From: Hydrogenophilales bacterium 16-64-40
Lineage (GTDB): Bacteria > Pseudomonadota > Gammaproteobacteria > Burkholderiales > Thiobacillaceae
NCBI GenBank assembly: GCA_002256995.1
Contig: NCGX01000018.1
Location: 1-64,000 of the forward strand
Reading direction: 5' to 3'
DNA: 64,000 nucleotides
The notes below the pieces were generated by a model. That model saw only the letters and a program-made list of their open reading frames with translations, was not told the DNA's origin and made no database searches. Positions 1 to 64,000 of this stretch are shown here, piece after piece (the stretch's first letter is position 1; each line of letters begins with the position of its first letter). The position numbers and the translations under genes are program-made.

Positions 1-105
1 CTGCGACACCGTGGCCTGCGACAACGCGCGCTCGTGTGCCGCGGCACGGAAGCTTTGAGTACGGAGCACGGCCAGAAAACTGGCGACGTGCTCAAGGTTC
101 AGCAC
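1..105 (-). CDS. ptxE: LysR-family regulator, N-terminal fragment (PtxE-like)
   Basis: Only the first 35 codons lie in the window; the gene runs off the left edge. The visible peptide contains LEHVASFLAVLRTQSF followed by RAAAHERALSQATVSQ, the typical winged-helix start of a LysR-type regulator. A GTG at 103-105, two bases after the ptxD stop, is the likely start, because no ATG is in frame. PtxE is the LysR regulator encoded directly after ptxD in the known phosphite oxidation operon, so position and fold agree. The family call is read from the sequence; the PtxE identity is inferred from context. A purine-rich GCGAGG lies 14 bases upstream of the GTG, a rather long spacing. Confidence 0.7.
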   Translation of the reverse strand, partial: MLNLEHVASFLAVLRTQSFRAAAHERALSQATVSQ

Positions 106-107
106 CG

Positions 108-1115
108 TCAGGCTATCATCCTCGCCTGCGGTCGATTGATCGCACCCTGCGGGGTTTCTCCGCGCAGCGCCTGTAGGATGTTGCGCGCCGCCTCAAGCTC
201 GATCTCGATCCGTACCGCGTCCACCGCCGAGCCGATGTGCGGTGTGAACAAGGTGCGCTCGGAGTCGTCAAGCAGCGCTTGGGGAATGACGTGCGGCCGG
301 TGGGGGCGCGCCCATTCCTCCATTTCGAACACGTCGGCGGCATAGCCGGCCAAGCGGCCGGAAGCCAGCGCCTCGACCACCGCCTGCTCGTCCACTACCG
401 AGCCGCGGCAAGTATTGATCAGGTAGGCCCCCGTCTTCATCCGTGCGAGCGCACCGCCGTCGATCATGTGCAGCGTTTCGTCGCGGTACGGCACCATGGG
501 CACGACAAAGTCGCTCGCGGCGAGCAGCGCCGACAACTCCACACGATCAAGGCTCCATTGCTCTTCCTTCTCCTTCGGCAGTGCCACCGGATCGGTGTAC
601 AGCACACGCATTTCGTATCCGATCAGACGCTGGGCGATGGCTTGACCGACCGCGCCCATACCGATGATGCCTAGGGTCTTGCCGGTGAGTCCGGAACCAT
701 AGAGCGCTGGTCTCCAGCCATTGAACTGACCACTGCGCACGAAGCGATCACCAGCGAGTACGTTGCGCGTCAGGCCGATGAGCAGGCCGATGGTCAACTC
801 CGCCGTCGGGATGGTAAGCAAATCTGGCACGTTGGTGATCCACACGCCGTGCCGGGTGCAGGCCTCGACGTCGTAGTTGTCATAGCCCTTGAGCGCGCAG
901 CCGACCACGCGCAGCCGCGGACAAGCGCGCAGGAATGCCTCGTCCACGCGGTCCGGCATGAAGGTCATGATGGCCTCGGCATCCTTCGCGCGCTGCAAAA
1001 TCTCGTCCAGCGGCAGAGTCTCAGGCGTAGGATTGGGAACGACCTCGCAGTGTTCGGCCAGAAGTTCGATGACTTCGGGGTGCACGCGGTGGGTGAGGAT
1101 GACTTTTGGTTTCAT
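108..1115 (-). CDS. ptxD: Phosphite (phosphonate) dehydrogenase PtxD
   Basis: This is a 335-residue NAD-dependent D-2-hydroxyacid dehydrogenase family protein. PtxD oxidises phosphite to phosphate with NAD, letting phosphite serve as a phosphorus source. The protein follows known PtxD closely from the start (THRVH), through [16 protein letters not shown] and [14 protein letters not shown], to [22 protein letters not shown] and FTPHIGSAV. The Rossmann motif is [11 protein letters not shown] near residue 150. The catalytic Arg (CRGSV), Glu (FEMEEW) and His (TPHIGSA) of the family are present. It is the last complete gene of the ptxABCD operon, 17 bases after ptxC. General 2-hydroxyacid dehydrogenases lack the CALKG and EMEEWAR blocks, so the specific call is firm. 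Confidence 0.93.
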
Positions 1116-1132
1116 TTTGAATTACTCCGGTT

Positions 1133-1930
1133 TTATTTGAATCGTTTTCTCAGCACACCGCTGAAGGCATCCACCAGCGTCACCATGGCCAGAATCACCA
1201 GTAGCAACGCCGAGACGTCCTGGTACTGCATGATGCGCAGCGAGCCCATCAGCTCGAAACCGATGCCGCCGGCGCCGACCATGCCCATCACGGTCGAGGC
1301 GCGGAAGTTGTACTCCCAGCGGTAGATGGAGATATCCGCCATCTGCGGCAGCACCTGTGGCAGCACACCGTGCAGGATCACCTGCAAGGGCGTTCCGCCG
1401 GCGGCGCGCGCCGCCTCGATCGGCGCCGGGTCGGTGTGTTCGATGGCCTCGGCGAAGAACTTGCCGACCATGCCGACCGAGTGCAGGCCGAGCGCCAGCA
1501 CGCCGGGCAAGGCGCCGAAGCCGACCGCGGCCACGAAGATGATGCCGAGGATCAGTTCCGGGACCGAGCGCAGGGCGTTCAGCATTGCGCGCGCCGCCTG
1601 GTACACGAGCGGGTGTGGCGCGGTGTTGCGCGCCGCCAGGAACGCGAGCGGCACCGAGAACGCCACCGCCAGCGCCGTGCCGGCGATGCTCATGGCGAGC
1701 GTGTCGAGCAAGGGCTTGATCCAGTTGCGCCAGTCGCTGAAGTTGGGCGGCAGCATTTCGCCCAGCAGGCTGATGAGGCTGGGCACGCCCTCCGCCAGGC
1801 GCGGGCCGTCGAACAGCCCGACGTAATAGGCGCACGCCAGAATAACGGCGACCATCCCCGCAAGCCGCAGTGCCTCGCGGTTCCAGGTGCGCTGCTCGGC
1901 ATAAAGCAGCTGATCGTAACTTTGCGACAT
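1133..1930 (-). CDS. ptxC: Phosphite/phosphonate ABC transporter permease PtxC (PhnE family)
   Basis: This is a 265-residue inner-membrane permease of the PhnE type. It has an N-terminal membrane anchor around residues 22-42, then a five- to six-helix core. The EAA-like coupling loop reads EAARAAGGTPLQVILHGVLP near residue 172, followed by ASTVMGMVGAGGIGF, a signature of PhnE permeases. The ATG at 1930 has a GGAG Shine-Dalgarno sequence. It works with PtxA (ATPase) and PtxB (binding protein) to import phosphite, and is separated from ptxB by about 140 bases holding a stable hairpin. Confidence 0.88.
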   Translation of the reverse strand: MSQSYDQLLYAEQRTWNREALRLAGMVAVILACAYYVGLFDGPRLAEGVPSLISLLGEMLPPNFSDWRNWIKPLLDTLAMSIAGTALAVAFSVPLAFLAARNTAPHPLVYQAARAMLNALRSVPELILGIIFVAAVGFGALPGVLALGLHSVGMVGKFFAEAIEHTDPAPIEAARAAGGTPLQVILHGVLPQVLPQMADISIYRWEYNFRASTVMGMVGAGGIGFELMGSLRIMQYQDVSALLLVILAMVTLVDAFSGVLRKRFK

Positions 1931-1993
1931 AGAGGGTCTCCTGCCCGTTTGGGGCGTCTGTCACCAACATAAATCGTACCCAGTCCTGCTCAT

Positions 1994-2034
1994 CCCACTT
2001 TCCCTTTCCTCCTGCAGGGGGAGGAAAGGGTGGG
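1994..2034 (-). promoter_or_regulatory. Stable hairpin in the ptxB-ptxC spacer
   Basis: CCCTTTCCTCC pairs with GGGAGGAAAGGG across a TGCAGG-type loop, with further CCCA/TGGG closure. There is no U-tract, so it is not a classic terminator. Such stems between a binding-protein gene and its permease gene often stabilise the upstream mRNA or partly attenuate; that role is inferred here. Confidence 0.55.
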
Positions 2035-2069
2035 AATCGGGTGCCGGTACTGTTTTTTGCCAGGCGCTC

Positions 2070-2927
<858 letters not shown>

Positions 2928-3737
2928 TCAGTCCTCGATGGTTGCAAATTCATAAACAGAAGTTGAAGGTGTGACAGGTGGGGTGACCGGCATGGCAACG
3001 CCCTGACCGGATTGCTGATAGATGGCTTGAAGTACGTCCGGCGTAAGGCCAGACGGCGCGCCATCGAATACCACACGTCCCTGCGCGAGGCCGATGACGC
3101 GGTCAGCATAAGCCTGCGCTAGATCAACCTGATGCAAACTAACCACGGTGGTAATGCCATCCTCACGGCCGATGCGCTGCAACTGCGCCAACACATTGTG
3201 CGAAGTCGCCGGGTCGAGGCTCGCCACCGGTTCGTCGCCGAGCATCAGGCGTGGCTGCTGCGCAAGCGCACGGGCGATTCCGACGCGTTGCTGCTGACCA
3301 CCGCTCAATCGATCGGCGCGCTCCAGTGCCTTGTGCAGGAGGCCGACGCGCTCCAGACATTCGAGGGCGATGCGCCGTTCCGCCAGCGGCAGCGGGAACA
3401 TGCTGCGTAGCGCCGAGTGATAGCCGATGCGGCCGAGCAACACATTGGCGAGCGCGCTGTGGCGTCCAATCAGCTGGTGCTGCTGGAAGATCATGCCGGT
3501 ACGCTTGCGGTGCTCGTACAACCGGCGGCGGTTGTCGAGGCTGCCCAATCCCTCGACCGTGATACTGCCTCCCGAAGGCGGCGTCAGATGGTTGAGGCAG
3601 CGCAACAGCGTGGACTTGCCTGCGCCCGAAGCGCCCAGCAAGACCGTGAACTCGCCCTGCCGGAAGTGCAGCGAGGACGAGTGCAGCGCCGTCATGCCTC
3701 CGGGATAAGTGACATGGACATCGTTCATGTGGATCAT
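2928..3737 (-). CDS. ptxA: Phosphite/phosphonate ABC transporter ATPase PtxA (PhnC family)
   Basis: This is a 269-residue ABC ATPase and first gene of the ptx operon. Walker A is GASGAGKST, the signature is [15 protein letters not shown], Walker B is RLMLGDEPVASLD, and the switch His is in VVSLHQVDLA. I chose the ATG at 3737 over a longer in-frame start at 3791 because GAGGAGGAG lies directly upstream and PhnC-type proteins begin with this short MIHMNDVHVTYPGG segment. The C-terminal tail after GVAMP is about 20 residues longer than strictly needed. It energises phosphite import with PtxB and PtxC. Confidence 0.9.
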   Translation of the reverse strand: MIHMNDVHVTYPGGMTALHSSSLHFRQGEFTVLLGASGAGKSTLLRCLNHLTPPSGGSITVEGLGSLDNRRRLYEHRKRTGMIFQQHQLIGRHSALANVLLGRIGYHSALRSMFPLPLAERRIALECLERVGLLHKALERADRLSGGQQQRVGIARALAQQPRLMLGDEPVASLDPATSHNVLAQLQRIGREDGITTVVSLHQVDLAQAYADRVIGLAQGRVVFDGAPSGLTPDVLQAIYQQSGQGVAMPVTPPVTPSTSVYEFATIED

Positions 3738-3815
3738 GGCTCCTCCTCGCATCAAAAAATAGGATTCGATTTCATCATCAAGGTGAGCCAAGATTCATGA
3801 AAACCAATGGAGGGG

Positions 3816-3821
3816 ATCCTA
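3816..3821 (-). promoter_or_regulatory. Candidate -10 element of the ptx promoter
   Basis: TAGGAT (minus strand) lies 10 bases downstream of the last Pho-box heptamer, the spacing expected when PhoB replaces a -35 element. It matches TATAAT at four of six positions. Confidence 0.45.
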
Positions 3822-3831
3822 GGCGCTTTAC

Positions 3832-3871
3832 GTGACAGGAAAGTGAACGCTGTTTGACGTATTTATGATGG
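3832..3871 (-). promoter_or_regulatory. Pho-box array (four heptamers) controlling ptxABCD
   Basis: On the minus strand four heptamers follow each other at exact 11-base spacing: CCATCAT, ACGTCAA, CGTTCAC and CTGTCAC, separated by 4-base spacers AAAT, ACAG and TTTC. PhoB binds direct repeats of CTGTCAT-like heptamers with 11-base periodicity, so this reads as two adjacent Pho boxes. The last heptamer (3832-3838) is a perfect consensus. It lies about 95 bases before the ptxA start, which makes phosphate-starvation control of phosphite uptake likely. Confidence 0.75.
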
Positions 3872-4512
3872 AAACGCAGATGGCCAGCGCATGCGAATCC
3901 CGCAATTGGAGTTGTTCACGAGCGACCTGCGGCAGACAAGCTTGATGAAAATATGCCGTTACTCGAGAAACAAAAATGCTGGGTAGTTTTTAGTTTGAAA
4001 TACGCCGCAGCTGTGAAACCACAATCCCTGCGGAAAATAAGACTAGTCGAATCGGATAGCGCTCCACTCCATACCTTCAGTCTGTGAGTGGCCTTTTTGA
4101 AAAATGTGAATGGCCAGAAGGGCCGACCTGTTGTCCGTGAATAGGCCCGCCGAGCGACTGCTCCGCTTGGATACCTGCCTTTGAACCGCTGAAGGATCGA
4201 CCGGCAGCATAGGGGTCGAGTGCCGTCTGTCACCGATAGCGCAAGCGGTCGTTCAGGCCGCGTTCCGCGCCAACGTCTGCAACCTGCGCTACTCCGGCCA
4301 CTCAACTGGGCTATAGCCACCGGCAGCAATGGCCGATGACTTGCCAACCATGCCAGCTCAGCCGCCGACAGCTTGCCAAGGTACACCGGCCGTCCAGGAA
4401 TGCATGTTTTCGGCTCATTCAGTGACCACAGTTGGCCGATTTCTACCCGAGAAGGAACAACCCGAGCTTGCACTATCTGTCAGTTCAAGCCTGAACCTAC
4501 CTACAGGCCCCC
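3872..4512. other. Intergenic stretch without a recognisable gene
   Basis: About 640 bases between the ptx promoter and the 4513 response regulator. A 185-codon open frame on the minus strand (3916-4473) exists, but its composition is arbitrary (runs of Arg, Ser and Pro, no motif, no Shine-Dalgarno site), so I do not call it a gene. Base composition is lower in GC than the neighbours, especially 3900-4130. It may be an old insertion remnant. No tRNA, terminator or inverted repeat was identified. Confidence 0.5.
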
Positions 4513-5142
4513 TCAATCCAGATCGGTCGGGTCCGCGCGCAGCATCAGGCGCGCGAGTTCGGCGGCGGAGCCGGTGTGCGTTTTCTCCATCACGTGCTGG
4601 CGATGCACGTGCACGGTCTTTTCGCTGATGTCCAGTTCCCGCGCGATCAGCTTGTTGGGCAGGCCGTGCGCCACCCGCAGCGCCACCTCCCGCTCGCGCG
4701 GCGACAGCCGTTGCAGCAGCGCATGGGCCTGGTCGTGACGCCGCTCCGCCGCCAGTTGCCGGGCGCTGCGGCGCACCGCCTGGGTCACCGCGTCGAGCAG
4801 CACCTGGTCCTTGAACGGTTTTTCCAGAAAGTCGCAGGCCTCCTGCTTCATGGCCTGCACCGCCAGCGAGATATCGCCGTGGCCGGTGATGAAAATGATC
4901 GGCAGGGTGCGGCCCTGGGCGCGCAGCACCTGCTGCAGCTCCAGCCCGCTCATGCCGGGCATGCGGATGTCCAGCACCAGGCAGCCGGGCGCGCCCGGCT
5001 GGTAGGCAGCCAGGAATTCCTCGGCGCTGGCGTGGGCCTGGGTGCGCCACCCGACCGAGTCGAGCAGGAACACCAGAGAGCGGCGCAGCGCCGCGTCGTC
5101 GTCGACGATATGGATCAGGGCTTGGTCAAGGGATGAGGTCAT
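4513..5142 (-). CDS. FixJ/TtrR-type response regulator (LuxR HTH)
   Basis: This is a 209-residue two-domain response regulator. The receiver has acidic residues at IVDDD (residues 13-16), phosphoacceptor Asp58 in LVLDIRMPG, and Lys in FLEKPF. The C-terminal LuxR-type helix-turn-helix reads LSPREREVALRVAHGLPNKLIARELDISEKTVHVHRQHV. The start overlaps the end of the upstream kinase gene by 17 bases, so the two are translationally coupled partners. Length and the FITGHGDISLAVQAMK block match the FixJ/TtrR/DctR group. The likely role is transcriptional activation in response to a periplasmic ligand sensed by the kinase; targets probably include the neighbouring cytochrome/DUF302 genes (inference). 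Confidence 0.85.
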   Translation of the reverse strand: MTSSLDQALIHIVDDDAALRRSLVFLLDSVGWRTQAHASAEEFLAAYQPGAPGCLVLDIRMPGMSGLELQQVLRAQGRTLPIIFITGHGDISLAVQAMKQEACDFLEKPFKDQVLLDAVTQAVRRSARQLAAERRHDQAHALLQRLSPREREVALRVAHGLPNKLIARELDISEKTVHVHRQHVMEKTHTGSAAELARLMLRADPTDLD

Positions 5143-6934
5143 CGGCGGGCAGGGTAAAAATAAACGTCATGCCGGGCGCGCCGGCGTTGGCCTCGGCCCA
5201 CAGCCGTCCGCCGTGCGCCTCGACTATGGTCTTGCAGATCGACAGGCCAAGCCCCATGCCGTCGGGCTTGGTGGTGAAAAAAGGCTCGAACAGCTGTTGC
5301 TCGGACGCCGGCGCGAGGCCAGCGCCGTGGTCGCGGATGGCGATCCGATAGTGGCGTCCCGCCTGCTCCAGGATCACGTCGATGGCGCGCGCGTCGGGCG
5401 GCAGGTCCTGCATGGCGTCGGCGGCGTTCTTCAGCAGGTTGAGCAGCACCTGCTCGATTTGCAGGCTATCTGCCTCGACCTGCGCGCCGGGCGGCAGGCG
5501 GTCGGCGATGTCGATGCGCGGCGCGCCCGGCAGCATGCCGCCGAACAGGGCGACGGCGCCCCGCACCATATCCGCCAGGGGGCGCCGCTCCCGCACCGCG
5601 ACGCGCTTGCGGGCGAAGGTGCGGATGCGGCGCACGATGCCGCCGGCGCGTTCCGCCTGGGCGGCGATTTCCCGGCTCGCCTCGGCCAGGATATCCGGCG
5701 TGTAGCGGCCGCTGTCGAGGCGACGCACCAGGCTTTGGGCGTAGTTGGCGATGGCGGCCAGCGGCTGGTTCAGTTCATGCGCCAGGGTGCCGGACAACTC
5801 GCCCAGGATCGACAGGCGGGACAAATGATCGAACTGTTCCTGGTGCGCACGCATGCCCGCCTCGGCCGCATCCCGTTGCGCCAGCGCCTGGCGCAGCGCT
5901 GCCGTGCGGGCATGGACCTGCTGCTCGACGCGAACGGCGTGCACGATCCAGCCGGCCAGGGCCGCGAAAAAAAGCAGCAGAAACGGCCAGTAGCGGCGCG
6001 CCAGCGCTTGCAGGGTGGTCTCGCGCAGATAGGCGTAAGGACCGATCTGCAGGTCCCGGAACAGTTCGTGCACGGCCTGGTAATCCGCCGGCACCGTCCA
6101 GGCATAGCCGGTGGCTGAGGCCGGCATCGACAGCAGCGCCGTGGCTACCGCCTTGGCCAGGCGCAGATCGGTATGGCGCAGGGTGGCGATGGGCCAGTCC
6201 GGGTAGAGATCGGACGACAGGCCGCAGGCGAAGCCTTCCACCCGGCGCGGCGAGAGCACCTTGAAGTCGGCGAGCCGGATGGTGCCGTCCCGCGCCAGTT
6301 CTTCCAGCAGGCAGGCGCGCACGATCCCCGCATCGGCCTGACCGCGGGCCACCGCCGTGACGATGCGCTGCATGGGAAAGCCGACAAAATCGAGGCGCGC
6401 GAAATCCTCCGGCTCGACGCCCTGGCGCCTGAACTCGCGCCAGGCCACCTGGAAGCCGCCGAAGGCATCCTCGCCGACGGCTACCACCTGCTTGCCCTTG
6501 AGATCGGCCAGCACGTTCAGGTCGCGCCGATCAGCACGGGCGATCACCGCCGAACCGATCGCCTGCGAGGGCGAGGGCACCCCGGCCGACTCCAGCGTGG
6601 CGATGCGGCTGACGCCGAATTCGGATTCCAGGGCCGCATACTGGCCGCTGTTGGTGATGACGAAATCCACCGCCTGTTGCTGCACCGCCTGGCGCAAACC
6701 GGCCACATCGTAATAAGCCAGGACGAAGCGCCGTTCCGGCAGGGCTGCTTCGAGGTGCGCCACCAGCGGGGACCAGGTGGACACGGCGACTTCGGCGCCG
6801 AGGAAAGCGAGGACGCCGATCCTCACCGGCGGCGCGGCCTGCGCATGGGCCGCGGGAAAGCGCGCCAGCACGGCCACCAGCACAGCCAGAAGCAGGACTC
6901 GCCGGTGGTGTCCGCGTACCGATGCAGTGCTCAT
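5126..6934 (-). CDS. Sensor histidine kinase with PhnD-type periplasmic domain (TtrS-like)
   Basis: This is a 602-residue membrane kinase. It begins MSTASVRGHHRR with an exported hydrophobic segment ending AHAQA, then a periplasmic-binding-protein domain of the PhnD type (about residues 35-300; VRIGVLAFLGAE, PLVAHLEAALPERRFVLAYYDV, DFVITNSGQY). One transmembrane helix follows near residue 315, then a HisKA domain with the H-box LAHELNQPLAAIANYAQSL (His near residue 384), and a HATPase with N-box NLLKNAADAM, DHGAGL and FFTTKPDGMGLGLSICKTI. This layout is that of TtrS, the tetrathionate sensor. I chose the ATG at 6934 over a start 16 codons earlier because AAGGGCGGC precedes it and the signal peptide then begins normally. 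The ligand may be a sulfur oxyanion, but that is inference. Confidence 0.85.
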   Translation of the reverse strand: MSTASVRGHHRRVLLLAVLVAVLARFPAAHAQAAPPVRIGVLAFLGAEVAVSTWSPLVAHLEAALPERRFVLAYYDVAGLRQAVQQQAVDFVITNSGQYAALESEFGVSRIATLESAGVPSPSQAIGSAVIARADRRDLNVLADLKGKQVVAVGEDAFGGFQVAWREFRRQGVEPEDFARLDFVGFPMQRIVTAVARGQADAGIVRACLLEELARDGTIRLADFKVLSPRRVEGFACGLSSDLYPDWPIATLRHTDLRLAKAVATALLSMPASATGYAWTVPADYQAVHELFRDLQIGPYAYLRETTLQALARRYWPFLLLFFAALAGWIVHAVRVEQQVHARTAALRQALAQRDAAEAGMRAHQEQFDHLSRLSILGELSGTLAHELNQPLAAIANYAQSLVRRLDSGRYTPDILAEASREIAAQAERAGGIVRRIRTFARKRVAVRERRPLADMVRGAVALFGGMLPGAPRIDIADRLPPGAQVEADSLQIEQVLLNLLKNAADAMQDLPPDARAIDVILEQAGRHYRIAIRDHGAGLAPASEQQLFEPFFTTKPDGMGLGLSICKTIVEAHGGRLWAEANAGAPGMTFIFTLPADDLIP

Positions 6935-6959
6935 GCCGCCCTTCGCCCGGGAAAAACAG

Positions 6960-7418
6960 CTATTTGGCTTCGCGCAGTTCATCCATGATCGCTACCATGT
7001 CCTTTTCCCAGCGCTCGAACAGCGGCTTCAGGGCCGCATCCGGGAAAAACTGCCGCAGCGCTTGTGGGTGGCTCGCCACCAGTATGGCCTGATCGCCTTC
7101 CGCAAAAATCGTGATGTTCAGCGGCAAAAACGGGATCAGGGCGGGATGGCTGGCGGTCGCCCGCTTCACCTCCTCGTACTTTCCGAAATAGACCACGCGG
7201 TACATGTCGCTCTTGAAATCGCGCCGCTCCAGATTTTCGTTCACTTCCTGCAGGCGCGTGACGGTGTAGCCGCGTGACGAAATGGCGCTTTGCAGCTGGG
7301 CCATCGCCTCCGGAAACAGCTTGTCCACCCGCGCCATGAGCAGTTCCGCCGCCGCCACGGGTGCGGCCGTCGCCAGCAGCAGTCCGGCGACGCCCATCCA
7401 TTTCATCAGCATGTTCAT
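6960..7418 (-). CDS. Exported DUF302 protein lacking the conserved cysteines
   Basis: This 152-residue protein begins with a signal peptide (MNMLMKWMGVAGLLLATAAPVAAA). The mature part is a DUF302 domain: RGYTVTRLQEVNENLERRDFKS, YRVVYFGKYEEV, FLPLNITIFAEGDQAILVASHP. Function of DUF302 is unknown. Compared with the DUF302 part of the upstream gene, the Cys positions in the two blocks FC..LL and LPCRI are replaced (YFGKY, FLPLNI). Its ATG overlaps the upstream stop (ATGA), so translation is coupled to the cytochrome-DUF302 gene and a shared periplasmic complex is plausible. The sensor kinase starts 25 bases downstream. Confidence 0.8.
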   Translation of the reverse strand: MNMLMKWMGVAGLLLATAAPVAAAELLMARVDKLFPEAMAQLQSAISSRGYTVTRLQEVNENLERRDFKSDMYRVVYFGKYEEVKRATASHPALIPFLPLNITIFAEGDQAILVASHPQALRQFFPDAALKPLFERWEKDMVAIMDELREAK

Positions 7419-8464
7419 AGCGTCGCCTCCTCCATGATCCGGGTATAACTTTCGCTCATCTGTTCGCACAGGCGATTTAGCTCGGCGTTGTTGAACAGCC
7501 GGCTCAGCACCTTGGGATTGACCGACATCACCTGCACCTTGCCGTCGTCCCGCTCCAGGATGGTGATGCGGCAGGGCAGGAACATGCCCACGCGCGGATC
7601 GACGGCCAGCGCCTGGTTGAGCAGGCTGATGTTGCAGAAGTAGACGATGACCTGTTTCGGGTTTTCCCGGGCCGGCTCGATCAGCCCGTATTCCAGCGTC
7701 TGCACCCGACCGTAGAAGAAATTGTGGGTGGTCACCGCCTGCTTCACGTTTTCCACCGTGGTTTTCAGATCGTAGGCAGACTCGCGGATGATAACCGGAC
7801 CTTCCGCCTGCAATAGCTGCGCGCTTTCCGGAAGCGGCTGTTTTTCGAAACTGCGGACGTAGCTGACGATATCGTCGATGTCCTTTTCCTTCAGTCCCTG
7901 TTTGAGGAAAGAGGTCATCGGCGTGCCTTCCCTGCCATGCATCAGCGTGGCCTTGATCATGGCGTCGGTGGCAGCGGCCAGGAAGCCGGGGTTGTACAGC
8001 GCGGGGGCCATGATAGGCAAGTCGCGCGGACGTGAAAAGGTGACGCCGACCCCCTGTCTTCCTTCGCCAGTGGCGCCGTGGCAGGTGGCACAGTATTGCC
8101 CGAACAGCTGTTTGCCGTGCGCCGGATCGCCCTTCACCAGGCGCTGGGAATACGTGGCAGCCGGGCCTTTGTTCCAGCTACGCACATGGCGGACGATGGC
8201 TTCGATTTCGGCTTTGTCCAGATGGGAAAACGCTGGCATCACCCGCCCTGGCCGCCCGAGGGATATGGTCTTGCGCAGGTAGTCGTCGCTGATGTCGGCC
8301 TGGAACGAAGGCAGCGCCAGTGGCACGCCGATGCCGCCGTTGCCAGTCTCGCCGTGGCAGGCGGCACAGTTGCGCCCGTAAAGTTTCGCACCGTTCGGCG
8401 CGGCCATGGCCGGGGACAGGCCAAGTCCGGCAAGCAGGGCGACAAGTAGTAGACGCGTCAGCAT
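7415..8464 (-). CDS. Di-heme cytochrome c fused to a C-terminal DUF302 domain
   Basis: This 349-residue exported protein has a signal peptide (MLTRLLLVALLAGLGLSPAMA), two class I cytochrome c domains and a DUF302 domain. The heme motifs are CAACH (about residue 33) and CATCH (about residue 125), with candidate axial Met in RVMPAFSHL and GTPMTSFL. The C-terminal third is DUF302 with VIVYFCNISLLNQ and VGMFLPCRITILE, which supply a conserved cysteine pair. I chose the ATG at 8464 because AAGGGG precedes it; a TTG seven codons upstream is the only alternative. A covalent join of electron-carrier domains to DUF302 argues that DUF302 takes part in, or senses, a periplasmic redox reaction. The exact substrate is unknown. 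Confidence 0.82.
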   Translation of the reverse strand: MLTRLLLVALLAGLGLSPAMAAPNGAKLYGRNCAACHGETGNGGIGVPLALPSFQADISDDYLRKTISLGRPGRVMPAFSHLDKAEIEAIVRHVRSWNKGPAATYSQRLVKGDPAHGKQLFGQYCATCHGATGEGRQGVGVTFSRPRDLPIMAPALYNPGFLAAATDAMIKATLMHGREGTPMTSFLKQGLKEKDIDDIVSYVRSFEKQPLPESAQLLQAEGPVIIRESAYDLKTTVENVKQAVTTHNFFYGRVQTLEYGLIEPARENPKQVIVYFCNISLLNQALAVDPRVGMFLPCRITILERDDGKVQVMSVNPKVLSRLFNNAELNRLCEQMSESYTRIMEEATL

Positions 8465-8500
8465 GCGCTTCCCCTTCTTCTTCAAATGAATGATTTATAG

Positions 8501-8537
8501 GATATATAAGCATCTTATTATATTAAGATATTCTTGC
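8501..8537. promoter_or_regulatory. Overlapping AT-rich palindromes upstream of the cytochrome-DUF302 operon
   Basis: The block contains ATAAG-CAT-CTTAT, ATCTTA-TTATAT-TAAGAT and AAGATATTCTT in overlapping register. It is the only strongly AT-rich stretch nearby and lies 37-73 bases before the start of the cytochrome-DUF302 gene. It probably holds the promoter and an operator; the regulator is not known. Confidence 0.5.
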
Positions 8538-8584
8538 AACAGGTCGTACAAAACAATCCTCGAAGAACGGACTATAAGACCACC

Positions 8585-8702
8585 TTAGGGTGATGCTGAT
8601 TTATTCGTCACGCCGGCGAAAGCCGGTGTCCAGTTGGTTGATTTCACTGGATTCCGGTTTTCGCCGGAATGACGAAAATAGAATTCATCAGCGTTTCCTT
8701 AG
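8585..8702. repeat. Palindromic intergenic repeat (MITE/REP-like, about 118 bp)
   Basis: The element is an imperfect palindrome. The left half begins CTTAGG and runs through TGATGCTGATTTATTCGTC to GCCGGCGAAAGCCGG. The right half in reverse begins CTAAGG and runs through CGCTGATGAATT, CGTCATTCCGGCGAAAACCGG and CCAG. The cores resemble the widespread CGTCATTCC...GGAATCCAG class of small intergenic repeats. No coding capacity. The rest of the 400-base gap (8465-8863) holds the AT-rich palindromes and the Shine-Dalgarno site of the next gene. Confidence 0.65.
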
Positions 8703-8863
8703 ATGAATTGCGCAGGACGACATCATTACGTTCACCGTCCGACTGCCGGTTATCGGATTGCCATCCACGGCCGAGCCCCGATTAATACCACCATCGACAT
8801 TACTTATTGGCTGCCCGCCCGCCACCGGCGGAAAATCGGGCGACACATTTTACGGAGACATCC

Positions 8864-10696
8864 ATGGCCACCCGCGACACTCTCACCCCCCAGGAAACAC
8901 AATGCAACAGCGGCGCCGATTACGCCGCGCTGGCGCTGGAAGCCCTGCAGGAACCCGCAGACGCGGCCTACGCCAAGGAATTGATGGACCGCGTGGCGGA
9001 CGACTGCCAGTTCACCAAGGATCTGGCGGCGTGCGCCATCGTCTACCAGGCCCTGGGCGAACAGTCCCGCGCCGAAGAATTGCTGCAGACCGCGGAAGAC
9101 TACTGCATGTCGGGCGAGGAACAGGTCGCGCTGGCGGAAGCCAAGTTCAAGGTGCTGGGCGACAAGGCGGCGGCGCTGGGCGCCTATGAAAAGGCGCTGA
9201 AGGAAACCAACAACCTCGACCCGCTGATCGATCTGGCGAAGGACGTGATGCGCGTGATCGCCGACAGCGCGTTCGCCAAGAAGGTGCTGGAAAAGGCCGA
9301 GGCGAAAATCTCGCGCGCGGTGGAATACAGCAAGCTCGCCGCGGCCTCGGTCGAGCACCTGCTCGACAAGGATTACGCGGAAGCGATTTTCAACAAGGCG
9401 GCGGAAAAGCTCTCCAGCGTGCCCGACCTGCTGGCGCTGGCAGGCGAGGTGACCAAGACGCTGGGCGATCCGCAAAAGGCAAAAGCGCTGTATCAGCGCG
9501 CGCTCGAAGGCGCGACCGACTTCGCCGCGGCAAAAACATTGATCGAGTCCGCCAGACAGACGGGCGATGCCGCCTTCATGCAGACCGCGCTTAAAAAAGC
9601 GGGCGACCTGGCCACCGCCACCGGCGAATACATCGAGCTGGCCGAGGGACTGGCGAGCGTGGGCGACAAGCCGGGCGCCACGGCGCTGCTGGACAAGGCC
9701 GAGGACGCGGTGGCCGGGCTGGACGAGATGCACCGCCTGGTAACCGCGGTGGAAACGCACCTGGCCGACGACGCCGAGCGCCTGGCCCGGGTGAAGGTCA
9801 AGCTGGAGAAGCGCCAGGCCAATCACGCGCGCTACATGGAATTCCAGCAACTGGAAAAGGACGCCGTCAGCGTCAAGCAATTCCTTGCGCTGGCCGAACG
9901 CGTGCGGCTGGAGCTGGAAGACCCGTTCTATTCCGCCAAGCTGATCGAGGCCGCGGAGACCCTGCTCGACGGCACCGGCTACCAGTTCTCGCGCTACAAG
10001 CCGATCCTGCTGGCGGTGGACAAGAACCTGGACGACACCGACTGGCTCTCCCGCCTGCTCGACCGCGCGGCGGAAAATGCCACCGACTTCATCGCCTTCA
10101 AGGATCTGGTGGCCACTGCCGCGCACCTGCATCATCGCGAACTCGGTGTGTCGAAGGCACGCGCCTACCTCGCCATGCGCGAGGCGACGCTGGCGGCGGA
10201 TGCCCATGCCACGGTGTACGACCTTGCCAAACTCGCCGAGGCGAGCTTTGCCGCGACCCGCGATGCGGCCGAAGCTGGCCGCCTGCTGGAGGCCGCGCGC
10301 GCCCAGGCCAAGGATCACTTTGCGCTGACCCACATCGGCCGCCTGTACGCTGCCATGGGCAACAGCGCCAAGGCCGACGAACTCTTTGCCGCGGCCGCGG
10401 CCGCCTGCCCCAACGGCGACGCCTGCATCCAGTTCATCGACCGCCTGAAGGGCTTTGCGCTGCCGGCCGAGACGCTGAAGAAGTGGTATACCGAGTGCGG
10501 CACGCACCTGAGCAAGCCCGCCGACAAGCTGCGCTGGGCCGAGGGCATCGCCGATGCGCTCAACGACCGCGCCTGGGCCAGCGAAGTCTATGGGCAGCTT
10601 GCCGGGCAGTTCAGCGGCGCCGATGCGGCGCGCTTCGAACTTTCCCGCCGCTCGCGTGCCGACCTGAATTATTTCGGTTCCACCCGGCGCCACTGA
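8864..10696 (+). CDS. Conserved helical-repeat protein of unknown function
   Basis: This is a 610-residue soluble protein rich in Ala, Leu, Glu and Lys with no signal peptide or membrane segment. It consists of about 15 degenerate helix-turn-helix units of 30-36 residues resembling TPR/Sel1 repeats, for example AYAKELMDRVADDC, RAEELLQTAEDYC, AALGAYEKALKE, KAKALYQRALEGA and GRLLEAARAQAKD. Start chosen at the ATG preceded by ACGGAG; longer in-frame starts lack a ribosome site. I do not recognise a named family. Such repeats usually form scaffolds for protein-protein contacts. It is a single-gene unit closed by a strong terminator. Confidence 0.75.
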   Translation: MATRDTLTPQETQCNSGADYAALALEALQEPADAAYAKELMDRVADDCQFTKDLAACAIVYQALGEQSRAEELLQTAEDYCMSGEEQVALAEAKFKVLGDKAAALGAYEKALKETNNLDPLIDLAKDVMRVIADSAFAKKVLEKAEAKISRAVEYSKLAAASVEHLLDKDYAEAIFNKAAEKLSSVPDLLALAGEVTKTLGDPQKAKALYQRALEGATDFAAAKTLIESARQTGDAAFMQTALKKAGDLATATGEYIELAEGLASVGDKPGATALLDKAEDAVAGLDEMHRLVTAVETHLADDAERLARVKVKLEKRQANHARYMEFQQLEKDAVSVKQFLALAERVRLELEDPFYSAKLIEAAETLLDGTGYQFSRYKPILLAVDKNLDDTDWLSRLLDRAAENATDFIAFKDLVATAAHLHHRELGVSKARAYLAMREATLAADAHATVYDLAKLAEASFAATRDAAEAGRLLEAARAQAKDHFALTHIGRLYAAMGNSAKADELFAAAAAACPNGDACIQFIDRLKGFALPAETLKKWYTECGTHLSKPADKLRWAEGIADALNDRAWASEVYGQLAGQFSGADAARFELSRRSRADLNYFGSTRRH

Positions 10697-10724
10697 CCCG
10701 CGATTCGCGCGATGCAATACCCTT

Positions 10725-10755
10725 AAAAACAGCCCGGTTGATCGGGCTGTTTTTA
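10725..10755 (+). terminator. Rho-independent terminator
   Basis: AAAAACAGCCCG, a short GTTGAT loop, then CGGGCTGTTTTT: a perfect GC-rich stem with a U-run, directly after the 8864-10696 gene. Confidence 0.9.
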
Positions 10756-10795
10756 CTTGTAGACTGATAAATCAAGCTGTTATCAGGAGCACTCC

Positions 10796-11851
10796 ATGGT
10801 CGAAAATTTCTCCGCCCTCATCGACACGGTGCAGAAGAACTGCACCATTGCCGACGCCCGCCACGCGCGCGACATGACGATGTGCACCTTTCTGCTGGAA
10901 ATGCGCGAGTACTACCGCTGGGAAATGGAAATCCCCTACGGCGCACGTCTGCCCAAGGACGAGCTCGGCGACTGGCTGAATGCGCGCGAGAGCCTGTGGG
11001 ATACGGTGGAGGAAGAGGATTTCTTGCCGCTGCCGCTGAGCGAAATCGGCATCGACCCGTTCGAGGCCGACGACATCAACCGTGCGCTGGTCCCGCTGGG
11101 GCTGGTCTACAGCAGCGGGCTGGGTCATTTTCGCAAGCCCCATTTCGTGTTGGCCGAACTCAAGCGCGCCGAGGTGCGCGAGGGCGTGCAGGTGCTGGTA
11201 GCCGGCTGCGAATATGCGCGCGACCTGATCGCCCCGCCGGCGGCGATGCGCGATGGCGCCATCTTCCTGCGGATGGATGCGGTGCGCCGCCTGCTGTGGA
11301 ACAAGTACGAGGAATGGCAGTGGAAGGAAAAGGACACCGCGTTGGGACGCGCGTTTGCCCACTACGACTTCGAACGCGATGTGGAACGCGGGCTCGACCG
11401 CATGGCCGAAGCCGAAAGCGAGGCGATGATCCTTCACGAAATTGGCGAGGCGCGCGCCGAATCGCTGCTGGGCGCGGACTGGAATGAAATGCTCGGCCAG
11501 CTCACCTCCCGCCACGCCGAATTGCTGGTGCGTGCGGTGCGCGACCATCTGGCCGACTGCCTGATGACGCTGCCGACCCTGCTTGAACGCGAAGCCATCG
11601 GCTCGCTGCATTTTTATCTGGCCAACCTGTCCGGACTGCGGCGCGCGCTGTTCCCGGCATTACCGCAGGCGTACGAAAGCTGGCTCGCCAGCCGCGACAC
11701 CGGCCAACTCGCCGACCTGGTGTCCAGGGCCCAAACGCACTGGCTGGATGCGGCACGGCAACTGACTGCGACCTATCACCGCGATCCGTCGCAGGGCGAT
11801 GCACAGCTCAATGCGCTGGCCGGCGGCGACCTCGCCAGCCTGAAACGCTAG
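10796..11851 (+). CDS. Conserved hypothetical cytoplasmic protein
   Basis: This is a 351-residue soluble protein with no signal peptide or membrane span. Residues 1-75 are rich in aromatic and acidic residues (CTFLLEMREYYRWEMEIPYG, DFLPLPLSEIGIDPF); the rest is helical and acidic (HEIGEARAESLLGADWNEML, FYLANLSGLRRALFPALPQAYESWL). I do not assign a function. It appears to be a full-length, well-conserved-looking protein rather than a spurious frame: a good AGGAG site, normal codon usage, and its own terminator. It follows another orphan protein gene that is also separately terminated. Confidence 0.75.
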   Translation: MVENFSALIDTVQKNCTIADARHARDMTMCTFLLEMREYYRWEMEIPYGARLPKDELGDWLNARESLWDTVEEEDFLPLPLSEIGIDPFEADDINRALVPLGLVYSSGLGHFRKPHFVLAELKRAEVREGVQVLVAGCEYARDLIAPPAAMRDGAIFLRMDAVRRLLWNKYEEWQWKEKDTALGRAFAHYDFERDVERGLDRMAEAESEAMILHEIGEARAESLLGADWNEMLGQLTSRHAELLVRAVRDHLADCLMTLPTLLEREAIGSLHFYLANLSGLRRALFPALPQAYESWLASRDTGQLADLVSRAQTHWLDAARQLTATYHRDPSQGDAQLNALAGGDLASLKR

Positions 11852-11854
11852 GCG

Positions 11855-11887
11855 AAAAAAACGGGCGCCTGGCGCCCGTTTTTCTTT
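11855..11887. terminator. Bidirectional terminator between convergent genes
   Basis: AAAAAAACGGGCGCC-TG-GCGCCCGTTTTTCTTT gives a perfect stem with A-run and U-run on both sides. It serves both the 10796-11851 gene and the convergent pil-chp cluster. Confidence 0.88.
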
Positions 11888-11905
11888 GCTGCCAGTGGCG
11901 CCGGC

Positions 11906-14900
11906 CTATGCCGGAACCGCCGCTTTCTGTTCCAGCTGCGCGGCGATGCTGTCGAGCAGCTGCTGTTCCTGATACGGCTTGCCCAGGTACACGTTGACGC
12001 CGATTTCCAGCGCGTGGTTGCGGTGCTTGTCCGCCGTCCGCGAGGTGATCATGATGATCGGCACCAACTTCAGCCGTTCGTCGTTGCGCATCACACGGGC
12101 CAGCTCGAACCCGTCCATGCGCGGCATTTCGACGTCGAGCAGCACCACGTCGGGGATCAGGTCGTGCATCCTTTCCAGCGCATCGACGCCGTCCTTCGCG
12201 CTGTCCACGCGGAACCCTTCGCGCGTCAGCAGGCGCGTGGTGATCTTGCGCACCGTGAGCGAATCGTCGACCACCAGCACCAAGGGCGGCTGCAGGGCGG
12301 CGCTCACTTCGGCCGCTTCGGCAGGCGCCGTGCGCTCCGCCGCGGTACGCGGCAGGCTGGCCCAGCGCAGTGCCAGCGGCACTGGGTTGAGGATCAGGAT
12401 CACGCGTCCGTCGCCGCGCACGGTGGCGCCTGCCACCCCCGTAATCCGGGCCACCTGCGGGCCGATGTTCTTGACCACGATTTCGCGCGTGCCCTCGATC
12501 ACATCGACCAGCACGGCAGCCTGGCTGGCGCCGCTGGCGAGCAGCACCACCGGGTTGTAGCGCTGCACTTCGTGCACCGCATCAGTGTCGCCCAACAGGT
12601 GCGGCAGGTAGGAGAAGGGGTAGTGCGCGCCGCGCCACACCACTTCGCCTGCGGCCATCGCCTGTTCAAGTTCGATCGGCTTGAGTTCCAGCACCTGCCG
12701 AATCAGCGGCGTCGGCAGGGCGTAATCGTGCTTGGCAGCCTGGAACATCACTGCCTGGGTCATTGCCAGCGTGAGCGGCAGATAGATGTTGAAGCAGGTG
12801 CCGGCGCCCGGGGTGGAGGTGATGTCGATACGGCCGCCCAAAGCGGAAATTTCGCTTTTCACCACATCCATGCCGACGCCGCGCCCGGCGACTTGGCTGA
12901 CGGTTTCGGCCGTGGAGAAGCCGGCGGCAAAGATCATCTGCGCCAGCAGGGATTCGGTCGGCTCGACCCCCGGCAGCAGCAGGCCGCTGGCTTCGGCTTT
13001 TTCGCGAATACGCGCGTAGTTGAGGCCGGCGCCGTCGTCCTTCACGGTCAGCATCATTTCGTTGCCGGACTGGCGCGCGGCGAGCACGATTTCGCCGAAT
13101 TCGGCCTTGCCTGCGGCGCGGCGTTCCTCCGGCGATTCAATGCCGTGCGCCAGCGCGTTGCGCAGCAGGTGCTCGAGCGGCGCAGTGACTTTTTCCAGCA
13201 CCGAGCGGTCGATTTCCAGTTCGCCGCCCTGAATGTCGAGCTGGGCGCGCTTGTCCACGTCGCGCGCGGTCTGGCGCACGGTGCGATACAGCCGCTCGGC
13301 CACTGAATACAGCGGCACCATGCGCACCCGCAGCAGATCCTGCTGCAGTTCGCGGTTGAGGCGCATCTGCTGGATCAGCGCGGCGTCTGCCTCGCCCAGG
13401 CGCGCCAGCAAGATGTGCTGCACGGTGGAAATGTCGTTCACGCTTTCGGCGAGGAAGCGGGTGACTTCCTGGAAGCGGGTGAAACGGTCGAACTCCAGCG
13501 GATCGAATTCGTCGGTCCCCTCATGGGTCTGGAAGGTCGCCTGCATTTGCGACTCGGCCTGGATCTCGACTTCGCGGATATGGCCGCGCAAGCGTGCCAG
13601 GGCCTCCGACAACTCATTGACGTGACGCTTGAAGGCAAATACTTCGCTTTCAATCCGCGAACGCGCAATTGCCACTTCGCCTGCCTGGTTGACCATGCGG
13701 TCGACCCAGTCGGCACGCACGCGCAGGGTCAGGGCATTGCTGTCGCGCGTAGCCGCCTTCGCGATTTCGAGCGGATCCGCCGTCGTGGCGGCCACCGCAG
13801 CGGCCACTTCGGCCTGGCCAAGCACCGGTTCGATCGGCGCCTCCAGCGGCGCGGATGTGTCTTCGATGACAGGGGCAAGATCGCCCAGTTTCAGGCGATC
13901 CACCGCGTCGGCCAGACGGTCGACCTGCGCTTCCAGCGTCTCGAACACGTCCGCACTTGCGCTCAGATGGCCATCGATCACGGCGATCACGCGGGATTCC
14001 ATCACGTGCGTCAGCTCACCGAGGCGCATCGCGCCAACCATGCGCGCGCTGCCCTTGATGGTATGCAGATTGCGCCGCAGCACGTCGCGCGCGGCGGCTT
14101 CGCCTGGCGCGGCTTTCCAGGCACGCAGCTGGGCACTGGTATCCGGCAGCAGGGTGTCGGCCTCTTCGAGGAAAATCGGCAGCAGCTGCTGGTCGATTTC
14201 ATCGGCCACTTCACGCCGCTCGAATACCGGTGCCGGCGCAGCCGGTTTGAAGTCGGGCACCAGCGCGTCGACGTCCAGCAGGCCGGAGGCGTGGCGGGTT
14301 TCGGTCGCGTCGCTGACCCGGGCGGCGGCGACGGGCGCGGCCTCAACCACGGTTTCGGCGTTGGCTTCGTCAGCCTGCGCGAGGATTTCATCCTCGGATT
14401 CGGCCGCCAGGGCGAAGACGGACTCGGCAGCCGGCATGACCTGCTCGTCTTCCAGCTCGCCCAAGGCGGCGATCAGATCGCTGGCCGCGTCGGGCAGATG
14501 CCCGGCCGCGATGGTCTCGATCATCTCGTGCAGTCGCGCCACCGTATCCTGGACCAGCGGCAAGTGGGCAGACGGCAGCGCCACCCGCACAAAGCGGTTC
14601 CAGTACTGCTCAAGCGCTTGCGACAGCTCGCACAGGGCAGCGATGCCTGCGGTGCCCGCGATCCCGCCCAGGGTGTGCACGGCGCGCCGTGCGTGTTCGC
14701 TGACGGTGCTGTCGGCGACATCAGCGTGACGCTGGGCTTCTTCCTGCAGCACGGCCAAGCGCTGATGCGCTTCGACCATGAAAATATCGTACAAGCCGGT
14801 GGACAGGCAGACCGTGCCGATGCAGATCTCGTCAGGCGCGAACGACTCCACAGGAGCTTCAGCCTCGGCGTTCAGCAGGCCAGCCGGCGCTGCAGGCGCT

Positions 14901-17824
14901 TCGCCGGCGGGTTCCACGTGCGCTGCTGCGTATTCGATGATGGCACCCACCTCGGCTGCGCACACCTCCGGAAGCTCCAGCGCTTCAGCTTGCGTATCGG
15001 TGGCCTCAGCGCTCTCGGCTGTCGCGGTGGCGATGTCCGCTTCGTCATCCGCCAGCGCATTCTGTGGCGTCTCGGCAACGCGCTGTGGCTGCCACTCGGA
15101 TTCCGCTTCGGCTGCCATCTCGACGTCCGGCTCGCTTGCGGCCACGGCCTCGGCTGCCACTTCGGCGTCTGCGGCCGGCGCGACATCGAGCGGTTGTCCC
15201 TGTGTCACACGATCAACCGCTGCCAGCAAATCGGAAACCGGCAACACCACCGGCTGGTTCGCCAGCAGCGCATCCACCCAATCCTGGAACACAGCACGGG
15301 CGCGTTCGACCAGGCGCAGCAGCTCGCTGCTGGCTGGCTTTTTCTCGGTCAGCCAGACGTTCATCAGCTGTTCGAAGCGCCACGCGGTTTCGCCCAGTTC
15401 TTCCAGGCCGACCATGCGGCCACTGCCCTTCAGCGTGTGAAAACCGCGGCGGATAATCGTCAGCGAAGCCTGATCGTCGGGATTGCTCTGGCAAGCATTG
15501 CAGGCCTCGCCCATGGCCACCAGCACTTCGTTGGCTTCTTCCAGGAAGATTTCCAGCAGCTCCTGCTCGACCCCTTCCGGGATCGCGGCCAGGAAGACCC
15601 CTTCGGCAGGCGCAGTCGTTTCCGCTGCGACCTGCTCGACTGGCTCGCTAGAGAGCACTGCTTCAACTGCGGCGACCGGCTGCGCGAATTCGACGATCGC
15701 GCCGGCTGCAGGCGCGTTGACCTCCGCAGGCATGACATCACCCGGTTCCGTCGCTGCCGCCGCCTCCACCAGGTCAACGCGCGAGCGGGCCGCTTCGTCG
15801 GCAACCGGCGCGTCCTCTTCCTGCGTCAGCCGGATTTCCGGGGTGGCCCGTTCGGGCAACGCCAGGCCGGTCATGGCCGCAATGTCGGCATCGAGCGCCA
15901 GCGGCGCCGCGGGCGCCTCCCGGCTGGCGTCGAGTGCGGCGCGGGTCTGCTGTTTCAGGAGGGCGTCGTCGATCAGTTCGGCGTCGCGGCCGAGCTCGGC
16001 GAGTGCATCAAGGTATTTTTTTTTTGTGGCGTCGTCGGGTTGATCGCGCCATTCCAGATAGCCTGCCTGCACCCCGGCCTTGCGGGCGGGCAGACCGGCT
16101 TCAACCGTGTCGTCAAACGCGTGTTCATCGATGCTGTCGGCGTCGATCACGCCAAACTCGATCAGTGCAGGGCGCAGCATGCTGGCGGCATCGGCACGCC
16201 CGGCGCAATAGGATTCGATGAACAGCCCGAGGCTGGAGAAAGCATTGGCCAGGCGTTGCTGGGTCGCTTCGTCCGGGTAGCCCTCACTGATGAACGATTG
16301 CGCCGTAGTGGTGGCGGCAGCCAGCAGGCTGGCGGCATCTGGCAGTTCCAGCATGGTCAGGGCGCCTTGCGCCTGCTGCGCCAGCACGGGCAGGTTGGCC
16401 AGCGCTTCACGTTCGTTGGCATCACGGAAGAAGGCATCCAGCGCCTCCTCCATCTGCTTCAGGTTCTGGCCAACCTCCAGTGCCATCTGCACCAGCATGT
16501 CACGCTCAGCCTCTCGCTGGCTGGCGGATTCCATGTCGCTGACCGGCATCTCGCGGCCTTCGATCAAGGCGCGCAGGCGTGCCTGCTGCGCTTTTGCACG
16601 GGCAGCGAAATCGGCGTGCAGCACGTCTTCCTGGTCCACGCCGCTCTGCATGAACAGCAGCGTGGCCGCGACTTCCAGGTTCACCTGTTCGCGCGCGTCG
16701 CCTTCGCGCCCGACAGCGGCCAGGGCCGCCGCCCCCAGCTCATCCAGCAGGGGCATCAGGCCACTGCTTTCGAGCATCTGCGCCTGCGGCTGCATGCGTA
16801 TCAACTGGGTCTGAAACTGTTCCTGCTGATCGGCATTGCCTTCCACCCAGGCATGCCAGTGATCGCGCGCGGCCTTCAGGCCGGATTGCAAGGCATCCAG
16901 CACCGGGCGCATGCGCGCCAGTGCTTCGGGGTCGAGCATGCCACGGCCCGGCAGATAACGATCGAGACCGAACCTCGAGCGGACTTCCGCGGCGCGGCCT
17001 TCCATGGCCTCGCTTTTCGCGACGAAGAATAGCGCATCGCGCAGCAGGCGTTCGGCGACCTGCGGCGAGCCTTCTATCAAGCGGCGCATTTGCAGGTCGA
17101 CGCGAGCAAGCAGCTGCTTGACGTGAAAATCAGCCTCGACGCCACGTGCGATCAGGCTGTCGACAAAACCGACACACGCCCACCAGAAGGTTTGCGAGGC
17201 TTGCGACGGTGCGATACGTTCGATTGCGGTCAGCGCATCACGCATGCGCTCCAGTCCCTGGTCCGCCTCGACATTGCGCAGAAAGGCCAGCAGGCCGCGC
17301 TGGAACAGGCTCCGCATTTTCTTGACTTCGGCGGCCAGCGCTTCCTGCGTCAGGCCATCGTTGTGGGTCTTGCCACGCGTCCGCAAACGCAGATCGGGGA
17401 AAAACAATTCACCTTCGAATATCCGTTCAGCGCCCTGCAATTCACGCAGACGCTTGTACAGGGGGAACAACGCCAGCTCGCCGCTGCCGCGTCCATCGGC
17501 CAGATCCTTGACCCAACGCTGCAGGCCTTCCATGGCATTGCGCAAGGCGCGCAAGACTTCATCGCTTGCCGTCAGCCGGTTTTCATTGATGTCGTCCAGG
17601 CTGGACTCAAGCGCGCCAGCCAGCGTGGCGGCGCCTTCCAGACCAACCATGCGCAATGCGCCGGTCACCTGGTGCGCATCGTCGCGCGCCAGACGCAGGG
17701 CATTGGTGAGGTCGACATCGACACTGTAGGCCTGAATGCGCCCCAAGGCGGCTTGCAGGGCGGCATCGATGTCGCCGCGCACCCAGTTCAACGGGCCGGT
17801 ATCGTAATCGAGTAAGGCGCTCAT
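11906..17824 (-). CDS. chpA: ChpA/PilL chemosensory hybrid histidine kinase
   Basis: This 1972-residue protein is the CheA-type kinase of the Pil-Chp twitching pathway. Several histidine phosphotransfer domains precede the kinase: a degenerate one near residue 50 (DAHQVTGALRMVG), HTLKGSGRMVG near 795, HTLGGIAGTAG near 1048 and HTIKGSARMVG near 1252. They are separated by Ala/Glu-rich linkers. Next come a dimerisation domain, a CheA ATPase (HLLRNALAHGIES, GVGMDVVKSEISALGG), a CheW-like domain, and a receiver whose phosphoacceptor lies in VVLLDVEMPRMDG near residue 1892. It is the last gene of pilG-pilH-pilI-pilJ-chpA. A run of ten A in the coding strand (16016-16025, three Lys codons) is unusual in this GC-rich gene and could promote slippage. 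Confidence 0.92.
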   Translation of the reverse strand: MSALLDYDTGPLNWVRGDIDAALQAALGRIQAYSVDVDLTNALRLARDDAHQVTGALRMVGLEGAATLAGALESSLDDINENRLTASDEVLRALRNAMEGLQRWVKDLADGRGSGELALFPLYKRLRELQGAERIFEGELFFPDLRLRTRGKTHNDGLTQEALAAEVKKMRSLFQRGLLAFLRNVEADQGLERMRDALTAIERIAPSQASQTFWWACVGFVDSLIARGVEADFHVKQLLARVDLQMRRLIEGSPQVAERLLRDALFFVAKSEAMEGRAAEVRSRFGLDRYLPGRGMLDPEALARMRPVLDALQSGLKAARDHWHAWVEGNADQQEQFQTQLIRMQPQAQMLESSGLMPLLDELGAAALAAVGREGDAREQVNLEVAATLLFMQSGVDQEDVLHADFAARAKAQQARLRALIEGREMPVSDMESASQREAERDMLVQMALEVGQNLKQMEEALDAFFRDANEREALANLPVLAQQAQGALTMLELPDAASLLAAATTTAQSFISEGYPDEATQQRLANAFSSLGLFIESYCAGRADAASMLRPALIEFGVIDADSIDEHAFDDTVEAGLPARKAGVQAGYLEWRDQPDDATKKKYLDALAELGRDAELIDDALLKQQTRAALDASREAPAAPLALDADIAAMTGLALPERATPEIRLTQEEDAPVADEAARSRVDLVEAAAATEPGDVMPAEVNAPAAGAIVEFAQPVAAVEAVLSSEPVEQVAAETTAPAEGVFLAAIPEGVEQELLEIFLEEANEVLVAMGEACNACQSNPDDQASLTIIRRGFHTLKGSGRMVGLEELGETAWRFEQLMNVWLTEKKPASSELLRLVERARAVFQDWVDALLANQPVVLPVSDLLAAVDRVTQGQPLDVAPAADAEVAAEAVAASEPDVEMAAEAESEWQPQRVAETPQNALADDEADIATATAESAEATDTQAEALELPEVCAAEVGAIIEYAAAHVEPAGEAPAAPAGLLNAEAEAPVESFAPDEICIGTVCLSTGLYDIFMVEAHQRLAVLQEEAQRHADVADSTVSEHARRAVHTLGGIAGTAGIAALCELSQALEQYWNRFVRVALPSAHLPLVQDTVARLHEMIETIAAGHLPDAASDLIAALGELEDEQVMPAAESVFALAAESEDEILAQADEANAETVVEAAPVAAARVSDATETRHASGLLDVDALVPDFKPAAPAPVFERREVADEIDQQLLPIFLEEADTLLPDTSAQLRAWKAAPGEAAARDVLRRNLHTIKGSARMVGAMRLGELTHVMESRVIAVIDGHLSASADVFETLEAQVDRLADAVDRLKLGDLAPVIEDTSAPLEAPIEPVLGQAEVAAAVAATTADPLEIAKAATRDSNALTLRVRADWVDRMVNQAGEVAIARSRIESEVFAFKRHVNELSEALARLRGHIREVEIQAESQMQATFQTHEGTDEFDPLEFDRFTRFQEVTRFLAESVNDISTVQHILLARLGEADAALIQQMRLNRELQQDLLRVRMVPLYSVAERLYRTVRQTARDVDKRAQLDIQGGELEIDRSVLEKVTAPLEHLLRNALAHGIESPEERRAAGKAEFGEIVLAARQSGNEMMLTVKDDGAGLNYARIREKAEASGLLLPGVEPTESLLAQMIFAAGFSTAETVSQVAGRGVGMDVVKSEISALGGRIDITSTPGAGTCFNIYLPLTLAMTQAVMFQAAKHDYALPTPLIRQVLELKPIELEQAMAAGEVVWRGAHYPFSYLPHLLGDTDAVHEVQRYNPVVLLASGASQAAVLVDVIEGTREIVVKNIGPQVARITGVAGATVRGDGRVILILNPVPLALRWASLPRTAAERTAPAEAAEVSAALQPPLVLVVDDSLTVRKITTRLLTREGFRVDSAKDGVDALERMHDLIPDVVLLDVEMPRMDGFELARVMRNDERLKLVPIIMITSRTADKHRNHALEIGVNVYLGKPYQEQQLLDSIAAQLEQKAAVPA

Positions 17825-17894
17825 GGTGTGTTGTTCCCGAGGTTGATTGCAGTAGCCGTGAGCGGCTGCTTGCTTCGCGCTGTGGCCAGTTTGA

Positions 17895-20015
17895 TCAGGC
17901 GAGCTTGAAGCCGGCGACCGAACTCTTCAGATCCTGCGCCAGCTGCTTCATGCTGCCAATCGACTCGGCCGTCTGCTGCGTGCCGCTGCTCGTCTGCACC
18001 GAAATCGTCTTGATGTCCTGCATGGTTTCGGCCACCTTGGCGGTCGATTCCGCCTGGCTCTGCGTAGCGGAGGAAATGTCGGCAATCAGTCCGGCCAGCG
18101 TTTTCGACACGGTGCCGATCTCGGCCAGCGTCTGACCAGCCGCATCCGACAGCTTGGCGCCCTCGACCACGCCCTGGGTCGAGACCTCCATCGCCGCCAC
18201 CGTATCGTGGGTATCCGACTGAATGGTCTTCACGATCGCCGCGATCTGCTTGGTCGCATCGGCCGAACGTTCCGCCAGCCGCTGCACCTCTTCTGCCACC
18301 ACCGAGAAGCCCCGCCCGGCCTCACCTGCGGACGCTGCCTGAATGGCCGCGTTGAGCGCCAGCACGTTGGTCTGCTCGGTAATGTCGGAAATCAGTTCGA
18401 CGATTTCGCCGATCTCCTGTGAGGATTCGCCGAGGCGCTTGATTCGTTTCGAGGTTTCCTGGATCTGTTCGCGCAGACCGTTCATGCTGGAAATGGCGTT
18501 GGCCACCGCCTGCTGGCCTTTTTCGGCGGCGGCCAGGGACTGTTCGGCCACACGGGCCGACTCGGCGGCGTTGCCTGACACCTGTTGCACCGATTGCGCC
18601 AGGCTCACCACGGCGGCCGAGGTCTCTTCGATGCCCTCGGACTGGCGACGCGAGGCATGTTGCAGCGACTCGGAGATATGACCCGCCTGACTCGCTGCCT
18701 GGTCCATTTGCACCGTGGCGTTGTTGATGCCCCGCACCAGACTGCGCAACTCTTCCACCGTGTAGTTGATCGAGTCTGCCACCGCACCGGTAATGTCTTC
18801 GGTCACGCTGGCGTTGATGGTGAGGTTGCCTTCGGCCAACTCGCCCAGCTCGTCCATCAGACGCAGAATCGCTTCCTGGTTGCGGCTGTTCTCCTCTTCG
18901 CTCTTGCGTGCCCGCGATTTGGTTTCGTTTATGTTGACCAGCCCCAGCACCACCAGCGAGCCGATCGCCAGCAAGCCGAACAAGGCGGCCAGCAGATAGC
19001 CGGCGCCGCCGACGGACTGGTAATCCTGCGACAACTGATTCGCGTCTGCCAGCAGTTTGTCACTGCCGACGAACAGGTTGTTGGCCGCCGATTTGGATTG
19101 CAGCAGCGGCTGCGTGTTGGCAAGCACCTCGCCCACCGCCTCGACCATGTCGGCCATGTTGGCGCCCAGATCTTCCAGGGTCAGCATGCTGTCTTCACTG
19201 CGGCTGGCCACACCGGTCATCAGCGCCTGCACCGTATCGCGGAACGAGGTGGTGTCGGTTTCCAGCTGCAGCACCACGACAGGGTCGATCAGGTCAGCCG
19301 ACAGCAGCAGGTTGGCGTTTTTCGGCATGCGCTGGCTCAGCATGACCAGGTGGTTGGCGCGCGACACTTCGCGCACGCCCGCCCCTGAGTCGACCAACTG
19401 GCTGCCGAGGTGTTCGGCAACCTCCTGCAGATCGGAACTCAGGGCGTTAATGCGCTTGACGCTTTCGTTCAAGGTCACCAGGTTTTTCTGCTGCGACAGG
19501 ATCTGCGCGACCTGCGGGTCGAACGTCTTCCACTGCGCGCTGATTTTTTCAAGCGTGGCGCGCGCCGCGCCGCTGGAGGCGGGCACCTCGGCATCCCCTT
19601 CGGTCAGGCCGGTCAACGTCGTCTGAAACGCGACCCTGCCTTCGGCCAGCTTCTTGAAGGCGGTGGCGTCACCGAGTGCAGATTGCTGGGCGGTCAGCGG
19701 CAGGCGCTGCGACAGCACCTTGAGGTCACCGGCCCGGGCCTCGTAGCTGGTCCGGTTGTCGAGCTGGATCGCGCTGTAGACGGTGAAGCCGGCCGCCAGG
19801 ACCAGCGAGGCGACCAGAATGCCGCCGACGTAGAGATATTGCTTGTCGACGGGCAAATGGCCGATCAGCGGGGCGCGCCCGGGCTCCTTGTCAGCCAGCT
19901 TGCGCACGCCCTGCATGATCATGGCGGTATGATCCCCCCCACTCTTGCCTCTGACCTTTTCCGTCATGCGGCCAGCGAGCCCTTTGAGGCCATTCATTGT
20001 TGTCGCCACGCTCAT
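17895..20015 (-). CDS. pilJ: PilJ methyl-accepting chemotaxis protein
   Basis: This 706-residue membrane chemoreceptor feeds the ChpA kinase. An N-terminal cytoplasmic stretch of about 60 residues precedes transmembrane helix 1 ([19 protein letters not shown]). A periplasmic PilJ sensing domain follows (type IV pili methyl-accepting domain, with paired [10 protein letters not shown] and SQRMPKNAN motifs), then helix 2 near residue 335 ([20 protein letters not shown]). A HAMP-like segment and a signalling domain complete it, with hairpin tip [32 protein letters not shown] (written here as the family hallmark region). I chose the ATG at 20015, preceded by GGAG; an upstream GTG at 20030 is possible. 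It detects surface contact or pilin state in related bacteria. Confidence 0.92.
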
Positions 20016-20077
20016 TATTTTAATCTCCACTCATCGGCGCCAGCGCGCCTGTTTTCAACACCCGGTCGGTGACCGAC

Positions 20078-20590
20078 CTACGCTTCAACCTTGAGAAACC
20101 CGGCATTGCCAAGCAATTGGCCGAAATCCATATCGCACCAATCGGTGCCCGCCTCGTCCGCGTATTGGCGGGCGACCCACGGATGCGGTGCCGCGTGTTC
20201 GCCACGCAGCTGGTAATGCTTGATGTTTTTCAGACCCAGGGTGCTGCGCACCAGCAGCGCGGCATTCACGCCAAAATCATGATGCGGAATCAGCAGGCGG
20301 CAATCAACGTGCTCGGGCGTTACGCCCTGCCCCATGAAATCCGAAAAATCGCTCACCGCGAACAAGTTGCCGCGGATGTTGGCGACGCCCCGAAACCACC
20401 GACACGCACCGGGCACCTTGACGATGGGCGGCACCGGGATCACTTCCTCGGTATCGGAAAGGCTCACCAGCCAGTTCACGTCGCCGACCCGAAAGCCCAG
20501 ACGGGATCCGGTGTTGTCGCGACTGGCTGCTGCCTGCAACTGCTGCGAAAGCGTGGTCTGAAATTCGCGCAGATTGAATTTCTTGGCCAT
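20078..20590 (-). CDS. pilI: PilI, CheW-like adaptor
   Basis: This 170-residue CheW-domain protein couples the PilJ receptor to the ChpA kinase. The fold is seen in GFRVGDVNWLVSLSDTEEVIPVP, WFRGVANIRGNLFAVSDF and NAALLVRSTLGLKN. Length and gene order (between pilH and pilJ) match the Pil-Chp operons of other proteobacteria. The C-terminal part (GTDWCDMDFGQLLG) is typical of PilI rather than flagellar CheW. The gene starts 10 bases after the pilH stop. Confidence 0.88.
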   Translation of the reverse strand: MAKKFNLREFQTTLSQQLQAAASRDNTGSRLGFRVGDVNWLVSLSDTEEVIPVPPIVKVPGACRWFRGVANIRGNLFAVSDFSDFMGQGVTPEHVDCRLLIPHHDFGVNAALLVRSTLGLKNIKHYQLRGEHAAPHPWVARQYADEAGTDWCDMDFGQLLGNAGFLKVEA

Positions 20591-20600
20591 GTTGGTCCGC

Positions 20601-20966
20601 TCAGTCCAGCGCCTTGATCTGCGACAGCAGGTCTTCCGGCTTCACCGGCTTCACCAGGTAAGCTTTCGCGCCCTGACGCATGCCCCAGACCTTGTCGGTT
20701 TCCTGCCCCTTGGTGGTGCACATGATGACCGGAATATGCTTGGTCGCCTCCTCCTTGGTGATCATGCGGGTCGCCTGATAGCCGTTCATGCCCGGCATCA
20801 CGACGTCCATCACGATCAGATCGGGCAGCGTCTGCTTGGCCTGCGCCACGGCTTCCTCGCCGCTTTCGGCCATGCTGACCAGATAACCGTTCTTGACCAG
20901 CAGTTCGGACAGAAAAAAACGTTCGGTGGGGGAATCATCCACCACCAGAATTCGGCTTATCGCCAT
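20601..20966 (-). CDS. pilH: PilH, single-domain response regulator
   Basis: This 121-residue receiver-only protein has acidic residues in ILVVDDSPTE, phosphoacceptor Asp in LIVMDVVMPGMNGYQATR (about residue 52), and Lys in AYLVKPVKPEDLL. The block VIMCTTKGQETDKVWGMRQGA is typical of PilH. It controls pilus retraction or acts as a phosphate sink opposite PilG. The AAGGAG site lies 7 bases before the ATG. Confidence 0.9.
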   Translation of the reverse strand: MAISRILVVDDSPTERFFLSELLVKNGYLVSMAESGEEAVAQAKQTLPDLIVMDVVMPGMNGYQATRMITKEEATKHIPVIMCTTKGQETDKVWGMRQGAKAYLVKPVKPEDLLSQIKALD

Positions 20967-20987
20967 ATCTATGCTCCTTGAAAAAAA

Positions 20988-21380
20988 TCAGGCCCTGGCG
21001 CACGCGTGCTCGCGCACCGCTGTCAGCAGCGTGTCCTTGGTAAAAGGCTTGGTCAGATACTGGTCCGACCCCACCATGCGGCCGCGCGCTCGATCGAACA
21101 GCCCGTCCTTGGACGACAGCATGATGACCGGCGTGCTGCGGTATTTTGCGTTGCGCTTGATCAGCGAACAGGTCTGGTAGCCGTCGAGGCGCGGCATCAT
21201 GATGTCGACGAACACCACGTCCGGTTCGTGATCGGTAATCTTGGACAACGCATCGAAGCCGTCCTGCGCCAGGATGACTTCGCAACCCGCCTGATTCAGA
21301 AATATTTCCGCGCTACGGCGTATGGTGTTGCTGTCATCGATGACCATCACCTTGACGCCTTTCAAAGCTTCGTTATCCAC
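20988..21380 (-). CDS. pilG: PilG, single-domain response regulator
   Basis: This 130-residue receiver is the first gene of the Pil-Chp operon. The sequence GVKVMVIDDSNTIRRSAE, VVFVDIMMPRLDGYQTCSLI and SDQYLTKPFTKDTLL follows known PilG closely. I take the GTG at 21380 as start: GGTGGAG lies just upstream, and the protein then has the normal short N-terminus. A longer frame to 21425 adds 15 residues not seen in the family. PilG stimulates pilus extension and cAMP signalling in Pseudomonas; here only the family role is inferred. Confidence 0.88.
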   Translation of the reverse strand: MDNEALKGVKVMVIDDSNTIRRSAEIFLNQAGCEVILAQDGFDALSKITDHEPDVVFVDIMMPRLDGYQTCSLIKRNAKYRSTPVIMLSSKDGLFDRARGRMVGSDQYLTKPFTKDTLLTAVREHACARA

Positions 21381-21506
21381 ACGCTTTCTCCACCTGGACC
21401 TTGGGACGCAGCACCTGCCACACACCCTGTGTGCATACCATTACGGCACCGGCTCAGGCTTCTTTAGCCCCCGCGACCCTCCGCGCACGCACGTTTTCCC
21501 TGCCAA

Positions 21507-21539
21507 TAAAAAAGGGCACCGCATTGCGATACCCTTTTT
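21507..21539 (-). terminator. Rho-independent terminator after the 21562-22464 gene
   Basis: The minus strand reads AAAAAGGGTATCGCAATGCGGTGCCCTTTTTT: a ten-pair stem with two G-U pairs, tiny loop and U-run, 23 bases beyond the stop codon. Confidence 0.8.
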
Positions 21540-21561
21540 CCGCTACGTGCCGGACACAGTC

Positions 21562-22464
21562 TTACTGCCAGGCATCCCCGCTGGACTTCTTTTCCGCGCC
21601 GGCAACGGCACTCATGGTCTCCATAATCACGTTTGGCAGGGACGAAATCCGCATGAACTGCCCCATGCCCACATCCGGGAACGCCAGCGCAATGCGGTAA
21701 CGGCCATGCGGTGAACTCACCACATTATCGACCACGTAAATCTCATACGGTAGTCCGGCGACGTTGTCCTGCATGTCGATTTTCTTGATCCACTCGCCAT
21801 CCTTGTTGTCGCCGTCGTTCATCGCCACCCCGAACACGGCCAGCTTGCGGTCAGGCATGACGACTTCGTAGACCTTGCTTGTCTTGCCGACGCCCTTGGC
21901 CAGATTCTCGCGAACGACCTTCAGCGCTTCGGCAAAGCTGCCGTACTCGGCCAGTTTGTTCTTGGGTGAATCCAGACGTTCCATGCCGATCATGTAACGG
22001 TAATTGCCCAGGTTGCCGGGCGCCTCGTCGCCGCCCTGCCCGCTGCCTGCGCCCAGCGCGGCCTGCAGGCGTTCCTGCAGGCCCTTGACCGCATCCTCCT
22101 TCTTGCCAAAGGCCTTGCGGAAATAGGCGCGATACCAGTAATCCGGATTGGTGTAGGCGATGCTGCCGTCGGCTTTCACTCCGACGCGAATCGCAGCGCC
22201 CAGTACGGCGTGGCCGCCCACCGACCCCACTTCTTTCAGCATGGCGTCGTCGGTGGCGATCACCACCCCATACTCCGTCAGGCCCTTGGGAAAATACTTG
22301 CCAACCACCTTGAAGCCGCCATTCTTGAGCTTGACCTCGACTGCAGCCGCCGCAGCCTGGGCACTGCCACCCGCCACCCGATCTCCCTGAACATAAGGCG
22401 AAATCGCCCATGTACTTGCTGAAAAAACGAGCAGGGCCCACGCCGCAATCGATCGCACAATCAT
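21562..22464 (-). CDS. Exported protein of unknown function
   Basis: This 300-residue protein has a signal peptide (MIVRSIAAWALLVFSASTWA, cleavage before ISPYVQ). The first mature segment (AAAAVEVKLKNGGFKVVGKYFP) and a DPYWYRAYF-like stretch (NPDYWYRAYFRKAFGK) are followed by a charged region and a C-terminal GRYRIALAFPDVGMGQFMRIS block. The opening resembles the first strand-helix of DUF302 proteins, but no DUF302 core motif follows, so I leave it unassigned. It has a strong AGGAG site and its own terminator. It lies between the Pil-Chp operon and rubredoxin, with no clear functional link. Confidence 0.75.
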   Translation of the reverse strand: MIVRSIAAWALLVFSASTWAISPYVQGDRVAGGSAQAAAAAVEVKLKNGGFKVVGKYFPKGLTEYGVVIATDDAMLKEVGSVGGHAVLGAAIRVGVKADGSIAYTNPDYWYRAYFRKAFGKKEDAVKGLQERLQAALGAGSGQGGDEAPGNLGNYRYMIGMERLDSPKNKLAEYGSFAEALKVVRENLAKGVGKTSKVYEVVMPDRKLAVFGVAMNDGDNKDGEWIKKIDMQDNVAGLPYEIYVVDNVVSSPHGRYRIALAFPDVGMGQFMRISSLPNVIMETMSAVAGAEKKSSGDAWQ

Positions 22465-22593
22465 AACTGTCTCCTGGTTGAAATTATTTTTTATTCCACC
22501 CGACTATGCCATTAACGGCGTGAATCGCGTGTCAGACCCGATTTTATAGTCAAACACACCCACCGCCAACGCCGGCTCCCGCCAGTGAAGGCT

Positions 22594-22776
22594 TTACAAC
22601 GCCACCATCTCGAAATCGTCCTTGCGTGCCCCGCAATCCGGGCAGGTCCAGTTGATCGGCACGTCCTCCCAGCGCGTGCCGGGCGGGATCCCGTCGTCGG
22701 GCGCGCCGGTTTCCTCGTGATAGATGTAGCCGCAGATCAGGCACATCCAGCTTTTGTATTCGGGGAGATCAGACAT
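22594..22776 (-). CDS. Rubredoxin
   Basis: This is a 60-residue small iron-sulfur protein. Two CxxC knuckles (MCLICGY and CPDCGAR) hold one iron, with the usual YIYHEETGAPDDGIPPGTRWEDVP between them and a DDFE ending. It acts as a soluble one-electron carrier. It is transcribed alone, away from thiD, with a promoter region of about 55 bases shared with that divergent gene. A second rubredoxin lies at 50969-51181; the two differ in their N-terminal extension. Confidence 0.92.
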   Translation of the reverse strand: MSDLPEYKSWMCLICGYIYHEETGAPDDGIPPGTRWEDVPINWTCPDCGARKDDFEMVAL

Positions 22777-22830
22777 GGGTATTCCGTGAATCGGCTAAAA
22801 TCGAGTGTTTGATTCTAAAGCAGTGACGCC

Positions 22831-23673
22831 ATGCCCTCCATATTCGTCCCCAAACCCACACCGCCGCTGGTGCTCTGCTTTGCCGCGTCCGATCCGACCG
22901 GCGGTGCGGGCATCCAGGCCGACCTGCTGACGCTGGCCAGCATGGGTTGCCACCCGTTGTCGGTGATCACCGCGATTACGGTGCAGGACACCGCACGGGT
23001 CGACGAAGTGCTGGCCATCGACGCCGAATGGGTGGCGGATCAGGCGCGCATGCTGCTTGAAGACGTGCCGGTGGCCGCGTTCAAGCTTGGCATGTTGGGC
23101 AGCCCCGAGTCGATGGCGGTCATCGCCGAAATCCTCTCCGACTATCCGGACATCCCGGTCATCCTCGACCCGGTGCTGGCGTCCGGGCGCGGCGACGAGC
23201 TCGCCACCGAGGACATGATCTCTGCGATGCGCGACCTGCTGATCCCGCAGACCAGCATCCTCACGCCCAACAGCCACGAAGCGCGCCGGCTGGCGCTGTT
23301 CGAGTCGGATGACGACGACATGGACCTCGCTGCCTGCGCCGCACACCTGACCGATCTCGGCTGCGAATACGTGCTCATCACCGGCACCCACGAAACGACC
23401 CCGCGCGTGCTGAACAGCCTGTACGACGCCAACGGCCACGTGCAGACCGACGCCTGGGACCGCCTGCCAGGCAGCTATCACGGCTCCGGCTGCACCCTCG
23501 CCTCGGCGATCGCCGCTGCCCTGGCGTATGGCCAGGACGTGCCCACGGCGGTGCGCGATGCACAGCACTTCACCTATGAAACGCTGAAGGCCGCCTTCCG
23601 CCCCGGCATGGGGCAATACATTCCCGAGCGTTTCTTCTGGGCCCAGGAGGGGCAGACGGAAGGCAATGCCTAA
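22831..23673 (+). CDS. thiD: Hydroxymethylpyrimidine/phosphomethylpyrimidine kinase ThiD
   Basis: This 280-residue kinase phosphorylates HMP and HMP-P in thiamine synthesis. Family motifs are AASDPTGGAGIQADLLT near the start, ITVQDT, KLGMLGS, LDPVLASGRGDEL, LTPNSHEA and GSYHGSGCTLASAIAAALA, the last being the anion-hole region. It overlaps thiE by 8 bases and opens the thiD-thiE-hemL-dsrS operon. Confidence 0.93.
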   Translation: MPSIFVPKPTPPLVLCFAASDPTGGAGIQADLLTLASMGCHPLSVITAITVQDTARVDEVLAIDAEWVADQARMLLEDVPVAAFKLGMLGSPESMAVIAEILSDYPDIPVILDPVLASGRGDELATEDMISAMRDLLIPQTSILTPNSHEARRLALFESDDDDMDLAACAAHLTDLGCEYVLITGTHETTPRVLNSLYDANGHVQTDAWDRLPGSYHGSGCTLASAIAAALAYGQDVPTAVRDAQHFTYETLKAAFRPGMGQYIPERFFWAQEGQTEGNA

Positions 23674-24325
23674 CTTGCCCGAACACCCAATGGCCCAATT
23701 CCCTGGCGGCGTGTACGCCATCACCCCCGAAACCGCAGACACCGAACACTTGCTGATGCAGGTCGGGGCGGCGCTGGCGGGCGGCGTCGCCGCCGTGCAA
23801 TACCGCGACAAGTCGGGCGACGTGGCGCGACGCCACGAACAGGCGAGCGAACTGGTCGCGCTGTGCCGCCCGTTCGGGGTGCCGCTGATCGTCAACGACG
23901 ACCTGCGGCTGGCCGATTTGTGCGACGCCGACGGCGTGCATCTGGGGCGCGACGACGCCAGCCTGCGCGAAGCGCGCATCATCCTCGGCCGCGGCAAACT
24001 CGTCGGCGCATCGTGCTACCAAAGCCTCGAACTGGCGTTGGCCGCGCAGGCCGCCGGCGCCGACTATGTCGCCTTCGGCAGTTTCTTTGCGTCGCCCACC
24101 AAGCCGGCGGCCGGGCGCGCCGGCCTCGACCTGCTGCGCGAAGCCGCACCGCTGATCCACGTGCCGCTGGTCGCCATCGGCGGCATCACGCTGGCCAACG
24201 CGCCGCAACTGCTGGACGCCGGCGCCGACAGTCTCGCCTTGCTGTCGGCGCTGTTCGACGCTCCCGACATCCGCGCCAGCGCGCGCGCCCTGAATCATCT
24301 ATTTGAAACGGAATCCGAACAATGA
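23666..24325 (+). CDS. thiE: Thiamine-phosphate synthase ThiE
   Basis: This 219-residue enzyme joins HMP-PP and thiazole phosphate to make thiamine phosphate. Motifs are [65 protein letters not shown] and [12 protein letters not shown] use the ATG at 23666, which has GGAAGG upstream; a second ATG eight codons later is possible. Its stop overlaps the hemL start by four bases (ATGA). Confidence 0.93.
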
Positions 24326-25599
24326 CCCGCAACGAACAACTTTTCGAACAATCGCAGCAAGTCATCCCCGGCGGGGTGAATTCCCCGGTGCGCGCCTTCA
24401 AGAGCGTCGGCGGCACCCCGGTGTTCTTCAGCCGCGCCAAGGGCTCGCGCGTGTGGGACGCCGACGGCCGCGAGTACATCGACTACGTCGGCTCGTGGGG
24501 CCCGGCCATCCTCGGCCACGCCCACCCCGGCACGGTGAAGGCGGTGCAGGATGCTGCCGTCAACGGCCTGTCGTTCGGCGCGCCGAGTGAAGCGGAACTC
24601 ACCATCGCCCGCCGCATCGTCGAACTGGTGCCGAGCATCGAGAAAGTCAGGCTCGTCTCGTCCGGCACCGAGGCGACGATGAGCGCGATCCGCCTGGCGC
24701 GCGGCTTCACTGGCCGTTCCAAGTTCATCAAGTTTGAGGGTTGCTACCACGGCCATGCCGATTTCCTGCTGGTGAAAGCCGGCTCCGGCGCGCTCACCTT
24801 CGGCAATCCCACCTCGGCCGGGGTGCCGCCCGAAACCGCCGCGCAGACGATCGTGCTCGACTACAACGACGTCGCCGGGCTCGAACGCACCTTCGCGGAA
24901 ATCGGCAACGAGATCGCCTGCATCATCGTCGAGCCGTTTGCCGGCAACATGAACCTGGTCAAGCCGACCGCCGAATTCATGGTGGCGATGCGTCGCCTGT
25001 GCGATGCGCACGGCGCGCTGCTGATATTCGACGAGGTGATGACCGGCTTCCGCGTCGATCTGGGCGGCGCGCAGAAACTGCTTGGCATCAAACCGGACCT
25101 CACCACGCTGGGCAAGGTCATCGGTGGCGGCATGCCGGTGGGCGCCTTCGGCGGCCGTGCCGACGTGATGGACATGCTCGCCCCGACCGGCCCGGTGTAC
25201 CAGGCCGGCACCTTGTCCGGCAACCCGGTCGCGGTGGCGGCGGGGCTCGCGACGCTCGCGGCGATTTCCGAGCCCGGCTTCCATGCGAATCTCGCCGCCC
25301 GCACCGAGCGGCTGGTGAAGGGCCTGACCGTTGCCGCGAAAGAGACCGGCGTCACCTTCTGCGCGGACTCGGTCGGCGGCATGTTCGGCCTCTATTTCGC
25401 GGCCAGGCCGCCGGCGAGCTTCGCCGAGGTGATGCAGTGCGACAAGGACGCCTTCAACCGCTTCTTCCACGCCATGCTCGACCACGGCATCTACCTCGCG
25501 CCGTCTGCGTTCGAAGCGGGCTTCGTCTCGGCCGCGCACAGCGACGCCGACATCGACGCCACGATCGACGCCGCGCGCGCTGTATTCAAGACCCTATGA
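24322..25599 (+). CDS. hemL: Glutamate-1-semialdehyde 2,1-aminomutase HemL
   Basis: This 425-residue PLP enzyme converts glutamate-1-semialdehyde to 5-aminolevulinate, the entry step of tetrapyrrole synthesis by the C5 route. Motifs are [59 protein letters not shown] and [19 protein letters not shown] with the PLP lysine at residue 265. Length equals that of characterised HemL proteins. The coupling with thiD and thiE is by overlapping start/stop codons. Confidence 0.95.
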
Positions 25600-26663
25600 A
25601 CGACGAGCTGTCCCCCGAAGACGAACTGCGCCTCAACGTCCTGTTCAACACCGAACTCAAGGCCGTCCGCATCGATGAATCGAACATGACGCTGTGGGCG
25701 CTGACGCCGCAGGGCGAGGCCAGCGTGCCGCTGAAACCCAACGAGCGCGCCGACCGCTACTTGAAGCGGGTGCGCGAGCAGCTGTCGGGCCATGCGCTGG
25801 GCTCGCCCGGCGGTTATCCGGTACATCTCACGCGCTGGACGCGGCAGTCGCAGTCCGGCTTGTCGATCCAGCATCTGTCGCAATTGCTGTTGATCGCCGA
25901 AGAAGAAGCGGTGGTGGCGGTGGTGCATTCGCCCGCGCTCACCGACGAGCTGGCACGCTACGCCTGGTGGTGCATGCCGACCCTCGAAAATGCGCGGCTG
26001 ATGCTGATGCGCGACGTGGTGTGCCGCGGCAGCATGGGGCGCACGCTGGCCGAATTTCTGGTCGACCACCTGGCCTTCCTGCACGAGGACGACGTCGGCA
26101 TTCTCGATACCGTCGCGGTGATGCTGTACTCGGGCGTGCTCACCGACGCCGAGCGGCTGGCGATCTGGAAACGCGGCAGCAGCCGCAATTCGTATTACGT
26201 GGCCTTCCTTGAATTGCAGCCGGACCAGCTGCCCAACCCGCGTCCCGCGCGCGCCGATCACGCCAGCGTGCCGGCACTTGCCGACAACCCTTACTGCACG
26301 ATGCTGGAAAAAGCGCTGTCGGCACAGGGGCAGACCTTCCTCGCCACCACCGCGCTCATTCTCGAACGCCCGGAAAACCAGGAAGTGGTCAACCACACGC
26401 TGAATGCGCTGGCGCAGTGGTGCGCGCCCTTGCGCCAGGCCGACGAAGCCGCACGCGGTCCTGCACGCGCGGCCCTGCTCGACGGGGCACCGCAGTTTGA
26501 AGCGGATTGCGCGGCACTCGACGCACTGGCGGCGGTGGACGCCGACAGCGTGCGGCCAATCTTCCTTAAGACCACCGCGATCGGCTCGCTGATGCGGCGC
26601 AAGATTGAGCCCGTCGTCGCGCCGCTACTGGACAGCATTTCCGTACTGCGGCGTCAGCCCTAG
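25596..26663 (+). CDS. DsrS-like sulfur metabolism protein
   Basis: This is a 355-residue soluble protein without signal peptide. The N-terminal block [34 protein letters not shown] and [19 protein letters not shown], then [27 protein letters not shown], resemble DsrS, a cytoplasmic protein of the dsr sulfur-oxidation operon in purple sulfur bacteria, whose exact job is unsettled. The match is from memory of the family and should be confirmed by search. Here the gene is not in a dsr operon but overlaps hemL by four bases, which may tie it to siroheme or heme demand. A strong inverted repeat follows. Confidence 0.6.
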
Positions 26664-26679
26664 GCACATAAGCTGAAAC

Positions 26680-26719
26680 GACGAACCCCCTGCGGGCTTG
26701 CGCACGCAGGGGGTTCGTC
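26680..26719. terminator. Long hairpin between convergent dsrS-like gene and dsbD
   Basis: ACGAACCCCCTGCG pairs perfectly with CGCAGGGGGTTCGT around a short loop. No long U-run follows, but position and stability suggest a bidirectional terminator. Confidence 0.7.
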
Positions 26720-26733
26720 GACCGCGACACGGA

Positions 26734-29028
26734 CTATTTGCCGAGCGCCGAGTCGATGCTGGCCAGAAATTTGTCGGCCTTCTCGAAGCCGATCACCTTG
26801 TAGTCAGACTGCTCGCCCGCGGTGTTCCAGAAGATCAGTCCGGGCGGGCCGAACAGGTTGAAGCGCTTCAGCAGCGCCTTGTCGGCATCACTGTTGGCGG
26901 TGACGTCGGCCTTCAGCAGCACCACGTCGGCAAGCCGCGCCTGCACCCGGGCATCGCTGAACGTGAAGCTTTCCATTTCCTTGCACGAGACGCACCAGTC
27001 GGCGTAGAAATCGAGCATCACCGCGCGACCGTCCGCCTTGGCCGCGGCCAGGCGCGCGTCGAGCTCGGCGACGTCCTTCACCTTCTCGAACGGCAGGCCT
27101 TTCTGCTCGGCCGCCAGCGCCCCGCCGCCCGCTCCATTAAAGACGCCGCCCTTATACACTTCAAGCGGCTGCAGCAGATTGCGGCTGCCCGCCAGCATCC
27201 CGAGCAGGATCGCCAGACCGCCGATCAGCAGCACCACGCCGAACCCTTTCCACAGTTTGCCCCAGCCGCTCGCATGAGTGGGTAGCGGGTCGAGCGCATG
27301 CAGGTAGATCGCTGCGCCAATCAGCAACATCGCCCACAACAGCATGCCGATCCAGGCCGGAATCACAGGCGAGATCAGGTAGATGGCGATCGCCAGCATC
27401 ATCACGCCGAAGAAGTACTTCACCGCATTCATCCAGCCGCCGGCGCGCGGCAGCAGGGCGCCGGCGGACAGGCCGATCAGCAGCAGCGGCACGCCCATGC
27501 CCAACGCCAGCACGAACAGCGCGACGCCGCCGAGCACGGTGTTGCCGGTCTGCGCGATGAAGGCCAGCGCGGCGGCCAGCGGCGGCGCGACGCAGGGGCC
27601 GAGGATGACCGCCGACAGGGCGCCCATGGCGAACACGCCGAAGAAATTGCCGCCCTTCATCTTGTTGGCGCGCTCGGAAAACTTGCTCTGCAGCGCGCTG
27701 GGCAATTGCAGCTCGTAGAAGCCGAACATGGACATGGCCAGACCCACGAAAATCAGCGCGCCGGCGCCGAGCGCCCAGGGGTTCTGCAGCGCGTTGGAAA
27801 TCAGGGTGCCAGACAGCGCCGCCGCCACGCCGGCCACCGCATAGGTGATCGCCATGCCCAGCACATAGGCGAGCGACAGCAGAAAGCCGCTGGTCTTGGT
27901 CACTTTGGTGTTCTGGCCGGCAATGATGCCCGACAGGATCGGAATCATCGGGAACACACAGGGGGTCAACGCCAGCAGCAAGCCGAGGCCAAAGAAGGTG
28001 GCGACCACCGGCCAGAAGCTGCCGCCCGTCAGCACGCGCTCGATGCGCGAGGTGTCGGATTCGATGACGGGCTCGGCCGGCACCGCCGCGGTGCTGGCCG
28101 TGACCGCCGCGCCGGCCGCGCCCGCAGTCAGCGTGAAGTCGCGCGTGATCGGCGGGTAGCACACGCCGACCGCCTCGTTGCAGCCCTGCCAGGTCGCTTC
28201 CAGCACCAGCTGCTCACCGGCGGCAAGCGCGCGCGACAGCGTCACGCTGGCGGAAAAATTCTGATGATAGACCTCGGTGCGGCCGAAGGTCGGATCCTCC
28301 TTGACGTCACCCGCCGGTGTATCGACACTCGCCACCTTGACGTCGGCAGGCGATTTGACGGTGTAGGCAAGCTTGTCGCGATACAGATAGGTGTCGGCGG
28401 TCAGCGTGTAATCGAACCGGGCCGTCTGCGTATCCGGCATGGCGGCGGCGACCGGGAAGGCCTCGTCCGGCGGCAGCAGTTTCGGCATCTCCGTCGCGCC
28501 GAGCAGGCTGCGCAGGCTCTCCAGCGCGGGCGCAGATGACGCGGCAGCGGGCGAAGCGGGTGCCGCCACGGCTGCGGCCACCGGCGCGGGCAGCTTGATC
28601 GAGACGCTCGCCTCTTGCGGGGTGTAGCACAGGCCGGCGTCGGCGCAGCCCTGCGATACGGTCTTCAGGGTCACCGACGTGGCGCCGGGCGTGCGCTGGA
28701 TCGGCAGCGCGATGCGGACGTCCTTGGTATAGGTTTCGACCTTGCCGAAGAACTCGTCCTCCTTCACCTTGCCGGCAGGCAGCTGCGGGGCGCCGAGCGT
28801 GGCCCCCTCGGCCGTGAACTGGAACTTGTCGCGATACATGTAATAGCCGTCGGCAATCTGCCAGCGCGCTTCCAGGGTGTTGGCATCCAGCGCACGCGCC
28901 GAGAACTTGAACGCGACTTCGGGGTCAAGAAACGCTTCTTCGGCATGGGCCACTGGAAAAAGCGCCAGCGTGCCCCAAAGTAATGACAGTGTGCTGAGAA
29001 AATGAATCCACTTATTTTTTTTGATCAT
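26734..29028 (-). CDS. dsbD: Thiol:disulfide interchange protein DsbD with duplicated alpha domain
   Basis: This 764-residue inner-membrane protein carries electrons from cytoplasmic thioredoxin to periplasmic thiol proteins. Signal peptide to AHA (residue 29). Two consecutive DsbD-alpha domains follow: one at about 30-150 (YYMYRDKFQF, VSQGCADAGLCYTP) and one at about 185-315 (TYLYRDKLAY, TWQGCNEAVGVCYPP). A normal DsbD has one. The eight-helix beta domain lies at about 335-605 with PCVFPMIPI and GPCVAPPLA, and the gamma thioredoxin domain has DWCVSCKE (Cys near 678 and 681). Both alpha domains keep their cysteine pair. The start overlaps cutA by 17 bases, the usual neighbour of dsbD. Confidence 0.92.
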   Translation of the reverse strand: MIKKNKWIHFLSTLSLLWGTLALFPVAHAEEAFLDPEVAFKFSARALDANTLEARWQIADGYYMYRDKFQFTAEGATLGAPQLPAGKVKEDEFFGKVETYTKDVRIALPIQRTPGATSVTLKTVSQGCADAGLCYTPQEASVSIKLPAPVAAAVAAPASPAAASSAPALESLRSLLGATEMPKLLPPDEAFPVAAAMPDTQTARFDYTLTADTYLYRDKLAYTVKSPADVKVASVDTPAGDVKEDPTFGRTEVYHQNFSASVTLSRALAAGEQLVLEATWQGCNEAVGVCYPPITRDFTLTAGAAGAAVTASTAAVPAEPVIESDTSRIERVLTGGSFWPVVATFFGLGLLLALTPCVFPMIPILSGIIAGQNTKVTKTSGFLLSLAYVLGMAITYAVAGVAAALSGTLISNALQNPWALGAGALIFVGLAMSMFGFYELQLPSALQSKFSERANKMKGGNFFGVFAMGALSAVILGPCVAPPLAAALAFIAQTGNTVLGGVALFVLALGMGVPLLLIGLSAGALLPRAGGWMNAVKYFFGVMMLAIAIYLISPVIPAWIGMLLWAMLLIGAAIYLHALDPLPTHASGWGKLWKGFGVVLLIGGLAILLGMLAGSRNLLQPLEVYKGGVFNGAGGGALAAEQKGLPFEKVKDVAELDARLAAAKADGRAVMLDFYADWCVSCKEMESFTFSDARVQARLADVVLLKADVTANSDADKALLKRFNLFGPPGLIFWNTAGEQSDYKVIGFEKADKFLASIDSALGK

Positions 29029-29344
29029 GCTTTTCAGTCTCCGCGGCCAACCAGTTTAGATACGCAGGCAGGCCGTCTGTTATCGATATCGCAATCAGTT
29101 CGGGTACATCATAAGGGTGTTGCGTGCGGATGATCTCTTCAACCAGCGGGTACGCTGCGCGGGTTGCCTTGATCAACAGTGGAATTTCCGTTGCCACTTC
29201 CACCGCGCCCTGCCATCGGTAGATGGAGCGGCACGACGGCAAAACGTTCACGCATGCCGCCGCCCGGCATTCGATCAACGCACGCGCCAGCTTCTCGGCG
29301 CTCGCGGCATCGGGTAAGTTTGTCAAGATTAACAAAGGTTCCAT
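29012..29344 (-). CDS. cutA: Divalent cation tolerance protein CutA
   Basis: This is a 110-residue cytoplasmic trimeric protein. Family motifs are LILTNLPDAASAEKLARALIE, AACVNVLPSCRSIYRWQG and HPYDVPELIAISI. I use the ATG at 29344; a GTG codon just before it is an alternative. Its start lies only 3 bases from the divergent fxsA start, so each gene's promoter must lie inside the other. It overlaps the downstream dsbD. Confidence 0.9.
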   Translation of the reverse strand: MEPLLILTNLPDAASAEKLARALIECRAAACVNVLPSCRSIYRWQGAVEVATEIPLLIKATRAAYPLVEEIIRTQHPYDVPELIAISITDGLPAYLNWLAAETEKHDQKK

Positions 29345-29347
29345 CAC

Positions 29348-29800
29348 ATGCGCTTTGGTTGGATTGTGCTACTGCTGTTGTCATTTCCGGTTCTGGAAGC
29401 CATCAGCATTTTCTGGGTTGCCAGCGCCATCGGCGGCTGGGTGCTGTTGTGGCTGCTGCTCGCGGCGGTTGCCGGGGTCATGCTGATCCGCGTCGAACGC
29501 GTTGCCTGGGGCGCGCGCCTGCTGTTTTCGGTGCAGTCGGGGACGAATCCCCTGGCCGCGATGTTCGCCAGTGGCCGTATTCTGCTCGCTGGCGGCCTGC
29601 TTGTCTTCCCCGGTTTCATCAGCGATGCCATCGCGCTGGGCTTGTTGCTGGCCCCCGGCACCTGGCGCCGCCGCAAACCGGACCCGCTGCGTCCGGCGAA
29701 TGACGATGCCGCCGCTTACCCAAGGGAGGGGACAGAAAACGTCACGCCCAAAACGATAGACGGCGAATTCAAGCGCGAACCCGATGACCGGCTGCGTTAG
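29348..29800 (+). CDS. fxsA: FxsA family membrane protein
   Basis: This 150-residue inner-membrane protein has hydrophobic segments MRFGWIVLLLLSFPVLEAIS, GGWVLLWLLLAAVAGVMLI and LAGGLLVFPGFISDAIALGLLLAPG, the last being the FxsA hallmark with PGFISD. It has a hydrophilic C-terminal tail. FxsA modulates phage exclusion in E. coli; its normal role is unknown. No good ribosome site precedes the ATG. The stop abuts the stop of the convergent 29801-30688 gene with no spacer. Confidence 0.85.
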   Translation: MRFGWIVLLLLSFPVLEAISIFWVASAIGGWVLLWLLLAAVAGVMLIRVERVAWGARLLFSVQSGTNPLAAMFASGRILLAGGLLVFPGFISDAIALGLLLAPGTWRRRKPDPLRPANDDAAAYPREGTENVTPKTIDGEFKREPDDRLR

Positions 29801-30688
29801 TTAAAACAGCGTCTGCTGGCCGTGCGCCTGTTTGATTTCGCGCAGCAGATCATCGGATGTCGGGTAGCGGTATTGCAGCCGCAATTCGCGCACCATGCGC
29901 GCGTTCGACAGCTGGCGCGACTCGCGCAGAAACGACAGCAAAGCTTCGGACAGCACCTGCTCCGCCTCGGCGCGATTGACACGCGGCGGCCGCGGCAAGC
30001 CGAAGGCGTCGGCGCAGCTGTCGAACCAGTCGCCCATTTTCAGCGGATGCGCATCGACCGCGTGATAGATACGCTGCGAACGGCCACGGAACAGCGCGGC
30101 CCACGCCAGCCGCGCCAGATCGTCGGCGTGGATGTGGTTGGTGTAGCTGTCGTCCTCTGCAACCAGCGCCGGGGTGCCGCGCTTGATGCGCGCCAGCGGC
30201 AGGCGGTCGGCGGCGTAAATGCCCGGCGCGCGCAAAATGCTCACCTGCACCCGCTGCGTTTCGCCCCAGGCGCGCAGCTGGCGCTCGGCGTCGACCCGCC
30301 GCACCGCGCGGCCATTCACTGGCGCCACCGGACGCGTTTCGGCGACCCAGCTGCCGCCGCAGTCGCCATACACGCCGCTGGTGCTGATGTAGACCAATGC
30401 GCCCGGGCGGCCGCGCCGCATCAGCGCATGCAGCAGATGCGCGGTGCGCGGATCGGTTTGGCCTTCGTTGGGGGGCGGCGCGAAGTGAAACACGCCGTCG
30501 ACGCGCGGCAGCCGCTTCAGCGTGGCCGGCACGTCGAGGTCGCCGACGTAGGGCGTCACGCCCAGCCCGCGCAGCTCGGCGGCGCGCTCGGGGCGCCGGA
30601 TCATGCCGATGAAATCAGCCTGCCCGGCGTAGCGTCGCACCAGCCGCTCGGCGACGTCGCCAAATCCGACAATCAGTATTTTTTTCAT
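29801..30688 (-). CDS. NAD(P)-dependent epimerase/dehydratase-like protein (YeeZ-type)
   Basis: This 295-residue atypical short-chain dehydrogenase has nucleotide-binding motif KILIVGFGDVAERLVRRY, then GVFHFAPPPNEGQTDPRT and the active-site region VYISTSGVYGDCGGSWVAE with Tyr in SGVYGD. HIHADDLARLAWAAL is typical of extended SDRs of the YeeZ/SDR_a5 group. Substrate unknown. It is convergent with fxsA and reads away from the divergent flavin reductase at 30784. Confidence 0.82.
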   Translation of the reverse strand: MKKILIVGFGDVAERLVRRYAGQADFIGMIRRPERAAELRGLGVTPYVGDLDVPATLKRLPRVDGVFHFAPPPNEGQTDPRTAHLLHALMRRGRPGALVYISTSGVYGDCGGSWVAETRPVAPVNGRAVRRVDAERQLRAWGETQRVQVSILRAPGIYAADRLPLARIKRGTPALVAEDDSYTNHIHADDLARLAWAALFRGRSQRIYHAVDAHPLKMGDWFDSCADAFGLPRPPRVNRAEAEQVLSEALLSFLRESRQLSNARMVRELRLQYRYPTSDDLLREIKQAHGQQTLF

Positions 30689-30783
30689 GACCGCTCACCT
30701 GTAACCCTACCCATGCAGGGGTGAAAACCCCGCCTGCGCGGGCGATAATCCATTGGTTTATCATCGCATTTTAAGCCCACATC

Positions 30784-31821
30784 ATGCCGCATCAGGTCAC
30801 CATCCAGCCCAGCGGGCACCAGTTCATCGTCGAGGATGACGAAACCATACTCGAGGCCGCACTGCGCGAAGGCTTTTCGCTGCCCTACGGCTGCCGCAAC
30901 GGCGCCTGCGGCAGTTGCAAGGGCAAGATTCTGTCTGGCCTGATCGATTACGGCACGCACTCGCCCAACGCGCTGAAAGACGAGGAAAAGGCGCAGGGCC
31001 GCGCGCTGTTCTGCCGCGCCAAGCCCCTGTCCGACCTCACCATCGAGGCCAAGGAGATCGGCGCCGCCAAGGACATCGTGGTGAAGACCCTGCCGTGCCG
31101 GGTGGAAAAGCTGGAAAAGCGTGCCGACGACGTGATGGTGATGAAGATCAAGCTGCCGGCCAGCGAGCGCCTGCAGTTCCTCGCCGGTCAATACATCGAT
31201 TTTCAGCTGAAGGGCGGCAAGTCGCGCAGCTATTCGCTCGCCAACCCGCCACATGACGACGCGCTGCTGGAACTGCACATCCGCCACGTCCCGGGCGGTC
31301 TGTTCTCCGACCAGGTATTTTCCAGCCTGAAGGAACGCGACATCCTGCGCCTGAAAGGCCCGTTCGGCAGCTTCTTCATCCGCGAGGATTCCGACAAGCC
31401 GATGATTTTCATCGCCGGCGGCACCGGCTTTGCACCGATCAAGGCCATGCTGGAGCACGCCTTTGCCGAACACACCGATCGCGAACTGGTGCTTTACTGG
31501 GGGGTGCGTTCGCTGAAGGATTTATACATGCCCGAGCTGCCGCGGCAATGGCTGGCCGAGCGGCCGAACTTCAGCTACATCCCGGTGCTCTCGAATCCGC
31601 AGCCGGGCGATGCGTGGCAGGGCCGCACTGGCTTCGTGCATGAAGCGGTCCAGGCTGATTTTGCCGACCTGTCGGGCTACCAGGTCTATGCCAGTGGCGC
31701 GCCGATCATGGTCGACAGCGCGCGAGACTGTTTCGTGCAAACGCGCAACCTGCCCGAAGACGAATTCTTCGCCGATTCCTTCGTCTACGCGGCAGACGCC
31801 GAGACCGCGCCCGTCGCCTGA
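30784..31821 (+). CDS. 2Fe-2S ferredoxin-NAD(P)H reductase (AscD/CDP-6-deoxy-hexose reductase type)
   Basis: This 345-residue oxidoreductase has an N-terminal plant-type 2Fe-2S domain (CRNGACGSCKGKIL with a fourth Cys in ALFCRAKPL), followed by an FAD-binding domain (SRSYSLANPP) and an NAD domain (IFIAGGTGFAPIKAMLEHA, LYWGVRS, YASGAPIMV). Such proteins are often annotated as CDP-6-deoxy-delta-3,4-glucoseen reductases, but in bacteria without that sugar pathway they are general electron donors to oxygenases or iron proteins. Substrate is therefore left open. Confidence 0.85.
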   Translation: MPHQVTIQPSGHQFIVEDDETILEAALREGFSLPYGCRNGACGSCKGKILSGLIDYGTHSPNALKDEEKAQGRALFCRAKPLSDLTIEAKEIGAAKDIVVKTLPCRVEKLEKRADDVMVMKIKLPASERLQFLAGQYIDFQLKGGKSRSYSLANPPHDDALLELHIRHVPGGLFSDQVFSSLKERDILRLKGPFGSFFIREDSDKPMIFIAGGTGFAPIKAMLEHAFAEHTDRELVLYWGVRSLKDLYMPELPRQWLAERPNFSYIPVLSNPQPGDAWQGRTGFVHEAVQADFADLSGYQVYASGAPIMVDSARDCFVQTRNLPEDEFFADSFVYAADAETAPVA

Positions 31822-31837
31822 CCCCAAGCGGGCGGGC

Positions 31838-32356
31838 TTACAGTTCGCCCTTGGCCCCCGCCTGCATAATCTCGAGCAGCGAATTGCGCACCGCGTTGAT
31901 GCGGTCTTTCAGCGCCTGCGGCACGCGCATTTCCTGCGCGATCGCATCGACGTTCACGTCCATCATCACCAGCCAGCCCTGGCCGCTGGCGTCCTCGATC
32001 AGGGCGATGCGGCACGGCATGAACACGGCGAAATCCAGATTCACGTCGATCAGTTCCTTGGCCGTGACGGCGTCGCAAAACTGGAAAATGGTGATGGTGC
32101 GCTGCGGCTGACCGGTAACGGCTTCCACCTGTTTCGACAGCGGCAACTCGGCCACCAGTTGCAGATTCAAGGCATTGGCACGCAGGCGCATTGAGTCGGC
32201 CGCCTCCGCCATGCTGACCCCGCGATCGATGGCCACCTTGTAAACGTCGGCCTGCGTCGACTGGGTGGCCTTGGGTTCCGCCGCCCAGCTGGCGGGTGCG
32301 GACAGCAGCAAGGTGCTCAACACGACGCCGAATACGGCAAGAAAACGAGTGCGCAT
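31838..32356 (-). CDS. Exported DUF302 protein with conserved cysteine pair
   Basis: This 172-residue protein has a signal peptide ending at PASWA (residue 25). The mature part is DUF302: VYKVAIDRGVSMAEAADSMR, TIFQFCDAVTAKELID and FAVFMPCRIALIEDASGQGWLVMMDV. The FC and MPCRI cysteines match those in the cytochrome-DUF302 fusion at 7415-8464, so this copy belongs to the Cys-containing subgroup. Function unknown. GGAAGGAG lies before the ATG. It is a single gene between the flavin reductase and hemY, facing the reductase. Confidence 0.82.
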   Translation of the reverse strand: MRTRFLAVFGVVLSTLLLSAPASWAAEPKATQSTQADVYKVAIDRGVSMAEAADSMRLRANALNLQLVAELPLSKQVEAVTGQPQRTITIFQFCDAVTAKELIDVNLDFAVFMPCRIALIEDASGQGWLVMMDVNVDAIAQEMRVPQALKDRINAVRNSLLEIMQAGAKGEL

Positions 32357-32374
32357 GGCAGTTCTCCTTCCAAA

Positions 32375-32392
32375 TATTAGAAAACGCTAATA
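32375..32392. promoter_or_regulatory. Palindromic operator candidate upstream of the DUF302 gene
   Basis: TATTAG-AAAACG-CTAATA is a perfect 6-6-6 inverted repeat, 19 bases before the DUF302 start. It probably binds a dimeric repressor; the ArsR family is one candidate, but nothing nearby encodes it. Confidence 0.45.
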
Positions 32393-32463
32393 ATACATCC
32401 CCGTGCCATGTCGGGCACCTGCACAAACGTCCTAGTCAGCAGCGGGATGCAATAACCCTAACC

Positions 32464-33636
32464 CTACTGCGCCCGGCACAGCGCCAGCGCCTTTTGATAA
32501 TGCCTGCAGGCTTCGCCGGGCTGGTCGCTCTGCGTCTTGAGTTCGGCCATGCGGATGTGGCCCTCCGCGCTCGGCGCAATGGCGAGGCTGGCTTCGAGAT
32601 AGCTCTGCGCCTTGCCCCACAGTTGCTGCACGCTGCACAGCTGCGCCAGTGTCAGCAGCAACTGCGCGTCGCGCGGGTGTGCGTGCAGCCACTTCTCGGC
32701 CTGCTCGATCTGCCGCGTCAGACTGCTGCCGCGCGCCTCGCCATACAAGGCCACCAGGTCTTCGTGCCACTCGCGGGCAAGCGCGGCCTCCAGCACGTCG
32801 AGCGCGGTGTCGTGGCCGCCGCGCTGCATAAAGGCGCGCGCGGCAGCGCGCGCCACCCAGGGGTCGACCTTGAAATCGGCCGGGATCTTCTTCCAATACT
32901 CCAGCAGGCCGCGGTCGTCCTCGGCGCGACGCTTGAGGTTTTCAGCATAGGCCATGCGTCGGTTCTGCATGGCAATGCCGGGTTCCAGCGCGTCGCCGCG
33001 CACCAGCACGTCGAGCAGACGGTCGACCTCGTCCCACTGTCCCGTCATCTGGCACGCCTTGAGTTCGAGCCGCAGCAGGGTCGTGTGCTGCGGCGCAATC
33101 TGCTTGGCCCGATTGATTGCCACCCGCGCGGTCGCCGCATCCTTGGCGTCGAGGCAGGCCTCGGCCTCGAACAGCCGCGCGGCCAGCTCGGCGCCGTGTT
33201 CGGTGGCCGCCTGAAGGTGACGCTCGCGCTGCGCCACGGCACGCAACGCCTGCGCCGCACGCGCCGCCAGCACGCGTGCCAGACCCAGACGAACTTCATC
33301 GCCCTGCCACTGCCCCAGCGATTGCTCGGCGTCCTGGTGACGGTATTCGGTATACGCCTTGAGGCCGCCGACAAAGTTTTCGTCCCGCTTTTTGGCGGCA
33401 CGGCGCGCGCGCTGCTCGCGCACGATGCTGGGCAAATTGAGGGTCAGCAAGGCCAGCCGCAGCAGCATGACCCCGCCCACCACCAGACCGGCCACCACCA
33501 GCACAAAGCTGATGAAGGAAATCTCCATCCGCCACGGCGGATACACCAGCACCACATAGCCGGGATCGTAGCGCCCAGCCATCGCCAGCGCGACGGCCAG
33601 CACCACAACGATGATCAGCGAGATCAGCCAGCGCAT
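32464..33636 (-). CDS. hemY: HemY, TPR-containing heme biosynthesis-associated protein
   Basis: This is a 390-residue inner-membrane protein of the HemY_N plus TPR family, not protoporphyrinogen oxidase. Two transmembrane helices lie at about 3-20 and 40-62. The HemY_N block contains YPPWRMEISF and EQRARRAAKKRDENFVGGLKAYTEYRHQDAEQSL, followed by TPR helices to the C-terminus. I use the ATG at 33636, sharing one base with the hemX stop; a much longer open frame upstream in the same register is hemX in another frame. It is last in the hemC-D-X-Y operon. A role in coordinating late heme enzymes is known only loosely. Confidence 0.88.
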   Translation of the reverse strand: MRWLISLIIVVVLAVALAMAGRYDPGYVVLVYPPWRMEISFISFVLVVAGLVVGGVMLLRLALLTLNLPSIVREQRARRAAKKRDENFVGGLKAYTEYRHQDAEQSLGQWQGDEVRLGLARVLAARAAQALRAVAQRERHLQAATEHGAELAARLFEAEACLDAKDAATARVAINRAKQIAPQHTTLLRLELKACQMTGQWDEVDRLLDVLVRGDALEPGIAMQNRRMAYAENLKRRAEDDRGLLEYWKKIPADFKVDPWVARAAARAFMQRGGHDTALDVLEAALAREWHEDLVALYGEARGSSLTRQIEQAEKWLHAHPRDAQLLLTLAQLCSVQQLWGKAQSYLEASLAIAPSAEGHIRMAELKTQSDQPGEACRHYQKALALCRAQ

Positions 33637-34682
33637 CAGTGCTCTCCCTTGTACGCTTCGAGCGCGGCGAGGCTGGCATCGATCCCGGGCAATTTCTGGG
33701 CGATCTGCAGGCCGGCTAGGCGCTCGATCTCCTTCAGCGCAGCGGCGACGCCGGCGTCGCGCGTATTGAAGTAGCGCTTCAGCAACGTCGACACCGCGCG
33801 CAAATCGGCCGCGAACGCCGTCTGGTCCTGCGACAGCAGCGCCAGCCGCGCCGACAGCAGGCGCAGGCGCAGATTCTCGCGCAGAAAATAGGCCTGCTCG
33901 GGCGGCAACAACACGGCCTCGTTGCCATCGATGCGGCGGATCTGTGCCAAGCGCTTCAGTTCGGCCCACAGCTCCTGGCCGATATCGGTGGCCCGGCCGC
34001 CCGTGCGCGGCGCCTGCGCGGCTTCGGACACCTGCGCGCTGGCCAGCGGCCAGCTGCCATGGCGCGCCACCAGCGCTTCGATGCGCGCGCTCGCCCCGAC
34101 TTCGTCGATTGAGGGAGCGGCGCGCAGGTTGGCCAGGTCGGCCGCAATCGCGCGGCGCAGCGCGGTGAACTGAGGCTTGTTCAGTCGCTGCAGACGGGTG
34201 TCGGCGCCTTCCAGCGCGATGATCGCCGCCTTGACGTTGCCTGCCAGCTGCAACTGCTGGGCGGCGGTGAGCAGCACCTGCTCGATCTCGGCCAGCGTCC
34301 ACTGGTCGCGCCCCTGCGCCATCTCCTTGTACAGGCTTTCCAGCGCGAGCTGCTGTTGCTGCGACGTGGCCATCTGGCTTTCGATGTGGGCGACCTTCTC
34401 GCTGACCTGGCGCATGGCGTCGTCAGCGTTTCTCGCCAGCAGGCGGGCTTCACTGACAGCCGTTCCGGACTCGGCAAGCCGCCGCCCCAGCTCGGTCTTC
34501 AGGTCGCGAATGCGCTCGCGGCTATCGGACCACGACCAGACCGCGGCCGCCATCGCCAGCGTGGCGATCAACAGCGCGACCAGCGCCACCGCCGAGATAG
34601 AGGGGCGCGCACTCGCCTGAGTGGGCGCAGCGACAGGCTGCGGGGCGGTCGGTGGAGCGGATGTTTCGGGGGCGTCATTCAT
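33636..34682 (-). CDS. hemX: HemX (uroporphyrinogen-III C-methyltransferase-like, membrane-anchored)
   Basis: This 348-residue protein has a Pro/Ala-rich cytoplasmic N-terminus, one transmembrane helix at about 29-51 and a long helical region (RDLKTELGRRLAESGTAVSEARLLARNADDAM, then TLAEIEQVLLTAAQQLQLAGNVKAAIIALEGADTRL). It lacks the SAM-binding motifs of true CysG/CobA methyltransferases despite the common name. It overlaps both hemD (4 bases) and hemY (1 base). Confidence 0.88.
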   Translation of the reverse strand: MNDAPETSAPPTAPQPVAAPTQASARPSISAVALVALLIATLAMAAAVWSWSDSRERIRDLKTELGRRLAESGTAVSEARLLARNADDAMRQVSEKVAHIESQMATSQQQQLALESLYKEMAQGRDQWTLAEIEQVLLTAAQQLQLAGNVKAAIIALEGADTRLQRLNKPQFTALRRAIAADLANLRAAPSIDEVGASARIEALVARHGSWPLASAQVSEAAQAPRTGGRATDIGQELWAELKRLAQIRRIDGNEAVLLPPEQAYFLRENLRLRLLSARLALLSQDQTAFAADLRAVSTLLKRYFNTRDAGVAAALKEIERLAGLQIAQKLPGIDASLAALEAYKGEH

Positions 34683-35446
34683 GGGTTGTTCCTGAACCAG
34701 TTAACCAGACCGTCTACCAGGCCGTCATCGCCACCTGAGGTGGCGATGACACGTGCAATACCAAAGCGGCGGGCCGCCTCGGCGATTTTCTCATGCGGGG
34801 CGAAAAGCGGGGTAGCTGCCAGCAGCGGCACGCCCGCCTCGCCCAGCAGTGCTGCCAGATTGTGTAGCGTCTCCGCGCTGGTGACGGTCACCGCATCAAT
34901 GCCGCCCGCCTGCCAGCGCGCCAGCAGCGGCGCGGCATCCGCCTGTGGCCGCACGCGCCGGTAACACTCCATGAACGTCACCTGCGCGCCGCGCGCGGCG
35001 AGGGTGTCGGCCAGCAGCGCCCGGCCGCCGACGCCGCGCACGATCACCACCCGTTTGCCCGCCACCGCATTCAATTGCGGCAGCGCCAGCAACGCTTCGC
35101 TGTCCTGTCCGTCCGGCGTGATGACGCCGCCGACACCCTGCGCCTGCAGTGCGCGCGCGGTGCCGGGTCCGACAGCGAATACTTCGATGGCATCAGGCAG
35201 CGTGCCGCCCGCGCGGATTGCGGCCATGCCGAATTGTGCCGCATTGGGGCTGATGAAAATCGCGATGTCAGCCTCTGCCAGCCGCGCCAGCGGCTCACTG
35301 AGCGCATCCAGCGATACCGCCTCGACATCGAGCGCGGAAAACTCGAACGCCGTGCCGCCCGCCGCGCGGATCGCCTGCACCAGTGCCGCCGCCTGCCGGG
35401 CCGGCCGCGTCACCAGCACCGTGCGGCCGGCCAGCGGCTGAATCAT
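34679..35446 (-). CDS. hemD: Uroporphyrinogen-III synthase HemD
   Basis: This 255-residue cytoplasmic enzyme closes hydroxymethylbilane to uroporphyrinogen III. Sequence similarity in this family is low, but [73 protein letters not shown] and [17 protein letters not shown] give the bilobed fold clearly. It overlaps hemC by four bases. Confidence 0.92.
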
Positions 35447-36366
35447 ACGGCTGGAAGGGCGTCGAGAATGGCGCGTGCGCCCTGCGCCAGCAGCTTGTCG
35501 GCAAGCGCCTGGCCGACCGCTTCGGGATCGGCCAAATCCCCTTCGGCATGGTCATGGATGAAGCTGCTGCCGTCCGGATTCGCCACGAAGCCGTTCAGCA
35601 CCAGCCGGCCGTCCTCAAGCACCGCGTGCGCGCCCAGCGGCACCTGGCAGCTGCCGCCGAGCACGCGGCTGACCTGGCGTTCGGCGCGCACACAGGCGGC
35701 GGTCTCGGGGTGGTTGAGCGCGGCGAGCATGGCCGCCACTTCGCTGTTGCTGCTGCGGATTTCGATGCCGAGCGCCCCCTGGCCGGCGGCGGGAATGCTG
35801 TCTTCCACACTCAATAGACTTTTGATGCGGTCGCCCAGGCCAAGCCGCTTGAGGCCGGCGGCGGCCAGCAAAATCGCGTCGAACTGGCCTTCGTCGAGCT
35901 TTTTCAGGCGGGTGCCGACGTTGCCGCGCAGCGGCTTCACCGTCAGGTGCGGGTAACGCGCGCGCAGCTGCGCTTCGCGGCGCAGGCTGGAAGTGCCAAC
36001 CACGCCGCCGGGCGGCAGGTCGGACAGGCGCGCGTACTGGTTCGACACGAAGGCGTCGCGCGGGTCCTCGCGCTCGCCGATCACCGCCAGTGCGAACCCG
36101 GGCGGCAGCTCCATCGGCACGTCCTTCATCGAATGCACCGCCAGGTCGGCCTGACCGGCTTCCAGCGCCACTTCGAGCTCCTTGACGAACAGGCCCTTGC
36201 CGCCGATTTTGGACAGCGTGACGTCGAGAATCTGGTCGCCGCGCGTGGTCATGCCCAGGATGTTCACCGTGTGGCCGGGGTGCAGTGCGGCGAGGCGGTC
36301 GCGGATATGCTCCGCCTGCCACATGGCAAGGGCACTTTCACGGGAAGCGATGGTCAATGTAGGCAT
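35443..36366 (-). CDS. hemC: Hydroxymethylbilane synthase HemC
   Basis: This 307-residue porphobilinogen deaminase begins [17 protein letters not shown]. Catalytic and cofactor regions are [62 protein letters not shown], and [10 protein letters not shown], where Cys240 carries the dipyrromethane cofactor. I use the ATG at 36366, which matches the family start; a frame opening 23 codons earlier adds an unrelated leader. It heads the hemC-D-X-Y operon. Confidence 0.94.
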
Positions 36367-36456
36367 GGCGGTAGAAATGGACTGTTTGATTTGGCAAAGG
36401 ATGACGCGACACTCGTGACCATGACGTATCCGCATCCACCTGAAGGAACGACAAAT

Positions 36457-36963
36457 ATGATGCGAATGATTGCAACTTGGGCGCTGATTTTAGCATGGGG
36501 GTTGGCGCTGACCGGCCCCGCACGCGCGACGGATAGCCTGGTCCAGGCGAAGGATTTCCACGCCGACGCGCGCACGGCCGCCCAGCGCCAGGTGCCCATC
36601 ATGGTGCTGTTCACCAGTCCCGCCTGCCCGTATTGCGAGCGCGCCAAGCGCGAATATCTGGTGCCGATGCACATGGATTCGAGCTACCACGGCCGCGTCG
36701 TCATCCGCGAAGTCAGTATCGATTCCACTGCCAGGCTGATCGGGTTCGATGGCAAACCCACCACCGAGAGCGCGTTCGCCCGCGCCAACAAGGTGTCCGT
36801 CGTGCCCACCGTCATGGTGTTTGATCCCCGCGGCGCGGCGACCAGCGAGGCCATCGTCGGCCTGCTGATCGCGGACTACTATTTCGGTTACCTGGAGGCG
36901 GCCATCGACGAAGGCGTGCGCAAAGTGCGCAGCAGCAAGATCAGCTTCAAATCCCCCCGCTAA
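36457..36963 (+). CDS. Exported thioredoxin-fold protein
   Basis: This 168-residue protein has a signal peptide ([24 protein letters not shown]) and a single thioredoxin-like domain with [17 protein letters not shown], giving a CPYC active site like that of glutaredoxins and SoxW-type proteins. The cis-proline region is [19 protein letters not shown] precedes the ATG. It probably reduces or isomerises disulfides in the periplasm, possibly fed by DsbD, but no partner gene adjoins it. Divergent from hemC. Confidence 0.82.
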
Positions 36964-37023
36964 TTCTGCCGCGCATGAAACCGCGCGGGGCGCTAGAATT
37001 CCTGCCATGCAGGGAGCGCCCTT

Positions 37024-37665
37024 ATGAAAACCCTATTGGCCGACGACCACCCGCTGATGCGCGAGGGGGTACGGCAGGTCTTGTCGCAGCTGACCCCGCC
37101 GGTCGAGATCATCGACGCCCACGATTACCCCAGCCTGTTTGCGCAGGCCGCCCTGCATGCCGACCTCGACCTGGCGCTGGTGGACCTGAACATGCCGGGT
37201 TTCGCCGGCATGCAGGGCATCACGCAGTTCCGCAGCCGCTTTCCCGACATTCCGCTGGTGGTCTTGTCCGCGTCCGAATCGACGCATGACATGCGCAGCG
37301 CGCTGGAAGCCGGGGCGCTCGGCTTCATCCCCAAGGCCGCCTCCACCACGGTGATGCTGGCCGCGTTGCGGCAGGTCCTGGCGGGCAACCTCTACGTGCC
37401 GGCCAGCCTCGGCGACAACCAAGGCGACCCGCATCCAGCCCCCCCCGCGGCCCTTACCGCCCTGCTGCACAGCGGACTGACGGCGCGCCAGCTTGAAGTC
37501 GCGCGCCTGCTGGCACAAGGCTGTGCCAACAAGGCCATCGCCGGCATGCTGGTCATGTCGGAAAGTACGGTGAAAGTTCACATTGCCGCGATCTTTCGTG
37601 TCTTTGGCGTCACCAACCGCACCGAAGCCGTGCTCGAGATCCAGCGGTTGATGCAGAAACCGTAA
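37024..37665 (+). CDS. LuxR/NarL-type response regulator
   Basis: This 213-residue two-domain regulator has receiver residues LLADDHPLMREG, phosphoacceptor Asp in LALVDLNMPGFAGMQ (about residue 57) and Lys in GFIPKAAS. The DNA-binding domain reads LTARQLEVARLLAQGCANKAIAGMLVMSESTVKVHIAAIF. The cognate kinase is probably the hybrid kinase that starts 11 bases downstream. The regulated process is not evident from the neighbours. Confidence 0.88.
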   Translation: MKTLLADDHPLMREGVRQVLSQLTPPVEIIDAHDYPSLFAQAALHADLDLALVDLNMPGFAGMQGITQFRSRFPDIPLVVLSASESTHDMRSALEAGALGFIPKAASTTVMLAALRQVLAGNLYVPASLGDNQGDPHPAPPAALTALLHSGLTARQLEVARLLAQGCANKAIAGMLVMSESTVKVHIAAIFRVFGVTNRTEAVLEIQRLMQKP

Positions 37666-37675
37666 GCGTCCCCCC

Positions 37676-39562
37676 ATGCTCGCCCAGCTCGACCGGCTAT
37701 CACCTTCCAGCATCCGCAGCCGCATGCTGCTGATTGCACTGCTGCCCGCCGTGCTGATCGAATTCGGCTTGGTGGCCTATTTCACCTCGCAAACGCTCGG
37801 CGCCGCCGAAGACGCCATGCAGGCGCGTGCCGTCCACGCCGCCCGACATCTGGCGGACACCCTGCCGTACGCGCTGGTCAGCGGCGACACCGCGCAGATG
37901 AATGCGCTGCTCAAAACCGAGGCCGACACCAACCGGCTGTCCTATGCCCGCGTCACCGATGGCGGCGGGCGGCTGCTCGCCAGCACCGGCGACACCCTGC
38001 ACGCAGCCGTTCTGGCCGACCATCACCGGCAACGCATCGAGATTCGCCTGCCCGCAGCCGACGCTGCCCGCGTCGTGCCCGTCGACGGCCCCTTGGGTCG
38101 CGCGGAAGTCGGCGTATCGCGTGACCAGATCAGCAGCCTCAAGCGCAACATGCTGATCCACGCAGCCATGCTGATGCTGGCGGCACTGCTGCTGACCGGC
38201 GCGCTGGCATGGCGCCTGTCCAGGCACCTGGCTGGGCAGCTGCGGCATGTCGGACAGGTGGTGGGGCGGCTCGCGAGCCACGACCTCACGGCACGCGCGC
38301 AATTGGCGCCGGCGGGCGAGGTCGGCGCGCTGGCCGCAGGGGTGAACACCATGGCCGAGGCCCTGCAGGCGCATCGGGGCGAACTGGAGCAGCGCATCCG
38401 CGAGGCCACCGCCCACCTCGCCGCGAAAAAGGACATGGCCGAGCGCGCCCATCACGCCAGGTCGCGCTTTTTTGCCGCCGCCAGCCATGACCTGCGGCAG
38501 CCGCTGCACGCGCTGTCGCTGTTCGTCGCCGCGCTGAAGGCGCGCAACCAGCAGACCGAAGCGCAAACCCTGATTGAAAACATCGAAGCCTCCACCGCGG
38601 CATTGGAACTGCTGTTCAACGCGCTGCTGGATATTTCGCGGCTGGATGCAGGCACCATCGAAGTTCATCCGGTGCACTTCCCGCTGCAGAAGATGCTGTG
38701 CGACCTCGAACAGCAGTTCGGCGCGGTGGCGGCAGAGCGGCGCCTGCGGCTGCGCTTTCGCCCCTGCGACATCACGCTTTACAGCGACCCGCTGCTGATC
38801 GAACGCATCATGGTCAACCTGATCGCCAACGCCATCCGCTATACCGACGACGGCGGCGTGCTGGTCGCCTGCCGCCGCCGCGGCCGCATGGTGCGCCTCA
38901 GCGTGATCGACACCGGGCGCGGCATTCCGCCGGATCAGCAGGAAAGCGTGTTCCACGAATTCGTCCAGCTGCACAATCCGGCGCGCGACCGCAGCAAGGG
39001 CCTGGGGCTCGGGCTCGCCATCGTGTCGCGCTTGGCGCGGCTGCTCGGGCACCGGGTGGATTTGCGCTCGCACCCGGACCGCGGCTCGATGTTCAGCCTC
39101 GACGTGCCGTGCGGCGACGCCAGCCTGATCCGGCCGCCCGCGCCCGCCAGCGCGCCGGGGCAGATTCCGGCCGATGCCCTCGTGCTGCTGGTCGACGACG
39201 AAAGCGCGATCCTGCGCGGCATGGCCGAACTGTTCGACAACTGGAACATCGACCTCGTCACCGCCCGCAGCGCAAACGAAGCCGTGCAATGGCTCGACAG
39301 CCTCGGCCGCGTGCCCGACGTCATCGTGTCGGATTTCCGCCTGCCAGACGACACCGACGGCATCGAAGTCATCACCCGCCTGCGGCAGAAATTCGGCCGC
39401 GACATTCCGGCCATCCTGGTCACCGGCGACACCGCCCCCGACACCATCCTGCGCATCAGCCAGGCCGGTTTCCCGCTGCTGCACAAGCCGCTGCGCCCCG
39501 CCAAGCTGCGCGCCCTGCTCACCCACCTGATCCTGCAGGCGCGCGCCGTTGCCATGGGATAA
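37676..39562 (+). CDS. Hybrid sensor histidine kinase with C-terminal receiver
   Basis: This 628-residue membrane kinase has helices at about 17-38 and 162-182 flanking a periplasmic domain of about 125 residues, then HAMP (LSRHLAGQLRHVGQVVGRLASHDL), HisKA (FFAAASHDLRQPLHALSLFV), HATPase (NLIANAIRYTDDGG, IDTGRGIPPDQQ, KGLGLGLAIVSRLARLLGH), and a receiver with LLVDDESAIL, phosphoacceptor Asp in VIVSDFRLPDDTDG and LLHKPLRP. The H-box ASHDLRQPLHAL places it with kinases that pair with NarL-type regulators, as encoded just upstream. Ligand unknown. Confidence 0.88.
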   Translation: MLAQLDRLSPSSIRSRMLLIALLPAVLIEFGLVAYFTSQTLGAAEDAMQARAVHAARHLADTLPYALVSGDTAQMNALLKTEADTNRLSYARVTDGGGRLLASTGDTLHAAVLADHHRQRIEIRLPAADAARVVPVDGPLGRAEVGVSRDQISSLKRNMLIHAAMLMLAALLLTGALAWRLSRHLAGQLRHVGQVVGRLASHDLTARAQLAPAGEVGALAAGVNTMAEALQAHRGELEQRIREATAHLAAKKDMAERAHHARSRFFAAASHDLRQPLHALSLFVAALKARNQQTEAQTLIENIEASTAALELLFNALLDISRLDAGTIEVHPVHFPLQKMLCDLEQQFGAVAAERRLRLRFRPCDITLYSDPLLIERIMVNLIANAIRYTDDGGVLVACRRRGRMVRLSVIDTGRGIPPDQQESVFHEFVQLHNPARDRSKGLGLGLAIVSRLARLLGHRVDLRSHPDRGSMFSLDVPCGDASLIRPPAPASAPGQIPADALVLLVDDESAILRGMAELFDNWNIDLVTARSANEAVQWLDSLGRVPDVIVSDFRLPDDTDGIEVITRLRQKFGRDIPAILVTGDTAPDTILRISQAGFPLLHKPLRPAKLRALLTHLILQARAVAMG

Positions 39563-39630
39563 TGCCGTTTCGGTGAGGCGTGACGCGTAAGGGGTAAAGA
39601 GCCGCGATTGCGGCGCACCTCTTTCCTCGG

Positions 39631-39663
39631 CCCCGCCCCTAACCCCCAACCCCTAACCCCTCT
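39631..39663 (-). other. G-quadruplex-capable, telomere-like G-rich tract
   Basis: The minus strand reads GGGGTTAGGGG-TT-GGGGG-TTAGGGG-C-GGGG, five G-runs of four or more with loops of 1-3 bases, directly before the mpl start. It meets the usual intramolecular quadruplex pattern. Confidence 0.6.
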
Positions 39664-39672
39664 CCTTACACC

Positions 39673-41073
39673 ATGCACCTCCACATCCTCGGCATCTGCG
39701 GCACCTTCATGGGCGGACTCGCCGCCATTGCCCGCAACGCGGGCCACACCGTCACCGGTTGCGACGCCAACGTCTACCCGCCGATGTCCGACCAGTTGCG
39801 CGCCCTCGGCATCGAACTGACCGAGGGTTGGGACGCCAGCCAGGCCAACATCGGCGCCGACATTTTCGTCGTCGGCAACGTCGTCACCCGCGGCAACCCG
39901 CTGATGGAAGCCATCCTCGAGCGCGGCCTGCCCTACACGTCCGGCCCGCAGTGGCTGGCCGACAACGTGCTGCGGGACAAATGGGTATTGGCGGTGGCCG
40001 GCACCCACGGCAAGACCACCACTGCTGCCATGCTGGCGTGGATTCTCGACGATGCGCGCATGCGCCCCGGTTTTTTGATCGGCGGCATCCCGCAGAACTT
40101 CGGCCTGTCCGCACGCCTCACCGACAGTCCCTTCTTCGTCATCGAGGCCGACGAATACGACACCGCCTTCTTCGACAAGCGCTCCAAGTTCGTCCACTAC
40201 CGCCCGCGCAGCGTCATCCTCAACAACCTCGAATACGACCACGCCGACATCTTCCCCGACCTCGCCGCCATCGAAACCCAATTCCATCACCTGGTGCGAA
40301 CCGTTCCCGGAAACGGCCTCATCGTCGCCAATGGCACCGACACCAACCTCGACCACGTATTCGAGCGCGGCCTGTGGACCCCGGTCGAGCGCTTCGGCGG
40401 CTTGAGCGGCTGGACCGCTGGCGACGTCGATCCGAACGGCCACTTCGATGTTTTCTTCGACGGCGCATTGCAGGGTCGCGTGACGTGGACGCTGATGGGT
40501 GGGCACAACCGCATGAACGCCCTCGCCTCGATTGCCGCCGCGCGTCACGCCGGCGTGCCCGCCGCGGTCGCGATCGATGCCCTGGCTCGCTTCGAAAACG
40601 TCAAGCGCCGCATGGAAATCCGCGGCGCCGTCCACGACATCACCGTCTACGACGACTTCGCCCACCATCCCACCGCAATCACCACCACCGTCGAAGGCCT
40701 GCGGGCGAAAGTCGGGAAAGCGCGCATCCTCGCCGTGCTGGAGCCGCGCTCCAACACCATGAAACTCGGCGTCATGAAAGCCGCGCTGCCCGTGAGCCTC
40801 GCCGGCGCCGACCTCGTCTACTGCTATGGCGCCAACCTCGGCTGGGATGCCGCCGAGGCGCTGGCTCCGCTGGGCGATAAGGCGCGCGTGTTCGACGATC
40901 TCGACAAACTGGTCAGCCAACTCGTCAAAGACACCCGCTCCGGCGACCACGTGCTGATGATGAGCAACGGGGGGTTTGGGGGAATTCACGCCAAGCTGCT
41001 GGATGCGCTGCATCATCACTATCACGAGGATATTGTGCTGACGCCGATGCATCGGTATGGGGGGTATGCGTAA
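39673..41073 (+). CDS. mpl: UDP-N-acetylmuramate:L-alanyl-gamma-D-glutamyl-meso-diaminopimelate ligase Mpl
   Basis: This 466-residue Mur-ligase family enzyme recycles murein tripeptide onto UDP-MurNAc. Motifs are HILGICGTFMGGLAAIARNAGH (N-terminal Rossmann domain), VAGTHGKTTTAAMLAW (ATP site), FVIEADEYDTAFFDKRSKF, LNNLEYDHADIF, MGGHNRMNALASIAAA, YDDFAHHPTAI and VLEPRSNTMKLG. Length and the CGTFMGG opening set Mpl apart from MurC. It is followed by the structured repeat region. Confidence 0.94.
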   Translation: MHLHILGICGTFMGGLAAIARNAGHTVTGCDANVYPPMSDQLRALGIELTEGWDASQANIGADIFVVGNVVTRGNPLMEAILERGLPYTSGPQWLADNVLRDKWVLAVAGTHGKTTTAAMLAWILDDARMRPGFLIGGIPQNFGLSARLTDSPFFVIEADEYDTAFFDKRSKFVHYRPRSVILNNLEYDHADIFPDLAAIETQFHHLVRTVPGNGLIVANGTDTNLDHVFERGLWTPVERFGGLSGWTAGDVDPNGHFDVFFDGALQGRVTWTLMGGHNRMNALASIAAARHAGVPAAVAIDALARFENVKRRMEIRGAVHDITVYDDFAHHPTAITTTVEGLRAKVGKARILAVLEPRSNTMKLGVMKAALPVSLAGADLVYCYGANLGWDAAEALAPLGDKARVFDDLDKLVSQLVKDTRSGDHVLMMSNGGFGGIHAKLLDALHHHYHEDIVLTPMHRYGGYA

Positions 41074-41083
41074 GGGGGAACGC

Positions 41084-41427
41084 CGTCATTGCGAGGCGTG
41101 CAGCGACGAAGCAATCCAGTCTGTGATTAGGCGCGAAGCATGACCGAGTAGTTAGCGCTTTCGCAGGACTGCTGACCGTTGGCCGGGGGTAGCCCGGCGG
41201 CTAGTTACTTTTCTTGTCTCGCCAAGAAAAGTAACCAAATGAAGGCGACCCCGACATCCCCGAATTCCCGGAAATCGAGCCTGCCGGACGGGCGGCGAAG
41301 AACTCGCCCTGCCTTGCTGTTTTTAATTTGGTTTTTTGTGGGCGGGGCTCAAATACCTTCGCCGCTGATCCGCCCGGCAGGCTCGATTTCCGGCGGGTCT
41401 GTGAGGGGATGAAAGTCAAAACCAGGG
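41084..41427 (+). repeat. Structured intergenic repeat, copy A
   Basis: From the outside in: CGTCATTGCGAGG...AGCAATCC, a GCGAAG segment, the GCCGGGGGTAGCCCGGC hairpin, GTTACTTTTCTTG/CAAGAAAAGTAAC hairpin, and a long stem with arms GAAATCGAGCCTGCCGG. The conserved GGCGGCGAAGAACTCGCC and GGCGGGGCTCAAATACC parts flank the stem loop. The copy ends at AAAACCAGGG near 41427. It matches copy B (42813-43147) in inverted orientation and copy C (51281-51547) in inverted orientation. Stem arms differ from copies B and C at about seven of 22 positions, with matching changes on the opposite arm. Confidence 0.85.
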
Positions 41428-41467
41428 CGGCAATGACTGCCGAGACATTATTTTTGTGGGCGATCAA

Positions 41468-42742
41468 ATGACATCAACACATAAAGCCTTAAAGGAAATC
41501 GTGCGAACTGTCCGTCGTTATCGAGAAATAATTCTTGGGGGACTACTGCGCATCGTTACCGTTTTCGCTGGCATTGCGATGTTTCTTGCACTAACACACT
41601 ACCTTCCAATCGATGTGCCGCTATCGGATCTAGAGAGTTCTATCCAGTTGTTATCGCAGATTCTTGCGATGGTGGTCGGTGTCTTGTTGATCGGAACAAC
41701 TGTTAGCCTAAATTCTTATGAAGGATCTGCAACCATAAATTCAATTCAGATTGAAATTGATAAGGCAATCACCCCACTATTAGACCGGCTCTTTTCAGGG
41801 GGTCGCCGAGCACACAAGATCACCCGCCGCTCATTCCTCAACTCTGCGCTAAGTCGCCCCGCTATTGAAGAACTACAGTTCTTCAATCCGGACGCACAGC
41901 CAGATGGTCAATGGTTTATATATCGCCCAAACTGGGATGGCGTTTGGTACCAAGTTTTCAATTCACCTTTCGTCAATTCATCAGTGACAGAGGAGCGATC
42001 TCACCAAGTTCAGGCAGTTCACGAGGCTGCCATTTGCGCCTACACCGTGCTCAAATCCATAGCAGATTTTCAGCAGTCTAATTGCGCGCTATTAACAAAG
42101 ATACACGGAACCAATGGCTCTCGCGGCTTTCTAGAGCGATTTGCGAAGCACGTGAGCAATAACGGGATAAGCCTTCCTTCCAAGGCAACTCTTGCCCACG
42201 TGAAGTCAGTAATTGCCTTGGCTATAGAGTCTCAACACTATATGAGAGAAGAGTTTGTTGAGCATTCTGAAAACGTGGCTTGGGAACCGCATGTACTTAC
42301 AAAGTTCCAGCTTGGATTCAGTGAATACGTTGTTTCGATGATTCACTTTGTTTTCAAGCTACAGATGCTTCGCTTAGCCAATGTAGATCAACGTTGCCCC
42401 GGCGTAACCGAACGTTTCGAAAGCAAAACGAAAAAGAAACTATTCCTGAAAGAGCTTAACGAGGTACAGGAAGAACTAACGGCAATTAAGAAAAAAATCG
42501 TATCAGCGCACGGAGCAGCAAGTTACTTCCACTCTATTAAAAAAATGTCTGCACTCGGCGTCGGCATAGCGTTGGTCGTACTAATTGCGTTATTGGCCGG
42601 ATGGCCATTTCTGAAATACACGACAGATGCATCCATACGGATTCTCGGCTTTGCAACGCTTTACGCCACCGGGATCGCTGCTCTCGTAGAAAGCTCATGG
42701 TTCCTCGGCCGCCTTCTTTGGAAGCGCCGTGCGGCTAGCTAA
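41468..42742 (+). CDS. Four-helix membrane protein of unknown function (AT-rich cargo gene)
   Basis: This 424-residue protein has two N-terminal transmembrane helices (about 19-41 and 62-82), a central cytoplasmic region of about 280 residues, and two C-terminal helices (ALGVGIALVVLIALLAGWPF and GFATLYATGIAALVESSWFLG). The central region has an aromatic patch (WFIYRPNWDGVWYQVF) and a coiled-coil-prone stretch before helix 3 (KKKLFLKELNEVQEELTAIKKK). No family is recognised. Its codon use is clearly AT-richer than all neighbours and it sits exactly between inverted repeat copies A and B, suggesting horizontal acquisition. A GTG four codons upstream is an alternative start; neither has a strong ribosome site. 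Confidence 0.72.
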   Translation: MTSTHKALKEIVRTVRRYREIILGGLLRIVTVFAGIAMFLALTHYLPIDVPLSDLESSIQLLSQILAMVVGVLLIGTTVSLNSYEGSATINSIQIEIDKAITPLLDRLFSGGRRAHKITRRSFLNSALSRPAIEELQFFNPDAQPDGQWFIYRPNWDGVWYQVFNSPFVNSSVTEERSHQVQAVHEAAICAYTVLKSIADFQQSNCALLTKIHGTNGSRGFLERFAKHVSNNGISLPSKATLAHVKSVIALAIESQHYMREEFVEHSENVAWEPHVLTKFQLGFSEYVVSMIHFVFKLQMLRLANVDQRCPGVTERFESKTKKKLFLKELNEVQEELTAIKKKIVSAHGAASYFHSIKKMSALGVGIALVVLIALLAGWPFLKYTTDASIRILGFATLYATGIAALVESSWFLGRLLWKRRAAS

Positions 42743-42812
42743 CATAAGGCGCTGAACATTGCACCGAATCTGCGTCTCAACACAAGCACTCAAACGGCCC
42801 CGTCAGCACCAT

Positions 42813-43147
42813 CCCTGGTTTTGACTTTCTTCCCCTTACAGACCCGCCGAAGATCAAGTGCGTCGGGTGGATCAGCGGCAAAGGTGTCTGAGCCCCGCTC
42901 ACAAATTAATTAACACTACAAAAGCGGGGCGAGTTCTTTGCCGCCCACCCGACGCGCTTGATCTTCGGGAATTCGGGGATGTTGGGGGCGCCTTCTTTTG
43001 GTTACTTTTCTTGGCGAGACAAGAAAAGTAACTAGCCGCCGGGCTACCCCCGGCCAACGGTCAGCCGCCCCGCGAAGTCACTAACTATTCAGTCGCACTT
43101 CGCGCCAACCCTCAAACTTGGATTACTTCGCTGCGCTCGCAATGACG
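42813..43147 (-). repeat. Structured intergenic repeat, copy B (inverted relative to A)
   Basis: The reverse complement follows copy A from the CGTCATTGCGAGC...GTAATCC end through AGTTAG, CTGACCGTTGGCCGGGGGTAG and the AGTTACTTTTCTTG hairpin to the long stem and AAAACCAGGG. Its long-stem arms are GAAGATCAAGCGCGTCGGGTGG and the complementary CCACCCGACGCACTTGATCTTC, with one G-U-type mismatch. With copy A it brackets the 41468-42742 gene, leaving only about 40-70 bases between gene and repeat on each side. Confidence 0.85.
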
Positions 43148-43175
43148 GACAAGGCCGGTCGCAGCGAACCGCGAA

Positions 43176-43619
43176 TCAATACATCTTGTACGGCAAAAAC
43201 TTCCCATTCAACACAATCTTCACCCGATCCCCCTTCGGGTCCTCCACCCGCGAAATATCCATCGAAAAATCGATCGCGCTCATGATCCCATCGCCGAACT
43301 CCTCGTGGATCAGCGACTTGATGGTGATGCCATACACCATGATCAGCTCATAGAAGCGGTAGATCAGCGGGTCGGTCGGAACGGCGGAAGGCAGGCTGCC
43401 CTTGTACGGCACCATCTGCAACTGGTCGACGGCTTCGGCCGGCAGGCCGAGCATCTTGCCGACGGTGGTGGCCTGCTTCTTGTCGAGCGTCATTTGCCCC
43501 AGCAGTGCGGCGGTCGTCCATTCCTTGCTCTGGCCGACTTTCCTTGCGATGTCGGCCCACTTGAGGCCCTTCTTGTGTTTGGCGGCGAGGATGAGGTCGG
43601 TGACTTCGGTGCGGGTCAT
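43176..43619 (-). CDS. cynS: Cyanate hydratase (cyanase) CynS
   Basis: This 147-residue decameric enzyme converts cyanate and bicarbonate to ammonia and carbon dioxide. Catalytic residues of the family are Arg88 and Glu91 in YRFYELIMVYG and Ser114 in GIMSAIDFSMD. The N-terminal helical domain reads LILAAKHKKGLKWADIARKVGQSKEW. The gene follows the ABC transporter genes with a 12-base gap, so uptake and breakdown of cyanate are co-transcribed. In thiocyanate-using sulfur oxidisers cyanate arises from thiocyanate; that link is inference here. Confidence 0.95.
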   Translation of the reverse strand: MTRTEVTDLILAAKHKKGLKWADIARKVGQSKEWTTAALLGQMTLDKKQATTVGKMLGLPAEAVDQLQMVPYKGSLPSAVPTDPLIYRFYELIMVYGITIKSLIHEEFGDGIMSAIDFSMDISRVEDPKGDRVKIVLNGKFLPYKMY

Positions 43620-43631
43620 GATGTTTGGTCC

Positions 43632-44585
43632 TTAAGCGTTGACGAGGTGGATGTGGGGTTTGCCGACGGGCGGCGCGGGAACAACATTCAGCTCGGGCTG
43701 TGTTGATTCAAAAGACTCGAGCAGATCGGCCGGATCGAACACAGTGGGTGAGCTGGTGGCGTCGGGCGCGTCGCGCAGGGCGCCGAACTGCTTCGACCGA
43801 CTGACCAGGAAATCGACCAGGTGGTTGCGGATCGGGTAGTAGTGCGGCTGCTTGTGGATGGCGCTGCGCTCGCGCGGACGCGGCAGGGTGTTGTTGACGA
43901 TCTCGGCGATGCGCGCATGCGGGCCGTTCGACATCAGCATGATCTTGTCGGACAGGAGGATGGCTTCGTCGACGTCGTGGGTGATCATGAACACGGTCTG
44001 CTGCGTCTCGGCGCAGATCTTCAACAGTTCTTCCTGGATAACGCCGCGCGTCAGCGCGTCGAGCGCACCGAAAGGCTCGTCCATCAGGAGCATCTTCGGC
44101 TCGATGGAAAAGGCGCGCGCGATGCCGACGCGCTGCTTCATGCCGCCCGACAATTGCGACGGCTTCTTGTGCTCGGCACCTTTCAGGCCGACCAGCTCGA
44201 TGTAGCGCATGGCGTGGTCGCACACTTTCTGTTTGTTCCAGCGCGGCCAGCGCGACTTCACCGCAAAGGACACGTTCTCCAGCACGGTGAGCCAGGGCAT
44301 CAGCGCGTGGCTCTGGAAGATCACGCCGCGGTCGAGACTGGGGCCCGCGACTTCGCGGCCGTCCATGAACACGTTGCCGGTGCTGGCGGCGTCAAGGCCG
44401 GCGAGGATGTTGAGGATGGTCGACTTGCCGCAACCGGAGTGGCCGGTGACGGCGACGAATTCGCCCTTGTGGATGCGGAAGTTGACGTGATCGAACACGG
44501 TGACGTCATCCCCCCCGGTGGGGCTGGGGTAGATGCGTGCCAGGTTTTCGACCTGCAGGAAGGGATGCGAGAGGGGAGAAGTCAT
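43632..44585 (-). CDS. cynD: Cyanate/nitrate-type ABC transporter ATPase
   Basis: This 317-residue ATPase of the NrtD/CynD/SsuB group has Walker [10 protein letters not shown], signature [15 protein letters not shown], Walker [13 protein letters not shown] and switch [10 protein letters not shown]. An extra C-terminal tail of about 40 residues ([17 protein letters not shown]) has no recognised domain. Adjacent cynS makes cyanate the best substrate guess, but nitrate or a related anion cannot be excluded from sequence. Confidence 0.87.
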
Positions 44586-44589
44586 GGTT

Positions 44590-45441
44590 TCACTCCTGGT
44601 AAGCGACGCGCTTGCTCAGCACGCCGAAGACACTGTCGAGCGCCATGCCGACGACGCCGATCATGAGGATGGCGAACAGCACGTTGGTGAGCGACAGGTT
44701 GTTCCATTCGTTCCACACGAAGTAGCCGATGCCGGTGCCGCCGACCAGCATTTCGGCGGCGACGATGACCAGCCAGGCGATGCCCATGGAAATACGCATG
44801 CCGGCCAGGATCGTCGGCGCGGCGGCGGGCAGGATGACGCGGAACGCCTTCCGTAGCGGATTGACCTCCAGCGTACGCGAGACGTCGAGCCAGTCGTGCC
44901 GCACGTTGGCGACGCCGTGCGCGGTGTTGATCAGCATCGGCCACAGCGAGCAGATGAAGATGACGAAGATCGACGAGGCCGACGCATCCTTGATGGTGTA
45001 GAGCGCGAGCGGCATCCACGCCAGCGGCGAGATCGGTTTCAGCACCTGCACATAGGGGTCGACTGCCTGATAGATCACCCGCGAGTTGCCGATGACAAAG
45101 CCGAGCGGAATCGCCACCATCGCAGCGAGGAAAAAGCCGCCCAGCACGCGCACCAGCGAATAGGCGAGCTGGATGCCGATGCCCTTGTCGTTCGGACCAT
45201 TGTCGTAGAACGGGTCCGACAGCTTGTCCCACAGCGTCTGCCCCATTGCCGCCGGGGTGGGGAAACTCGACGCCGCCGTGGCGCCGCCGCCGCCCATCAG
45301 CGCGGCGTATTCGGGGTCGACGCCCGCCGCGACGGTGTCGGCTTGCGGCAGCGTCGCCAGCTGCCAGACCAGCAGGATCACCCCGAACAACACCAGCGAC
45401 AGCAGGGTGGACTTTTGGTTGAGCGAGAGTCGCGTTTTCAT
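44590..45441 (-). CDS. cynB: Cyanate/nitrate-type ABC transporter permease
   Basis: This 283-residue permease of the NrtB/SsuC family has an N-terminal transmembrane helix, a periplasmic insert of about 60 residues rich in Gly and Ala ([20 protein letters not shown]), then the permease core with coupling loop [20 protein letters not shown] and [22 protein letters not shown]. The ATG overlaps the cynA stop by four bases. It forms the membrane channel with cynD. Confidence 0.87.
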
Positions 45442-46796
45442 GAGCGTTTGATGGCGAAGGAGTTGAGGTATTCGGCAGGCTTCGCGGGGTCGAACACCTT
45501 GCCCATGATGGTGTGCTTGGTGTAGCTGTTCGCCGGCGCCTTCAGCCCGATTTCGGCCATGCGCGCCCGCGCGTCGGTGGCGCGGAACACTTCCTCGGCG
45601 ACCGCCTTGTAGTTGATGTCGCCCTTGATGTAGTTCCAGCGCTTCAGCTGGGTCAGGATCCACACCGCCATCGACTGCCAGGGGAAGGGATCGAAGTCGA
45701 CACGATCCGGCACGTTCCGCACCTTGCCGAGGCCGTCGGCGAAGCGCCCGGTCATCACCTGTTCCAGCACCGGGATCGGCTGGTTCAGATAGTTTGCCGG
45801 AGCGATCGCCTCGATGATCTCCTTGCGGTTCTCCGGCTTGTGCGCGTAGTCGGTGGCGCTGGCGATCGCGCGGAACAACGCGGCGTAGGTATTGGGAAAC
45901 TCCTTGTAGAAGCCTTCCTTCACGCCGAAGGCGCAGCAGGGATGACCGTCCCACAGATCACGCGACAGGGTGTGGATAAAGGCGAAGCCCTCGTACACCG
46001 CGCGCTGGTTGAACGGCTCGGGGCCGAGGAAGCCGTCGATGTTGCCGGCGCGCAGGTTGGCCACCATGTCGGGCGGCGGCATCATGCGCAGCTCGACATC
46101 CTTGTCGGGATCGACGCCGTGCTCGGCGAGGAAGTAGCGCAACAGCAGGTTGTGGATCGAGTAGTCGAACGGCAGGCCGAACTTCATCCCCTTCCAGTCC
46201 TTGGGGTTCATCTTGTCCTTGTGCTTCAGGTGCATGGTGATGGCCTGGCCGTTGATGTTCTGGATCGTCGCCACGTCGACGGCCTGCTTGGCCGATCCCA
46301 GCCCGAGCGACATCGCCAGCGGCATCGGCGACAGCAAATGCGAGGCGTCGTATTCCTTGTTCTGCACCTTGTCGCGCACCACCGCCCAGCCGGCGGTTTT
46401 CTGCAGGCTGACGTTCAGGCCTTCGCGCGCATAGAACCCCATTGGACCCGCCATGATGATGGGCGTGGCGCAGGTGATCGGGACGAAGCCGATCTTGAGG
46501 TCGGTCTTTTCAAGTTTGCCGCGTTCCGCCGCCAGCGCCTTCGCCGCGCCCATCGGGAACAGCGTCGAGATCGCCGCCATCGCCGTGCCGGCACCCACCG
46601 CGCGCAGGAAATTGCGGCGCATCTGGTCGTTGGGAAAGAGCCCGCGCATCACCGCCGACTCGACCACACGCGACACGCGCGCATCCTCGTTCGTCATGGC
46701 GGCATCGTGGTCGGCCTGGCTGTGGTGGCGACCGCAGCTGCAGCCTGCACGGTGCAGTTTGGAATCGGGGTCAAACGGATTATCAAAGCCGGACAT
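45438..46796 (-). CDS. cynA: Cyanate/nitrate-type ABC transporter binding protein (Tat-exported)
   Basis: This 452-residue NrtA/CynA-type protein has a long hydrophilic N-terminal extension (about 65 residues, with CSCGRHHSQ), then a Tat-like signal (RRNFLRAVGAGTAMAAIS) and a binding domain: LKIGFVPITCATPIIMAGPMGFYAREGL, SHLLSPMPLAMSLG, GLPFDYSIHNLLLRYFL and DGFLGPEPFNQRAVYEG. The start at 46796 has GGGAG upstream; open frame beyond it to 47018 lacks family similarity. The CxC-His cluster in the extension is unusual and might bind metal. It heads the minus-strand cynA-B-D-S operon. Confidence 0.87.
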   Translation of the reverse strand: MSGFDNPFDPDSKLHRAGCSCGRHHSQADHDAAMTNEDARVSRVVESAVMRGLFPNDQMRRNFLRAVGAGTAMAAISTLFPMGAAKALAAERGKLEKTDLKIGFVPITCATPIIMAGPMGFYAREGLNVSLQKTAGWAVVRDKVQNKEYDASHLLSPMPLAMSLGLGSAKQAVDVATIQNINGQAITMHLKHKDKMNPKDWKGMKFGLPFDYSIHNLLLRYFLAEHGVDPDKDVELRMMPPPDMVANLRAGNIDGFLGPEPFNQRAVYEGFAFIHTLSRDLWDGHPCCAFGVKEGFYKEFPNTYAALFRAIASATDYAHKPENRKEIIEAIAPANYLNQPIPVLEQVMTGRFADGLGKVRNVPDRVDFDPFPWQSMAVWILTQLKRWNYIKGDINYKAVAEEVFRATDARARMAEIGLKAPANSYTKHTIMGKVFDPAKPAEYLNSFAIKRS

Positions 46797-46982
46797 AAGG
46801 CGCTCCCATCGGGTTGAAAAAAATTCCTCACACGAACGCATGCACCAATTTCTGCATGCTCGCCCCGGTCTGGTGCATTTCATCCGTTCCGGTTTGCTGC
46901 GTGGCCTGCCGTTCAATTGCCCGGTTCGACGGGCTTTGGAGACAGAGGCCCTGCATTGCGTCGTGTTTCCACTCAAGCGGTA

Positions 46983-46999
46983 TTCAGGAAACGTGCCAG
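46983..46999 (-). promoter_or_regulatory. Candidate sigma54 promoter of the cyn operon
   Basis: The minus strand reads TGGCACGTTTCCTGAAT. The -24 part TGGCACG is perfect; the -12 part is CTGA instead of TTGC. It lies about 190 bases before cynA. The 46797-47124 gap also contains the divergent activator's leader and the palindrome at 47099. Confidence 0.45.
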
Positions 47000-47072
47000 C
47001 TCGCTTGAAATATGACAAGCCATTGTTTTAAATGGACGATTTTTAGGAAACCCGGGGAACGTGCTGAATTGC

Positions 47073-47087
47073 TGGCCCGATTCTTGA
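47073..47087 (+). promoter_or_regulatory. Candidate sigma54-like promoter of the activator gene
   Basis: TGGCCCGATTCTTGA resembles TGGCAC-N5-TTGC with two mismatches, 38 bases before the activator start. Weak on its own. Confidence 0.35.
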
Positions 47088-47098
47088 TTACACAGTGT

Positions 47099-47111
47099 TG
47101 ACAATTTGTTT
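47099..47111. promoter_or_regulatory. Candidate activator-binding palindrome (cyn side)
   Basis: TGACAATTTGTTT matches the perfect palindrome at 48704-48716 at 11 of 13 positions. It is about 105 bases upstream of the divergent cyn promoter candidate, a normal enhancer distance. Confidence 0.5.
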
Positions 47112-47124
47112 CGGAGAACCCGCC

Positions 47125-48696
47125 ATGACTGCTATTGCACTGCCTGCCGAACGCCTGCAAGACGAGGAAATGCTGGTGATCCGCGAGTCAGCGCGCCTGA
47201 TGGGAAAAAGCCTGGAGCCCGGCCCGGTGATTCGCGAAATGCTGCACCTGATCTCGGAATTTCTCGGGCTCAACCGCGGGCGGGTGGTGCTGCGGCAGCC
47301 CGGCGGCAGCGACTTTGCGATCCGCCATGCCTACGGGCTGACGACGGACGAAATCGAGCGCGGGGTCTACCGGCCCGGCGACGGCGTCACCGGCCGCGTG
47401 CTGCAAAGCGGCGAGACGGCGATCGTGCAGGACATCGACGACGACCCGCATTACCTCGCCCGCGCGGTCGATCGCGGCCGCCTGCCGAACGAGACGGTGA
47501 GCTTCATCGCGCTGCCGCTGCGGAGCGATGGCGAAGTGCTGGGCCTCCTGGGGGTGCATCGGATTCGCGGCCGCGCGCGGGCCTTGGCCGACGACCTGCG
47601 CCTGCTTGAAATCATCGCCACGCTGATTACCCAGGTCCTGAAGTTGAACGAGCACGTGGCGAAACAGACCGCGCGGCTGGAACACGAAAACCGCGAGCTC
47701 AAATGGGCGCTCGAGCGCGGCGCGCCGCAACAGGCCACACTCGGCATCGTCGGCGAATCGCCCGCGCTGCGCCATGCACTGCGCCAGATCGAGCAGGTCG
47801 CACCGACCGAGGCGACGGTGCTGCTGCTGGGCGAGTCGGGCACCGGCAAGGAACTGTTCGCGCGCGCGCTGCACCTGTCGAGCCCGCGCCGCGACCAGGC
47901 TTTCGTCAAGGTGAACTGCGGGGCCATTCCGGAAAACCTGTTCGAGTCGGAATTGTTCGGCTACGAGAAAGGCGCGTTCACCGGCGCCTCGACCGCGCGC
48001 GCCGGCTATTTCGAGCAGGCCGGCGGCGGCACGCTGTTCCTAGACGAAATCGGCGAGCTGCCGCTGGCGATGCAGGTAAAGCTGCTGCGGGTGCTGCAGG
48101 AAAAAACCCTGCAGCGCGTCGGCGGCCACCGCGAAACGCCGATCGACGTGCGCATCGTCGCCGCCACCAACCTCGACCTGCAGCAGCAGGTCGCCGCCGG
48201 CCGCTTCCGCCTCGACCTGTATTACCGCCTCAACATTATTCCGATCCGCCTGCCGGCGCTGCGCGAGCGGCGCGAGGACATTCGCCCGCTGGTACGCCAC
48301 CAGCTCAACCTCATCAGCCAGAGCTACCAGCGCAACGTCGGGCTGACCCCGGACGCGATGGAGCGACTAGCCGACTACCCGTGGCCGGGCAACATCCGCC
48401 AGCTGCACAACGTGCTGGAGCGCCTGGTGCTGCTGGCCGAAGGCGCGACGGTGTCCGCGCGCGAGGTGGAACACGTCATTCGCAGCGAAGCGACGGGCAC
48501 GCCCGCAGCGGCACCGCCGCTTGACAACGCCCCCGCCACGGCGGTGCGCCCCTATCTGCCGGCGCAATCGCACGACCGCCGGCAGATCGAGCAGGCGCTG
48601 GCGCAGACCCACGGCAACAAGTCGCGTGCGGCACAGGTGCTGGGCCTGACCCTGCGCCAGCTGAACTACCGCATCAAGCGCCTCGCCATGGCCTGA
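47125..48696 (+). CDS. Sigma54-dependent transcriptional activator (NifA/NorR type)
   Basis: This 523-residue enhancer-binding protein has an N-terminal GAF domain at about 35-185 ([42 protein letters not shown]), a coiled-coil linker, and an AAA+ domain at about 215-445 with Walker A GESGTGKE, the sigma54 contact loop FEKGAFTGA-like [16 protein letters not shown], Walker [14 protein letters not shown] and R-finger region. A Fis-type helix-turn-helix closes it ([33 protein letters not shown]). GAF domains of this class sense small molecules such as 2-oxoglutarate, NO or anions; here the ligand is unknown. It is divergent from cynABDS and upstream of the OsmC operon, both with -24/-12-like promoters, so it likely controls both. 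Confidence 0.87.
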
Positions 48697-48703
48697 CAAT
48701 GGT

Positions 48704-48716
48704 TAACAATTTGTTA
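48704..48716. promoter_or_regulatory. Perfect palindrome, candidate activator-binding site (OsmC side)
   Basis: TAACAA-T-TTGTTA lies about 85 bases before the sigma54 promoter at 48793, the usual enhancer distance, and resembles the site at 47099-47111. Confidence 0.55.
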
Positions 48717-48790
48717 GCGCGCAAAGGGGACTGAATAGAGCCATCGGACAATATTCACTTAAGGATCAATGGCTTGACATTGACTGACCG

Positions 48791-48807
48791 AGCTGGCACG
48801 GGAATCG
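48791..48807 (+). promoter_or_regulatory. Sigma54 promoter of the OsmC operon
   Basis: CTGGCACGGGAATCGCA keeps GG at -24 and GC at -12 with correct 10-base spacing and a perfect TGGCACG. It lies about 50 bases before the OsmC start. Confidence 0.75.
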
Positions 48808-48856
48808 CAATACAGAGCATATCGGTTTCCGATCAACCCACCAAAGGAGTCATCCC

Positions 48857-49399
48857 ATGTCCGAAGTCGTTGCCCTGAAAACCCCAACCGTGCTCGAGCC
48901 CATCGATGCCGACGGCCTCGCGGCCCTCGCCACCAAGGGCCGCGCCAATCCGCAGTCGGTCGTCACGCTGAAAGCGAAGACCGTATGCGAAAGCAAGTTC
49001 CGCAACCTCACCTACGTGCGCAACCTCGACGCGCACGTGATCGACGAGCCGCCGCACCTGCTCGGCGACGACACCGCGCCGAATCCATCCGAGGCCGTGC
49101 TCGCCACGCTCGGCTCCTGCCTGTCGGTCGGGCTGCACGCCAACGCGGTGGCGCGCGGCATCACGCTGACAAGGCTCGAACTCGAACTCGAAGGCGACAT
49201 CAATGTCACCGCCGTGTGGGGTGTAGGCGACCTCGACCCGCTGAAGAAGCTGGGCTTCACCGACGTGCGCGTGAAGGTGCATCTGGAAGGCGACGCCAGC
49301 GAGGAAGAACTGAGGGACCTGGTCGCGCATTCCAACGCCTGGTCGCCGGTCGCCAACACGCTGCGCAACCCGGTCAACGTCAGCGTCGAACTCGGCTGA
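48857..49399 (+). CDS. OsmC-family protein
   Basis: This 180-residue protein belongs to the OsmC/Ohr fold. The peroxidatic-type Cys lies in LATLGSCLSVGLHANAVARGI. The second catalytic Cys of true organic hydroperoxide reductases is absent: the equivalent segment reads HSNAWSPVANTLRNPV. An additional Cys near the N-terminus (KTVCESKF) might substitute. Such SPV-type OsmC proteins often occur beside sulfur or redox genes, and their reaction is unsettled. First gene of a four-gene operon with a sigma54 promoter; AAAGGAG precedes the ATG. Confidence 0.85.
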   Translation: MSEVVALKTPTVLEPIDADGLAALATKGRANPQSVVTLKAKTVCESKFRNLTYVRNLDAHVIDEPPHLLGDDTAPNPSEAVLATLGSCLSVGLHANAVARGITLTRLELELEGDINVTAVWGVGDLDPLKKLGFTDVRVKVHLEGDASEEELRDLVAHSNAWSPVANTLRNPVNVSVELG

Positions 49400-49428
49400 C
49401 CCGTCTGGTCTTTATTTTGGAGCGCATC

Positions 49429-50586
49429 ATGCCTGCAACCGCACTTGCGAACACGCCCGCTGAAATCCTGCCGGGCCTGGCCGAACTCATCGCCGCCGAA
49501 CTCGCGCCCAAGGTGGTCGACATCGACCTCAAGGGCGTCTACCCGGGCGATTTTCTCAAACAGCTCGGCGCGCTCGGCGGGCTGGGCAGCCTGACGCCGG
49601 TCGAGCACGGCGGCACCGCGCTGGGCCTCGGCCACGCCATCCAGTTGATCGAGGAAGCGTCGAAGGAATGCGTCTCCACCGGCTTCCTGCTGTGGGCGGA
49701 ATACGCATTGCAGTGGTACGTGATCAACAGTTCCAACGTCGCGCTCGCCGCCGAGATGCTACCGAAAATGGCGCGCGGCGAAGTGCTCGGCGGCACCGCG
49801 CAGTCGAACAGCATGAAGTCCTGCGTCGGCATCGAGGAAGCGCGCCTGAAGGCCCAGCGGGTGGACGGCGGTTACCGCATCAACGGCGTGCTGCCGTGGG
49901 TGTCGAATATCGGCCTTGATCACTATTTCCACATGGGGGCCACGCTGCCCGACACGCCCGGCCTGGTGATCGGCCTGGTGCACGGCAGCACGCCCGGACT
50001 CACGCTGACGCAGAACGCGCACTTCATCGGCATGGAAGGTACCAACACCTTCGCCTGCCAGTTCCGCGACGTGTTTCTCACCGACAGCCGGGTGGTCTGC
50101 CATGCGGATGAATTCAGCGCCTTCCGCGACCGCACCAAGTCTGCCTTCATCCTGCTGCAGATGGGAATGGGGCTCGGCCTGGTGGACGCTTGCGTGGCGA
50201 TGATGAGGCGCGCCGACAAGCAGTTCGGCCACGTCAACCGTTTCCTCGACGTGCAGGCCGACGCGCTGGAGGCCGAACTCGACGCCGCGCGTGCCGCCAC
50301 CTACGCGCTGGCAGCCAAGATCGAACGCGACGGCAGCGCCCCGCATGTGAAGGAAACCCTGCAAGTGCGGCTCGCCGGCAGCGAATTGAGTCTCAAGGCC
50401 GCCAACGCCGCGATGATGCACATGGGCGCCAAGGGCTATCTGTCGAACAATGCCGCGCAGCGCCGCCTGCGCGAGGCCTACTTCATCGCCATCGTCACCC
50501 CGGCGATCAAGCACCTGCGCAAGGAACTCCACGAGTTCGACACCGCCGCCTGTGTACTGGCCCAGCCTGAGCTGGAGGTCGTATGA
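49429..50586 (+). CDS. Acyl-CoA dehydrogenase-like flavoprotein
   Basis: This 385-residue protein has the acyl-CoA dehydrogenase fold: LGSLTPVEHGGTALGLGHAIQLIEEAS (N-terminal helical part), GGTAQSNSMKSCVGIEEARLKAQRVDGGYRINGVLPWVSNI (beta domain), GMEGTNTFACQFRDVFL and a C-terminal four-helix domain. The usual catalytic Glu context is not evident. Relatives such as SfnB and DszC act on sulfur compounds or as flavin oxygenases. With rubredoxin and OsmC as neighbours, a flavin-dependent redox step on a small sulfur or nitrogen compound is plausible but unproven. Stop overlaps the next start (ATGA). Confidence 0.8.
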   Translation: MPATALANTPAEILPGLAELIAAELAPKVVDIDLKGVYPGDFLKQLGALGGLGSLTPVEHGGTALGLGHAIQLIEEASKECVSTGFLLWAEYALQWYVINSSNVALAAEMLPKMARGEVLGGTAQSNSMKSCVGIEEARLKAQRVDGGYRINGVLPWVSNIGLDHYFHMGATLPDTPGLVIGLVHGSTPGLTLTQNAHFIGMEGTNTFACQFRDVFLTDSRVVCHADEFSAFRDRTKSAFILLQMGMGLGLVDACVAMMRRADKQFGHVNRFLDVQADALEAELDAARAATYALAAKIERDGSAPHVKETLQVRLAGSELSLKAANAAMMHMGAKGYLSNNAAQRRLREAYFIAIVTPAIKHLRKELHEFDTAACVLAQPELEVV

Positions 50587-50972
50587 TCCGCTTCGCGGTC
50601 TCCCTTTCCGTGGACGAAGCGGCCGACAAGCTGATCGCCGCCATCGCGGCCTACCCGATGGGCCTGGTCGCCCACGCCAACGGCCAAGCCAACTGCGCCA
50701 AGAAGGGCATCACGGTGCCGGCCGACCAGGTGCTCGAGGTGTTCCGTCCCGACTACGCCGTCAAGGTGTGGGCGGCGGAGAAAGCGGCCGGCATCGATAT
50801 TCCGCTGCGCATCCATCTCTACGAAGCCGACGGCACGACGTGGATTGCCTACCGCCCCGCCACCGAAATATTCAAACCCTACGTCAACCCGCAGCTCGAT
50901 GTGCTGGGCAGCGAGCTGGACGCCATTTTCAACCAATTGCTGGCCACGTTCGATCCGTGGAAATTGCCATGA
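50583..50972 (+). CDS. Cytoplasmic DUF302 protein lacking cysteines
   Basis: This 129-residue protein is a lone DUF302 domain without a signal peptide: FAVSLSVDEAADKLIAAIAAYPMGLVAHANGQANCAKKGI, VLEVFRPDYAVKVWAAEKAAGIDIPLRIHLYEADGTTWIAYRPATEIF and a C-terminal amphipathic helix. The FC and PCRI cysteines of other copies are Arg/Pro and Leu here (VFRPD, IPLRI). It is coupled to both neighbours by ATGA overlaps, so a cytoplasmic role beside the flavoprotein and rubredoxin is likely. Function unknown. Confidence 0.8.
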   Translation: MIRFAVSLSVDEAADKLIAAIAAYPMGLVAHANGQANCAKKGITVPADQVLEVFRPDYAVKVWAAEKAAGIDIPLRIHLYEADGTTWIAYRPATEIFKPYVNPQLDVLGSELDAIFNQLLATFDPWKLP

Positions 50973-51181
50973 TAAATCTCGCTACTACTATCTCTACCCC
51001 CGAATCCGCCCCCGCCTTCCGCAAATGGACCTGCGCCGTCTGCGACTACGTCTACAACGAAGCGCTCGGTGACCCCGATCACGGGCTGGCCCCTGGCACC
51101 CGCTATGAAGCCATCCCCGACGACTGGAGCTGTCCCGACTGCGGCGTGATCAAGACGGACTTCTACTGCTTCGACGACTGA
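50969..51181 (+). CDS. Rubredoxin (second copy)
   Basis: This 70-residue protein has an N-terminal extension of about 18 residues before the rubredoxin domain. Iron ligands lie in WTCAVCDYVYNEALGDPDHG and WSCPDCGVIKTDFYCF; an additional Cys near the C-terminus (YCFDD) is unusual. It is the last gene of the OsmC operon and probably the electron carrier for the flavoprotein encoded two genes upstream. Confidence 0.92.
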   Translation: MINLATTISTPESAPAFRKWTCAVCDYVYNEALGDPDHGLAPGTRYEAIPDDWSCPDCGVIKTDFYCFDD

Positions 51182-51280
51182 CTCGCGTAAGACGTGCTGG
51201 GCAGGCCGTCAATCCGCGTGGCCGCATTGCGCTGAATATGCGGCGCATCACTGCATACGGACCGCCCCGTTATCGCTAAC

Positions 51281-51547
51281 CTGGTTTTGGCTTTCTTCCC
51301 CTTACAGGCCCGCCGAAGATCAAGCGCGTCGGGTGGATCAGCGGCAAAGGTGTTTGAGCCCCGCCCACAAAAAACAAAATCAAAACAACCAAGGCGGGGC
51401 GAGTTCTTTGCCGCCCACCCGACGCGCTTGATCTTCGGGAATTCGGGACTGTCGGGGTCGCCTTTTCTTTGGTTACTTTCTTTTGGCGAAGCAAAAGAAA
51501 GTAACTTGCCGCCGGGCAACCCCCGGCCAACGCTCAGCAGTCCTGTG
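51281..51547 (-). repeat. Structured intergenic repeat, copy C
   Basis: Same order of hairpins as copies A and B: long stem with arms GAAGATCAAGCGCGTCGGGTGG, then GTTACTTTCTTTTG/CAAAAGAAAGTAAC and the GCCGGGGG.TGCCCGGC hairpin. The outer CGTCATTGCGAG part is missing. The second hairpin differs from A and B (TTTCTTTTG versus TTTTCTTG) with matching changes in both arms. The rest of the 51182-51603 gap holds no gene. Confidence 0.85.
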
Positions 51548-51603
51548 AAAAACTGGCCATTGCCAAATTTCAGGAATCCCACCCGCCCCGGTAAAATCCG
51601 GGA

Positions 51604-52161
51604 ATGATTGTCTACCTCCACGGCTTCAATTCCTCCCCCGCGTCCGGCAAGGCCCGGCAGCTCGGCGAGCACATGGCCGCGATCGGCCGCCAGGCGGACT
51701 ACTACTGCCCGGCGCTGCCCAACGGCCCGCGCGAGGCCATCGCGCTGGTTGAGGCCGAACTGGAACAGCGCCGCCCCGAATCGGTCACCCTGGTCGGCAG
51801 TTCGCTGGGCGGCTTCTACGCCACCTATCTGGCGGAAAAGCACGACTGGAAGGCGGTGCTGGTGAACCCGGCGGTGCACGCCCACACGCTGTTGCGCAGC
51901 GCGCTCGGCCCGCAGACCAACTGGCACACCGGCGAGCAGTGGGAACTTACCGAGGCACATCTGGCCGAACTCGCCGCGCTGGATGTCGAACGCATTACCC
52001 GCCCCGAACGCTATCTGCTGCTGGTGCAGACCGGCGACGAGGTGCTCGATTACTGCGATGCGGTGGCCTACTACGCCGGTGCCACGCAGATCATCGAAGA
52101 CGGCGGCGACCACGGCTTTGCCGGGTTCGAGCGCCACTACCAAACCATTCTGGATTTCTGA
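51604..52161 (+). CDS. YqiA-family alpha/beta hydrolase (esterase)
   Basis: This 185-residue cytoplasmic hydrolase has MIVYLHGFNSSPASGKARQLG, a nucleophile elbow LVGSSLGGFYATYLAEKH (Ser in GSSLGG), Asp in LLVQTGDEVLDY and His in DGGDHGFAGFERH, giving a full catalytic triad. YqiA proteins hydrolyse short acyl esters; the physiological substrate is unknown. It starts about 55 bases after repeat copy C and is followed after 6 bases by the RNase gene. Confidence 0.88.
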   Translation: MIVYLHGFNSSPASGKARQLGEHMAAIGRQADYYCPALPNGPREAIALVEAELEQRRPESVTLVGSSLGGFYATYLAEKHDWKAVLVNPAVHAHTLLRSALGPQTNWHTGEQWELTEAHLAELAALDVERITRPERYLLLVQTGDEVLDYCDAVAYYAGATQIIEDGGDHGFAGFERHYQTILDF

Positions 52162-52167
52162 TCTTTC

Positions 52168-54051
52168 ATGTACCTCATCTTTGAAGAGGACGGCCACTTC
52201 AAGGCCGGTTCCATCCTGTCCGAAACCGACGCCACGGCACAGGTGGAAACCGCCTCGGGCAAGCGCAGCAAGATCAAGACGGCGAACATCCTGCTGCGCT
52301 TTGCCGCACCCGTGCCTGCCGAGGTGATGCAGCAGGCCGAAACCCTGGCGGCGGAGCTCGACGCCGACTTTTTGTGGGAGGTGGCGGGCGCCGACGAGTT
52401 CGGCTTCGCAGAACTGGCGCAGGAATACTACGGTCACGCACCGACGCCGCCGGAATCGGTGGCGCTGCTGCAGAAGCTGCATGCCTCGCCGATCTATTTC
52501 CACAAACGGGGCCGTGGCCGCTATCGCCCGGCGCCGGCCGAAACGCTGGCGGCCGCCAAGGCCGGGGTGGAGAAAAAGCGGCTGGCGGCAGAGCGGCAAG
52601 CGCACCTCGCCACCGAACTGGCGGCCTTCCGGTTGCCGGAGGAATACGCCTCGCTGGTTCCGCGCATCCTCATCGCGCCGGACAAGAACACGCTCGAATA
52701 CAAGGCGCTGGAAGACGCGGCGGCGGCCACCGGACTGTCGCCATTGCGGCTGATCGAACGCTGCGGCGCGATTCCGTCGACGCTCGACTTCCATCTGGCG
52801 ACCTTCCTGCTGGAATACTTCCCGCGCGGCACCGGCTTTGCCGAGGTCACCGAGCCGGGTGCTCTCAATCCAAGCGATCCACCCGAACTGCCGAAAAGCA
52901 CGGTACGCGCCTTCTCGATGGACGACGAGGCGACCACCGAGATCGACGATGCGCTGTCGGTCGAGTGGCGCGACGACGGCAGCGTGCGGGTCGGCATCCA
53001 CATCGCGGCGCCCGCGCTCGGCATCACACCGGACTCGGAACTCGACCGCGTGGCGCGCGAACGGCTTTCCACGGTCTATTTCCCCGGCGACAAGATCACC
53101 ATGCTGCCGGACGCACTGATCCACCACTACACGCTGGGCGAAACCCACGACTGTCCGGCGCTGTCGCTGTATGTCGACGTGGCGTCCGACCTGCGCGTGC
53201 TCGGCACCGAATCCAAACTGGAAATGGTGCACATCGCCGACAACCTGCGCCACGAGACGCTGGAAGTGCTGTTCAACGACGACACGCTGCGCAACCCCGC
53301 GGTGCCCGACTACCCCTACCGCCGCGAGCTGGAATGGCTGCGCGACTTCGCCGCCGTGCTGGAAGCCGGGCGCGGCAAGGCCGACACGGTCGACCGCGTC
53401 GACTACAACTTCAAGGTCGATGGCGAGCGCATCAGCATCGTTCCGCGCAAGCGCGGCAGCCCGATCGACAAGGTGGTGTCGGAGCTGATGATCTTCGCCA
53501 ACGCCCACTGGGGCGGCTGGCTGGCAGAGAAAAAAGTGCCCGGCATCTACCGCGCGCAGTCCAACGGCAAGACGCGCATGACGACTTCACCCGATCCGCA
53601 CGTCGGCCTCGGTGTCGACCAGTACGCGTGGTCATCGTCGCCGCTGCGCCGCTATGTCGACCTGGTCAACCAGCGCCAGCTGATCAGCCTGGTGCAGGGC
53701 AGCGACCCGGTCTACCCGCCACGCAGCGAGCAGCTGTTTTCGGTGGTGCGCGAGTTCGAGCTGGCCTACGACGCCTACAACGAATTCCAGCGGCGCCTGG
53801 AGCGTTACTGGATGCTGCGCTGGATGCAGCAGGAGAGCATCCAGGAGGTCACCGCCAAGGTCATCCGCGAAGACCTGGTGCGCCTCGACACGCTGCCGCT
53901 GGTGACGCGCGCGCCCTCGGTGATGGGCGTCGCCCCGGGGGCGCGGGTGCGGCTGGCGATTTCGAATATCGACCTGCTCGATATCCACTTTCACGCCGAG
54001 TACCAGGAAACCCTGGAGACGCCGCCTGACAGCAGCGTCGCGCTTCCGTAA
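52168..54051 (+). CDS. RNase II/RNB-family exoribonuclease
   Basis: This 627-residue protein has an N-terminal region of about 240 residues unlike classic RNase II cold-shock domains, then an RNB catalytic domain with FSMDDEATTEIDDALSVEW (acidic metal ligands), HIAAPALGI, MLPDALIHHYTLGETHDCPALSLYVDV, and KVVSELMIFANAHWGGWLAE. A short S1-like C-terminus ends it (GVAPGARVRLAISNIDLLDIHFHAEY). It degrades RNA 3' to 5'. It resembles the betaproteobacterial RNB proteins rather than E. coli Rnb or Rnr, so I give no symbol. Confidence 0.87.
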   Translation: MYLIFEEDGHFKAGSILSETDATAQVETASGKRSKIKTANILLRFAAPVPAEVMQQAETLAAELDADFLWEVAGADEFGFAELAQEYYGHAPTPPESVALLQKLHASPIYFHKRGRGRYRPAPAETLAAAKAGVEKKRLAAERQAHLATELAAFRLPEEYASLVPRILIAPDKNTLEYKALEDAAAATGLSPLRLIERCGAIPSTLDFHLATFLLEYFPRGTGFAEVTEPGALNPSDPPELPKSTVRAFSMDDEATTEIDDALSVEWRDDGSVRVGIHIAAPALGITPDSELDRVARERLSTVYFPGDKITMLPDALIHHYTLGETHDCPALSLYVDVASDLRVLGTESKLEMVHIADNLRHETLEVLFNDDTLRNPAVPDYPYRRELEWLRDFAAVLEAGRGKADTVDRVDYNFKVDGERISIVPRKRGSPIDKVVSELMIFANAHWGGWLAEKKVPGIYRAQSNGKTRMTTSPDPHVGLGVDQYAWSSSPLRRYVDLVNQRQLISLVQGSDPVYPPRSEQLFSVVREFELAYDAYNEFQRRLERYWMLRWMQQESIQEVTAKVIREDLVRLDTLPLVTRAPSVMGVAPGARVRLAISNIDLLDIHFHAEYQETLETPPDSSVALP

Positions 54052-54083
54052 AATCAACCCTGATTCCACTTTCTGCCTGCGCC

Positions 54084-54974
54084 GTGTCCACCGCCCCGCC
54101 GATCCTCCTTGCCGAACCGTCCAAACAGGGCACGCGCATTGCGCTGGCCCTGCTGGCGTCGGCGGCGGTGCATGGCGTGGTGCTGTCGACCCAGTTCGTG
54201 CAGATCAACCCGCGCCTGTTCGAGGATCCCAACCTGCCGATGGAAGTGGTGCTGGTCAACGCCAAAACCCTCGAAACGCCCCTCAGCCCCGACGCGCTGG
54301 CGCAGGTGAGCCTGGCCGGCGGCGGCAATACCGACGAGGACCGGCGCCTGAAGAGCCCGCTGCCCGCCAGCCGCGAAACCCAGACCGGCAGCGAAGAAGC
54401 CGCCTTGCAGGCGCGGGTGGCCGCGCTTGAACAGCAGGCCAAGACCTTGCTGACCCAGTTGCAGCCCAACGGCCAGCTGCAGGAGCGGCCGCAGGCGGCG
54501 CCGCCGACGCCGGTCCAGCCCGCCGTCGACCTCAGCCAGCTCAACCAGCAGGCGCGCGAAATGGCGCAGTTGCAGGCACGCATCTCGCAGGAATGGGACG
54601 AATACCAGAAGCGTCCCAAGCGCGCCTTCGTCGGCGCCAACGTCAAGGAATACGCGTTTGCGCGCTACGTCGAGGACTGGGTCGCCAAGGTCGAGCGGGT
54701 CGGCAACGTCAACTATCCCGAAGCCGCGCGCCGCCAGGGTCTCTACGGCAGCCTCCAGCTGACCGTGTCGATCCATTCCGATGGCCGCATCGAGCAGGTC
54801 GACGTCAACCGCTCGTCCGGCTCCAAGATTCTCGACGCGGCGGCGATCAGAATCGTCGAGCTCGCCGCGCCCTACGCGCGCTTCCCGGACGACATGCGGC
54901 AAAAGGCCGACATTCTGTCGATCACGCGAACCTGGACCTTTACCCGTTCGGATCAGCTGGTGGGAACAGACTAA
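54084..54974 (+). CDS. TonB-family energy transducer
   Basis: This 296-residue protein has an N-terminal membrane anchor (ALALLASAAVHGVVLSTQFVQI), a central coiled-coil stretch (LQARVAALEQQAKTLLTQL, then LNQQAREMAQLQARISQEW), and a C-terminal TonB domain (YPEAARRQGLYGSLQLTVSIHSDGRIEQVDVNRSSGSKILDAAAIRIVELAAPYARFP, here cited as its domain span about 215-275). The start is GTG. It lacks the long Pro-rich linker of classic TonB and has no adjoining exbBD, so it may serve a special receptor or envelope process. Confidence 0.85.
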   Translation: MSTAPPILLAEPSKQGTRIALALLASAAVHGVVLSTQFVQINPRLFEDPNLPMEVVLVNAKTLETPLSPDALAQVSLAGGGNTDEDRRLKSPLPASRETQTGSEEAALQARVAALEQQAKTLLTQLQPNGQLQERPQAAPPTPVQPAVDLSQLNQQAREMAQLQARISQEWDEYQKRPKRAFVGANVKEYAFARYVEDWVAKVERVGNVNYPEAARRQGLYGSLQLTVSIHSDGRIEQVDVNRSSGSKILDAAAIRIVELAAPYARFPDDMRQKADILSITRTWTFTRSDQLVGTD

Positions 54975-54996
54975 GTGGCGGCCATTGCCGCTCATG

Positions 54997-55002
54997 TATA
55001 AT
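54997..55002 (+). promoter_or_regulatory. Candidate -10 element of fbp
   Basis: A perfect TATAAT lies 35 bases before the fbp ATG. No good -35 was found at the usual distance. Confidence 0.35.
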
Positions 55003-55036
55003 ATTATGATTTGCTTATACATTTCGGAGTCAGACC

Positions 55037-56063
55037 ATGCATACCGGCACCACACTTACCCAGTTCATCATTGAAGAGCAGCGCCGCACCGCCGGCGCCA
55101 CCGGCGATTTCACCTCGCTCCTGAACGACGTCGTCATCGCCTGCAAGGCCATTTCCAACGTCGTCAACAAGGGCGCACTGCTGGGCGTGATGGGCTCGCT
55201 GGATTCCGTCGCTGGATTCCGAGAACGTGCAGGGCGAAACGCAGAAGAAGCTCGACGTCATCACCAACGACATCATGATCGGCGCCAACGAGTGGGGCGG
55301 ACACCTCGCCGGCATGGCTTCCGAGGAAATGGACGAACTCTATCCGATCCCCAACCAGTACCCGCTCGGCAAGTACCTGCTGGTGTTCGATCCGCTCGAT
55401 GGCTCCAGCAACGTGGACGTCAACATCTCGGTCGGCACCATCTTCTCGATCCTGAAGGCACCGGTCGCCGGCCGCGCCGCTGTCACCGAAGACTTCCTGC
55501 AGCCCGGCGCCCAGCAGGTCTGTGCCGGCTATGCGATCTACGGTTCGTCGACCATGCTGGTGCTGACCTTCGGCCACGGCACCAACGGCTTCACGCTCGA
55601 CCGCGACATCGGCGAATTCGTGCTGACCCACCCCAACATGCAGATCCCCACTGAAACCAAAGAGTTCGCGATCAACGCGTCGAACATGCGTTTCTGGGAA
55701 AAGCCGGTGCAGCGCTACGTCGACGAGTGCCTGGCCGGCAAGACCGGGCCGCGCGGCAAGGACTTCAACATGCGCTGGGTCGCCTCGATGGTCGCCGAAG
55801 TCCACCGCATCCTCACCCGCGGCGGCATCTTCATGTACCCCAAGGACACCAAGGATCCGGCCAAGGCCGGCAAGCTGCGCCTGTTGTACGAAGCCAACCC
55901 GATGGCCTTCCTCGTCGAGCAAGCCGGCGGCGCCGCCACCACTGGGCGCGAGCGCATCCTTGATCTGGCCCCCGAAGGCCTGCATCAGCGCGTGCCGGTG
56001 ATCCTCGGCTCCAAGTCCGAAGTGGACACCGTGACGGGCTACCACCACGAAAAGGCCGCCTGA
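55037..56063 (+). pseudogene. fbp: Class I fructose-1,6-bisphosphatase, frameshifted by a 13-bp duplication
   Basis: Removing one copy of the tandem 13-mer at 55196-55221 restores one 337-residue class I FBPase. Before the lesion: [51 protein letters not shown]. After it, in the next frame from 55227: [39 protein letters not shown] (metal-binding), [17 protein letters not shown] and [15 protein letters not shown]. As written, the first frame continues out of register to 55654 and the rest is separate. The enzyme is needed for gluconeogenesis and the Calvin cycle, so a real loss would require another FBPase; an assembly error is equally possible. A GGAG ribosome site precedes the ATG. Confidence 0.88.
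55196..55221 (+). repeat. Perfect 13-bp tandem duplication inside fbp
   Basis: TCGCTGGATTCCG is present twice in direct succession. The normal gene has GSLDSENVQ encoded through a single copy, so the second copy adds 13 bases and shifts the frame by one. Confidence 0.9.
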
Positions 56064-56088
56064 GCGGTTTCGGATCGAAATGCTGGAT

Positions 56089-56119
56089 TGAAAAAGCCGG
56101 GCGATGCCCGGCTTTTTCA
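56089..56119. terminator. Bidirectional terminator between fbp and the GGDEF/EAL gene
   Basis: GAAAAAGCCGGGC-GAT-GCCCGGCTTTTTC: a perfect stem with A- and U-runs on both sides. Confidence 0.9.
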
Positions 56120-56135
56120 ATGGTGGGCTGCGGAC

Positions 56136-58250
56136 TTAGGCCGCAGCCTGGCGCGCACGCGCACGCATCAGGCTCTCGCAGTCGCCCGGCGGCAGCGGAC
56201 GGCTGAACAGATAACCCTGGGCCTGGTCGCAACGGTTGGCGCGCAGATACGCCAGTTGCGCCTCGGTTTCGACGCCTTCGGCCACCACGGTCAGGCCGAG
56301 GCTGCCGCCCAGCGCGATGATGGTGCGCACGATGGCGGTATCGTTGTCGTCGCCCGGAATGTCATTGATGAACGAGCGATCGATTTTCAAGCAGTGAATG
56401 GAAAAGGTCTTCAGGTAGCTGAGCGAGGAGTAGCCCGTGCCGAAATCGTCCACCGCGATGCGGATGCCCAGGGCCTCCAGTTTGGCCAGCACGCTGGCCG
56501 CTGACTCCAGACTGTCCATGATCGACGACTCGGTCAGTTCCAGCTCGAGGTCGCCCGGCTCCAGTTTCGCATCCCGCAGGGCCGCGCTGATCTCCTCGGC
56601 CAGGTCGGCCTGGCGGAATTGCCGCGTCGACAGATTGACCGCCATGGTGCCGGCGGTCAGCCCCTGATCCTGCCACGCCCGCAACTGGCGGCAGGCTTCG
56701 CGCAGCACCCACTCGCCGATCGGCAGGATGAGTCCGCTCTGTTCGGCAACCGGGATGAACTCGTCGGGGCCGACCGCGCCCAGCTCGGCCGATTGCCAGC
56801 GCAACAGCGCTTCCCATCCCATCAGACGACCCGACAAGATTTCCAGTTTGGGCTGGTAGTGCACTGCCAGTTCATTGCGTTCCAGGGCGTGCTTCAGCCG
56901 CGCCTCCAGCAGCACGCGGCGCTGGATGTCATCGGACAGATCGCGGCTGAACACAATGATGCAATTGCGCCCGGACAATTTGGCGCGGTGCAGGGCCAGG
57001 TCGGCGTAGCGCATCAGGATGCTGGCTGACTCGCCGTCCGTCGGGTAGGCGACGATGCCGATGCTGGCGCTGATATCCAGACGGTCGTTGCCAAGATCGA
57101 ATTCACGGGCCAAGGCCTGCAGCATCCCCTGACCCACTTGTTTGGCCTGCTCGACCGTCATGTTTTCCAGCAGGATCACGAACTCGTCACCGCTGAAGCG
57201 AGCCATGAACGCCTTTTCCGGCAGGCTCTCACGGATGCGGCAGGAGACGGCGACCAGCAGCAGATCGCCCTGCTCGTGGCCCAGCGTGTCGTTCACATTC
57301 TGGAAGTGATCGAGGTCCAGCAGCAGAACCGCGCAGGGCGCATCTGGCCGGGCGCGCGCCATCGCCAGATTGAGCCTGTCGTTGAACACCGTCCGGTTGG
57401 GCAACCCGGTCAGGTCGTCGTGGCCGAGCATGTGCCGCATCTGGCGGAACGGCCGGCTCACCGCCTCGGCATAGATCGCGCGATACAGAAAGTAATAGGC
57501 AAACACCTTGTACACATGCCCCAGCAGATTGGCCGTGCTGCTCACCTCCACATACAGGATGAAGAACAGCTCGCCCGCCGCCATCAGCAGCAGGGCCAGC
57601 ATCAGGCTCTGGATATCGCAATGGGTGATCTGCGAGCGGCGCAGATAGAGCAGGGCGGCGACCGCAAGGTAAAGGCCGGAGACCCCCCATTCGAGCGTCA
57701 CCTTGAGCGGCGTCAATCCCTGACCGGCCATGTACATCGCCGGCACGCTGTCCGGCGACACCAGCAGCCCGTAAGAAAGCGCGCCCGCCACGAGCAGCGC
57801 CCCGGCCCAGCCGTAGCGGCTCGCCGGGTAGCGCACGGCAGGGGTTTCGGGCAGCAGCACATAGGCCAAAAGGCCGATCCCGGCGGCGTAGCGGCCGCAC
57901 AGCCAGAACAGGATGGACTTGTGGGCGGAATTGGGGCTGAGCAGATCCGGCATGCCCATGTAGGACAGGAAGTGCAGGACGTCGAACATCGCCACCGCCA
58001 GAAACGCGCAACCCAGCACCATCGAGCGGACCGAGCGCACGGTTTCCTGCGCGCCATGTCCGGTGAAAAAGACCAGTGCCGCAACGATGATGGCAAAAAT
58101 CTCCATGATCGAATGGGCCGCCAGGAAAGTCGGGGACGGGATCGCCCCCTGATTGGCCGGAATGGCCTGCCACAGCAACAGCGGAAGGCTTACGGCCAAC
58201 AGCAGACTGCCACCCAGTCGGTGACGGTCTTGTCCTTGCAGTCGATTCAA
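56136..58250 (-). CDS. Membrane GGDEF-EAL cyclic-di-GMP protein
   Basis: This 704-residue protein has an N-terminal MASE3-like membrane domain of about 270 residues with seven or eight helices (HSIMEIFAIIVAALVFFTG, FLAVAMFDVLHFLSYMGMPDLL, GELFFILYVEVSSTANLLGHVYKVFAYYFLYRAIY). A diguanylate cyclase domain follows (DDLTGLPNRTVFND, RFSGDEF, where the first G of GGDEF is Ser, and IGIVAYPTDG). An EAL phosphodiesterase domain ends it (WEALLRWQS, VNLSTRQFRQ, ELTESSIMD, VDDFGTGYSSLSYL, KIDRSFI, AEGVETEAQL), all intact. SGDEF cyclases are often still active. The start is TTG at 58250, preceded by GAGGGG. It may both make and degrade cyclic-di-GMP. Confidence 0.88.
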   Translation of the reverse strand: MNRLQGQDRHRLGGSLLLAVSLPLLLWQAIPANQGAIPSPTFLAAHSIMEIFAIIVAALVFFTGHGAQETVRSVRSMVLGCAFLAVAMFDVLHFLSYMGMPDLLSPNSAHKSILFWLCGRYAAGIGLLAYVLLPETPAVRYPASRYGWAGALLVAGALSYGLLVSPDSVPAMYMAGQGLTPLKVTLEWGVSGLYLAVAALLYLRRSQITHCDIQSLMLALLLMAAGELFFILYVEVSSTANLLGHVYKVFAYYFLYRAIYAEAVSRPFRQMRHMLGHDDLTGLPNRTVFNDRLNLAMARARPDAPCAVLLLDLDHFQNVNDTLGHEQGDLLLVAVSCRIRESLPEKAFMARFSGDEFVILLENMTVEQAKQVGQGMLQALAREFDLGNDRLDISASIGIVAYPTDGESASILMRYADLALHRAKLSGRNCIIVFSRDLSDDIQRRVLLEARLKHALERNELAVHYQPKLEILSGRLMGWEALLRWQSAELGAVGPDEFIPVAEQSGLILPIGEWVLREACRQLRAWQDQGLTAGTMAVNLSTRQFRQADLAEEISAALRDAKLEPGDLELELTESSIMDSLESAASVLAKLEALGIRIAVDDFGTGYSSLSYLKTFSIHCLKIDRSFINDIPGDDNDTAIVRTIIALGGSLGLTVVAEGVETEAQLAYLRANRCDQAQGYLFSRPLPPGDCESLMRARARQAAA

Positions 58251-58327
58251 GAAACGCCCCTCACTGGCTTACTGGAAAGCTATCTACGGCCGGCTGGAAA
58301 GAAAATGAAGCAAATCAATCTATTTTG

Positions 58328-58343
58328 TAAGTATTTTTACTTA
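58328..58343. promoter_or_regulatory. Palindrome upstream of the GGDEF/EAL gene
   Basis: TAAGTA-TTTT-TACTTA is a perfect inverted repeat in a short AT-rich stretch about 80 bases before the TTG start. It could be an operator or part of the promoter. Confidence 0.35.
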
Positions 58344-58442
58344 GTATTTAGCGTTTGACTGCCCCGGTCAAGCTCCCCGCCTGGCGCGGGCATTTCGTCA
58401 GGTCGGGGACGGGCCAGCGCCTGTTCCTGATTGACCGCCGCA

Positions 58443-58784
58443 TTAGCCGGAAAAAAGAACGAACAGCGAAACCCCAATGGCCAGCAGCGAGAGCGCAACG
58501 GCCACACCGCACAGTACGGCCATGCGCCTGAAGCGCGACTCTGCGACTGCCGCCGCCTGCTCGAGCGCGGTCACCGTTTTCTGCAGCTGCTCGGCCAGTG
58601 CCTTGACGTGCAGCGCATTCTGCGAGGCCGCCGTCTGCAGCTCGGTAACCTGCTTCTGCAACACGCCGGACTGGGCGGCAGCCTCGTCGCTTCTGCGCGT
58701 GGTAAACACCGGCAACGCCGACGAAACGATGGGGCTCACAAAAGGCAGAATCGCCTTGACCGCGGGAATCAACCATGCCGCCAT
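58443..58784 (-). CDS. Small membrane-anchored coiled-coil protein, unknown function
   Basis: This 113-residue protein has a hydrophobic start (MAAWLIPAVKAILPFVSPIVSSALPVF), a central coiled-coil of about 45 residues (GVLQKQVTELQTAASQNALHVKALAEQLQKTVTALEQAA in the region 40-80), and a C-terminal transmembrane helix (GVAVALSLLAIGVSLFVLF). An AAGGAG ribosome site precedes the ATG. No family recognised. It lies 38 bases beyond the photolyase stop on the same strand. Confidence 0.65.
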   Translation of the reverse strand: MAAWLIPAVKAILPFVSPIVSSALPVFTTRRSDEAAAQSGVLQKQVTELQTAASQNALHVKALAEQLQKTVTALEQAAAVAESRFRRMAVLCGVAVALSLLAIGVSLFVLFSG

Positions 58785-58822
58785 GAAATCTCCTTGTCTG
58801 ATGCGGCGCGGCGCCGCGAACG

Positions 58823-60259
58823 CTACTTTAGCGCAGGCGGCAAGGCCTGCCTGAAAAGTGCCAGCGTCTGCCCCCGTTGCACAGCGTGATCGACGATCGG
58901 CAACGGGCAGTCACGGCCGATGACGCAGCCCGCGCGCTGCTGCTCGGCGGCAGGCATCGCCCACGGCGCATGGATGAATTTTTCCGCCACGCGGGCGAGT
59001 TCCGGCAAATAGCGGCGGATGAAATGCCCCTCGGCGTCGAAGCGCTCGGACTGCGTCACCGGATTGAAGATGCGGAACCAGGGCTGGGCGTCGCAGCCGA
59101 CCGAGGCCGCCCACTGCCAGCCGCCGCTGTTGGCGGCCAGGTCGAAGTCGATCAGCTTGTCGGCGAAATACTTTTCGCCCAGCCGCCAGTCGACCAACAG
59201 GTCTTTCGTCAGGAAACTCGCTGTCACCATTCTCAGCCGGTTGTGCATGTAGCCGGTCTGGTTCAGCTGCCGCATCGCGGCGTCGATCAGCGGATAGCCG
59301 GTGCGCGCTTCGCACCAGGCTTCGAAATGTCCCGGCGGATTCGGCCACGGCAGCGCGTCGTATTGGCGTTTAAAGCTATGTCCGCTGGCGACGTCGGGGC
59401 GGTGCCACAGGATCTGATGGTAGAAGTCGCGCCAGATCAGTTCGGACAGCCAGGTCTGTGCGCCGCGCCCGCCCCGTTGCCAGGCCGCGGCGGCGAGCTG
59501 GCGGATCGACACCGTGCCGAAGCGCAGGTGCACCGACAGATACGACGGCCCCTTCACGGCGGGATAGTCGCGCAACGCCTGATAGCGGTCGATCCGTTGC
59601 AGGAAATCCTCGAACAGCTGCGCGCCACCCGACATCCCGGTGGGCAGCCTGAGCTCGGCAAGATTGGTCGGCTCGAATCCCATGTCCGGCAAGCGCGGAA
59701 TGGCGGACGACTGGGGTGCCAGCCGGCCGGCATAGGCCTCGACCGGATAGGCCTGCAGATCGAACGGCGTCAGCCTTTTCAGCCAGGCATTCTTGTAGGG
59801 GGTGAAGACACTGTAGGGCGTGCCGCCGGCGGTGAGCACGTCCTCGCGTTCGAAGATCACTGCATCCTTGCTGTGATGGACGGCGATGTCGCGCGCGCGC
59901 AGCGCGGCTTCGACGGCGGCATCACGCGCCAGCGCGGCGGGGTCGTCGTCGTGGTTGAAAAACACGGCCTCGGCCTGCAGATCGGCCGCCAGTTGCACGA
60001 CCTCGTCGCGCGCGACGCCATGCCTGACCACCAGGCCACCACCCCGGGCCTGCAGCGCCTGCTGCAGTTCGGTCACGCTGGCGTGGATGAACTCGACCCG
60101 GCGGTCTGCCGGATCGGGCAGCGCATCGAGGATGTCGCGGTCGAAAATGAAGGCGCACACGACCTGGCGGCTCCGCTTGAGCGCGTGGTAGAGCGCAGCG
60201 TGGTCGAAGTCGCGCAGATCGCGGCGAAACCACACCAGGGCGCGGGCGTATTCAATCAT
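58823..60259 (-). CDS. phrB: Deoxyribodipyrimidine photolyase
   Basis: This 478-residue flavoprotein repairs cyclobutane pyrimidine dimers using light. The N-terminal antenna domain begins LVWFRRDLRDFDHAALYHAL. The FAD domain contains SYLSVHLRFGTVSIRQL, SELIWRDFYHQIL, GYPLIDAAMRQLNQTGYMHNRLRMVTASFLTKDLLVDWRLGE and FDLAANSGGWQWAASVGCDAQPWFRIFNP, including the Trp electron-transfer residues of class I CPD photolyases. Length fits the class. It is divergent from yqgE. Confidence 0.94.
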   Translation of the reverse strand: MIEYARALVWFRRDLRDFDHAALYHALKRSRQVVCAFIFDRDILDALPDPADRRVEFIHASVTELQQALQARGGGLVVRHGVARDEVVQLAADLQAEAVFFNHDDDPAALARDAAVEAALRARDIAVHHSKDAVIFEREDVLTAGGTPYSVFTPYKNAWLKRLTPFDLQAYPVEAYAGRLAPQSSAIPRLPDMGFEPTNLAELRLPTGMSGGAQLFEDFLQRIDRYQALRDYPAVKGPSYLSVHLRFGTVSIRQLAAAAWQRGGRGAQTWLSELIWRDFYHQILWHRPDVASGHSFKRQYDALPWPNPPGHFEAWCEARTGYPLIDAAMRQLNQTGYMHNRLRMVTASFLTKDLLVDWRLGEKYFADKLIDFDLAANSGGWQWAASVGCDAQPWFRIFNPVTQSERFDAEGHFIRRYLPELARVAEKFIHAPWAMPAAEQQRAGCVIGRDCPLPIVDHAVQRGQTLALFRQALPPALK

Positions 60260-60345
60260 GCGGCGTTCTGGTCGCTATAGTGTGTAGGGAGGGTGAAAAA
60301 GGAATGCTTGCCTGATTTGAGGCAGATTACAATGGGAGGGCAATC

Positions 60346-60903
60346 ATGGATACCGTCAATCTCACCCACAATTTTCTGATCGCCATGCCGGGCATGGTCG
60401 ATCCTAATTTCAACGGCACGCTGACCTATATCTGCGACCACAGCGCGCAGGGCGCGCTGGGCGTGGTGGTCAACCGGCCGATCGACCTGGACTTGTCGAC
60501 GCTGTTCGAACAGATTGGCCTGTCGCTTCCCGAGCGCCTGCAGCGCAAGACCGTCTACTTTGGCGGCCCGGTGCAGACCGAACGCGGCTTTGTGCTGCAC
60601 ACGCCGCCGCTCACCTTCAGCTCTACCCTCACCGTCAACGACGCGGTCAGCCTCACCACCTCGAAGGACGTGCTGGAAGCGGTGAGCCAGGGCGCGGGGC
60701 CGGAAAAGTTCATGGTGTCGCTCGGCTACGCGGGCTGGGGCGCCGGCCAGTTGGAAGAGGAAATCAAGCAGAACGCGTGGCTGTCGGTAGCTGCCGACCC
60801 GCAGGTGATCTTCGACCTGGCACCCGAAGAACGTCTGCCTGCCGCGATGAAGCGCCTCGGCATCGACTTCGCCAGCCTGTCCGACGAAGCCGGGCACGCT
60901 TGA
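60346..60903 (+). CDS. yqgE: YqgE/AlgH family protein (DUF179)
   Basis: This 185-residue protein has [32 protein letters not shown] at the start, [14 protein letters not shown] in the middle and [21 protein letters not shown] towards the end, all hallmarks of the family. The function is not firmly known. It opens the yqgE-ruvX-pyrR-pyrB-pyrC' operon, an arrangement common in betaproteobacteria. Confidence 0.93.
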
Positions 60904-60904
60904 C

Positions 60905-61342
60905 TTGAGCTATGCAGACACCCACGGCACGGTGCTGGGCTTCGACCTCGGCCTGAAGCGCACCGGCGTGGCCTCGGGTGATCTGTCGATCGGCGTCGCG
61001 CATCCCCTCACCGTCATCCAGGCCGACTCCACCGATGCGCGGCTCGCCGCCATCGCCAGCCTGATCGCCGAATGGCAGCCGGTGCTGCTGGTGCTGGGTC
61101 TGCCCACCCACGCCGACGGCGGCGAGCACGAAATGACCCGGGTGGCCAGAAACTTCGCGCGCAAACTAGAATCGCACTTCAAGCTGCCGGTGTTCATGGT
61201 GGACGAGCGCCACACCAGCACCGCGGCCGAAGCGGAATTGCACGAACGCGGCATCCACGGCAAGAAGAACAAGGCGCTGACCGACGCCGTCGCCGCCCAA
61301 CTGATACTGCAAGGATTTTTTGATGCCCGCCTCATTGCCTGA
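60905..61342 (+). CDS. ruvX: RuvX/YqgF Holliday junction resolvase-like protein
   Basis: This 145-residue RNase H-fold nuclease has VLGFDLGLKRTGVASGD (first Asp), LLVLGLPTHADGGEHEMTR, FMVDERHTSTAAEAEL and KALTDAVAAQLILQGF (last Asp). It takes part in 16S rRNA 5' maturation and possibly junction resolution. The start is TTG one base after the yqgE stop; no in-frame ATG fits. It overlaps pyrR by 20 bases. Confidence 0.92.
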   Translation: MSYADTHGTVLGFDLGLKRTGVASGDLSIGVAHPLTVIQADSTDARLAAIASLIAEWQPVLLVLGLPTHADGGEHEMTRVARNFARKLESHFKLPVFMVDERHTSTAAEAELHERGIHGKKNKALTDAVAAQLILQGFFDARLIA

Positions 61343-61817
61343 CGTCGACCCGCTGATCGCGCAACTGGCCGCCGCCATCGCCCCCACCCTCACCCCGGAC
61401 ACCGTCATCGTCGGCATCCACACCGGCGGGGTGTGGGTGGCCGAGCGCCTGCACGCGCTGCTCGGCTGCGCCCTGCCGCTCGGCACGCTCGACATCTCGT
61501 TTTACCGCGACGATTTTTCGCGCATCGGCCTGCACCCGCAGGTGAAGCCGTCCAACCTGCCGTTCGACCTCGAAGGCCGCGACATCCTGTTGGTCGACGA
61601 CGTGCTGCACAGCGGCCGCACGGTGCGCGCGGCGATGAACGAGCTGTTCGACTATGGCCGCCCGGCCTCGATCCTGCTGGCGGTGCTGGTCGACCGCGGC
61701 GGCCGCGAACTGCCGATCCGCCCCGACTTTGCCGGCCTCACGCTCTCCGTTCCCGACCACCAGAACATCAACCTTTCACGGCTGGACGACGGCCACCTGA
61801 CCCTTTCCCTCGCATGA
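61323..61817 (+). CDS. pyrR: Pyrimidine operon regulator / uracil phosphoribosyltransferase-like PyrR
   Basis: This 164-residue PRTase-fold protein has [72 protein letters not shown] (PRPP-binding motif), [15 protein letters not shown]. In Bacillus it binds pyr mRNA; in proteobacteria without attenuators the role is less clear. No obvious PyrR-binding hairpin is seen upstream. An AGGA site lies before the ATG. Confidence 0.9.
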
Positions 61818-62682
61818 ACCTACAACTGACCGAAGACGGCAGGCTGCGCCACCTGCTCACCCTCGACGGCCTGCCGCGCGCGATCCTGACGCAGATTCTC
61901 GACACCGCCGAATCCTTCATGGACGTTGGCGAGCGCGAGGTGAAGAAAGTCCCGCTCTTGCGCGGCAAGTCGATCTTCAACCTGTTCTTCGAGCCGTCGA
62001 CGCGCACCCGCACCACCTTCGAGATCGCCGCCAAGCGGCTGTCCGCCGACGTCGTCAACCTCAACATCGCCACTTCCAGCCAGACCAAGGGCGAGGCGAT
62101 CCTGGACACTGTCGACAACCTCGCCGCGATGCACGCCGACATGTTCGTCGTGCGCCACGGGCAGTCGGGGGCGGCGCATTTCATTGCGCGCCACGTCGCG
62201 CCGCATATTTCGGTGATCAACGCCGGCGACGGCCGCCATGCGCATCCGACGCAGGGCCTGTTGGACATGTTCACCATCCGCCGCTTCAAGGGCGAATTCC
62301 ATAATCTGAAGTCCGCGTGATCGCCCCGAAGACCCTGCTTCCCACCGGGGTCGAGCAGATGGGGGTCCGGGTGTTCCACGACATGGAAGCGGGTCTCGCC
62401 GGCTGCGATGTGGTCATCATGCTGCGCCTGCAGAGCGAGCGCATGAAGGGTGCGCGGCTGCCTTCCGCGCAGGAATATTTCAAGTTCTTCGGCCTGACGG
62501 CGGAAAAGCTCGCGCTCGCCAAGCCGGATGCCATCGTCATGCACCCCGGCCCGATGAACCGAGGCGTGGAAATCGCCTCCGAAGTGGCCGACGGCCCGCA
62601 ATCGGTGATCCTGCCGCAGGTGACTTACGGCATCGCGGTGCGGATGGCCGTAATGGCGATGCTGGCGGGGACGAACGCATGA
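61814..62682 (+). pseudogene. pyrB: Aspartate carbamoyltransferase PyrB, broken by internal deletion
   Basis: The N-terminal part is intact: [19 protein letters not shown] (carbamoyl phosphate site) to [28 protein letters not shown]. It then runs into a TGA at 62318-62320. From about 62311 in another frame the gene resumes at [11 protein letters not shown] and continues normally to the end ([24 protein letters not shown]). The missing part, in normal enzymes roughly VAIVGD.LHSRVARS to ALTTLG, is about 27 residues and includes an active-site Arg. The join lies near 62308-62312. Missing length must be 1 mod 3, about 82 bases, possibly between two AAG triplets. Uridylate synthesis depends on this enzyme, so either another copy exists or the deletion is an artefact. 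ATGA overlaps link it to pyrR and pyrC'. Confidence 0.88.
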
Positions 62683-63959
62683 AAATCCATATCAAGAACG
62701 GTCGCGTGATCGACCCGATGAGCGCGCGCGACGAAGTCGCCGATATCTATGTCGCTGCGGGTAAGATCGTCGGCAACGGCCACGCGCCGGCCGATTTCCA
62801 CGCCAACCGCGTCATCGACGCGAGCGGCCTGATCGTCTGCCCCGGCCTGGTCGACCTGTCGGTGCGGCTGCGCGAACCCGGCTTCGAATACCGCGCCACG
62901 CTGGAATCGGAAATGCTCGCCGCCGCCGCCGGCGGCATCACCTCGCTCGCCTGCCCGCCCGACACCGACCCACCGCTCGACGAGCCGGGGCTGGTCGAGA
63001 TGCTCAAGTTCCGCGCCAAAAACCTGCCCGGCCCGCGCGTCTACCCGATCGGCGCGCTGACGCAGAAGCTCGAAGGCAGCATGCTGACCGAGATGGCCGA
63101 GCTGACCGAGGCGGGCTGCCGCGCCTTCACCCAGGCCGACGCCCTGCCGGCCGACACCCAGGTGTTGCTGCGCGCGATGGAGTACGCGTCAACCTTTGGC
63201 TTCAGCCTGTGGTTGCGGCCGCAGGATGCCTCGCTGGCGCGCGGCGGCGTCGCGCACGACGGCGCCGTGGCTTCGCGTCTCGGCCTGCCCGGCATTCCCG
63301 CGCTGGCCGAAACGGTGGCGCTGGCCACGATTCTGCTGCTGGCGCGCGAAACCGGCGCCCGTATTCACCTTGCCCGGCTGTCGACCTACGAAGGCATCGC
63401 CATGGTGCGCGCCGCCAAGGCGCAGGGGCTGGCGGTCACCTGCGACGTCGCCAGCACCCACGTTCACCTGTCGGAAAACGACCTCGTCAGCTTCGACTCG
63501 CACCTGCACCTGGTGCCGCCGCTGCGGAGCCTGCGCGACCGCGATGCCATCCGCGCGGCGCTGCGCGACGGTTCCATCGACGCACTGTGCTCCGACCACA
63601 CCCCGGTCGACGAGGACGTGAAGCAGGTCCCGTTCGGCGAATCGACACCGGGCGCCTCCGGGGTCGAACTGCTGCTGCCGCTGACCCTGAAGTGGGCGCG
63701 CGAAATGGACGTTCCGCTGCTGCAGGCGATCGACCTGATTTCGTGGAAACCCGCGCAGATTCTGGGCGTGCCCGGCGGCAACCTGGCAGTCGGCAGCTGC
63801 GCCGACATCTGCATCTTCGACGAGACCGCCGAGTGGGTCGTCACCCCCAGGGCGCTGTCCAGCCAGGGCAACAACACGCCCTTCCTCAACCAGCCGATGC
63901 AGGGCCGGGTGCGCTACACGCTGATCGACGGCCATATCGACTTCGAAGCCCCGCTTTGA
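62679..63959 (+). CDS. pyrC': Non-catalytic dihydroorotase-like subunit (PyrC'/PyrX)
   Basis: This 426-residue amidohydrolase-fold protein has the length of class I dihydroorotase but not the zinc site. The usual D-x-H-x-H motif is [10 protein letters not shown] here, with both His lost, and the later region reads [30 protein letters not shown] near the end keeps one Asp-His pair. In Pseudomonas such an inactive PyrC' is an essential structural partner of PyrB. Its position directly after pyrB with an ATGA overlap supports that role. A separate catalytic dihydroorotase should exist elsewhere in the genome. The last 41 bases of the window (63960-64000) hold no identifiable feature. Confidence 0.85.
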
Positions 63960-64000
63960 CCGCCGTTCAGTCATCCGTGGCGGCTACCCTTCCCGCCGTG

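Follow-up and report, generated by a model that had tools for sequence, protein, structure and literature searches.

The structured repeat described here occupies, as inward-facing pairs, about nine conserved chromosomal sites in Thiobacillus, where the centre enclosed by each pair changes between species while the two copies and the neighbouring genes stay. With their mirror-image, RNA-like hairpins, these fixed positions look like places in which acquired, foreign-looking genes are parked. The repeat noticed in the preliminary description of the window (the whole stretch of 64,000 nt that was analysed) is real, yet the element is bigger than first described.

All three copies in the window lie where that description had put them, with B 81% and C (matched at 51280-51550) 84% identical to A in a genome search, and their hairpins follow an identical order. 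Copy A is inverted with respect to B and C; A (plus strand) and B (minus strand) face each other and form one inverted pair enclosing a single open reading frame (ORF), with C as a lone copy 8 kb further on. Arm A, the left arm of the slot (41084..41427), runs from outer to inner on the plus strand and has its structured strand on the minus. It begins with a CGTC-REP-like outermost repeat, CGTCATTGCGAG...GCAATCCAG (41084..41119, plus), seen as short separate genome matches to query positions 1-36 and likened by eye to the CGTC REPs of PMC3733652; stretches of 35-36 bp similar to it are present elsewhere in the genome. Further in lie the second hairpin, GTTACTTTTCTTG...CAAGAAAAGTAAC (41204..41235, minus), read from the sequence as a self-complementary match, and the long hairpin (41250..41396, minus), delimited by covariation and a match to R1 (see below). 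The cargo ORF (41456..42742, plus) encodes 428 aa, or 424 aa from the ATG at 41468, and has a GC content of 0.469 against 0.639 in its flanks; a family search returned none above cut-off, and the ORF was absent from the other genomes searched. On its 3' side stands a type-1 inner end, GCGTCTCAACACAAGCAC... (42772..42812, plus), assigned from sequence and from a comparison of ends among elements. Arm B, the right arm (42813..43147, minus; structured strand plus), was delimited by the same genome search and carries its long hairpin at 42844..42986 (plus; covariation and R1 match), while arm C (51280..51560, minus; structured strand plus; R1 match at 51310-51456 on the plus strand) directly precedes a UPF0227 (yqiA-like) gene. 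The left neighbour of the slot is mpl (39673..41073, plus; TIGR01081, 4e-214), which stands beside this slot in other Thiobacillus too, and the right neighbour is a cyanate hydratase gene (43176..43619, minus; Cyanate_lyase, 1e-36). A terminator scan gave six terminator-like sites where 2.7 were expected, one of them within the long hairpin of B and reading into the slot.

The complementarity of the long-stem arms that had been reported is imperfect in copy B, where one arm, GAAGATCAAGTGCGTCGG, forms G-U on just one of the two strands, a detail that later proved informative. In the second hairpin both arms are indeed altered together, but A and B share GTTACTTTTCTTG and only C differs (GTTACTTTCTTTTG); GGCGGGGCTCAAA, listed as a constant block, is replaced in B by AGCGGGGCTCAGA.

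When pairs are defined as copies within 2.5 kb of each other, 59 of the 60 close pairs fetched face inward (including one from another genus), a proportion that is not unbiased, some regions having been picked by eye for holding, or possibly holding, pairs. Loci found by exact pattern were not chosen for pairing, and among the matches listed 18 of 18 face inward, one copy being partial in three. A separate pattern gave a count of 6/369, which is a lower bound, that pattern being blind to long-loop copies and missing the genome of the window itself. Comparison of flanks by tblastx places 56 of the 59 pairs at nine chromosomal sites, with two loci among them (L045 and L059) joining the flanks of two sites. 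The arms measure 270-400 bp, and the centre is a spacer of 68-191 bp in 15 pairs and longer in 44, with an ORF in 39; the remaining five long centres, which have no ORF of at least 80 aa, were omitted from the cargo counts. Two loci, L309 and L186, may lack real genes. At several sites there are short-centre pairs whose centres are related, the pairs observed in two other genera enclose short spacers, and 15 copies (from overlapping loci) have room inside and no mate.

At the mpl site, a full pair is present in 17 of 45 loci, some of which end less than 500 bp from the gene, and the 13 with an ORF represent 10 families. Each genome compared is another species, many being drafts broken at repeats, and the filling varies even among genomes with both neighbours in common. 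Such a case is that of G024 and G065, whose arms are 89 and 90% identical and whose flanks are 88 and 83% identical (81% when arms are compared crosswise), with unrelated cargos between them. Arm identity averages 0.829 within a site, 0.846 within a genome and 0.809 elsewhere, too slight a signal to retain the idea that arms evolve by site or side. Inspection by eye at mpl found neither a target-site duplication nor a clean empty site, the seemingly empty alleles of G061 and G075 retaining pieces of the outer repeat; the orthologous pair L298/L300, considered as evidence of an empty site, was set aside because it is spoiled by an N run.

The 39 cargo ORFs comprise about 35 families, unrelated ORFs occupying one site in different species, and their GC is below that of the flanks in 39 of 39 cases (means of 47% and 64%). 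The families include AbiU2, RraB and a Pycsar-type TIR protein, and none of the 36 cargos scanned out of 39 matched a transposase family. Among 20 cargo proteins PADLOC matched one clearly and three weakly, and it left the AbiU2 protein of L185 unmatched. At E 1e-3 no cargo is common to different sites; a distant pair of RraB proteins (26% identity, E 0.01) and two AbiU2 proteins occur at different places or in different species. Cargos at mpl are co-directional with this gene in 14 of 14 loci (L305 being placed by its right neighbour alone) and of mixed orientation at the other sites, observations on which cargo inversion was rejected. The cargo ends are polarised: type 2 outnumbers type 1 by 25 to 3 on the 5' side and type 1 outnumbers type 2 by 28 to 5 on the 3' side (Fisher 4e-9, with motifs that came from the very elements tested). 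These end blocks are common to elements with unrelated ORFs, and the inner ends are trimmed to varying lengths, mainly on the 5' side.

Aligned copies show that the arm bears a hairpin whose pairing appears to be selected on one strand, in the direction from the cargo outwards. Single-strand folds of B and A, each set against 200 dinucleotide shuffles, are beyond chance (z of -11.2 and -9.6). In set A2, which consists of 50 hand-picked copies (49 of 92 references plus C, copies with N or large gaps being excluded) and from which R1 was derived, standard pairs fill 98.7% of cells. Two-sided changes affect 22 of the 41 long-hairpin pairs, against a mean of 10.0 in shuffled alignments (0 of 500 reach 22) and 3-6 in slid controls, both of which remove relatedness only incompletely; the covariation first noticed in three copies is thus strong in fifty. 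On the cargo-outward strand the non-Watson-Crick cells are 123 G-U (173 including one invariant G-U pair), 6 A-C and 21 other mismatches, and the unpaired columns have no excess of C>T (5, with 15 G>A). This preponderance of G-U over A-C, with no C>T excess in unpaired columns, favours single-strand selection over joint conversion of the arms, so that of the two possibilities raised in the preliminary description it is structure under selection, as an RNA-like (or strand-specific ssDNA) fold, that gains support. In other genera the core motif is kept and the stems are replaced yet still paired. Hairpins with AAGAAAGTAAC may, as that description has it, be widespread in proteobacteria. Rfam 15 gave no match at gathering score in the window and, within 40950-43250, weak matches alone (E 0.37 or worse).

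We lean towards the view that each pair of repeats forms the arms of a gene slot whose centre can be exchanged, with exchange by homologous recombination and with the arm as an RNA structure. The centre would be replaced through homologous recombination with imported DNA, for which the arms and the neighbouring genes could supply the homology, and the arm would lie, in either orientation, in the 3' untranslated part of the parked gene, where it may end or protect the transcript and insulate the neighbours. Exchange is suggested by the inward orientation of close pairs and their concentration at nine sites, by the differing fillings at mpl and between genomes that share both neighbours, by the unrelated cargos of G024 and G065 within similar arms and flanks, and by the uniformly lower GC of cargos; the covariation, the strand bias and the replaced but still paired stems of other genera argue for an RNA-like arm. 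DNA uptake is permitted by ComEC, present in 46 of 56 genomes, although ComEC is common in bacteria anyway. The mobility proposed earlier survives in altered form, as turnover of what two copies at a fixed site enclose, with no target-site duplication, virgin site or cargo transposase seen. Some observations weaken the exchange reading: the data are between species, where gradual gain and loss would give the same picture; polarised cargo ends are unexpected under plain recombination; no cargo is common to sites though the arms are alike everywhere; and arms are barely more alike within a site or genome than elsewhere. The relatedness left in the covariation controls counts likewise against the structural part.

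Polarised ends, together with single AT-rich ORFs resembling integron cassettes, speak for a site-specific system in which polarised cassettes of one gene each are swapped at the inner ends by an unlinked recombinase, such as an integron integrase. TIGR02249, the integron integrase family, exceeds cut-off in 38 of 56 genomes; no match does so, however, in the other 18, including that of the window, which holds slots, and the uneven trimming of the inner ends, chiefly at the 5' side, also disagrees with such a system, which we consider improbable. Compared by eye, the slot ends are unlike the attC-like repeats (GCCTAAC...GTTAGGC) at integron locus L268, and an integron origin was rejected on that ground, though integrases are common in the genus. 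Unlikely too, if the likeliest of the alternatives, is a dedicated, not yet described and genus-wide machinery that would recognise the hairpin, whether in RNA form or as folded ssDNA, and swap polarised single-gene cassettes into and out of the centre at fixed docks marked by pairs of outward-reading hairpins, integron-like but with neither attC nor a linked integrase. Between these two in its low probability stands a family of non-autonomous transposons with long terminal inverted repeats, whose hairpins would be read as ssDNA by an HUH transposase (Y1, RAYT- or TIRYT-type) acting in trans, the sites being insertion hot spots. The ends are indeed inverted and hairpin-bearing, G-T is tolerated in ssDNA as well, the outer and inner layers look REP-like by eye, TIRtrons with RAYT-like genes between long inverted repeats figure in PMC3733652, and Y1_Tnp is matched in 40 of 56 genomes. 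Yet 15 of the 16 genomes in which it is unmatched hold 2-19 hairpin copies, which also refutes a requirement for RAYT in keeping the elements; R1 matches none of the eight Y1_Tnp loci examined out of many more Y1_Tnp matches, the scanned cargos match no transposase family, and the sites are conserved on either side.

The least probable explanation dispenses with slot function altogether, the repeat being an interspersed palindromic one that forms a transcript end and the genes having landed independently in tolerant intergenic places. It would accommodate the related short centres at several sites, the short spacers of other genera and the mateless copies, but not easily an ORF between both arms in 39 of 44 long centres, polarised end blocks recurring beside unrelated ORFs, or one site refilled many times.

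Chromosomal gene cassettes of a comparable kind are the minimal mobile elements (MMEs) of Neisseria, reportedly the subject of work by Saunders and Snyder in 2002. PMC3898611 defines MMEs, between strains, as whole-gene cassettes taken up solely by homologous recombination, and it presents them as lacking a recombinase, like the slots, and dedicated common ends, unlike the slots, in which one inverted structured repeat marks all sites, gene-less centres are partly related and cargo ends are polarised. Differing whole-gene cassettes between two conserved genes are found here as well, between species rather than strains, and the slot centre would most likely be exchanged via homologous recombination, as in neisserial MMEs with dedicated structured ends added. 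Integron cassettes are single AT-rich ORFs, mostly of unknown function, with polarised ends and some anti-phage families. Slot cargos are similar in being single and AT-rich, with polarised ends and some anti-phage families, but an inverted arm flanks them on either side, each of the many sites takes a single cassette, and there is neither an attC-like end nor a linked integrase. Mobile insertion cassettes are transposase-less inverted repeats around passenger DNA. TIMEs, the subject of PMC4133298, have the same arrangement; the slots differ from both in their conserved sites, in their structured, strand-specific hairpin and in that no target duplication was seen. REP, REPIN, RAYT and TIRYT systems, as covered by PMC3733652, share hairpin repeats arranged as inverted dimers, and to the eye the slot's outermost layer and some of its inner ones are similar to REPs with CGTC and GTAG tags. 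The arm differs from these in being a longer hairpin of covarying pairs that encloses cargo genes, and in the eight loci examined no RAYT stood next to it. No description of this element was found in the literature on the topic, which was covered in part and included few subscription journals.

If the preferred reading of an exchangeable slot is true, the genus maintains a few chromosomal slots that park accessory genes, a few of them from known anti-phage families, and looking between arms provides a list of places to find unknown ones. The arm would be a new structured RNA candidate, and the system a model for REP-type repeats serving gene turnover with no linked recombinase. Whether centres are exchanged can be tested directly thanks to the polarised cargo ends and the centres that lack a gene. 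A plasmid or phage vector was rejected, copy B having one 22% partial match (to a Variovorax plasmid) among plasmids and none among phages. Three viral contigs carry the core pattern, and R1 matches L324 alone of these, cut off at the contig edge. One weak R1 match (29 bits, E 8e-5) also lies in integron locus L274.

Searches of the window sequence and of its genome confirmed the three copies of the structured repeat, together with the positions assigned to them in the preliminary description: 41084-41427 (copy A, plus strand), 42813-43147 (copy B) and 51281-51547 (copy C), the last two on the minus strand. Copies A and B have their inner ends GTCAAAACCAGG opposed and enclose a single ORF at 41456-42742 (428 aa), forming what we call a slot, that is, an inward-facing pair of arms with a centre that may hold a cargo ORF. 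A putative terminator-like hairpin with a T-rich tail lies at 42927-42946 (-), within the long hairpin of arm B, and is directed into the slot. Elsewhere in the same genome, contigs C64 and C26 carry additional pairs and C17 a lone copy. Among the blastn matches listed, the repeat is present in 49 of 116 stretches bearing the exact core pattern, and among those titled to a genus Thiobacillus or Hydrogenophilales MAGs predominate; the window genome probably belongs to Thiobacillus. Copy A has a match in 35 of the 36 same-genus genomes searched.

After duplicate removal, 59 of 60 close pairs (two copies within 2.5 kb) face inward and one is direct; one inward pair (L295) comes from another genus. 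Many of these loci had been fetched for having pairs, and a separate count was therefore made on pattern-fetched loci, where, among the matches listed, 18 of 18 close pairs face inward, three of them with one partial copy. According to tblastx of the flanks, nine sites hold 56 of 59 pairs: beside mpl; at thioredoxin reductase; at trpD-trpC; at a place with no named neighbour; at S-methyl-5'-thioinosine phosphorylase/purT; at glyQ; at aminotransferase/rpoS; at a diguanylate cyclase-phosphodiesterase type protein/tldD; and at a ninth site with two members; some of these neighbours are named from matches that fall short of the curated cut-off. At mpl, 12 pairs, in two arrangements, agree in both flanks, and at sites B to H (letters independent of those of the arms) 6, 5, 5, 4, 3, 3 and 2 pairs do so, respectively. 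Loci L045 and L059 join the flanks of two different sites.

The mpl site illustrates how one position can be filled differently. A full pair occurs in 17 of 45 mpl loci, a partial copy in seven and none in 21, although some partial copies are cut by a contig end and some loci without a copy end soon past mpl. An ORF is found in 13 loci; one protein is common to four (81-84% identical), and the remaining nine are unrelated at E 1e-3. Even when the right neighbour is the same, the fillings differ between genomes. Between mpl and the yqiA-like gene they are a short spacer, 349 bp without ORF, the shared 177-aa protein or an RraB protein; between mpl and cyanate hydratase, the 428-aa ORF of the window, a TIR protein, a 238-aa ORF or the shared protein; and between mpl and a gene labelled LysR-like by eye, a weakly trypsin-like 238-aa ORF, AbiU2, the shared protein, a 249-aa ORF, a short spacer or a doubtful ORF. 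In genomes G024 and G065 the arms are 89 and 90% identical, the flanks 88 and 83% and the crosswise arms 81%. Because the arms are as similar as the flanks and yet the cargos are unrelated, the centre appears to have been replaced while the arms were retained. In G011, G013, G030 and G035 the yqiA-like gene directly follows the right arm of the mpl element; in the window it is directly preceded by C, and B and C are separated by 8 kb (43148-51280) with the genes for cyanate hydratase and an ABC transporter, among others. Most simply, C would be the former right arm, and the 8 kb would have entered between B and C. Elsewhere, L062:3319-3479 is a third, partial arm adjoining a pair in direct orientation, similar to the window B/C arrangement.

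An ORF of at least 80 aa is present in 39 of 44 long centres, and in 39 of 39 cases cargo GC is lower than flank GC (means 0.470 and 0.636). These ORFs fall into about 35 families, none common to different sites at E 1e-3 (blastp). Pfam matches above cut-off were found for 11 of the 36 cargos scanned (HEPN_AbiU2 and RraB twice each, CAP12/Pycsar TIR, P63C, DUF2971, DUF3592, RDD, SHOCT and GNAT) and 25 had none; the three cargos outside the scan are homologues of that of L106. Families of anti-phage type are the two AbiU2 HEPN proteins and the CAP12/Pycsar TIR protein (L185:6768-7457, L305:2620-3588 and L249:2359-3171). PADLOC, applied to 20 cargo proteins, assigned the TIR protein to PDC-S35 (4e-75) and gave three weak matches, and PHROGs gave four matches at or below 2e-33 and one at 9e-10 for ten. 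In the window genome, the cargo on contig C64 (L031:2437-3087) has a PHROGs relative (1e-54) and weakly matches phage NAD-dependent DNA ligase. Of 399 genomes of the order, only the window's own has a match to the window cargo, and none was found in the plasmid or viral collections.

The long hairpin was analyzed in a hand-chosen alignment of 50 copies in the inner-to-outer direction (49 of 92 references plus C), for which RNAalifold gave a consensus of 41 pairs, with 98.7% of cells paired. The stem arms had been described as covarying, and they do: two-sided changes occur at 22 of 41 pairs (138 cells), against shuffle means of 10.0 pairs and 39.7 cells, related sequences being counted repeatedly; none of 500 shuffles reached the observed values, and slid controls gave 3-6 pairs. 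Columns 14-123, for example, are GC in 32 copies, AU in 13 and GU in three, columns 18-119 are CG in 36 and GC in 13, and in two copies of one genome much of the inner stem reads GTTCTTC instead of GCCCCGC, with the partner arm changed to match. Read from the cargo outwards, the strand has 1849 Watson-Crick cells, 173 G-U (123 without one invariant pair), six A-C and 21 other; on the opposite strand the G-U and A-C counts would swap. Since unpaired columns show five C>T and 15 G>A changes, mutation bias does not explain the G-U excess. An independent 136-copy alignment, overlapping in membership, gave 790 G-U, 94 A-C and 295 other. The stems found in other genera of the family, and in a further family of the order, are wholly different but still largely pair, around a retained motif UGUYUGAG...CGAGUU; the internal loop may form tandem G-A pairs.

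The slots combine constant sites, inverted arms, centres that differ between species with the arms retained, foreign composition and a structure belonging to one strand. We infer that the centres are exchanged by homologous recombination, the neighbours and the arms providing the homology, as in the neisserial minimal mobile elements. PMC3898611 describes these as regions flanked by two conserved genes and filled with differing whole-gene cassettes, whose incorporation relies solely on homologous recombination. ComEC is present in 46 of 56 genomes. Two observations count against homologous recombination: the lack of cargo common to different sites, and the polarity of cargo ends. On the 5' side of the cargo, 25 elements bear a type-2 block and three a type-1 block; on the 3' side, 28 bear type 1 and five type 2, the rest having neither (Fisher 4e-9). 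This polarity is a description and not a prediction, because the end motifs were derived from the same elements. A transposon moved in trans or a site-specific cassette system is possible, and an integron integrase above cut-off occurs in 38 of 56 Thiobacillus genomes. Locus L268 has repeats at 16821-16896 and 17785-17860, which we take to be two attC-like repeats. Because the hairpin reads outward at both ends, a cargo in either orientation would carry it in its 3' untranslated part; we favour a putative role in transcript ending or protection, and in insulation.

A model of the long hairpin derived from the 50-copy alignment matched 53 of 56 genus genomes and, in the order, eight of 300 genomes: two from Thiobacillus, three from other genera of its family and three from other families. 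The core pattern occurs in at least six of 369 class genomes, a floor, as it is blind to long loops and misses the window genome itself. Inverted pairs with short spacers are also present in G285 and G098, their second copies recognised by eye, and in overlapping loci 15 copies with room inside have no mate. In L295 and L296 (G285, another genus of the family) the element adjoins ORFs resembling, by eye, pyrG and dnaB. The viral contig L324 starts within the long hairpin (1-85), near phage-tail-like and methylase-like ORFs named by eye, and is perhaps a prophage beside a slot.

Short centres (68-191 bp) resemble each other across sites, with the exceptions of L181 and L043. Beyond the arms, visual inspection showed further inverted layers, some elements having a TTCGCCCTGAGC...GTCGAAGGGC repeat and some, outermost, a CGTCATTGCGAG...GCAATCCAG repeat that by eye resembles the CGTC-tagged REPs described in PMC3733652. 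The outer mpl-site flanks of L035, L037, L068, L253 and L254 carry a second repeat, TTCGCCCTGAGCTTGTCGAAGGGC, in many with opposite orientation on the two sides, and these slots look like nested inverted repeats.
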